Shown piece by piece: positions 1 to 38,315 of a stretch of 38,315 nucleotides of DNA. The translations under genes were made by a program, and so were the position numbers. Within the stretch, counting starts at the first letter, position 1; each line of letters opens with the position of its first letter. The stretch covers positions 1-38,315 of the forward strand of contig JAJRYW010000332.1 of assembly GCA_024275555.1 (NCBI GenBank), written 5' to 3'. The stretch is from Calditrichota bacterium (GTDB lineage Bacteria; Calditrichota; Calditrichia; RBG-13-44-9; J075). A model generated the notes under the pieces. The model was not told the DNA's origin, searched no databases, and saw only the letters and a program-made list of their open reading frames with translations.

Positions 1-18
1 ATTTCCAATATTCAATTT

Positions 19-1527
19 TTAAAGTTTCTCCGGGTCAATGTTTATATATATATCTTTCAAATCCGAGTAGATGTCCAGGGCTTCGGTGCCGGGCTCCCGG
101 GTGCCGTTTCCGGACTGGCGCAATCCCCCGAAGGGCATGTGCGGTTCACTGCCGTAAGTTCCTGCATTGATCACCGCTACGCCGGCCTGGATTTTATGCG
201 CAAATTCGGTGGCGCGATGGATGCTGCGCGTGTGAATGCAGGCCGTCAGTCCGTAGGGCGAATCGTTGGCCATCTGCAGGGCGGCTTCAAAATTCTTAAC
301 GCGATACAGACAGGTGATCGGGCCGAACAGCTCGGTGGTGGAAATTTCATCATGAGGATCCACCTGTTCGATGAGGGTAGGGGCCATGTAAAAGCCCTGT
401 GCGTGCGTATCACCGGTCAATCGATGTCCGCCGGCCAGAATGACCGCTCCATTTTGTTCGGCACGCCTGATGACCGCCAGCATATTGTCCAGCTGTTTGC
501 GATTGATCACCGGGCCGAGGTCGTCGTTATCGTCCGGTCCGACGGTTAGTTCACCCGTGCGCTGCACCAGCATGGTACGCAGTTGATCATAGACGCTGTC
601 AAAGATAATAATCCTGCTGCCCGACGCGCAGCGCTGCCCGGCGTTGCTGAAGGCCGACAACAGTATCCATTTGGCCGCCGCTTTTAGATCTGCATCATCG
701 CAGACAACCAGGGGATTTTTGCCGCCCAACTCAAGCGAAACCTTTGCCAGGCGTGCGCCGGCCACGGAGGCGATTTTCCGGCCAACCGCAGCGGACCCCG
801 TAAAGCTGATCACATCAACACCCGGATCGGCAACCAGCGGTGCCCCGGCTTCCTCACCGTATCCCTGCACGATATTCAAAACGCCGGGAGGCAAGCCGGC
901 CTCATGAGCGATTTTGCCGAAATACCAGGCCGTGGCCGGTGTGTCTTCAGCGGCTTTCAACACAGCGCTGTTACCGCAGAGCAATGCCGGAAACACTTTC
1001 CAGGCCACATTGGCGATCGGCGTGTTGGCGGCAATAATTAGTCCGGCAACCCCCAGCGGCTGCCGCACGGTCATGGCATATTTGTTGGGCACCGCACTGG
1101 TGGTGGTCCGGCCGTAAAACCGGCGGCCTTCTCCGGCTATAAACTCGCCCAGGGCAATGGCGCCGCCGGTTTCACCCAAGGCAGCGCCGGGAGCCATTCC
1201 GGTTTCCGCGGCAACGACGGCCGCGATCTCCCGGCGGTATTTACGCAGGGTCCGGGTAATTTCATACAGCAGGTCCCCGCGCTGTACCGGTGTAAGACTG
1301 GCCCACGCAGGCTGGGCGTTTCTTGCGGCCCCCACCGCTTTGTGGACATCATCGGTTCGGGAGCGCACCACTTTATACAGTTCTTTGCCGGTGTCCGGAG
1401 ACAGCTTGCCGAATGTGTTTTGCGACATTGCCTCCGACTCTTTTCCATCAATCCAGTTGGGAATTATACCGGGGATGTTATTCGGACTCATTTTAGCCCC
1501 ACTTTTTTTAGTTTGGTAATAGTTCAT
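19..1527 (-). CDS. NAD(P)-dependent aldehyde dehydrogenase family protein
   Basis: 502 aa ORF with ALDH motifs: FTGSAAVGRKIA, LELGGKNPLVV, NAGQRCASGSR (catalytic Cys), ELFGPI, MPFGGLRQSGNGTREPG. The true start may be the internal ATG at 1491 (MSPNN). Confidence 0.93.
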   Translation of the reverse strand: MNYYQTKKSGAKMSPNNIPGIIPNWIDGKESEAMSQNTFGKLSPDTGKELYKVVRSRTDDVHKAVGAARNAQPAWASLTPVQRGDLLYEITRTLRKYRREIAAVVAAETGMAPGAALGETGGAIALGEFIAGEGRRFYGRTTTSAVPNKYAMTVRQPLGVAGLIIAANTPIANVAWKVFPALLCGNSAVLKAAEDTPATAWYFGKIAHEAGLPPGVLNIVQGYGEEAGAPLVADPGVDVISFTGSAAVGRKIASVAGARLAKVSLELGGKNPLVVCDDADLKAAAKWILLSAFSNAGQRCASGSRIIIFDSVYDQLRTMLVQRTGELTVGPDDNDDLGPVINRKQLDNMLAVIRRAEQNGAVILAGGHRLTGDTHAQGFYMAPTLIEQVDPHDEISTTELFGPITCLYRVKNFEAALQMANDSPYGLTACIHTRSIHRATEFAHKIQAGVAVINAGTYGSEPHMPFGGLRQSGNGTREPGTEALDIYSDLKDIYINIDPEKL

Positions 1528-1756
1528 CGCAGAGTCGCAGCTTCCGGCCCATAGGGCCTATGGCCTACGCCCCGGGGGAGAGCGCAAAAGGTCATCTTTT
1601 TTTCGTTATTTCGTGCTTACTTTCTCCTGTCTGGGTCCGGTTTATCCGGGTAAATTATAGTCATTATTCTGGATTCGATATGAAACATTATAAAAAGAGC
1701 GGAGCGCAACGACATCTTTCATTATTCATTCGTCCCTCATCAATCGTCATTCCCCA

Positions 1757-2569
1757 TCACCAGGCGGTGTAGCCCCCGTCCACGATGAGTTCGGTGCCGG
1801 TCACATAGGAGGATGCCGATGATGCCAGAAAAAGTAGCGGGCCCCGCAGATCTCCGGCCTGTGCCATTCTTCCCATGGGTACGCGACTGCAGAATTTGCG
1901 TTTAAACTCTTCATCCTGGTCTCCGAGCACCCCGCCCGGTGACAGGGCATTGACCCGCACCCCCCGGGGAGCCCATACTGTCGCCAGATATCGGGTCAGG
2001 TTGATTACGGCCGCCTTGGAGGCGCCGTAAGCCGGCGGCTTGAGAAACGGCGGATCGCCGGGGATGTGATCGTAAAACCGTTGATCCGGTGAAACACCGG
2101 CATACAGCGAGCCGATGTTGATGATCGAACCGCGTCCCGCTGTCGCCATCCGGCCGCCAAAGACCTGGCTGACAAGAAAAACGCCCAGCGTGTTGACTTC
2201 GAGAATTTGCCGGTTTTCTTCCAGTGGGATATCTTCCAGCAGATAGCCGTCTGCCGCAGCGGAGGGAGGTCGGTCGATTCCGGCATTGTTCACCAGGATG
2301 GTGGGGATGCCGAAGATTTCAACGCATTGTCCACAGGCGGCTTCGAGGGACGACCGGTCCCTGACGTCGGTACGGTAAAGTATAAGGCGTGTCTCATCAA
2401 AGCCCGACTGCAGCCGGCGGTATTCTTCACTGACCGGGGCATCGGGAAGATCAAGGGCGAATACCGAGGCTTGTGCCTCAAGCAGGGTTTCAATCCAGAT
2501 CGGTCCCAGTTTGCCCAAGGCTCCGGTGACGACGGCCACCTTCGATTTTAAGCTGAACATGTTATTCAA
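1757..2569 (-). CDS. SDR family oxidoreductase (PtmA-like, as found in nonulosonate clusters)
   Basis: Rossmann N-terminus VAVVTGALGKLG, NNAG, YGASKAAVINLTRYLA catalytic YxxxK, C-terminal VTGTELIVDGGYTAW. The ORF start is TTG; an ATG is available at 2560. Confidence 0.9.
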   Translation of the reverse strand: MNNMFSLKSKVAVVTGALGKLGPIWIETLLEAQASVFALDLPDAPVSEEYRRLQSGFDETRLILYRTDVRDRSSLEAACGQCVEIFGIPTILVNNAGIDRPPSAAADGYLLEDIPLEENRQILEVNTLGVFLVSQVFGGRMATAGRGSIINIGSLYAGVSPDQRFYDHIPGDPPFLKPPAYGASKAAVINLTRYLATVWAPRGVRVNALSPGGVLGDQDEEFKRKFCSRVPMGRMAQAGDLRGPLLFLASSASSYVTGTELIVDGGYTAW

Positions 2570-3645
2570 GATGCAGCGGCCTCCGCCCAGCGTTCGGAAC
2601 CATTCAGCACCTCGATGGAGATGTCGTCATCTTCTTTCAGGGCCCGGCGGGTAGCCCGCCCGATGACTTTGTCGATCTCATAAGGATGCAGACCGTCGCC
2701 CGGCGATTTGATGGCAAGGTCTTCGCGCCGGATGGTATGACCGGCCGGAAGATCCCGGGCAGCCACAATTTTTTTGCCCATCTTGGTGATCGGGTTGACC
2801 TCACTGTCATACGTCCGCTTGATCCCGTCTCCCAGGGCAGCCTTGGTACGTTCCAAATCGCGCACCATCTTGCGAAACCCGATGGGTTCCAGGGAAAAAG
2901 CATGGTCGGTACCTTTCCAGGTGTGATTGAGGGTGAAATGCTTTTCGACAATCCTGCTGCCCAGCATGTAAGCGGCTACCGCCATGGCGATGCCATTGTC
3001 ATGGGATGACAAACCGACCACAATATCGGGGAAGCGTTCGCGAAAAGTGGTGATGACGCGCAAATTCAGTTCGCTGAATTCAGCCGGATATCCTGCCGTA
3101 CACTGTAAAATGCACAGCTGGGGGTTGCGCGGCATGATGGCGTCATAGGCCCGGTTGACATCTTCCATGGTCCCCCCACCGGTACTGATAATCATTGGTT
3201 TTTGAAATTCGGCGACGTGGGTGAGTAACGGGATGTTTTTCAGCTCGCCGGATGCCATTTTATAAAAAGGCAAGTCGAGTTTTTCCAGAAAATCAGCACT
3301 GGCAAAATCAAAGGCGGTGGCAAACAGGGTGACCCCGATTTCTTTGGCGTAATCCATGAGTTCCTTGTATTCAATGTAGCCGAATTCCAGAAATTCCCGG
3401 TGTTCTCCGTAGGTTGCGCCATAGCTGTTGGGATTGTCATAGGGCTTGTTATAACCTGCCTTGGTAAACAGCGACCGGTTGTCTCTTTTTTGCAGTTTTA
3501 CGGCGTCAGCACCGCATTCTTTCGCCACCCGGAACATCTCTTTGGCGGTCTCAAGTTTGCCCTGGTGGTTGTGGCCGATTTCGGCGATGACGTAACAGTC
3601 ACTGTCGTCTTGAACGATTTTACCGTCCAGTATTATTTTTCGCAT
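2566..3645 (-). CDS. N-acetylneuraminate synthase (NeuB)-family protein with C-terminal SAF domain
   Basis: YVIAEIGHNHQGKLETAKEMFRVAKECGADAVKLQKRD, GLSSHDNGIAMAVAAYMLGSRIVEKHFTLN, SAF-like tail VAARDLPAGHTIRREDLAIKSPGDGL. ATG at 3645 is preceded by GGGAGGAC; the longer ORF to 3738 is probably not used. Confidence 0.9.
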   Translation of the reverse strand: MRKIILDGKIVQDDSDCYVIAEIGHNHQGKLETAKEMFRVAKECGADAVKLQKRDNRSLFTKAGYNKPYDNPNSYGATYGEHREFLEFGYIEYKELMDYAKEIGVTLFATAFDFASADFLEKLDLPFYKMASGELKNIPLLTHVAEFQKPMIISTGGGTMEDVNRAYDAIMPRNPQLCILQCTAGYPAEFSELNLRVITTFRERFPDIVVGLSSHDNGIAMAVAAYMLGSRIVEKHFTLNHTWKGTDHAFSLEPIGFRKMVRDLERTKAALGDGIKRTYDSEVNPITKMGKKIVAARDLPAGHTIRREDLAIKSPGDGLHPYEIDKVIGRATRRALKEDDDISIEVLNGSERWAEAAAS

Positions 3646-3715
3646 TGTTAGTCCTCCCTTGCAAAATAATTGGTTTCCCCGAATACAAAAATTGGTGATG
3701 GGTTGATTAGTTGTT

Positions 3716-3828
3716 GATGTGGCCGCAAAAAGGCACAAAAACTACAAAAAGAAAATTTTATACTTAATAATTACAGTAGGTTATAAGATCAAGATTCAAA
3801 AATTTTGACTTTTTACAAGATTGTCAAA
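3716..3828. repeat. Dispersed intergenic repeat, copy 1
   Basis: gatgtggccgcaaaaaggcacaaaaactacaaaaagaaaattttatacttaataattacagtaggttata...ttttgactttttacaagattg; near-identical copy at 34572. Confidence 0.9.
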
Positions 3829-3880
3829 TATGGATTTATCCCATTATATAGGAACGAACGTTACAAACAGCGCAACGGCA

Positions 3881-4411
3881 TCATTGTTCCCGGGTCCCAC
3901 GGCCGTCCGTCCGGCTTTGTGCAAACATATCACAAACTTCACGTACGGCGCCATAGCCGCCTGGGCGGCTTGTGCGGTATACGGCGTGGGCGATAACATC
4001 CGGATGTGCGTCGTGAACCACAATGGGCAGAGCGACGCACATAAGACAGGGCAGATCGTTGATGTCGTTACCCACAAACGCTACCTCGGCCAGAGAAATG
4101 CCTGACTCCCCGGCAATACTTTCCAGCGCGGCACGCTTGTCCCGGCAGTCCTGTACACAGCGAATCTTCAGCTTGTGAGCCCGGGCTGAAACCACCGGAT
4201 TGGCCTCGGTGGAGATGATAACAGTTTCAATTCCCAGCTGTTCCAGTTTCTGCAGGCCGAGGCCGTCACTTCGAAAACAGCGTACGGCCTCAGTGCCGTC
4301 CTGCAGGACATAAACCATGTTGTCGGTGAACACACCGTCAAAATCAAAAGCGATCAGGCGAATGTTACCGATTATTTTTTCTATCTTATGAGTGATTTTT
4401 ATTTGAGACAA
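3881..4411 (-). CDS. KdsC-like HAD phosphatase (3-deoxy-sugar-8/9-phosphate phosphatase type)
   Basis: IRLIAFDFDGVFTDNMVYV (DxDGV motif I), VIISTEANPVVSARAHKL, VAFVGNDINDLPCL (motif IV). TTG start. Confidence 0.85.
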   Translation of the reverse strand: MSQIKITHKIEKIIGNIRLIAFDFDGVFTDNMVYVLQDGTEAVRCFRSDGLGLQKLEQLGIETVIISTEANPVVSARAHKLKIRCVQDCRDKRAALESIAGESGISLAEVAFVGNDINDLPCLMCVALPIVVHDAHPDVIAHAVYRTSRPGGYGAVREVCDMFAQSRTDGRGTREQ

Positions 4412-4542
4412 ATTTCATTCCGCCCGTGGGTGGATATCGCACTCCCGTCAAGTGCGCTGCCAATGCTAAAGCTGTTGTTTATAACCCGTCCTGCGCCAGG
4501 CTGAGTCTTGTGCCGGATTGTCGTTTTCACCTTAATTATAAA

Positions 4543-6363
4543 TCATGGTACCCTACTTGCCGTAGTTTCGTTTGAAAATATTTCCCCGGTCGTGGGTCCC
4601 GCATGGAGTTTGGGATCGGTGCCCGTTTCGGTTTTTTCCAGGTGCAGGCCGGCAGCCGAAGAAACCTCCGCCGGGAAAACCGATCCGTCCTGTATTCGAT
4701 AGGCCCGATCCGCCACTTCCAGAAGGGCGGTTTGGTGGGAGATCGCCAACATGGTAATTTCCCCCCGCAGTTTCCGTAATGTATTACAAATGGCCGCTTC
4801 ACTTACCGGGTCGAGTGCGGTTGTGGCTTCGTCGAGTACCAGCAGTTTGGGCTTGCGTACGAGCGCGCGCGCGATGGCAATGCGCTGACGCTGGCCGCCG
4901 GACAGCTTGAGGCCGCGCTGGCCCACCGAGCTGTACATGCCTTTGGGCCTTTTTTCGACAAACTCCCAGATTCCTGCCTTGCGTAGCGCTGCTTCCGCTT
5001 CCCGTTCCGTGACATTCGGATCTCCCAGAGAGATGTTTATAAAAATAGAATCGTGAAGCAGCAGCGTTTCCTGGGGTACGTAGCCGATCATGCGCCGCCA
5101 TTGGTGCAGATCCGCCTGTGCCAGCGGTAGGTCGTCGAGCCAGACCTCACCGGTTTTCGGACGTAGCAGGCCGATGACCAGGTCCACAATGGTTGTTTTG
5201 CCGGCGCCCGACGGGCCGACGATTACGGTGATTTCCCCGGCTGGAAAGACAAGCGATATATCGTTGAGGACGTTGTTTTTCGAATAAGCAAACGATACTC
5301 GCTCCAGGCGAATGGCCCGTTTTAACTCCGGTTTCCGGTCCCCAAGCTTCGGTTCGCGCATTTTCTGTGCGATCTCAAGGGTCTGGGTCATGGACCAGTA
5401 ACTGTTTTCGAGGACACTCATTGTTTGATACTGTTTCTGGATTTTTCCGAGCTTGCCCAGGATGCGGCCAAGTAGCAGGATTAAAATCATGACGGCTGTC
5501 GGTGCCATGCCCCAGATAACAATCGTCACATAGATGGCAAGCAGCATAAAGGTCACTTTCATGGCCTCCTGGTAGGCTCCCAGTGACTCTTTGCTGATAA
5601 TTTCTTTTTGCAGGGCATTTTTTAATTTATTGGTTTTGCCAATCAGGATGGCTTCCGCCCGATCTTCACGTGCCATGGCTTTGAGGGGTTTGATGGATAG
5701 AATGCTGTTGACAAATTCCGAAGACATGGACTTTCTTACTTTTACCTGGCGGCGGCCGGCCCGTCTGGCCTTTTTTACAAACCGATTTAGCGGATACCAG
5801 AAGAACAACCCCGCTGCCAGGGCAATCAGGGTCGCTTTCCAGGATACCATCATGGCGATCACGACATAAATCACCGTGTGGATAATAACGACGATGATGG
5901 AAACGCCGGTGGCATAGGCCTTGGCTGTTTGAGACGTTTCACCTCCCATGGCGGCCGCAAGCTTGCCGATGGGCTGGCTGAGATGAAATTCCCAGCGCGC
6001 CAGCATATATGCCCGTAACATTTGCTGGCGTAACTTTGTCGTTAAATGCGCCACCGTGTATCCGACGTTGCGGTTGGCAATCAGAACCAGCACGGTTTTC
6101 AACAGCATGGCGGTCAGGATCAGCATCAACAGGAGTTCCAGCGTCGGGGTCAAGCCGATGGCGTTAAAAATGTCCTGGATCATCTTCCCGGCCGCGGTTG
6201 ACTGTTTGCCGGTTGCACCCTGGGTTTCTCCCAGTGCGATAGTCAGCAGTGGCAGCATCGCCGACAAGCCAATACCTTCGGCGATGCCGGATAACAGCAG
6301 GGCGGCCAACATCGACAGGGTTCGCCACGGGTACTGTCGGAAAATGATAATAACAAGGCGCAT
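4543..6363 (-). CDS. ABC transporter, fused TM domain plus ATPase (MsbA-like lipid exporter type)
   Basis: Walker A VGPSGAGKTTIVDLVIGLL, signature LSGGQRQRIAIARALVRKPKLLVLDEATTALD, N-terminal TM segments. ATG at 6363; the ORF extension to 6840 overlaps the upstream gene and is rejected. Confidence 0.92.
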   Translation of the reverse strand: MRLVIIIFRQYPWRTLSMLAALLLSGIAEGIGLSAMLPLLTIALGETQGATGKQSTAAGKMIQDIFNAIGLTPTLELLLMLILTAMLLKTVLVLIANRNVGYTVAHLTTKLRQQMLRAYMLARWEFHLSQPIGKLAAAMGGETSQTAKAYATGVSIIVVIIHTVIYVVIAMMVSWKATLIALAAGLFFWYPLNRFVKKARRAGRRQVKVRKSMSSEFVNSILSIKPLKAMAREDRAEAILIGKTNKLKNALQKEIISKESLGAYQEAMKVTFMLLAIYVTIVIWGMAPTAVMILILLLGRILGKLGKIQKQYQTMSVLENSYWSMTQTLEIAQKMREPKLGDRKPELKRAIRLERVSFAYSKNNVLNDISLVFPAGEITVIVGPSGAGKTTIVDLVIGLLRPKTGEVWLDDLPLAQADLHQWRRMIGYVPQETLLLHDSIFINISLGDPNVTEREAEAALRKAGIWEFVEKRPKGMYSSVGQRGLKLSGGQRQRIAIARALVRKPKLLVLDEATTALDPVSEAAICNTLRKLRGEITMLAISHQTALLEVADRAYRIQDGSVFPAEVSSAAGLHLEKTETGTDPKLHAGPTTGEIFSNETTASRVP

Positions 6364-6404
6364 CGTTTTTAGAAATCCAAACTTTCTGTTAATTAAACGT
6401 CCGA

Positions 6405-7595
6405 TCAGCCGGTTTGAGCGGTTTGATAAGCGGCAGCAAATGCCTGACCAATGTGCTCGATCTGCTCCGATGTGTGACCGGCACTCATACTGCAGCGCAG
6501 CAAAGCGCCGCCATCGGGCGTGGCCGGCGGCAGCACCAGGTTGACGTACACACCGTGTTCCACCAGTCGATTCCAGATGGCCAGGGCTTCGACTTTGTCT
6601 TCCTGCCTGATGGCGATAATGGGACTGGATTCCGGTCCCAGCGAAAGACCCAGGTTCTGCAGCTTTTGATAAAGCATGTCGGCATTCTTCCAGAGGCGGC
6701 GGCGCAACTCCGGTCGCGTGCGCAAAATATTTAATGCCTTGCGTGTCGAGGCGATGATCCCCGGTGACGACGATGCAGTGAATACGTAGGGCCGGCTTGC
6801 ATAGCGCACCAGGTCCAGTTGCCGATGGTTGCTGACGCAAAACCCGCCGATGGTGCCCAGGCTTTTACTGAAAGTGCCGACGATAAAGTCCGTCTCATCT
6901 TCCATACTGGTCTCCTCGGCAAGTCCCCGCCCGTTTTCGCCAAGAACGCCCAGGGAATGGGCCTCGTCTACCAGCAGATAAGCGCCGTATTTGCGTTTTA
7001 CCGCGGCGATGTCCGCCAGGGGCGCACGATCTCCCAGCATGCTGTAAAGGCCTTCCACAACAATCAGGACATTTGTGTTGCGTTTCGCAAGCCGTCGCAG
7101 CCGTTTTTCCAGATCATTTACATCGTTGTGCCGAAAGCGAATGACTTCGGCGCTTCCCAGGCGGCATCCATCATAAATGCTGGCATGGCAGTCCGCATCC
7201 AGCAGGATGACCTCATCGGGACCCACCAGGGTGGAGAGCATCGCCAGGTTGGCAATATAGCCGGTGGAAAAGACAATCGTATTGCGGTATCTAAAAAAAT
7301 CCGCCAACTCCTTTTCCAGGGCCACATGGCCTGAAAAGGTTCCATTGGCCATCCTGGATCCGGTGGTGCCGGTCCCCGCCCGGCGGGTGGCCTCGCAGGC
7401 GGCCTTGATACAATCGGTATCAAACGAAAGCCCCAGATAATTATTGCTGCCGGCCAGGATCATGCGACGGCCGTTGACAACAGCTTCTGTGGCCGAAATA
7501 ATCTCTTCCATGACGATATTGAAAAAGGCACTGCATTGCTGTTCAATTGATTGACGGGCAGCTGCCAGCGGCTGGAATTTATCGAAAATATTCAT
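6405..7595 (-). CDS. alpha-oxoamine synthase family aminotransferase, probable serine palmitoyltransferase (Spt)
   Basis: PLP fold-type I AOS motifs: GSNNYLGLSFD, GTGTTGSRMANGTFSGHVALE, DADCHASIYDGC, LLVDEAHSLGVLGENGRG, GTFSKSLGTIGGFCVS. Spt rather than BioF/Kbl is inferred from the ACP/CerR/FAAL neighbours. Confidence 0.85.
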   Translation of the reverse strand: MNIFDKFQPLAAARQSIEQQCSAFFNIVMEEIISATEAVVNGRRMILAGSNNYLGLSFDTDCIKAACEATRRAGTGTTGSRMANGTFSGHVALEKELADFFRYRNTIVFSTGYIANLAMLSTLVGPDEVILLDADCHASIYDGCRLGSAEVIRFRHNDVNDLEKRLRRLAKRNTNVLIVVEGLYSMLGDRAPLADIAAVKRKYGAYLLVDEAHSLGVLGENGRGLAEETSMEDETDFIVGTFSKSLGTIGGFCVSNHRQLDLVRYASRPYVFTASSSPGIIASTRKALNILRTRPELRRRLWKNADMLYQKLQNLGLSLGPESSPIIAIRQEDKVEALAIWNRLVEHGVYVNLVLPPATPDGGALLRCSMSAGHTSEQIEHIGQAFAAAYQTAQTG

Positions 7596-7618
7596 TGTCA
7601 GCCATCCTCGTTCAATTT

Positions 7619-7846
7619 TTAGATTTGCAGAACAAGGTCCTCAACGGTACGTACATCCGGTAGGATATTTAACGGAATAGAGATATCAAAGCGGTCTTCC
7701 ACGATTTCCAGAATCTTCATGACTTTTAGTGAATCAAGGCCCAGTTCGCCCACCAGATCCGTCTCCGGCCTGATTGCATATCCCTCCGGAACAAATGATT
7801 GGAGGATTTGGTAAATCTGTTGCAACATGTTTCCGTTTGCCTGCAT
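7619..7846 (-). CDS. acyl carrier protein (AcpR-like)
   Basis: 75 aa; phosphopantetheine site ELGLDSLKVMKILEIVEDRFDI. Confidence 0.93.
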   Translation of the reverse strand: MQANGNMLQQIYQILQSFVPEGYAIRPETDLVGELGLDSLKVMKILEIVEDRFDISIPLNILPDVRTVEDLVLQI

Positions 7847-7896
7847 AACCTTTCATTTCCTTCCTTCGACCTTCGACATTTATACACAGCCGTGAT

Positions 7897-8838
7897 TTAC
7901 ACCCCGGTGTGCCACTGCAAAGTGCGCTGCAGACCCTCGGCCAGCAGGATTCGGGGAGTCCAGCCGGTACTTGTGCTCAGGGCCCCATTATCGCTGATCC
8001 AGTCGGTATGCTGCAGCTCACGAATTTTCCCGGGGGTTAGCATGGGTGCATAACCGAAAGCCCGGGCGGAGACCAGGTTAAGCATGGCGATCAGTTTTGC
8101 CAGGATCAGCGGGACCCTTATGCAAACCACGGGTCTGTCGCCTCTCAGGTGTCTGGCCGTGGCGATTACATCATGCCAGGAGTATCCGCCGGGTTTTCCA
8201 TCATGCAGCTCAAACGTGCGGCCCTGACCGTTGTTGCAATTCAGCCAGCGTACAATACCCTCTACCAGGTCTTCCACAAAAATCAGAGAAAAACGGCCCT
8301 GGCCGGACCCCGGCAGCGGAGCAACGCCCCTTGCCATCCGGCGCCAGACAGGCAGCAGCTCCCGATCGCCCGGGCCATATACCGCACATGGCCGAAAAAC
8401 GGTCCATGGCATTTTAGCAGATTCAGCGGCCAGTACCTCCTCTGCCAATCGTTTGCTGGCAGCGTAAGGAGATAGCTGAGGTTCCCGGGCTGCCAGCGAT
8501 GACATCAATAAAAAACGCGGCGCCGGGTGTTGTTCGGTCGCCGCTTGTACCAATTGTGCCACGCCATTTACATTTACATGATTGAATTGCGCCTGGGTGG
8601 CTCCGCGCACCGTGCCGGCGCAATGTACTATAGTATCCACTCCGCGGACCAGCTGCAGGAGACTTTGATGGTCTTCAAGGTCGCCCTCTATCCATTCGGC
8701 GGGAAGGCCGGCGGGCCGTTTGGAAGCCGATGCAGGGCGGAACAGAGCGCGGATATGCCAGCCGTTGGATGTCAATCGTCGTATCAATGCGCCGCCGATA
8801 AATCCCGTACCCCCGGTTAAGGCTAACGTGCGAGGCAT
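7897..8838 (-). CDS. NAD-dependent epimerase/dehydratase family reductase (CerR-like)
   Basis: ALTGGTGFIGGALIRRL (GxxGxxG), VDTIVHCAGTVRG, SPYAASKRLAEEVL (YxxxK-like), AVYGPGDRELLP. CerR role inferred from position. Confidence 0.85.
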   Translation of the reverse strand: MPRTLALTGGTGFIGGALIRRLTSNGWHIRALFRPASASKRPAGLPAEWIEGDLEDHQSLLQLVRGVDTIVHCAGTVRGATQAQFNHVNVNGVAQLVQAATEQHPAPRFLLMSSLAAREPQLSPYAASKRLAEEVLAAESAKMPWTVFRPCAVYGPGDRELLPVWRRMARGVAPLPGSGQGRFSLIFVEDLVEGIVRWLNCNNGQGRTFELHDGKPGGYSWHDVIATARHLRGDRPVVCIRVPLILAKLIAMLNLVSARAFGYAPMLTPGKIRELQHTDWISDNGALSTSTGWTPRILLAEGLQRTLQWHTGV

Positions 8839-9010
8839 GGAGCTCTCCCATCAGACGCATTTTTAAACGATTTATTCATCCGCCTTCACGTTCAAACAGG
8901 GCGAAAACCTGATCTGCAAGCTGAACAAAAAAGGCGTTCGGCAGTGATTTCCGCTGCTTCACCCGTCTTTGATTCATCGGTTATGCTTGTTTGTTGTATC
9001 AAATTCAAGG

Positions 9011-10792
9011 TTAGACAGCCCGCTGGCGGAGCGTTGCGGCGTAAAGGTCTACGCTGGGTTCTTTTGATAGTTTGGCAGAGATCCGTTTCAGATACTCTTT
9101 GCGAGCTCCCGAGCGGGACAGCTTGCCGGACGTCGTTCTGGGTAAGGTATTGCGAGGCACGAGTTCAATCAGACAGTCAATGCCAAACTCCTTGCGTACC
9201 AGGCTGTGTAAACGCTCACGCAATTCAGCGCGCTTCTTTTCATCTGATTCACGGCACTGGACCATCATAACGGCCTGCTCCTGCCCATCCTGGCCGGGCA
9301 CCGAAAAGGACGAGGCATCCCCCGTACGTACTTCGGATTGCTGTTCCGCCACATACTCCAGGTCCTGGGGCCAGATATTGCGACCGTTGATGATGATCAG
9401 GTCCTTTTCACGCCCTGTAATTGCGAGGCTGTTTCCAATGCGATAGGCCAGGTCGCCGGTATTCAGCCAGCCCTCAGGAGATAAAACTTCCCGGGTGGAT
9501 CTGAGATCGCTGAAGTAACCGGACATGACGCTGGGTCCCCGGACATAGAGGGTTCCACAGTGCCGTTCCGGCAGCACCCGCCCCCGGGTATCTCTGATTT
9601 CCACTTCGTAACCTGGTAGCGGTGCTCCGCAATTAATAAAGGTATGTGAGGGTGTCGTCTCGTTGTCGTGAGCGGGATGCAGGGGCAGGGCTTTTTGCTG
9701 TTCAGCAAGCGCTGTGCGCTCCACATGATCGACATCGATTCCCTGGCCCAGGGGGGCAAAGCTTACCGCCAGGGAACATTCCGCCATACCATAGCAGGCT
9801 ACGTATGAACGTCGGTCAAACCCGCTGGGTGCTAAAAGACTGGCAAATTTATCAAGCGGATCGGTGCGAATTGTTTCCGCACCGACGCCGGCAAGACGCC
9901 AACTGCTAAGGTTGAACTTATCTGTTTCATTTTCCCGAATGCGGTGGGCGCACAATTCGTAACCAAACGGCGGACTGATGGACAGGGTCGCTTGATTTTG
10001 GGAAATCAGGCTCAGCCACATCCGCGGACGCATGGCAAAATCCCGGGTACTCAGGAAATCCACCGACAGCTGAGCCGCCATGGGGGACAACACCAGGCCG
10101 ACGAGTCCCATATCATGGTAATAGGGAAGCCAGGATACCGCCCGGTCACCGGGCCGAACCTGGATGCCGTATTTAAGAATAGCGAACAGGTTGCTCAGCA
10201 CAGCTTTCTGGGTGATCATCACGCCCCGGGGAAATCGAGTGCTGCCGGAAGTGTACTGCAGGTAGGCCACCTCGTTTGGTTGAGAGGGTCGCAACCGGGT
10301 ATTGGGTTCCATCAGATCGTAATAGTCCTGTGGAGTGCCGATAAAACGTAATTTTAATCCCTGGGCGGCTTCCGTCAGGTAGGGAAGAAAGTCCTCGGAG
10401 GCCATGGCAATTTCAGCCTGGCAGATTGACAGCAGTCTTTCCAATTGGGAGACATATGCCTGGCGGCCACCCAGGTGGATTGAAGCCGGCAGCGGAACGG
10501 GAATCAAACCTGCGTACTGACAGGCGAAAAAGAAACGCATAAAGTCAGGATGGGTTTCCGCCACCAGGGCTACGCGCGCACCGTGGTTAATTCCCAGGTC
10601 CATAAAACGGCGTGCCAGCGACTGGGCGTCTTTCTGTAATTCTGAGTAGGGCAGCCGTGCGTATAATTTTCCTCCACCGGTATAAAAATTATACCCGGTT
10701 TTTCCCCGGGCAGCGTAGTCGAGTGCTTCTGCTAGCGTAGAAAAATCTGCAATTCGTAACGGCAGATCATTAGCGGCCGGTGTAGCATCCAT
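9011..10792 (-). CDS. fatty acyl-AMP ligase / acyl-ACP synthetase (FAAL family, AasR-like)
   Basis: YLQYTSGSTRFPRGVMIT, VSWLPYYHDMGLVGLVLSP, YGMAECSLAVSF, WLNTGDLAYRIGNSLAITGREKDLIIINGRNIWPQDLE. ATG at 10792 follows AAGGAGG. Confidence 0.92.
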   Translation of the reverse strand: MDATPAANDLPLRIADFSTLAEALDYAARGKTGYNFYTGGGKLYARLPYSELQKDAQSLARRFMDLGINHGARVALVAETHPDFMRFFFACQYAGLIPVPLPASIHLGGRQAYVSQLERLLSICQAEIAMASEDFLPYLTEAAQGLKLRFIGTPQDYYDLMEPNTRLRPSQPNEVAYLQYTSGSTRFPRGVMITQKAVLSNLFAILKYGIQVRPGDRAVSWLPYYHDMGLVGLVLSPMAAQLSVDFLSTRDFAMRPRMWLSLISQNQATLSISPPFGYELCAHRIRENETDKFNLSSWRLAGVGAETIRTDPLDKFASLLAPSGFDRRSYVACYGMAECSLAVSFAPLGQGIDVDHVERTALAEQQKALPLHPAHDNETTPSHTFINCGAPLPGYEVEIRDTRGRVLPERHCGTLYVRGPSVMSGYFSDLRSTREVLSPEGWLNTGDLAYRIGNSLAITGREKDLIIINGRNIWPQDLEYVAEQQSEVRTGDASSFSVPGQDGQEQAVMMVQCRESDEKKRAELRERLHSLVRKEFGIDCLIELVPRNTLPRTTSGKLSRSGARKEYLKRISAKLSKEPSVDLYAATLRQRAV

Positions 10793-11626
10793 AGCAACTA
10801 TAGCCTCCTTGTTTAAATCAAGTCCGCGCAGGCGATTCACTCCCCCAAGAATCATCTGCTCAACTTAAAATCTGCAGCCTATCCCCTGATCTTCATCCTT
10901 TGCCATTTCAATTCAGGGCAGTGCTGCCGATGGTTGGGCAATACCTGATTTGCAATTAAATGTCAACTTCCGTACATCGCAATCCGGCTTAAATGGGTAT
11001 ACTACCGCAAAAGATGTTTTTTTTTGCGATAGCATGCCTGCTCATTTTCGATCATTCCGGGGGTTAATTTTACACATATAGATCGTTTAAGAGAGCGCCA
11101 AATCTTACAATAGACAAATGCCGCGTCTGCGGGGACGTTCGAACGCAAACCTTTATCACCTGCGGGTTAAGAGTCGTGACCGAAACGCAGTAAAGGCCGT
11201 GTTTTGTCGTCCTGCCGAATTTTTCGGCTCCTGCCGATTGCCATATTTTAGTAGAAAAATTACTGGGTTAACCAAAAAAAACTACAATTTTAAAAAAGCC
11301 TACCATGTATTTTTGGAACTGTAAAGTAATTGTCTTAAATATTTTAAAAAAATTTAAAGTTAAGATGCCAAAATTATTTAATTAATCAGTAATATCGTTA
11401 GCAGTCAGGAAAATTTAATGTCGATAATTTCAATTAACCCTGAACCTGAAATCGATTACAAGGAAATATGAAAAATTCTTCAAACAGTAATTATCTATTC
11501 GGGTTTGTCAATAGCGAATTTTCTGAATGCCCGGTGCGCAACACACAACCCAGTTTTCAGGTAATAGTGCACCGTTGAAAGATCCACAATCATTCGAACC
11601 CGTGAACGCTTGCCATGAGATCGCCG

Positions 11627-12424
11627 TTACCGGTCGCACAATATCTTTTCCACGAGTTGCCAATCGCCGGGCGAATCGACATCTATGGCTGCTTCCGGGA
11701 ATGGCATGACCACGGCACCCGCTTTAATTCCCATACGTTGCGAAATCCGGCCTAAAGCTTCAGTGAGGGACAAATGTCTCAGTAGATAACGCAGGACCGT
11801 TGACCACCCCAAAATCGTAATCATACGCAGGGGGTTTTTACGCCGGGTTTCGATGCTACGCCAGAAATCCGCCGCCAGCCGCGCCTGCGGGGTCAGGAAG
11901 GCAAACAGGTTACAGCCGCAGTAAGCCCCATCCTGCAAGCGAATGGCGGTTCTGCGGGTTTCGGGATAGGCGGCTTGCACCACTTCATGCAAAGCTACCC
12001 CCACCACGACGTCACAATCCGTCGTCTGCGCCCGGGAACAGAAATAATCCACAATACGGGTGTTTAGCAGGGCATGGTCGGCGGTGGTCAAAAGAATGGG
12101 GGTTTCGTCCGCCAAGGATTCGAGGACATGGAGGGCGCTCGCACTTGGGGTTGCCTGATTTTCACTCCACTCGACCCTGCCCGAGGTGATCAGCTGCCTC
12201 AGGTCCGGCTCCTGTTCAAGGATAGATCTGGGGGGGCCGCAAAGGATGCGGGTGTTTATCTGGGGTGATGCGGCCAGGGTAGCCAGCACGCGCAAGACCA
12301 TCGGTATGCCCCCAACAGGGATCATGGCTTTATAGCGAGCACCGGCGGCTTCAATCAGGGGATCTTTCGCTCCGCGGTCTGCGGCTAGTACTATTGCAGT
12401 AAACGCGGTCTGCGGATTGTGCAT
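11627..12424 (-). CDS. MobA-like NTP transferase domain protein
   Basis: N-terminal TAIVLAADRGAKDPLIEAAGARYKAMIPVGGIPMVLRVLATL (NTP_transf_3-like), TTADHALL acidic motif, C-terminal IDVDSPGDWQLVEKIL. Confidence 0.8.
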   Translation of the reverse strand: MHNPQTAFTAIVLAADRGAKDPLIEAAGARYKAMIPVGGIPMVLRVLATLAASPQINTRILCGPPRSILEQEPDLRQLITSGRVEWSENQATPSASALHVLESLADETPILLTTADHALLNTRIVDYFCSRAQTTDCDVVVGVALHEVVQAAYPETRRTAIRLQDGAYCGCNLFAFLTPQARLAADFWRSIETRRKNPLRMITILGWSTVLRYLLRHLSLTEALGRISQRMGIKAGAVVMPFPEAAIDVDSPGDWQLVEKILCDR

Positions 12425-12840
12425 AGGCCCTTAGTCCAAAAATTTCAGGTGTCGGTGTTCCCCGCTTCCGCTTCGCTTCAGACGGGATCTTCGTCAGGTT
12501 TCAGCACCTCAACTCCCTGAAACCTCGTGTGAAACTACACAGTGTTGGAACAGCGAACCGCAGAATATCGAATATTGAATGTCGAAGGAAGGAAACGCTT
12601 CGCTAAATCTTTTATAAAACAGACAGAATACATTATTCGACGTTGGACGTTCGATGTTCGGCGTTCATTTTTTTAGTTAACCCGTAATATAAAAATAGCA
12701 AAGACCAAAGTTTCTTCTACGATCAGACTGGACGCCCGCGGCCAGAGGCTCCGCTTATATGAAACTAGGCCAAAATGGCAGTTTCTCTTTCGATTAAATT
12801 TTTTCCGAGCGTCGTCTCGGAAAAGGCTTAGAGGCTCTAA

Positions 12841-14010
12841 TCAAAGTTTTTTGTTGTAAATGCGATAGGTTTTATAGACCCTGCCGCCGATTGATTCGAT
12901 AATATTGCGCATTCGCATGTTGTCCTCCAGTATCCAGGAAAGCTCAACTTCCTTGATGCCGAGTTTCCGGCCAGGTTCCAGAGTTGAGGCAATCATCATG
13001 AATGCGAGCGCGGCCCCCAGCAGGTTGTCATGGTAACGGCACCGTACGCCCATTAGGGGAATGCGCGCGGATTGGGGGTATTTTACCTTCAGTCGCCACA
13101 GCATTTTGAGCCAGCCGAAGGGCAGAAGCCTTCCATTGAGATCCCGGATGACCTCATTGATGTTCGGCAGAACCACGAGAAAGGCAGCGGGCTCTCCGTT
13201 CACCTCGGCAATTTTGACCAGTTTTTCATTGGCCAGCATTTTCAGATCCTTTCCCAAATGCTCGAATTCTACGGCGGTGAAGGGAACAAAGCCCCAGTTT
13301 TGTGACCAGGCATCGTCGTGAATGCTCTTGATAACTGCTAGTTCGGCGCTAAAATTGGATTTTTGAAGCGACCGGATGCGCACATTTTTTTTCGCCCTTT
13401 TGGTGACGGTCTGCATCGCGGCGGAAGGTTTAAAATCCGCATCGATAATGTACGCCAGCAGGTCCTTTTCTTTGGTGTACCCATTTTCAGCCAGGCGATT
13501 GCCATAATATGGCCGGGCATGGCCCATCATCAGCGACGGTGGGGTGTCAAAACCGTCCACCAGCAATCCAAGCTCCTGGTTGATGGATAGATTAAACGGC
13601 CCGCTGATGCGTTGCATTCCCTGGTTGCGCAGCCAGGACTCGGCCGTATCCAGCAATGCCTGAAATGTCCGGGTATTGTCTTCTGCTTCCAGCATCCCGA
13701 AAAAGCCGGTGGCATTCCGGTACCGTTCGAGATAAAGACTATCTTTCTGAGCACTGATTCGGCCCACGGGCCTGCTATCGCGGTAGGCCAGCCAGGAACA
13801 ATAGGCGGCATGCTTGAAATAAGGATTTTTCGGTGAAAGGTGCTCACGCCTTTCCAGCACCAGCGGGGGAACCCACATGGGATCGTCCCCATAGAGGGAC
13901 CATGGCAGGCGAATAAATTCATTCAGCGCACGGCGCCCCCCCACTTTGATAATTTGCAATGATTCATGACGGTGATGTCCGGGGGGCTGATGGTGTTGAA
14001 CAGGTTTCAT
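12841..14010 (-). CDS. GNAT-fold N-acyltransferase family protein, candidate bacterial ceramide synthase (bCerS-like)
   Basis: 389 aa; EFIRLPWSLYGDDPMWVPPLVLERREHLSPKNPYFKHAAYCSWLAYRDSRPVGRISAQ, as I recall it for the family often misannotated as dATP pyrophosphohydrolase that includes Caulobacter bCerS. C-terminal VELSWILEDNMRMRNIIESIGGRVYKTYRIYNK is GNAT-like. Confidence 0.72.
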   Translation of the reverse strand: MKPVQHHQPPGHHRHESLQIIKVGGRRALNEFIRLPWSLYGDDPMWVPPLVLERREHLSPKNPYFKHAAYCSWLAYRDSRPVGRISAQKDSLYLERYRNATGFFGMLEAEDNTRTFQALLDTAESWLRNQGMQRISGPFNLSINQELGLLVDGFDTPPSLMMGHARPYYGNRLAENGYTKEKDLLAYIIDADFKPSAAMQTVTKRAKKNVRIRSLQKSNFSAELAVIKSIHDDAWSQNWGFVPFTAVEFEHLGKDLKMLANEKLVKIAEVNGEPAAFLVVLPNINEVIRDLNGRLLPFGWLKMLWRLKVKYPQSARIPLMGVRCRYHDNLLGAALAFMMIASTLEPGRKLGIKEVELSWILEDNMRMRNIIESIGGRVYKTYRIYNKKL

Positions 14011-14390
14011 GGCTTTGATTCCGCTGGATTGTCCAAAATGATTTCAGGGTGCTGACGATTTTAAGCAGGGGTATAATACACAGGTTGGTTAGCCGGGTCA
14101 ATATCGAAAACAGCTAAATAAAATGGAAAAGATCAGCCGGCTGCAGCGAGCACCGGATTTGATTGTATAAATAGAACATTTTGATAATTAAAATATTAAG
14201 AAATGTTTATTTTTTAAGTAATAAACTCTTTACAGGCCGTATTTTTTGCATTATGCAATACGTCATTAAAAAGATAGTTCGCTTCCGGTAAAACTTCGTA
14301 ATCCCTTAAAAACATCTATATTTTAAGTATGTTGTAGAAATTCCGAACCATCTAATTAGTCAGGTGAAAAGGGTCTGCAGAGGAGCACGG

Positions 14391-14858
14391 ATGAATAAAA
14401 ACACGGAAATATTGATTTATGAACTGGCTTTCCGGGTGCGTTTATACATAGCATCCAGGGTTCTGGATAAAAATGTAGCTGACTTGACTGATCGTGAAAG
14501 CCTCATACTTGAACTGATCGGGATGCAGGGCCGGATGAGTATATCGGAAATTGGAAAATTGTACCCAAAGGTGAGTAACAGCACCATTTCCACGACGATT
14601 ACAAAGCTATGGAAAGACAAAAAACTTGTTGATAAAAAGATATTGCCGGAAAATCAACGGGTAACAACCGTAAGTTTAACTGAAAAAGGCGAACAGGTAT
14701 TGGCGGAAATAAGAAGCTCCCAGTCGCATTTTTTCAGCACAATCACCCAATCCCCGGGCCTGATTTCCGATCAAGTCGAACATTTTCAGCGGCTTTTAAC
14801 AAATGCCATTGTTTTTTTTGATAAAACCCTCGGGCTGAAAGCTGACAAGGGGCCCTGA
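14391..14858 (+). CDS. MarR-family transcriptional regulator
   Basis: wHTH: LELIGMQGRMSISEIGKLYPKVSNSTISTTITKLWKDKKLVDKKILPENQRVTTVSLTEKGEQVLAEI. ATG at 14391 preceded by GAGGAG. Confidence 0.85.
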   Translation: MNKNTEILIYELAFRVRLYIASRVLDKNVADLTDRESLILELIGMQGRMSISEIGKLYPKVSNSTISTTITKLWKDKKLVDKKILPENQRVTTVSLTEKGEQVLAEIRSSQSHFFSTITQSPGLISDQVEHFQRLLTNAIVFFDKTLGLKADKGP

Positions 14859-14869
14859 ATGATAAAAAA

Positions 14870-15955
14870 TTGATCATCGACCGTTACATAATCCGTGAAA
14901 TCAGCAAGCCCATGGCGGCTATATGCGCGGTTCTGGTAGCCATCTTTGCCAGCTACAGTGCCGCACAGTATCTTGCTGATGCTGTCAGTGGTCTGTTTCC
15001 GCCGGGAGCGTTGTTGTTGATGCTGGTGCTGAGAATCGCCATCGCCCTGGAGGTGCTGCTGCCCACAACCCTGTATCTGTCTGTTGTGATTGCTCTCGGA
15101 CGTATGCACAGAGACTCCGAAATGATTGCCCTGTCATCCTGTGGTGTCGGAACTTCCCGGGTACTGAAGTCCGTTTTCTATTTTGCATTCGCCATTGCCA
15201 TACTGGTAGCCGGTCTATCGATCTATGTCCGTCCGTGGGCCTTTAAAGAAGTTTACCGGTTACAGGCATATGCTAAGAGCGACTTTGATATTTCCCGGAT
15301 GGAAGCCGGAAATTTCTATGAAATAAAATCAGATCGTCTCGTTATATTTGCGGAAAAGGTAGACCACAAAGCTAATCGGGCGGAAGGGGTTTTTATCCGC
15401 AGCCAGGATGGACAAAACCTGCAGGTAATTTTTGCCAAGCAGGTCTATCAGCGTACCGAAGCAGTGCATGGCAGGCGGGTGTTACTATTGCAGGATGGAT
15501 ATCTCTACGAGTTTACGCGTAGCGGCGAAAAGGGTAAAATCACTCAATTTCAGCGAGTGACCTATTTAATATCGCCCAATGAGTCGATCGCACTTAAGTA
15601 TAAACGTAAAGCGGCCTCCACCGGGCATTTGTTTCGCTCACGCAAACTCAAGGATATCGCAGAATTCCAGTGGCGGCTATCCACACCCTTGTCGACCCTG
15701 CTTCTGGCACTACTCGGTGTGCCTTTGAGTCGAACGACTCCACGCCAGGGAAAGTATGTAAAGGTGGTCGCGGCTGTCTTGATTTTTGCAGTTTACTACA
15801 ACATTACCATCGTAGCCAAGAATTGGATAGAAAAAGGTGTTTTAAACGCCGTTCCTGGAATCTGGTGGGTTCAGGTCTCACTGGCAGGACTTGTCTTGGT
15901 GTTGCTGTGGCGTACGGGCGATGTGTTCGTACGCCGTGGTACAAAAATGACATAA
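14870..15955 (+). CDS. LptF/LptG-family permease (LptF-like)
   Basis: IIDRYIIREISKPMAAICAVLVAIFASY N-terminus, central periplasmic beta-jellyroll-like region, C-terminal TM block LSTPLSTLLLALLGVPLSRTTPRQGKYVK. TTG start. Confidence 0.9.
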   Translation: MIIDRYIIREISKPMAAICAVLVAIFASYSAAQYLADAVSGLFPPGALLLMLVLRIAIALEVLLPTTLYLSVVIALGRMHRDSEMIALSSCGVGTSRVLKSVFYFAFAIAILVAGLSIYVRPWAFKEVYRLQAYAKSDFDISRMEAGNFYEIKSDRLVIFAEKVDHKANRAEGVFIRSQDGQNLQVIFAKQVYQRTEAVHGRRVLLLQDGYLYEFTRSGEKGKITQFQRVTYLISPNESIALKYKRKAASTGHLFRSRKLKDIAEFQWRLSTPLSTLLLALLGVPLSRTTPRQGKYVKVVAAVLIFAVYYNITIVAKNWIEKGVLNAVPGIWWVQVSLAGLVLVLLWRTGDVFVRRGTKMT

Positions 15956-15998
15956 TCGTTCCGGGGAACAAGCTATTGCGGCCAGGCCGGTACAACAG

Positions 15999-17066
15999 AT
16001 GAAAACGATTGATCGTTATATTGCCAAGCATACTATCTGGGGCGTTCTGTCGGTTTTATTTTTATTCGTTATTCTCTTCAGTTTTCTGGAACTTTTAGCG
16101 CAAATAAACGACATCGGAAAAGGTAATTACCAGATGCTGGATGTTTTTGTTTTTACGGGCTATACGGTGCCTAAACGAATAGTGGATTTGATGCCGGTGA
16201 GTATCCTGCTGGGCAGTATTGTTGCCTTGGGATTGTTGGCCGACCACAATGAGCTTACCGCCATGCAGGCTGCCGGTGTGTCGGTTGGAAGAATTTGCAG
16301 GTCTGTTCTTTCCGCGGGTGCCCTGCTTCTGCTGATTGTCTTTGTGCTGGCGGAATTCCTTGCCCCGCCAATGGAACAATATGCTCGAATCCGGCGTTCA
16401 AAGGCGATTTATGGTCAAGGTATATTTCTGACGAAAAACGGGTTCTGGGCTCGCCACGGCCATTCCTTCGTTCACGTCGGCAAAATCTTTTCCGGTGGTA
16501 TGGTGACCGATGTCGAAATTTTCGAACATGACAACCAGGGACGTCTAACCAGTTTTATTCATGCGCGCGGGGCAACGGTGCTTGACAATAGCCAGTGGTT
16601 GCTCAAGGGTATTAAACAAATCATCTTTTCAGAGCAAGGCATCAAAACACAAAATCCACCCAGCCTCATGTTAAATTCATTCCTGAGTCTTGAGCAGGTC
16701 GGTATTCTTGAGCTTCCCCCCGCCAGTCTCTCGATCTCCGATTTATACAAATTTGTGCAGGGATTGCGGCAGAGAGGACAGAATGAACAGCGATATGCGT
16801 TGGCATTTTGGCAGAAGCTAAGTCTTCCGATTACGAATCTGGTCATGGTGATGCTTTCCCTGGCATTTATATTCGGACCTACGCGTTCAATAACGGCCGG
16901 ACGCAGGATCGCTATGGCCTCCCTGGTGGGGATTGCCCTTTATCTGGCGTATCAGATAATCGGGCATCTGGGGTTATTGTTTGAGCTGCCGCCGGCAATC
17001 ACCACCCTGACACCGGTGCTGGCTGTGCTGGGGGTGGCTCTAAAGATGCTGAAGCGTGCTGCCTAG
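15999..17066 (+). CDS. LptF/LptG-family permease (LptG-like)
   Basis: KTIDRYIAKHTIWGVLSVLFLFVILFSFLELLAQINDIGKGNY, LMPVSILLGSIVALGLLADHNELTAMQAAGVS, FWQKLSLPITNLVMVMLSLAFIFGP. Confidence 0.92.
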   Translation: MKTIDRYIAKHTIWGVLSVLFLFVILFSFLELLAQINDIGKGNYQMLDVFVFTGYTVPKRIVDLMPVSILLGSIVALGLLADHNELTAMQAAGVSVGRICRSVLSAGALLLLIVFVLAEFLAPPMEQYARIRRSKAIYGQGIFLTKNGFWARHGHSFVHVGKIFSGGMVTDVEIFEHDNQGRLTSFIHARGATVLDNSQWLLKGIKQIIFSEQGIKTQNPPSLMLNSFLSLEQVGILELPPASLSISDLYKFVQGLRQRGQNEQRYALAFWQKLSLPITNLVMVMLSLAFIFGPTRSITAGRRIAMASLVGIALYLAYQIIGHLGLLFELPPAITTLTPVLAVLGVALKMLKRAA

Positions 17067-17227
17067 ATCTGGAATGTCTGATTTGGAATGACGAATGTCG
17101 AATGTCGAATTAAGGCTATAATTTATCCAATCAATTATTCAACCCGCAAACTATTCAACGGGGTCTGGATTTGGGATTTAAGAATTATTGGTGCCTGGAC
17201 TTTTCCCGATTATGGATGCAACTGTAC

Positions 17228-18148
17228 TTAAATATCCATTTCCAGTTCGGGGATAAACCGCCGATTGTTCGGGGAATAGACGTGCACCTTCATGTGGATG
17301 CCCCAGCCGGTGGCATTGCGCCTGAAACGGTAGATGTGATACCGGGCCCGACGTTCCGGTCTGGGGTCTGAGGCGGAAGCTGACGGAATTCCGATGACGG
17401 GGATTTTTCCCATCGGCACCTCCAGCAGGGCTTGACAACTGCGATGGGCATGGCCGTGCAGTACCAGTTCTGCACCGCAGCGTTTCACAACCGAGCGAAA
17501 CCGGTCGGCATCCGTCAGGCGTTTCCGCCAACCAACCGTCGCGGCAACCGGTGGATGGTGGATTAACACGACGCGCAGCAGCTGTCTGCGTCCGGTTTCC
17601 AGCAGGATTTGTTCCAGCCGTTGCAGCTGGACCTTGCCGATGGTGCCGACGGCCAAAAGCGGGTTGACGGGCCGTGCGGTGCAAACACCGATTATGGCTA
17701 TTCGATCGCGTATTCGCAAGACAGGATAAGTGATCTCAGTATTTGTTCCCGGTGCTGTTCCGGGAGGTTTTTCGTCGCAAGCCATGTAGTCCGCCCAGTG
17801 GGCGAAAGTGTTTTCCCAGATTGTTTTAACATACATGTCGTGGTTGCCGGGAATCACCGTAACCTGCCAAGAGGGCCCCAGGCACTGGAGCCATTTTGCA
17901 GTCCGGCGAAATTCTTCGGTTCGGCTGAGGTGCGTCAGATCCCCGGTAATGACGATATGATCGGGATGGCCGCTTTTCAAATCCTGCTGCAAGACGGCGA
18001 GGATTTCGTTGCTGTACCCGGCGTGCCGATGCAGCCACCATTTCAGGTATCCAAACAGGCGTTTATTTAATAGCTCCGGCACACGGATACCGTCAGGGCA
18101 ACAGCAGTGGGGATCGGAAAAGTGGGCTAATGTGAATGTCTCATCCAT
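17228..18148 (-). CDS. calcineurin-like metallophosphoesterase
   Basis: LAHFSDPHCC, HIVITGDLTHLSRTEEF, VIPGNHDMYV, LIHHPP, LVLHGHAHRS metal-binding motifs. Confidence 0.92.
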   Translation of the reverse strand: MDETFTLAHFSDPHCCCPDGIRVPELLNKRLFGYLKWWLHRHAGYSNEILAVLQQDLKSGHPDHIVITGDLTHLSRTEEFRRTAKWLQCLGPSWQVTVIPGNHDMYVKTIWENTFAHWADYMACDEKPPGTAPGTNTEITYPVLRIRDRIAIIGVCTARPVNPLLAVGTIGKVQLQRLEQILLETGRRQLLRVVLIHHPPVAATVGWRKRLTDADRFRSVVKRCGAELVLHGHAHRSCQALLEVPMGKIPVIGIPSASASDPRPERRARYHIYRFRRNATGWGIHMKVHVYSPNNRRFIPELEMDI

Positions 18149-18194
18149 TGCTTGCCATGGTTTTTATGCAGGGTTAGGCCCTTATCGGGCTTTA

Positions 18195-18214
18195 TCTGAC
18201 AACATGTTGTCAGA
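18195..18214. promoter_or_regulatory. Perfect 20-bp palindrome, candidate operator
   Basis: TCTGACAACATGTTGTCAGA is identical to its reverse complement; lies between the divergent metallophosphoesterase and lipid kinase genes. Confidence 0.6.
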
Positions 18215-18504
18215 AACTGAAGGTTTCAGGTGTTCGGGTTTCAGCAATTAAAAATTCAAAATAGTAAATCACAAATACCAAACGGATAATCCGCCGGCAT
18301 TTGGGCCATCGCCAGATTGAATATTTAAGCAATTCTACCTGCTTAAATCTTCCTTTCCAGATTGTCCGGATTAGAGTTTACAAGCGGGATGGTTAAACAT
18401 ATAGTATTAAGAACTTTTCCGCAACGCTGCATTGTTTTTATCCGTTGTTTCGCAAAAGATAGCCGTTCAGAGGTTCAGGGTTCAACTTAAATATAAGTGA
18501 GATT

Positions 18505-19560
18505 ATGGCCAAGATCTGCTTTGATAATTCGTCTCTAAAAGCTGTGACGGATACCGGTGATGCACCGGCGTCCATCGCAAATCGGTCGTTTAGCGGGGGG
18601 GTGTTGAAAGTGGGTGTGCTCAGCAATCCGTTTAGCGGCGCCAATCGAAACGGCCTGGGTCCCGTTAAAAAAGTGCTGACCGGGTATCCGCAAGTCCTGC
18701 ATTGTGAAGTTCAGACACCGGCGGATATAAAACTGGCGCTGGCCGGTTTCGCAGAACGGCAGGTGGATATCCTGGCGGTAAACGGGGGCGACGGGACCGT
18801 CCATGCGGTGTTGACCGCCCTCTTTAATCACAGGCCGTTTGTCCCACTGCCCCTGCTGGCTCTTTTGCCGGGAGGTACGGCTAATATGCTGGCCAAAGAC
18901 TTGGGCTTGAAAGGATCCCCGGGAAAAGCTTTGCGAAGGTTGCTGGGCTGGGCCTCCACCGGGAATGCAGATGCCGTCGTCGAACAGCGGGCGGTGTTGC
19001 AGGTACAGGCGCCTGGGCTTTGTGAACCGCTTTTCGGATTGTTTTTCGGTGCAGGCCTAATTTATCATGGAATCCGGTTTTTTCACGACAGGGTCAAAAC
19101 CCTGGGCCTGCGCGGCCGATCGGCCCAGGCGTTGATTGTGGGCCGCTACCTGCTGGCGCTCGCGGCAAAAAACAGGGATGTTGTCAGTCCGGTGTCCGTG
19201 GACATCGGACTGGATGGAAAACGGACGGAGGGCCAGCAATGCCTGCTGGTGCTTATCAGCACCCTTGAAAAGCTCATTTTAGGGTTTCGCCCTTACTGGG
19301 GCTGTGAAGAGGGGCCGTTGCGGTTCACCGCCGTGTGTGCCCGCCCGCGGCGCGTGTTGCGGACGGTGCTTGGCCTAACATGTGGTCTAAACAGCCGGCA
19401 CCCCGGGACGGAACACGGCTACCTCAGCCATAACGCCTATGCGATAGATCTAAATTTTCAAGGCGGCTTTGCCCTGGACGGAGAATTGTACATGCCGGCT
19501 GTCGGCTGCGGTCCCGTGGTGTTGCAAAAAGGCGGCCAGGCACCATTTTTGCGGTTGTAA
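18505..19560 (+). CDS. diacylglycerol/sphingosine/ceramide kinase-family lipid kinase (DAGK catalytic domain)
   Basis: KVGVLSNPFSGANRNGL, VDILAVNGGDGTVHAVLTAL (GGDGT motif), LALLPGGTANMLAKDLG. Ceramide kinase activity inferred from context. Confidence 0.85.
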   Translation: MAKICFDNSSLKAVTDTGDAPASIANRSFSGGVLKVGVLSNPFSGANRNGLGPVKKVLTGYPQVLHCEVQTPADIKLALAGFAERQVDILAVNGGDGTVHAVLTALFNHRPFVPLPLLALLPGGTANMLAKDLGLKGSPGKALRRLLGWASTGNADAVVEQRAVLQVQAPGLCEPLFGLFFGAGLIYHGIRFFHDRVKTLGLRGRSAQALIVGRYLLALAAKNRDVVSPVSVDIGLDGKRTEGQQCLLVLISTLEKLILGFRPYWGCEEGPLRFTAVCARPRRVLRTVLGLTCGLNSRHPGTEHGYLSHNAYAIDLNFQGGFALDGELYMPAVGCGPVVLQKGGQAPFLRL

Positions 19561-19562
19561 CC

Positions 19563-20519
19563 ATGCAGATACCATTTGAAATTGTCGAGCAGATCCGCAG
19601 GAAAACCTCGCATTCGGCCTCCCCGCCTATGCAGGCTCTAATCACCAGTATTATGTCGCGCTACGGTGAAGCTGTCCAGGCGGTTTTATATTACGGGTCC
19701 TGCCTGCGCAAAGGCGATGAACTCGATGGGATCGTAGACCTGTATGTGCTGGTGGACACATACCGGTCCGCTTATCCCGGACGTCTGCTGCCGATGGTTT
19801 TTAATAAAATACTGCCCCCCAATGTTTTTTATTTGGAAATACCCTTTGAAGGTGGCATGGTGCGAACCAAGTATGCGATTTTTTCCGTCACTGACTTTCA
19901 GCGTGGCGTATCCAGACGCTGGTTTCATTCCTACGTATGGGGGCGATTTGCCCAACCGGCGGGCCTTTTGTATGCTCGCACTGCTGAAGTCGAGGACCGG
20001 GTGATAAACGCCCTGGCCCAGGCCGCTGTGACCTTTATTACCCGTGTGCTTCCCCGGGCGGCAGACAGGTTTTGCGCCAGGCAATTGTGGTGCCGTGGTC
20101 TTTTACTCAGCTACCGTGCCGAACTGCGGGCGGAACGGTCGGATAAGGTGGCCCGCCTGTATGATGCCTCGTCGGAACACTACGAGCAAATAACCCGTGT
20201 GGCCCTGGTCGGGGTTCCGTTTCCCGTTAAGATGGAGCCCGATTCGAAGCCGGTCAGTTACCGGGCCCGCATTCCTCTTCGCGTTCGTCGGTTCAGCCGT
20301 TTCACGTGGGCCGTCAGGTCGCTGCAGGGCAAATTGCTTTCAATCCTGCGTCTTTTCAAAGCCTGGTTCACGTTCCGCGGGGGGATGGATTACATTCTCT
20401 GGAAGGTGGAACGGCATTCAGGGGTTACCGTGGAGGTGACTCCGCGGCTGCGTCGGTTTCCGCTGTTGGCGGTTTTCGTACTCTCCTGGCGGCTTTACCG
20501 ACGTGGAGCTTTCCGTTAG
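19563..20519 (+). CDS. nucleotidyltransferase-fold protein, candidate Tam41/MMP37-like CTP:phospholipid cytidylyltransferase
   Basis: AVLYYGSCLRKGDELDGIVDLYVLVDTY (YGS...D.D-like), ILPPNVFYLEIPFEGGMVRTKYAIFSVTDFQRGVSRRWFHSYVWGRFAQPAGLLYA resembles the remembered Tam41 block (KYGVVSME..D...W..FYLAGRLQKPVKIL). ATG is 2 nt after the kinase stop. Confidence 0.55.
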   Translation: MQIPFEIVEQIRRKTSHSASPPMQALITSIMSRYGEAVQAVLYYGSCLRKGDELDGIVDLYVLVDTYRSAYPGRLLPMVFNKILPPNVFYLEIPFEGGMVRTKYAIFSVTDFQRGVSRRWFHSYVWGRFAQPAGLLYARTAEVEDRVINALAQAAVTFITRVLPRAADRFCARQLWCRGLLLSYRAELRAERSDKVARLYDASSEHYEQITRVALVGVPFPVKMEPDSKPVSYRARIPLRVRRFSRFTWAVRSLQGKLLSILRLFKAWFTFRGGMDYILWKVERHSGVTVEVTPRLRRFPLLAVFVLSWRLYRRGAFR

Positions 20520-20615
20520 CCGGCCACACACCCGGGCCAGTCGAAGATCCCGCCGTCGGGGGTTAGAGATAATGGTTTGCTTCGCTCTGCCGTTTATAAA
20601 ATAAGATAGAATTCC

Positions 20616-21833
20616 TTATTTTACCGGTACCGTCTGAACAAAAGCCCCAAAATTTTTTACTTCCTCAAGCCGGCAACTCCACATGAGTTTGCCGTCATGA
20701 ACTGTTATGTCCGGACAACTGTCACACATATCCTGCCTGCCGTCGGGCTCAAAATTAACCGGTTGAATAATCATAAAGCTTTGTATATACGCCGGTAGAA
20801 AAAATTTCAGTGGATTGAATAGGGATGCCTTCAGGATATTGAAGAATATTTTTCGCATTTGTTTATCCACCAGACCGATAAAAAATGCCGCCAGCTTTCC
20901 TCTGGACACACTTTTGGGATCGGCATAAGCCAGGTAGGTTCCGGTGAACAGGTGGTCAAAGGTTTGCACCAGTTCCATAAACCGGGGCGACACATACCCC
21001 ATGGTTTTACCATTGAAAACGATGCGGTTGCCCAGCAGCCACTTGAACGAATCCGGGTTGGCGGTTCCGTTCAGATAAGCAGCCGGTTCATACATCGGAT
21101 CGGCTTCCCGGATTTTCTCGACAATATCAGGTGCCATAAGGGTACGTTCACCGCCCCATTCGGCTTCTTTATAGGTGTCCTGAACCTCAATTTTCTCACC
21201 GTTGGCATAAAAATCGAAGTTTCCGGTCAAGCTCGGAGAGCGAAACAGGATAAAGACGACGGTGTGTACAATATCCGCATGGTCCTGGGCCCAGCGTACC
21301 ATTTCGGGGATTTCATGAACGGTTTTATCCGAAATCGTGGCATTGAACGAACAGGCAATACCGCCGACTTTTGCCAACATTTTGGCATAATGCAACCTCA
21401 GTTCATTGAGTTCGATTTCCGTTGCGGCGGTGACTTTCGGTCGCTTCTGGCTGGTGTCGATGTGGAAGGTAAATCCATATACACCGGCGTTTTTGAGCTT
21501 CCAGAGCAACTTTTCATCCAGGGCCAGGCCGTTGGTGTTGATGATCGGTTTCCAACCCATGTCTTTTATCATGGATACCAGTTCGATAATCTGGGGATAA
21601 ACGAGCGGATCTCCCCCGGCAATGCTCATGCAGTCGCTTTTTCGCAGCTTTTTAAAGACCTCCAGGTCGGCCCTGACCTCTTCCAGTGTTTTGTGACCGT
21701 GGCCGTGGGGATCCCGGTAACAACCTTCACATCGCAGGTTGCAGTCGGTGGTAGGTTCCAGCCAGGAAATACCGTTGTCGGCGTAATTCCACGGAAGGCG
21801 GTAATAATCCAAATGATTCAGTTCGGCAGGCAT
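20616..21833 (-). CDS. radical SAM protein of unknown substrate
   Basis: LEPTTDCNLRCEGCYRDPHGHG (CX3CX2C), MSIAGGDPLVYPQIIELV (GGxP-like), C-terminal CDSCPDITVHDGKLMWSCR extra Cys. ATG at 21833 with upstream GGAAGAG; ORF extends to 21917. Confidence 0.88.
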   Translation of the reverse strand: MPAELNHLDYYRLPWNYADNGISWLEPTTDCNLRCEGCYRDPHGHGHKTLEEVRADLEVFKKLRKSDCMSIAGGDPLVYPQIIELVSMIKDMGWKPIINTNGLALDEKLLWKLKNAGVYGFTFHIDTSQKRPKVTAATEIELNELRLHYAKMLAKVGGIACSFNATISDKTVHEIPEMVRWAQDHADIVHTVVFILFRSPSLTGNFDFYANGEKIEVQDTYKEAEWGGERTLMAPDIVEKIREADPMYEPAAYLNGTANPDSFKWLLGNRIVFNGKTMGYVSPRFMELVQTFDHLFTGTYLAYADPKSVSRGKLAAFFIGLVDKQMRKIFFNILKASLFNPLKFFLPAYIQSFMIIQPVNFEPDGRQDMCDSCPDITVHDGKLMWSCRLEEVKNFGAFVQTVPVK

Positions 21834-22108
21834 ATCTCTCTTCCTTGTTTTTACGTTTTCTGTTACAAGGGCAAAATCCAAAACTGTATATATAACCACA
21901 TTTTGATTATATAGCAAGCAAGAAAACGACAGCGCAGCGATTCTAATTACGACCCTGAAGCATCAGAAACTAGAATCACGGTCCAGAATACATGCGTTGA
22001 CACGCCATTCGGTATCTGGTAAATAGCGCATTCGACTGCTTAAGCTATGCTAAATTGTAATCCACGTGTGGACAATCCTTACGAAACGGTGACCCCAGGA
22101 CCCAAAAA

Positions 22109-23050
22109 ATGTTGCGTGCCTTTATCGCCCATATCCCCAGACGCCATATTGTAAAGATGGGCAGGCTGTTGGGATTTCTGATGTATTTTATAGTTGTGCC
22201 TCATCGGCGGCTGGTGAGACGCAACCTGCGATTTTGTTACCCGCAATGGTCCCGGAATCAAATCGACAAACTGAGCAGAGAAATTTTCAAAAACGCCGGG
22301 ATCACCTTTATCGAGATCTGGCAGATGTCGTTTTTCTCCCGGCAACAGCTCTTGGGTACGGTGAAACGGGTGCAGGGGATGGAACATATCGTCAGCGCTC
22401 TAAAGCAAAAGCGGGGGGCTATCGTGTTTACCGCCCACATGGCCAACTGGGAACTCGGGTTTTTATATGGAGGCTGTTATCTCGGATGGCCTGTTACCGG
22501 GGTGGCCAGGCACATTCGGCTGCCCTGGCTGGATCGTTGGTTTTATCGTCTGCGTACCCGTTTTGGCAACAAGATTGTTTTTAAAAAAGGTGCGTTGCCC
22601 GAGATGAGACAGATCCTTCGCAACGGCGAGATACTTGCGTTGACCCTTGACCAGAGCCGGCACAAACAGGCCATCGAGATAATGTTCTTTGGCCACCGGG
22701 CCACCGCAACCCCTGGTGCCGCTTTGCTGTCGATGCGCTGCAAGAGCCCGGTTATTCCAAGCTTTTGTATCAGGGAACCGAATGGTTCTCTCACGATTCA
22801 TTTCGCCCCGCCCCTCAAAATGGAGAAAACCGGGGACCTGAGAACTGATTTGCGGATCAACACCCAGAAAATGGTGGACGCGATGGAAACCATGATCCGC
22901 CGTTATCCGGATCAGTGGATCTGGTTTCAAAGACCCTGGAAAAAGACCTATCCCCAGCTGTACCCGGAGTGGTCTGCCCGCCGGCGTAAACATAAAAAAA
23001 GGAACAAGGGGGGGACCAGGCGGAAGCGGATTGGAACCGGGCCGGGATAA
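22109..23050 (+). CDS. lysophospholipid acyltransferase family protein (LpxL/HtrB-like)
   Basis: VFTAHMANWELGFLYG (HxxNWE), LALTLDQS, TPGAALLSMRCKSPVIP, RYPDQWIWFQRPWKKTYP. Confidence 0.88.
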   Translation: MLRAFIAHIPRRHIVKMGRLLGFLMYFIVVPHRRLVRRNLRFCYPQWSRNQIDKLSREIFKNAGITFIEIWQMSFFSRQQLLGTVKRVQGMEHIVSALKQKRGAIVFTAHMANWELGFLYGGCYLGWPVTGVARHIRLPWLDRWFYRLRTRFGNKIVFKKGALPEMRQILRNGEILALTLDQSRHKQAIEIMFFGHRATATPGAALLSMRCKSPVIPSFCIREPNGSLTIHFAPPLKMEKTGDLRTDLRINTQKMVDAMETMIRRYPDQWIWFQRPWKKTYPQLYPEWSARRRKHKKRNKGGTRRKRIGTGPG

Positions 23051-23060
23051 TAGGTCGATA

Positions 23061-23399
23061 CTATTGCCTGGTAATTTTCAGCGTGACGTCCTGGGGCAGG
23101 GCCAACCCTGCGACTACCTGGATTGCCTTGCAAACGGCTGCGGGTACGACGCAGGCTTCGCAACATCCTTTTTGAACCAGAACGGATCTTGAGATATCCA
23201 GGATAATGCTCTCCTTTTGGGGACTCAGTTCTTGATAAGCATCGATGGGAGTCTTCTCTTGAAAACGCGATGCCAGTTCTTTTATGGTGTCGCATGAACT
23301 CACAACTTTTAATTCCACGTTCATGCTGTCTTCCGTACTAGCTTTAATAACCGTCTTGAATCCGCAAATTCCCGCATCTACTTTTACCTTTGCTTCCAT
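23061..23399 (-). CDS. small conserved protein (resembles DUF6951-type)
   Basis: 112 aa VKVDAGICGFKTVIKA...KGCCEACVVPAAVCKAIQVVAGLALPQDVTLKI; family name from memory. Confidence 0.6.
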   Translation of the reverse strand: MEAKVKVDAGICGFKTVIKASTEDSMNVELKVVSSCDTIKELASRFQEKTPIDAYQELSPQKESIILDISRSVLVQKGCCEACVVPAAVCKAIQVVAGLALPQDVTLKITRQ

Positions 23400-23835
23400 T
23401 GATGAGTCTCCTTAAAGCCTTCCGTTTCGGTCATGGTAATGAAACCGGCCAACAAACAATTATACTCCAAATAGACAAATAGGTTTATTCCGCAACAGTG
23501 TGCTGAATTTTAGATTAATGCCGCCGTGGCCAAAGTCAATCTGTAAATTTTATCCTACCTTATTTAATAGATCCCTTTCAACGCTTTTCGATAAGGGTTA
23601 TTTGGCATATTCACCGACTAAAACAAGTTTGGGATTTTGAATTTCGGTCTTGGTGCCTTAGTGACTGAATTATTATGTTATGCTAAATCGAAGCAATCCG
23701 TCCCGGACGATATATTTAAAAAAAAAATTAAAGTCTGCCCCGTAAGTACCGATAACATAGATGAAAACAAATTTGACAGGCATAGGGCATTGAGTTAAGC
23801 TTAGCGGCAGAGATTCTTTTTAAGGAGAAGCGAAC

Positions 23836-24144
23836 ATGGAAATAGACGGAAACCAGACCATAGGTATTGATGCCTATGTGAATCAGGTTCAAGATAAAAA
23901 TAAAGTCGGGATCCCCGACAACAAACCTGAAAAGACGGCAATGAAGACGGATACGGTTGTGATTTCAGATGCTGCCAAAAGAGTTCAGGAGGCCCGAAAG
24001 CAGTTGGATAACATTCCCGACGTTCGGGAAGATAAGGTATCACAGCTCAGAAGTCAGATTCAAGACGGAACTTACGAGATAAACGCTGATAAAATTGCGG
24101 GTAAAATGATTAAAGAAGGCCTTCTTAACGATGCCTTGAAATAG
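23836..24144 (+). CDS. flgM: anti-sigma-28 factor FlgM
   Basis: KTDTVVISDAAKRVQEARKQLDNIPDVREDKVSQLRSQIQDGTYEINADKIAGKMIKEGLLND, typical FlgM C-terminus; preceded by AAGGAG. Confidence 0.88.
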   Translation: MEIDGNQTIGIDAYVNQVQDKNKVGIPDNKPEKTAMKTDTVVISDAAKRVQEARKQLDNIPDVREDKVSQLRSQIQDGTYEINADKIAGKMIKEGLLNDALK

Positions 24145-24185
24145 TTATCTGCTATAGAATTTAATCTCACAGACTCGATCAATTC

Positions 24186-24218
24186 GAAATCCCGGGATTT
24201 TCCCGGGATTTTTTTTGT
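24186..24218 (+). terminator. Rho-independent terminator after flgM
   Basis: gaaatcccgggattttcccgggatttttttt: GC-rich inverted repeat followed by a T-run ~40 nt after the flgM stop. Confidence 0.85.
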
Positions 24219-24267
24219 CTTCTCATCCAGTGCCGCTGCCGGACCTGATCTTACAGCGGGTTTGCGG

Positions 24268-26112
24268 TTAATGGACATCGCAGACCAGGCAGTAGGCATA
24301 AACCCCCTGGGGGTCGTTTAACTCTACAATACCCTCCAGTTCGGGACCAAATTTTTTAAAAAACCGAACTGCGGGGTGGGCAGCACGGCCAAAAATATTA
24401 TTGGTAGCACCTGCCAGAAAGCGATTAAGTCGTTTGATCAATTTTTCCCTGGCGGTCAGGGGTTGTTCAATATAGATGACATCGTAATCCTTTAAGTTTG
24501 CCATGTTTGCCGCCGATTGCACAGCATCCTGCAGATTGCCGAATTGGTCGACCAACCCTAGTTCTTTGGCCGTTTTTCCCGACCACACCCGGCCCTGGGC
24601 GATTTTTTCAACATCCTGGAGGGGCATATTTCTTCCCTCAGACACCGTTTTTATGAAGCGCCGATAATTGTGCTGGATGACTTGCTCCATTGAATCCGCA
24701 ACGATCGGATTGAGCGGACGGGTGGTATCAAAGGCATCGGCCATGCGGGTGGTTCCCACGCCGTCGTTATGAACGCCCAGATAATCGAGGCTTTTTTCAA
24801 ATGTTGCAAAGGCACTGTAAATTCCAATGGAACCGGTAATGGTGGTCGGAGCTGCCCAGATTTCATCGGCTGCCGAGGCGATCCAATACCCGCCGGAGGC
24901 GGCAATCGAGTTCATGGATGCAATCACCGGTTTACCGGACCGGCGGGTGAGTTCAATTTCTTTACGGATAATTTCAGAGGCCAGCGCACTGCCGCCCGGG
25001 CTGTCAATGTGAAGAACCAGCGCTTTGACCTCATCATCCAGACGCGCCTGCCGGATTAGATCCGTCAAGGTGTCGCCGCCGATTTTTCCAGCCGGCTGAA
25101 CCCCGTCCAGGATAATACCCTTGGCGACAATAATCCCCACTTTTGAGGTGCCTTCACGGTTATGTTTCCGTTGCGGTTGAATAAAGGCCAGGTAATCATC
25201 GAATTGAATCTGATTAATGGTCATTTCATCCTTATTTTCACCCACCAGGGCAATCAGTTCTTCTCTGACTTCATTCCTGGTTTTGAGTGCATCGACCAGA
25301 CCGTGATCCAGTGCAAGCTGGGCGGAGTCCCCTTTGACCCTTGACAGATTTTCGGATACATTGTTGATATAGTCGTCGACAGCTTCGAGCGGCAACCCAC
25401 GCAATTCGGCAATACTTCCTGTGTAGGCATCCCACAGATCACTCAACCACGACAAATTTGCCTCTTTTGCATAGTCGGACATATCATCCCGCAGGAAAGG
25501 TTCCAGGGCCGATTTGTAGGTGCCGACTCTAAACACGTGGAACTGAATCATCAATTTTTCCAGGGCGCTTTTAAAATAATTGCGATAGATGCCGAATCCG
25601 GTGAGTGCCACGCCTCCCATGGGATGCAGATATAAATGATCGGCATGGGCGGCCAGATAATACTGTTGCTGCCCGTAATAATCGCCGGAGGCATAGATGG
25701 GTTTGCCACCGGCTTTAAAACGTTTGAGTGCTTCACCGATATCGGCAAGCTTGCTGGGTGGGGCATTGCCCATATCATGCAAGCTGAGCACCAGCGCTTT
25801 TACGCGTTGATCTTCTTTGGCATAGTCAATCACATCGATTATGTCTTTGAGTAAAGTTTCTTCACGGCTCGCCTCGCCTATCAACCGGCTGGAAAGCATG
25901 GTTTCCGTTTTTTGGATAACAATATCACCCCGCGGCGATAAAATCAGCGCAGCTTCAGCGGGAAGATCTCTTTTGCCCTCGTAAAAAAAGATTGAAAGAA
26001 AAAGGATGATCAGTGCCAAAAATATTAAATTTCCAACAATAACACGACAGACCGAAAGACCTTGCCAAAAACCTCTGATCAAATAGCGGAAAGCTTTAAA
26101 TAATGATTTCAT
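24268..26112 (-). CDS. sppA: signal peptide peptidase SppA (67 kDa type)
   Basis: Two-domain S49 protease: LVLSLHDMGNAPPSKLADIGEAL, HIDSPGGSALASEIIRKEIELTRRSGKPVIASMNSIAASGGYWIASAADEIWA, TGSIGIYS. ATG at 26112 (MKSLFKAFRYL). Confidence 0.92.
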   Translation of the reverse strand: MKSLFKAFRYLIRGFWQGLSVCRVIVGNLIFLALIILFLSIFFYEGKRDLPAEAALILSPRGDIVIQKTETMLSSRLIGEASREETLLKDIIDVIDYAKEDQRVKALVLSLHDMGNAPPSKLADIGEALKRFKAGGKPIYASGDYYGQQQYYLAAHADHLYLHPMGGVALTGFGIYRNYFKSALEKLMIQFHVFRVGTYKSALEPFLRDDMSDYAKEANLSWLSDLWDAYTGSIAELRGLPLEAVDDYINNVSENLSRVKGDSAQLALDHGLVDALKTRNEVREELIALVGENKDEMTINQIQFDDYLAFIQPQRKHNREGTSKVGIIVAKGIILDGVQPAGKIGGDTLTDLIRQARLDDEVKALVLHIDSPGGSALASEIIRKEIELTRRSGKPVIASMNSIAASGGYWIASAADEIWAAPTTITGSIGIYSAFATFEKSLDYLGVHNDGVGTTRMADAFDTTRPLNPIVADSMEQVIQHNYRRFIKTVSEGRNMPLQDVEKIAQGRVWSGKTAKELGLVDQFGNLQDAVQSAANMANLKDYDVIYIEQPLTAREKLIKRLNRFLAGATNNIFGRAAHPAVRFFKKFGPELEGIVELNDPQGVYAYCLVCDVH

Positions 26113-26467
26113 ACCCTGACACCTCGCAATGAAGCGATCAAATAAATGGATTAATTTGAATAGAATATATATCAGAATCAAATAAAAAAAAGGGGGAACA
26201 CCCATTTATGTCACCCCGGACTTAAGAAATTTCGACTTTTTAAGAGATTATCAATCATTATATTTCAAGGAGGAATCAAAGTCCCCCCTTTTCTCCGAGC
26301 TCACTTCCGGCCAGTCGGACTTACAGCGCGGAAGACAGATCCGGACATCTACTAATAATATTTTATACTTTTTCATTGCATTACTAAAATTATGTATTAG
26401 AATAAAGTAATGTTAAATAAAGCCAATACCCATAAATGGATTTCATATCAACAAGGAGGCAAACAAA

Positions 26468-28378
26468 ATGAGTAAAATTATCGGAATTGATCTTGGAACA
26501 ACCAACTCTTGTGTGGCCATCATGGAGGGAGGCGATGCCAACATCATCACCAACCCTGAAGGCGGCCGCACGACACCTTCTATGGTCGCCATATCAGATG
26601 ATGGTGAACGGCTGGTGGGTCAGATTGCCAAAAGACAGGCCGTTACCAATCCTGAAAACACCGTGTTCGGCATCAAGCGTCTCATCGGTCGGCGGTATGA
26701 CACCAAAGAGGTGCAGGATGACATTCGGGTGCTGCCCTATAAAATCGAAAAGGCCGCCAACGGAGATGTTCGTATCAACCTGCGCGGTAAACAGTACAGT
26801 CCGGCGGAAATTTCATCCTTTATATTAGCCAACATCAAAAAAACAGCCGAAGAGTACCTGGGTGAAAAGATTACGGACGCCGTGATCACCGTGCCGGCTT
26901 ACTTTAGCGACAGTCAGCGTCAGGCTACCAAAGATGCGGGCAAAATTGCCGGTCTCAATGTTTTGAGAATTATCAACGAGCCCACGGCTGCTTCTCTGGC
27001 CTATGGGCTGGACAAGAAAAAAGATGAAAAAATTGCAGTATTCGACCTTGGCGGCGGCACCTTTGATGTTTCTATTCTCGAAATCGGTGACGGAGTATTT
27101 GAAGTCAAGGCCACCAACGGCGATACACACTTAGGCGGAGAGGATTTCGATCTGTACCTGATTGATTACCTGGCGAACGAATTCAAAAAAGAACAGGGAA
27201 TTGATCTCAGAGGCGACAAGATGGCACTGCAGCGCCTGAAAGAGGCCGCTGAAAAAGCTAAGATAGAATTGTCGACTTCTATGCAGACGGACGTCAATCT
27301 GCCGTTTATCACCGCCGATGCCAACGGACCCAAGCATCTGGCCATCAAGATAACGCGGGCTAAGTTGGAAAATATAGTAGATGATTTACTCGACAAGCTC
27401 GAATCCCCCTGCCGGATCGCGTTGAAAGATGCCGGCTTTTCCACCGGGGATATAAACGAGGTCATCCTGGTTGGTGGGATGACCCGCATGCCGGCGGTTC
27501 AGGAGCGGGTAAAAAAGATATTCGGCAAAGAGCCCAACAAGAGTGTGAATCCGGATGAAGTTGTGGCTATGGGTGCCGCCATTCAGGGAGCGGTTTTAAA
27601 AGGTGATGTTCAGGATGTTCTGTTGCTGGACGTAACCCCGCTTTCCCTGGGTATTGAAACCCTGGGTGGGGTGATGACCAAACTGATTGAAAAAAACACC
27701 ACCATACCGGCAAAAAACAGCCAGCTTTTTTCCACAGCTGAAGACAATCAGCCGGCGGTATCGGTTCATGTACTCCAGGGGGAACGTGAAATGGCATCGG
27801 ACAACAAAACCCTGGGACGCTTCGAACTCACCGGAATTGCACCGGCCCCTCGGGGCTTGCCTCAGATCGAGGTCAGCTTTGACATCGATGCCAATGGAAT
27901 CGTGGAGGTGTCGGCCAAAGATCAGGCCACCGGAAAGCGGCAGTCTATCCGGATCACCCATTCGTCCGGCCTAAGCCGGGAAGAAATTGATCGTCTGATC
28001 AAGGATGCTGAAATTCATGCCGGCGAGGACAAAGCTAAAAAAGAACTGATCGATGCCCGCAACGCGGCCGATTCCCTGATTTATGCCACCGAGAAATCCA
28101 TGGCTGAATTCGATGATAAGCTGCCTGTTGGCACCCGTAATGAGGTTCAAGGCGTAATCAGTGATCTCAAGCGTGCCATGGAAAATGATAATCCGTCAGA
28201 AATCAAGCGCTTAACGGAAACCTTAACCCATGCCTCCCATCGACTGGCGGAATCCGTGTACCGGCAGCCGGGTGCCGGGTCCGGACAGCAAGCTGGAGCT
28301 GCTGCCGGTGGCTATGAATCAGCGCCTTCCGGTAATGATGATGAGGTGGTCGATGCTGAGTATGAAGAAGTCCGCTAA
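26468..28378 (+). CDS. dnaK: molecular chaperone DnaK
   Basis: [57 protein letters not shown]-terminal [12 protein letters not shown]. Confidence 0.98.
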
Positions 28379-28397
28379 GCGGTAAGTTCAATGATCC

Positions 28398-28428
28398 AAA
28401 GGCGGTGGGTTCGACTCCCGCCGCCTTC
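28398..28428 (+). terminator. GC-rich hairpin downstream of dnaK, resembling a tRNA 3' end/T-arm
   Basis: AAGGCGGTGGGTTCGACTCCCGCCGCCTT: 7-bp outer plus inner stem around GTTCGAC; no T-run follows. Confidence 0.45.
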
Positions 28429-28632
28429 TCGCCTTCTACCAGTCTTCGCTCGGAGCAACGCGGAGAGCGAAGGCGATTAACTATTTAAATTTCGAGACGC
28501 TTAATTATTCCTTTGACTTATTTATCCAATGTTTATAAAGACTAAACCTTTCCTCACAAAATTTTAGCAATATTTGCTTAGTCTGACGGCTATGGGGGGG
28601 GTGAAGCTGCTATCGAGCTAATTTTTTTTTTA

Positions 28633-29574
28633 TTGCTGGGCGCCGGTGCCTATGTCGGCTGGAATATCGGCGCAAATGATACGGCCAACTGCATCGGCAC
28701 GGCGGTGGGTTGCGGGTTAATAAATTTCCGGAAAGCCGCTGTTCTGGTTGCCGTCTTTGTGATTGTTGGTGCCATGCTCCAAGGCGAGCACGTCATGAAA
28801 ACCATCAGCAAGGGTATCGTCAAAGAGGATTTAAACTATCTTGCCGTCATTGTGGCGTTGATCTGTTCCGGATTTTTTGTGACCTTGGCCACGTTCTACA
28901 GAATTCCCACATCGACTTCCCAGGCGATTGTCGGCGGAGTTGTCGGAATCGGGCTGGCGGTGGGCGCTGAAATAGATTATGCCAAATTAATTGTCATTGC
29001 TGAAAGCTGGCTTGTCTGTCCCCTGCTGGTCATGGCGCTTTCTTTTGGATTAATGGCGCTGGTGAAATTTATACTGAACAAATTTGGCGCCAGGTCCCTT
29101 CTTTTCCAGCAGGCATTCGGCTGGCTGGCGATACTTTCAGCGTGTTACGTCGCCTACTCCATGGGAGCCAACAATGCCGGCAATGCCGTGGGTCCCATCG
29201 CCAATCTCAATATTTTACCGCCAAAGGTGCTTTTGTTCATCGGCGGGGTGAGCATTGCCGTGGGCACCCTGACCTATGGCAAAAAAGTCGCGGATACCGT
29301 CGGCAAGAGTATTGCTCCCCTTGACATTCCGAGCGCATTTGTCGCTCAGATTTCTTCCGCCGTCGGCATGCATCTTTTTTCTTTGTTCGGTATTCCGGTT
29401 TCCACCTCTTCCGCCATTGTGGGTGCCGTGGTAGGTGTCGGCCTGAAAAAAGGTGCGAAATCGATCAGTAAAAAAACCATTATGACCATCCTGATCGGAT
29501 GGGTGTTGACCCCGACCCTGGCAGGAACGGTTTCGTTTGTTTCATACCGGATAATAAACTATGTGGCAGGTTGA
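28633..29574 (+). CDS. inorganic phosphate transporter, PiT family
   Basis: AYVGWNIGANDTANCIGTAVGCG and SMGANNAGNAVGPIANLN (paired GANDxxN signatures), 313 aa multi-TM. TTG start as tracked; the real N-terminus is unclear (see finding). Confidence 0.92.
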   Translation: MLGAGAYVGWNIGANDTANCIGTAVGCGLINFRKAAVLVAVFVIVGAMLQGEHVMKTISKGIVKEDLNYLAVIVALICSGFFVTLATFYRIPTSTSQAIVGGVVGIGLAVGAEIDYAKLIVIAESWLVCPLLVMALSFGLMALVKFILNKFGARSLLFQQAFGWLAILSACYVAYSMGANNAGNAVGPIANLNILPPKVLLFIGGVSIAVGTLTYGKKVADTVGKSIAPLDIPSAFVAQISSAVGMHLFSLFGIPVSTSSAIVGAVVGVGLKKGAKSISKKTIMTILIGWVLTPTLAGTVSFVSYRIINYVAG

Positions 29575-29620
29575 TTGACTCGGGGTTGAATATCGCTAAA
29601 AAATTGAAGGAGAATGGATT

Positions 29621-30268
29621 GTGTTCTTCAAAAAAGAAAAAGAGGTCATCGAGCTGATTTTAAAGCATCTCAACCTGGTAGAGGATTCCCTGAAAAATGG
29701 TATCCGAACCATTGAGTTTTATCTTGACGGCAATATCAGCGAAGCGAAAGTTTTATGCCGCAGGGTGAGAAATGAAGAGTCGGAAGCGGATATCGTTCGC
29801 TATAAAACGCGGGATAAACTCTATTCCGGGGCTTATTTGCCTTTGCTGCGGGAGGACATCTACAAGCTGATTGAAAGTATTGACAAAGTGGCCAACGCCG
29901 GTGAAGCCTGCTGCGACTTTTTTCTAAACCAGCGTCCGTTGGTTCCTGCAGAAATGAAACCCCATTTTGTTGCCGTTTCACAGGAATCATTAGGCATTAT
30001 TGATAATCTCAAACTTGCGGTGCTATGTTACTTTAAAGGCGAATGCAAAATCGAAGTCGTGCGGGAACACACCAAAGAGATTGGTCTCCAAGAATCCAGG
30101 GTAGATAAACTCGAGTGGGATTTGACCAAGGAAATCTTTACATCCTCACTGGATTTTGCACACCAGATACACCTGAAAAATTGCCTCGATCACATCGTTG
30201 AAGTATCAGACCGGGCGGAGGATGCCGGAGATCAGCTGGAGCTGGCGACGCTGAAATCGATGGTTTAA
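29621..30268 (+). CDS. DUF47 / PhoU-like family protein (PiT accessory)
   Basis: ELILKHLNLVEDSLKNGIRTIEFYLDGN...ADIVRYKTRDKLYSGAYLPLLREDIYKLIESIDKVANAGE; directly downstream of PiT. GTG start. Confidence 0.88.
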   Translation: MFFKKEKEVIELILKHLNLVEDSLKNGIRTIEFYLDGNISEAKVLCRRVRNEESEADIVRYKTRDKLYSGAYLPLLREDIYKLIESIDKVANAGEACCDFFLNQRPLVPAEMKPHFVAVSQESLGIIDNLKLAVLCYFKGECKIEVVREHTKEIGLQESRVDKLEWDLTKEIFTSSLDFAHQIHLKNCLDHIVEVSDRAEDAGDQLELATLKSMV

Positions 30269-30505
30269 CCGTTCATAGGTTCACCGTTCAAAGTTGCACA
30301 TGATTTATGCCATAGCGTAACCGTTCAAAGGTTCAATGCTCAACGTTTAATTGCTAATTAGTTCCAAATTTTTATTAAGCCTGACGCAGCGGACGTTTTT
30401 CTCGTAAATACGCATCCCAAATCTACAATTGTCCCCTAAAAGCTGATTTAACGGAATAAAAACGGGATGAAAGTTAAGAGCCGCGTCATGCGTAATTTTA
30501 TCACC

Positions 30506-31672
30506 CTATGTTACCCCTATTTTTTCAAATTCTTTTATCTCTTTTTCCGAATAGCCCAGTTCCTGGAGAATGTCAGGTGTACTTTCGCCAAAATCCACCG
30601 GCGGGGTACGAACCGCCCCCGGTGTTTCACTTAGCTTGACAGGCACACCGAGGGTCTTTGACGTTTTGCCGTCGTTTCCCTTGATCTCAACCACCATTTC
30701 GCGTTGCCGGAAAAGCGGATCTTACAGAACCTCTGATAATGACTGGACCCGTCCCCAGCAAATATCCAAATCGCCGAGGATAGTATTCCATTTATCCAGG
30801 GTTTTTTGTTTAAACGCGTTGCGTACAAAATCGCGGATTTCTTTGCGGTGCTGATCATCATATTGCAGTTCTGCGTATTCAGGAACACCGAGAAGATCGC
30901 ACAATTGCTTCCAGAAGCGGTTTTCGACAGCACCTATGGAAATAAATCGTCCGTCGGCGGTTTCATAAGTATTGTAGCAGGCATAGCGATGGGACAAAAA
31001 ACTGTCGGCACGGGCGGGTTCCTGTCCGGTGAGCCGGCGGAAAAACAGTGCGGCGGGAAGAAACCCTACCATGCCGTCGGTCATGGAGATATCAATATAT
31101 TGTCCGTTACCGGTTTTTCCCCGGGCAAAGAGGGCTAACAGAATTCCGATGGCCGCATTCATACCACCGCCGGCAATATCGGCAATTTGAATTCCCGGGA
31201 TGGACGGGGGACGATCCGCTTCACCGATGAGGTCGAGAACACCGGCATAGCTCAGATAATTTGCGTCGTGTCCGACACGGTCGCGAAACGGTCCGGTCTG
31301 ACCGAACCCGGTAATCGAACAGTAGATAATTGCAGGATTGACCTTGCGAACTGTCTTGTAGCCGACTCCCAGTCGGTCAACAACACCTGGCCTGAAACCT
31401 TCCAACAGAACATCGGTGTTTTGGATCAGACGAAAAAAGATTTCCTTGCCTTTCTCGGTTTTCAGATTCAACGACATGTGCTCTTTGTTTCGATTGATCA
31501 AATTAAAAAAGAGTCCGTCCGCCAAAAAACGCTTGTCTTCGACAGCGATTACCCTGGCTCCGTGATCGGCCAGAATCATCGAACAGTAAGGGCCGGGCAA
31601 GAGGCGGGAAAGATCCAGGACGTTGACGCCGGCTAAGGCCCCAGGCTTCAGCATAAGTTTGCTCCTTTGCAC
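30506..31672 (-). pseudogene. CaiB/BaiF family CoA transferase interrupted by an in-frame TAA
   Basis: 31672-30722 encodes VNVLDLSRLLPGPYCSMILADHGARVIAVED...; stop TAA at 30722-30724 is followed in the same frame by DPLFRQREMVVEIKGNDGKTSKTLGVPVKLSETPGAVRTPP... to 30506, the normal family C-terminus. Confidence 0.8.
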
Positions 31673-31927
31673 ATAGGTTGAGCGGTTCAGGGTTCAACGT
31701 TCCGGGTTGAAAAACCCAAACAGCTCGTATTAAAGGGATTGTGTCTTCATCTGGTTATAAATCCGTTTCACCTAATGGAGTATGACGGGTATTCCGGATT
31801 TCGATTAATATTAAGAGCAGTATCCATCGGTTGTAACCTTTGAACCCTGAACCTGGAACCGCTCAGTTCAGATTGAGTTCCTCAAATCCCTGCTGATAGC
31901 AGGACTGCTCAAGTGCAGTGCTCTTCC

Positions 31928-32734
31928 CTATTTCCCTTTAAACATCGGTTTTCTTTTTTCCATAAATGCGGTAACCGCTTCTACCACATCCTCGGATGGC
32001 AACACTGCGGCATTTTTCTGGGCCACATACTGCAAACCTGCATTGATTCCATAATCCCGGCTGTGCAGGATGACTTCCTTCGTCCCCTGGACCGTCAACG
32101 GCGGGCATTCAGAAATAAGACCGGCAATTTTTCGGGCCTCTGCATACAATGTCTGACGATCTTCGCAGATCCGTGTGAGCAGTCCCATCTGCAGGGCTTC
32201 CCCGGCAGTGAAGTCACGGCCTGTCAACGCCAGTTCCCTGAACCAGCCATGCCCGATGATGTACGGTAAACGCTGCAAAGTACCCAGATCGGCGATGATT
32301 CCCATGCGGGTTTCTCTGATACTGAAAACTGCATCTTTGGTGGCCAGGCGGATATCGCAGGCGCTTATCAGGTCAATACCGCCACCGATGCAATGGCTGT
32401 GAATGGCTGCAATTACCGGTTTGCGGCATTGTTCAATTTTGTTGAGCCCCCCCTGAAGCTCCAATATCGCTTTGCGGGTGTTTTCCCGCTGATCGGCACC
32501 TTTGCCGCTGAGCAAAGACCCAGCCTCCGTAAGATCGGTACCAGCTGTAAAGCTTTTGCCTTCGGCCTTGATGACCACCGCACGGATGGTAGTATCCTGG
32601 TCAAATTTTTCCAAATGCTCCGACAGCTCTTTAAAAAAAGGCGTTCCCATGGTATTGCGTTTTTCGGGGCGATCCAATGTCAACCAGGCAACATGTTCAT
32701 CTGTTTCAACTTTGAAGTAGGTGGTTGCGCTCAT
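31928..32734 (-). CDS. enoyl-CoA hydratase/isomerase family protein
   Basis: WLTLDRPEKRNTMG, VVIKAEGKSFTAGTDLTEAG, PVIAAIHSHCIGGGIDLISACDIRLATKDAVFSIRETRMGI. ATG at 32734. Confidence 0.92.
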   Translation of the reverse strand: MSATTYFKVETDEHVAWLTLDRPEKRNTMGTPFFKELSEHLEKFDQDTTIRAVVIKAEGKSFTAGTDLTEAGSLLSGKGADQRENTRKAILELQGGLNKIEQCRKPVIAAIHSHCIGGGIDLISACDIRLATKDAVFSIRETRMGIIADLGTLQRLPYIIGHGWFRELALTGRDFTAGEALQMGLLTRICEDRQTLYAEARKIAGLISECPPLTVQGTKEVILHSRDYGINAGLQYVAQKNAAVLPSEDVVEAVTAFMEKRKPMFKGK

Positions 32735-32808
32735 ACGATGTCCTTTCTTTGCTAGTTCGCATATTTGACTTAATGACACTGAAAATAGTTGAGTTAAAGT
32801 CAAAATTC

Positions 32809-32985
32809 TTATTCTTTGCCGGGTAATTTATTCAGGTACTCCGCATCCATCGGTGAAAGGTTAAATTTCAAACACGCTTCCTCAATAATGCTCCGATAGT
32901 TTCGATCAGGATTATATTGATGTTCTTCGGCAATCCACTTGACGGCTTTTCGCAGGCCTTCGCCTTTCGGTTGAATAGTGCTCAT
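32809..32985 (-). CDS. small protein of 58 aa, unknown function
   Basis: ATG at 32985 reading MSTIQPKGEGLRKAVKWIAEEHQYNPDRNYRSIIEEACLKFNLSPMDAEYLNKLPGKE*; not in the supplied ORF track. Fills the gap between gatA and the hydratase. Confidence 0.65.
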   Translation of the reverse strand: MSTIQPKGEGLRKAVKWIAEEHQYNPDRNYRSIIEEACLKFNLSPMDAEYLNKLPGKE

Positions 32986-33014
32986 GATAAGAATCCTTAC
33001 TTTCCATTTGTTTT

Positions 33015-34475
33015 TTATAAATTCGGCTTTTTCTTATGAAACTCCGTTGCCGCCTCAAAACTATGGGCCACTTTGAAAAGCATCTCTTCGTTAAAGTGAT
33101 TTCCCAGGATCTGCAGCCCGATAGGAAGGCCGTCTGATGAAAATCCGCAGGGTAACGACATCCCGGGTATGCCGGCAAGGTTGGCTGAAAGGGTGAAGAT
33201 GTCCGACAAATACATGGTCAGGGGGTCGTCGACTTTTTCTCCTATTTTAAAAGCTGCCGTGGGCGCCACCGGACAGGCGATGATATCACAGGTTTCAAAG
33301 GATTTTTTAAAATCTTCGGTGATAAGGGTGCGAACCTGGGATGCCTTGCCGTAATAGGCATCGTAATACCCGGCGGAAAGACAGTAGGTACCGATAATGA
33401 TGCGTCTTTGAACCTCCAGGCCAAATCCCTGCGACCTTGTGCTGCAATACATATTCATCAGGTCCGTGTTGTCTCTGTTGCGAAAACCGTATTTGACACC
33501 GTCATATCTGGCCAAATTGGAACTGGCTTCAGACGGTGCAATGACATAATAGACTGCCACCGCATATTGGGTATGGGGTAAAGAAATCTTCACCCGTTTG
33601 GCGCCCAGCTCTTCAAGGACCCCAACGGCATTGCTTACCGCCGACATCACAGCAGGATCCAACCCTTCGGTGGCGCTGTATTCTTCAGGGATACCGACGG
33701 TAATCCCTCTCAGATCGCCGCCGAGATCGGATGCATAATCCGGTACGTCCCTGGGCACCGAGGTGGAGTCGGACCGGTCATATCCGGAAATGATGTTCAT
33801 TAAAAGGGCACAATCGGTCACGTTTTTTGCCAGTGGGCCGATCTGATCCAATGAAGATGCAAAGGCAACCAGACCAAAGCGGGATACCCGCCCGTAGGTA
33901 GGCTTCATCCCCACAACACTGCAATGGGAAGCCGGCTGCCTGATGGAGCCCCCGGTATCCGATCCCAACGCTCCCAGACACATATCTGCAGCGACTGCCG
34001 CCGCAGATCCTCCGCTGGATCCGCCGGGGATACGGGTTGAGTCCCATGGATTGCGAGTAATTTTAATTCCGGAGTTTTCCGTGGATGACCCCATGGCGAA
34101 TTCATCCATGTTGAGTTTGCCGACAATCACCGCATTGGCGTCTCTTAGCTTCCGAATAACCGTTGCATCATAAGGGGGCACAAAATTTTCAAGGATTCGT
34201 GACCCACAGGTTGTTGGAAAGGCCTGGGTGCAAATGAGATCTTTAACTCCAAGTGGAATTCCGGTAAGCGGCAAACATTTACCCCTGGAAATTGCCTCAT
34301 CCGCTTGCGCGGCCTGCTGCATGGCAAGCTCGGCTGAAATGGTGATATAAGCGTCTATTTTATTCTCAACCGCATCGATTCTGTCCAAAACCGCCCGGGT
34401 CAACTCCCGGGAGGTTATTTTTTTGTTTTTTAAAAGCCGATGGGCTTCGTGAATGGTCAGTTCATACAAATCCAC
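33015..34475 (-). CDS. gatA: Asp-tRNA(Asn)/Glu-tRNA(Gln) amidotransferase subunit A
   Basis: PLTGIPLGVKDLICT, GKLNMDEFAMGSSTENS, PGGSSGGSAAAVAADMCLGALGSDTGGSIRQPA amidase signature. GTG at 34475 (VDLYELTIHEAH) preceded by AAGGAG; ORF extends to 34532. Confidence 0.96.
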   Translation of the reverse strand: MDLYELTIHEAHRLLKNKKITSRELTRAVLDRIDAVENKIDAYITISAELAMQQAAQADEAISRGKCLPLTGIPLGVKDLICTQAFPTTCGSRILENFVPPYDATVIRKLRDANAVIVGKLNMDEFAMGSSTENSGIKITRNPWDSTRIPGGSSGGSAAAVAADMCLGALGSDTGGSIRQPASHCSVVGMKPTYGRVSRFGLVAFASSLDQIGPLAKNVTDCALLMNIISGYDRSDSTSVPRDVPDYASDLGGDLRGITVGIPEEYSATEGLDPAVMSAVSNAVGVLEELGAKRVKISLPHTQYAVAVYYVIAPSEASSNLARYDGVKYGFRNRDNTDLMNMYCSTRSQGFGLEVQRRIIIGTYCLSAGYYDAYYGKASQVRTLITEDFKKSFETCDIIACPVAPTAAFKIGEKVDDPLTMYLSDIFTLSANLAGIPGMSLPCGFSSDGLPIGLQILGNHFNEEMLFKVAHSFEAATEFHKKKPNL

Positions 34476-34571
34476 TGATTGTTTCTCCTTGGTCGGTTGT
34501 TGGTCCCTGGTTTCCGGATCATAAAAGCTCAAAACAAAAGGGAAGAAGCGATTATTAATGAGCTATAAACT

Positions 34572-34682
34572 GATGTGGCCGCAAAAAGGCACAAAAAACA
34601 CAAAAAGAAAATTTTATGCTTAATAATTACAATAAGTTATAATATTAAAATTCAAGAATTTTGACTTTTTACGAGATTGCCA
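34572..34682. repeat. Dispersed intergenic repeat, copy 2
   Basis: gatgtggccgcaaaaaggcacaaaaaacacaaaaagaaaattttatgcttaataattacaataagttata...ttttgactttttacgagattg; same orientation as copy 1. Confidence 0.9.
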
Positions 34683-34727
34683 TAAACGAATATCCGTGAG
34701 TTTTTATTCGGCATCCCGAAATCCATC

Positions 34728-35015
34728 TTACCCCACCACTTTCGGCACGATAAAGTTCCCATCCTCCTTTTCGGGAGCGTTGGCCAATGCCTGCTCCCGA
34801 TCCAACGGCGGCCTTTGTTCGTCTTCGCGAAAGGCATTGGTTAAGGAAATCGCATGGGATGTCGGCCGGAGACCTTCCGTGTCGACTTCATTGAGTTTAT
34901 CGACATATTCCAGAACATCCCCAATCTGCCCGGCAAACTTATCTATGGATGCATCATCCAGTTGCAACCGTGCCAGATCAGCTACATACAAAACTTCGTC
35001 TTTGGTTATTTTCAT
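34728..35015 (-). CDS. gatC: Asp-tRNA(Asn)/Glu-tRNA(Gln) amidotransferase subunit C
   Basis: MKITKDEVLYVADLARLQLDDASIDKFAGQIGDVLEYVDKLNEVDTEGLRPT...FIVPKVVG. Confidence 0.95.
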   Translation of the reverse strand: MKITKDEVLYVADLARLQLDDASIDKFAGQIGDVLEYVDKLNEVDTEGLRPTSHAISLTNAFREDEQRPPLDREQALANAPEKEDGNFIVPKVVG

Positions 35016-35192
35016 TGTAATATGTCCGTTGTCTGTTGTAATTTGGGTGTTGTTTATCGAGCAAATGAGCCCTCTGAGCCTTGAATCCTCAGCTCAGCTT
35101 CCATTCTATGCACTTTGCTTTCTGTCCAAGGCCCTCTCCACCCTGATACCAAGAACCCTGAACCTCTGAACGTTGAACCCGGAACCCTGAAT

Positions 35193-35924
35193 CTACTTTT
35201 CAACCACAATCGGCTTCAGCCCCGTTTTTTTCAATTTGTTCAGGGTGCGTCTGGCAGAGAGCTTGCTTTTGTACTCTCCGACCCTGACGCGGTACCAGAT
35301 GCCTTTGCCCGGGACCTTGCCGATAGCCCGATAGGCGCGAAATCCCTTTTTCTTGAGCTTTGCCACCAACCGATCGGCATCACGCACGTCTTTCACCGAA
35401 GCTACCTGAACGGTATAGGTTTTTACGGTTGACCGGGTCTTGTTTATGGAATCAATCGGCAGCCTTTGAGAGGTTTTTGTCGCTCCTGTTTTTGGGGGCT
35501 TGGTTTTTTCGATGATTTTTTTGCCGGCTTTACCGTCCATTGGTAGAGGAGGCTTCTTTTTGGGTGAAGATTCTGTCTTTTTACCGGTTAACGGAGAATG
35601 CTTTTTTTGACCGATTTGAGTGTCTTCACGATTGTCTCTCAGGGCTTCATAAAAACCAAGCTTGGTCTTATCTCTTACAATCCCTGATTTCCCCCGGGTT
35701 TTCTGCTGTTCCTTATTCTTGAGATTTTCCCGGGATGCCTCCAGCCTTTTTTGAATTCCGGCGATATCAAATTTTACAGGCGCCGTACCTCTGCCAACCA
35801 GAACACCGATTATAAACATCCAGGCACAAACAAAGAAAATGAAGCAAACCCAGCCGGTAACGGCTTTGCGGCTTAAAATCAAAAACGGCTTTTTTGGCAA
35901 AGATACTTTTTTATTTTTTTTCAT
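35193..35924 (-). CDS. SPOR domain-containing membrane protein
   Basis: Single N-terminal TM (VTGWVCFIFFVCAWMFIIGVLVGRG), Lys-rich linker, C-terminal SPOR YTVQVASVKDVRDADRLVAKLKKKGFRAYRAIGKVPGKGIWYRVRVGEY. ATG at 35924. Confidence 0.9.
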   Translation of the reverse strand: MKKNKKVSLPKKPFLILSRKAVTGWVCFIFFVCAWMFIIGVLVGRGTAPVKFDIAGIQKRLEASRENLKNKEQQKTRGKSGIVRDKTKLGFYEALRDNREDTQIGQKKHSPLTGKKTESSPKKKPPLPMDGKAGKKIIEKTKPPKTGATKTSQRLPIDSINKTRSTVKTYTVQVASVKDVRDADRLVAKLKKKGFRAYRAIGKVPGKGIWYRVRVGEYKSKLSARRTLNKLKKTGLKPIVVEK

Positions 35925-36265
35925 TAAACGATCTCTTTTTACGCCGTAACCTTGAACCATAAAGGCTTTTTTTTGCCAAGTCAAGCAGCTTTCCCCAATC
36001 CGTTATGGATACCCTTCGAGGACCCAGGGTATCTTTAGTGAAGGAGATAGATGGAGTGCAAACGGTGATCTTGAATACGGTGATTTTTAATATAGAATAG
36101 ATGGGTTATGGTTGGTCTTCGGGGAGAGGTGAAGATGGCGTTGTTCCGATCTGAATCAATCAATGCCGGAATTGCATCGTACGTCCCTGTGAAAAAGAGG
36201 TTCTGAAAATATGAATGGAAAACTTATAATTATGCGCTTATTTTTCTCGTAATTTAGTCTAAAAT

Positions 36266-36318
36266 TCAAAAAAGCCGGCTTTCCGTTCCGCATGAACTAT
36301 GGAAGGGACAACCGGCTT
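36266..36318 (-). terminator. Terminator downstream of the PEP-CTERM gene
   Basis: On the minus strand AAGCCGG...CCGGCTTTTTTG; long loop but GC-rich stem and T6 tail. Confidence 0.55.
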
Positions 36319-36436
36319 CGATCTTTTGGCGCAACTTTTATTTGATCCAAGTTTTAGTGGGCAAGGGGCTCCATCGGCACACCTATTGCCAATTCAATTT
36401 CTCTTGGATACGGATCAGTTCCATTTATCTTAGTCT

Positions 36437-36883
36437 TTATCGAACCTTGCGCCTCAAAAAGACCAGACCGATAAGACTGGAGCCAAGCAGAATCAAGCTC
36501 GGCGGAATCGGAACCGCTGTAACCTTAACTCCGAATAAGCCGGCTCCTACTGTGCCGCCACCGGTTCCAAAAATATTGGCAAAATATTTTTTACCGGGAC
36601 TTGCTGCAAAGGTGAAACTTCCAGGGTCGACGATGCTGCCCACAGGATCAGTTGCCGTTGTTATGGAGAGAAAAAGAAAGTCAAATCCAAAAATTGGGTC
36701 TTCGCTCAAATCGGAGAGAGTCGCCCTGTAAGTAAACGGTGCTGTGTCAGCTTCAAAATCAAAGGTTAGGCCAGTAGTTTCTTGTATCCAGCCGGTTGTC
36801 TCGAAAACAGTTGCTGCACCGGCAGAGAGGGGTATCAGCAGGCAGGCGATAGCTAAACTAACCAGACATAGTTTTAATTTCAA
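36437..36883 (-). CDS. PEP-CTERM sorting-domain secreted protein
   Basis: Signal peptide MKLKLCLVSLAIACLLIPLSAGAA; C-terminus AVPIPPSLILLGSSLIGLVFLRRKVR (Pro-rich motif, TM helix, Arg cluster). Confidence 0.85.
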   Translation of the reverse strand: MKLKLCLVSLAIACLLIPLSAGAATVFETTGWIQETTGLTFDFEADTAPFTYRATLSDLSEDPIFGFDFLFLSITTATDPVGSIVDPGSFTFAASPGKKYFANIFGTGGGTVGAGLFGVKVTAVPIPPSLILLGSSLIGLVFLRRKVR

Positions 36884-37103
36884 GATTTCACCTCGTTTTT
36901 TAAATTAAAGATTGTGTTTATGAAAGAACAATAGCGCACTTTGCTGATCGAAAAGCAAGAAAAAGATGGGGATTCACTGAGCTAAACCATTCCACAAACT
37001 TGTCCCTAAATCAAAAAAAAATAAAAAGCAACCTTTTTCTGAACGATGCACAACAATCTTTCTCTGGAGGGCAAAGAGTTCACAACTAAGGCCCTACCCA
37101 TTC

Positions 37104-37952
37104 TCAACGCAAAACCACAAACCACGGATTGAGCAGGTTCTCCTTATTATAGATCAGCGGTTCATTTGTGTCGTATTGAAAAACCTTACACCCGGCGTTT
37201 TCGGCGATGGCCTGCCCCGCCGCCGTATCCCATTCCATGGTCGGCCCCGTTCGCGGGTAAATATCCGCCCTGCCTTCGGCCACCAGGCAAAGCTTAAGGG
37301 AGCTTCCGGCAGAGATAAATTCAACCTCGCCGTGCTCCTGCCGTTTTTCTTCCACAAATGCTTCCAATTCGGGTGAAGCGTGGGAACGGCTACCGATGAT
37401 GGTAAATGGGCGATTGGTTGAATAGCTGACCGGTAAGGTCGTTGCGGCCTCGATGATGCTATCGACGGCCTCCGCGGTGCTTTCAGCGGCCGAACCGATC
37501 ACCTGACGGTTTATCGCTTCAATATCGTCAATGGAATCTGTTTTAAAAGATCCCAGACTGTCTAAAGCAAAATAGAGCACGTTTTTGTCAGGCACATAAA
37601 TGACTCCCCCGGCCGGTTTCCGATCCCGAATCAGTGCGATATTGACGGTAAATTCGCCGTTTTTCTTGATAAATTCCTTGGTGCCGTCCAGGGGATCGAT
37701 GAGCCAATACGTATCCCATTTTTTTCTCTCCTCATAGGGAATATTTTTCCCCTCCTCGCTTAAAATCGGGAGATCTAATTTTCCAAGGCGTTGGACAATT
37801 ATTTCATGAGAGCGCTTGTCCGCCAAAGTAAGAGGAGATTTGTCAGCCTTTTCTTCTACCTCGAAATCAGGCGACCGATAGACATCCAGAATAGCATGAC
37901 CGGCATCAATGGCCGCCGTTACGGCTGTCAGCAGGTAAAATTTATCATTCAT
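37104..37952 (-). CDS. cysQ: 3'(2'),5'-bisphosphate nucleotidase CysQ (inositol monophosphatase family)
   Basis: SPLTLADKRSHEIIVQRL, ILSEEGKNIPYEERK, YWLIDPLDGTKEFIKKNGEFTVNIALI, MEWDTAAGQAIAENAGC. Confidence 0.93.
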   Translation of the reverse strand: MNDKFYLLTAVTAAIDAGHAILDVYRSPDFEVEEKADKSPLTLADKRSHEIIVQRLGKLDLPILSEEGKNIPYEERKKWDTYWLIDPLDGTKEFIKKNGEFTVNIALIRDRKPAGGVIYVPDKNVLYFALDSLGSFKTDSIDDIEAINRQVIGSAAESTAEAVDSIIEAATTLPVSYSTNRPFTIIGSRSHASPELEAFVEEKRQEHGEVEFISAGSSLKLCLVAEGRADIYPRTGPTMEWDTAAGQAIAENAGCKVFQYDTNEPLIYNKENLLNPWFVVLR

Positions 37953-38315
37953 TAATCTCTCCTGTTTTGTTCGTTAGGATTGTTAAGATGGTTTAGATCG
38001 TTGAGAGCGTTTAGAAAAAACCGATGGAGGAAGGAAGACCACTTCGCGTAGAAGAGGGACGACAGCAAGACTTGACGATAAACTTTCAAATCTCTCATGG
38101 TTCCTATTAAGGTTGTTTTCTTTTCGTCCATCTTCCCTCGGCCTTCGTCCGTCGCCTTCGGCTTTCAGCTTCTTATTACTTCATTCCGCATTCTCCATTC
38201 CGGAATCAAATTCATCTGTTTTTTTTGAGTATGCCCTTTTTGCCTTTAACGGTCAAGCCGAATATTGAAAACCTTATTATTCGAAAGAGTTAACCGCAGA
38301 ATTACACTCAGTGGG

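Follow-up and report, generated by a model that had tools for sequence, protein, structure and literature searches.

The region between positions 4543 and 20519 of the window (the whole stretch of 38,315 nucleotides that was analysed) very probably constitutes a locus for the synthesis, head-group modification and export of sphingolipids, of the AcpR-dependent (Caulobacter or 'rhodobacterial') type, on a contig of Desulfobacterota-like origin. The system itself is known; what appears to be new here is the AcpR-dependent route, together with predicted head-group and transport genes, outside the alpha-, beta- and gammaproteobacteria. The genes of the locus are as follows:

4543-6360 (start approximate), - strand: ABC exporter with membrane and ATPase domains, directly downstream of spt
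6405-7595, - strand: Spt, an AOS aminotransferase, 396 aa
7619-7846, - strand: AcpR-type acyl carrier protein (ACP), 75 aa
7897-8838, - strand: CerR-type reductase of the NAD-dependent epimerase family, 313 aa
9011-10855, - strand: AasR-type fatty acyl-AMP ligase (FAAL) or acyl-AcpR synthetase, 614 aa
11627-12424, - strand: MobA/CofC-like nucleotidyltransferase, CC_1153 orthologue by position, 265 aa
12841-14010, - strand: bCerS, bacterial ceramide synthase, tandem GNAT, 389 aa
14364-14858, + strand: MarR/HxlR-like winged-helix regulator, divergent from bCerS
14870-15955, + strand: LptF-type permease, sphingolipid-locus copy (TIGR04407)
15999-17066, + strand: LptG-type permease, LptF partner (TIGR04408)
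17228-18148, - strand: CC_1158-type metallophosphoesterase (PF00149)
18505-19560, + strand: CpgB-type ceramide kinase (PF00781)
19563-20519, + strand: CpgC, predicted Tam41-like CTP:ceramide-1-phosphate cytidylyltransferase, by orthology and fold

The initial annotation had described five co-directional genes at 6405-14010 as a ceramide locus. All five were present on the - strand, each with domain or model evidence, but a sixth co-directional gene in this interval, encoding the MobA-like protein (11627-12424), had gone unmentioned. The ceramide assignment was likewise supported but too narrow, as predicted head-group and transport genes reach about 20.5 kb. The contiguous FAAL-CerR-ACP-Spt genes follow, as the initial annotation had stated, the order of Caulobacter CC_1165-CC_1162 (AasR-CerR-AcpR-Spt), and this order is kept in spt loci of many phyla. 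The five-gene arrangement is found again in the majority of the 80 recovered spt loci and is thus not due to chance. Six additional genes, encoding the CC_1153-type nucleotidyltransferase, the CC_1158-type phosphoesterase, CpgB, CpgC, LptF and LptG, resemble the Caulobacter phosphosphingolipid region and, like the ABC exporter, were all found again around spt in other loci. Between the bCerS, MobA-like and FAAL genes lie 416 and 771 bp of intergenic sequence, so a single operon is not to be assumed; these long gaps, and the presence of genes on two strands, count against our reading as regards co-expression. An Rfam scan of the window gave no match, and a promoter and terminator scan gave a result near the shuffled expectation and was hence uninformative.

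The aminotransferase is predicted, from its family placement, to be an AcpR-dependent bacterial Spt that would convert L-serine and acyl-AcpR to 3-oxo-sphinganine. It scored 628 bits with the NF047599 serine palmitoyltransferase model (cut-off 500) and 341 with the BioF model (cut-off 426). In the tree, it fell inside the true Spt clade with the Caulobacter, Sphingomonas and E. coli enzymes (support 100/100), separate from BioF and Kbl, and also apart from a different AOS and GNAT pair of the binned genome's class. Its identity to solved Sphingomonas SPTs was 51-52% (424 bits), and lower scores were obtained with cysteate acyltransferase (206 bits), Kbl (217) and BioF (166); on the NF047599 cut-off, the bit scores and the tree, an identity as one of these three enzymes was rejected. 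The PLP and substrate residues H137, D210, H213, K244 and R367 are conserved, but they are common to all AOS proteins in the tree and hence non-discriminating. Dedicated acpR and aasR genes lie beside spt, as expected of an AcpR-dependent enzyme. The amino-acid substrate is not fixed by the sequence, the catalytic residues being those of AOS enzymes in general, and a correlation of 1-deoxyceramides with Desulfobacterota and/or Bacteroidota has been reported for the Black Sea (PMC11334938). It nevertheless seems very unlikely that the aminotransferase and acyltransferase make another product, such as a 1-deoxyceramide (from alanine), a sulfonolipid (from cysteate) or a KAPA/aminoketobutyrate-type compound, given the bit scores, the tree placement and the full AasR/AcpR/CerR/bCerS context.

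The acyl carrier protein carries a PP-binding domain (2.7e-10) and a DSL phosphopantetheine site, and an ACP gene adjoins spt in 79 of the 80 loci. The reductase matched PF01370 (Epimerase, 6.8e-31), with syntenic homologues 32-55% identical (37% in the Caulobacter locus L081), and the AasR-type protein reached 788 bits with the NF006624 fatty acyl-AMP ligase model (cut-off 600), its syntenic homologues being 42-62% identical. The acyltransferase alone gave no Pfam match above cut-off; PF00583 was matched by 25 of 36 members of its family. Its AlphaFold model (pLDDT 91) matched tandem GNATs (E 8e-16), and in the tree it grouped with Caulobacteraceae and Sphingomonas bCerS (100/100), inside the true bCerS clade. 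Clade and fold thus both point to a bCerS, predicted to N-acylate the long-chain base. A grouping of the aminotransferase with BioF or Kbl, and of the acyltransferase away from bCerS, had been set beforehand as the outcome that would speak against a ceramide locus; since the trees placed both proteins in the true clades, the proposal stood.

Among the putative head-group genes, the MobA-like nucleotidyltransferase (PF12804, 1.8e-13) adjoins bCerS in most beta, gamma, delta and Nitrospirota loci and in that of Phenylobacterium (L113); a Caulobacter CC_1153 mutant lacks CPG2 (PMC11324152). The metallophosphoesterase (PF00149, 2.5e-14) has syntenic CC_1158-type counterparts in 23 spt loci (33-49% identity). 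CpgB (PF00781, 9e-16, with a GGDGT motif) is 43% identical to its counterpart in a Desulfobulbaceae locus (L077) and 30% identical over 298 aa (E 4e-22) to Phenylobacterium CpgB. YegS aligned with it over 51 aa only, and by these alignments the protein is an orthologue of Caulobacteraceae CpgB rather than a YegS-like kinase. CpgC starts 2 bp after CpgB, is 52% identical to that of L077 and about 30% to Caulobacteraceae CpgC, and the YGS...DxY residues are invariant; PF09139 was matched by two members of the family. Its model (pLDDT 88) matched Tam41 structures 6ig4 (E 8e-11) and 7ecd (E 6e-8), and this CDP-DAG synthase fold supports a cytidylyl activation of ceramide-1-phosphate.

CpgA and CpgD were not found within the window, nor was a close orthologue found in the bin. 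A CpgA/CpgD candidate on bin contig C98 was rejected, as it showed 26-30% identity to CpgD, versus about 40-58% among spt-locus CpgDs, and lay in another context. CPG2 itself may therefore not be made; however, the contig is probably misbinned, and the absence of these genes then says nothing about the real host.

The LptF and LptG proteins scored 345 bits with TIGR04407 (cut-off 230) and 344 bits with TIGR04408 (cut-off 240), respectively, and LptG shares 47% identity with the L077 locus copy. LptF grouped with other spt-locus LptF proteins, apart from housekeeping LptF including those of Desulfobacterota, with moderate clade support (94/96); this grouping disfavours a housekeeping identity. 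LptF/LptG occur twice in seven genomes with spt loci (Desulfobulbaceae, Geobacter, another Deltaproteobacteria MAG, Pseudomonas, Azotobacter, E. coli and Thiohalobacter). The window pair thus appears to be an spt-linked pair distinct from the housekeeping one, the second-copy evidence coming from related genomes. The ABC exporter (PF00005, 6e-33; PF00664, 1e-15) has homologues adjoining spt in L055, L059-L062, L064, L069 and L076-L078 (44-49% identity) and is a candidate sphingolipid flippase. The MarR/HxlR-like protein (PF13463, 6.8e-7), which had no match in the 80 spt loci at E<=1e-5, is by its position a possible regulator of the locus.

The locus might in principle make ceramide only, with the CpgB/CpgC-like, phosphoesterase and LptF/LptG genes as unrelated neighbours (a generic lipid kinase, housekeeping permeases). 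These genes lie beyond the MarR-like gene, mostly on the opposite strand, LptF and LptG reach the scores of ordinary equivalogs, and CpgA and CpgD are missing from the window. We consider this unlikely because the same genes surround spt in L077, L113, L103, L110, L125 and others, CpgB is an orthologue of Caulobacteraceae CpgB and not YegS-like, and the locus LptF stands apart from Desulfobacterota housekeeping LptF.

The host had been described as of Desulfobacterota type, which was right in broad terms, and the contig itself is probably misbinned. Its DnaK and GatA grouped with those of Desulfobulbaceae/Geobacter-type genomes (100/100), while the bin (contamination 5.23%) holds a second copy of each, the DnaK nesting within the bin's family and the GatA grouping with its class. 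The contig thus seems to derive from an uncultured sulfate-reducer-like, Desulfobacterota-like bacterium, under a bin label that is probably wrong. Similar GC and the binning itself would fit true membership of the binned genome, which would then possess a native sphingolipid-type AOS/GNAT system and a second one acquired horizontally: the NF047599 cut-off is exceeded by the window Spt but by none of the class relatives, and a second AOS-GNAT pair lies on contig C568. The placement of the contig's own DnaK and GatA, the second copies and the contamination make this highly improbable, and the idea of one genome with a class-typical pair and this locus by transfer was abandoned when the DnaK and GatA trees pointed to probable misbinning.

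From the genes, their family placement, the active-site residues of Spt, the folds of bCerS and CpgC and the recurrent linkage, we infer the following reactions, product and transport. AasR would activate a free fatty acid and load it onto AcpR, and Spt would condense acyl-AcpR with L-serine to 3-oxo-sphinganine, which bCerS would N-acylate and CerR reduce to dihydroceramide. Published work disagrees on whether bCerS or CerR acts first. CpgB would then phosphorylate ceramide, and the Tam41-fold CpgC would activate ceramide-1-phosphate, probably to CDP-ceramide, so that a polar group such as phosphoglycerate can be transferred. Export would fall to the ABC exporter and the dedicated LptF/LptG, which would carry the product over the inner membrane and further in the direction of the outer membrane. 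In favour of this scheme, L077 has an equivalent gene set, there with CpgA and CpgD as well. More tentatively, and with a little less than even confidence in the joint reading, loci of the delta, gamma and Nitrospirota type may carry their own LPS-style LptF/LptG permeases and an ABC flippase, joined with synthesis in a module that has spread between phyla, with LptF/LptG recruited separately from alphaproteobacterial LptF2/LptG2 and CpgC as a Tam41-type CDP-ceramide maker.

The AcpR/AasR-dependent Spt route has been described for alpha-, beta- and gammaproteobacteria, and deltaproteobacterial SPTs were put in a different, Bacteroidetes-like subgroup (PMC9386255). Sphingolipid genes and probable production in Desulfobacterota have already been reported (PMC11334938), so the lineage, initially presented as new for sphingolipids, is not a first. 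With this locus and its relatives, the AcpR-dependent route, accompanied by head-group and transport genes, extends to genomes labelled Desulfobacterota, Nitrospirota and Gemmatimonadota. The locus also names candidates for the CpgC role and for carriers of bacterial sphingolipids across the envelope, for which sphingolipid transport by LptF2/LptG2 is a proposal in Caulobacter (PMC11324152) and, according to PMC11087976, neither a flippase nor a transporter had yet been found. It may further help to attribute anaerobic sphingolipids in marine lipidomes.

The Caulobacter crescentus region CC_1168-CC_1152 (PMC11324152), in which gene roles come from mutant and enzyme work (PMC11324152, PMC10331486, PMC12275187, PMC9386255), shares with the window the AasR-CerR-AcpR-Spt order, bCerS beside a CC_1153-type gene and, nearby, CpgB, CpgC, a CC_1158-type phosphoesterase and an LptF/LptG pair. 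CpgA, CpgD and LptC2 were not found in the window, which in turn has an ABC exporter after spt and LptF/LptG from a branch different from that of alphaproteobacterial LptF2/LptG2. L077, from Desulfobulbaceae MAG AUK272, contains a counterpart of every window gene from the ABC exporter through CpgC, the MarR-like regulator excepted, and mostly preserves their order (identity 72% for Spt, 64% for bCerS, 52% for CpgC), but has its own CpgD between LptF and bCerS and its own CpgA before CpgB. The E. coli spt-yghO locus (L133) shares FAAL-CerR-ACP-Spt, bCerS (yghO) and an adjacent second LptF/LptG pair, but had no CpgB/CpgC match inside its 10 kb flanks; use of acyl-AcpR has been demonstrated for E. 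coli B Spt (PMC9386255). In the same phylum, Spt-like, CerR and bCerS genes have been reported from Black Sea Desulfobacterota (PMC11334938), alongside correlated sphingolipids in the water column; the study dealt with these three and not with head-group or Lpt genes, and many of its Spt-like proteins lie outside the classical Spt clade. Finally, the mitochondrial CDP-DAG synthase Tam41 (PDB 6ig2, 6ig4, 7ecd) shares the CpgC fold (E 8e-11 to 6e-8) and the YGS...D motif at about 17% identity, the substrate proposed for CpgC being ceramide-1-phosphate instead of phosphatidate.

All five genes of the ceramide biosynthesis locus proposed in the initial annotation, encoding an alpha-oxoamine synthase (AOS), an acyl carrier protein (ACP), a reductase, a fatty acyl-AMP ligase (FAAL), and a GNAT acyltransferase, were found on the minus strand, and curated models name the serine palmitoyltransferase (Spt) and the FAAL. 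A MobA-like gene was missing from that list.

6405-7595, minus strand: alpha-oxoamine synthase (NF047599 serine palmitoyltransferase, 628 bits, cut-off 500; BioF, 341, cut-off 426)
7619-7846, minus strand: acyl carrier protein
7897-8838, minus strand: NAD-dependent reductase
9011-10855, minus strand: fatty acyl-AMP ligase (NF006624, 788 bits, cut-off 600)
11627-12424, minus strand: MobA-like nucleotidyltransferase
12841-14010, minus strand: GNAT-type acyltransferase

Against solved structures, the window Spt scored 424 bits with Sphingomonas SPT, 217 with Kbl, 206 with cysteate acyltransferase, and 166 with BioF. In a tree of 42 sequences, it fell into an Spt clade (100/100) with the Caulobacter, Sphingomonas, and E. 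coli proteins, its nearest neighbour being that of a Desulfobulbaceae MAG (AUK272, locus L077). Among 37 acyltransferases, the window protein, a tandem GNAT in its predicted structure, paired with that of L077 (100/99) inside a clade (100/100) including Caulobacteraceae and Sphingomonas bCerS, and a related but different group was separate. Thus, the AOS was not grouped with BioF or Kbl, nor the acyltransferase outside bCerS, and the proposed ceramide locus stands.

NF047599 was also matched (E ≤ 1e-100) in 35 of the 41 genomes of the class of the bin, the assembly to which the contig was assigned, with scores of 355-395 bits, under the cut-off, the window being the sole exception. Most of these AOS genes (L004-L047, and L048 on contig G000:C568 of the bin itself) adjoin a bCerS-like GNAT gene, often with a CerR-like gene, and no FAAL or ACP match was seen within these loci of roughly 4 kb. 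These AOS-GNAT pairs fall outside the Spt and bCerS clades of the window, and thus the presence of a bCerS-like GNAT does not by itself reliably mark the AcpR-type pathway. They may form a second, broader sphingolipid-like gene set.

The bin comprises 4.86 Mb in 691 contigs, with 5.23% contamination. DnaK and GatA from the window contig (G000:C241) cluster with proteins of genomes bearing Desulfobulbaceae, Geobacter, and Thermodesulfobacteriales labels, a second DnaK in the bin nests within the bin's own family, and a second GatA groups with its class. The contig was therefore probably misbinned, and its source still looks like a Desulfobacterota-side organism. By GC and tetranucleotide profile, the contig could not be told apart from the bin. 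The absence of CpgA and CpgD from the bin consequently carries no information on the host.

Each of 80 named spt loci was compared against all window genes. Recurring around spt were FAAL-CerR-ACP-Spt in fixed order, bCerS adjoining the MobA-like gene, LptF/LptG, a metallophosphoesterase, an ABC exporter, and a DAG-kinase-type kinase gene, after which comes a gene with no Pfam match. The exporter, adjoining spt in at least 10 loci, is a candidate flippase; no sphingolipid flippase had been identified as of PMC11087976. Downstream of it in the window (1757-4411), genes encoding SDR, NeuB-type synthase, and KdsC-type phosphatase proteins resemble a gene set for a nonulosonic acid or a related sugar acid.

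Two LptF/LptG pairs each were found in spt-locus genomes of Desulfobulbaceae (L077), Geobacter, another Deltaproteobacteria MAG, Pseudomonas, Azotobacter, E. coli, and Thiohalobacter. Fifteen LptF copies that lie in spt loci or resemble such copies (gamma, delta, and Nitrospirota, including the window's) formed one group (94/96), apart from E. coli and Pseudomonas housekeeping LptF and split (100/99) from what are probably the housekeeping copies in the Desulfobulbaceae, Geobacter, and Deltaproteobacteria genomes; alphaproteobacterial locus LptF formed a separate branch. As some rows were long-branched, this grouping is a lead rather than a settled history. In a library short of most subscription journals, only PMC11324152 relevantly tied LptF/LptG to sphingolipids. 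The E. coli spt locus (L133) carries yghO and the second lptF/lptG pair; sequence matches to it occurred in 4587 of the 5426 complete E. coli genomes, and in 4024 they spanned at least 80% of its length.

The window kinase, the putative CpgB, shares 43% identity with its L077 counterpart and 30%, over 298 residues (E 4e-22), with that of Phenylobacterium, and its alignment with E. coli YegS covers only 51 residues. Enzyme assay identified Caulobacter CpgB as a ceramide kinase (PMC10331486). In 25 CpgC members, YGS...DxY was invariant; two matched Pfam Tam41 (1.7e-6), the profile finds Tam41 in PDB (E 0.004), and the five best structural matches of an AlphaFold model (pLDDT 88) were all Tam41 (E 8e-11 to 6e-8). 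A Tam41-like CpgC would agree with the nucleotide activation of ceramide-1-phosphate suggested for CC_1161 from its InterPro domain (PMC11324152). CDP-glycerate is the product of CpgD, and the second phosphoglycerate requires CpgA (PMC12275187); neither gene was found in the window. In L059, L064, L066, L072, L073, and L076, CpgD and a MobA-like gene are present, but the flanks gave no match to CpgB/CpgC, and thus their head group may differ or the genes sit elsewhere. CpgC is flanked at 20616-23050 by genes for a radical SAM protein, which weakly matches the lipid enzymes Tes and HpnH, and an LpxL-type acyltransferase; these are possible lipid genes that the analysis did not connect with sphingolipids.

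L077 carries every recurring gene group, largely in the window's order, but also CpgA and CpgD, which the window lacks. In Caulobacter, the counterparts by position and sequence are CC_1153 (MobA-like), CC_1155/CC_1156 (second LptF/LptG copies), CC_1158 (phosphoesterase), CC_1160 (CpgB), and CC_1161 (CpgC), which together with the ceramide genes constitute its sphingolipid region (PMC11324152). Spt-like genes were reported in Desulfobacterota in 2024, with sphingolipids probably made there (PMC11334938), and the AcpR/AasR route was described for alpha-, beta-, and gammaproteobacteria, deltaproteobacterial SPTs being another subgroup (PMC9386255). The window adds to these reports a nearly complete locus of the Caulobacter type from outside the alpha-, beta-, and gammaproteobacteria, including genes predicted to serve head-group synthesis and transport.
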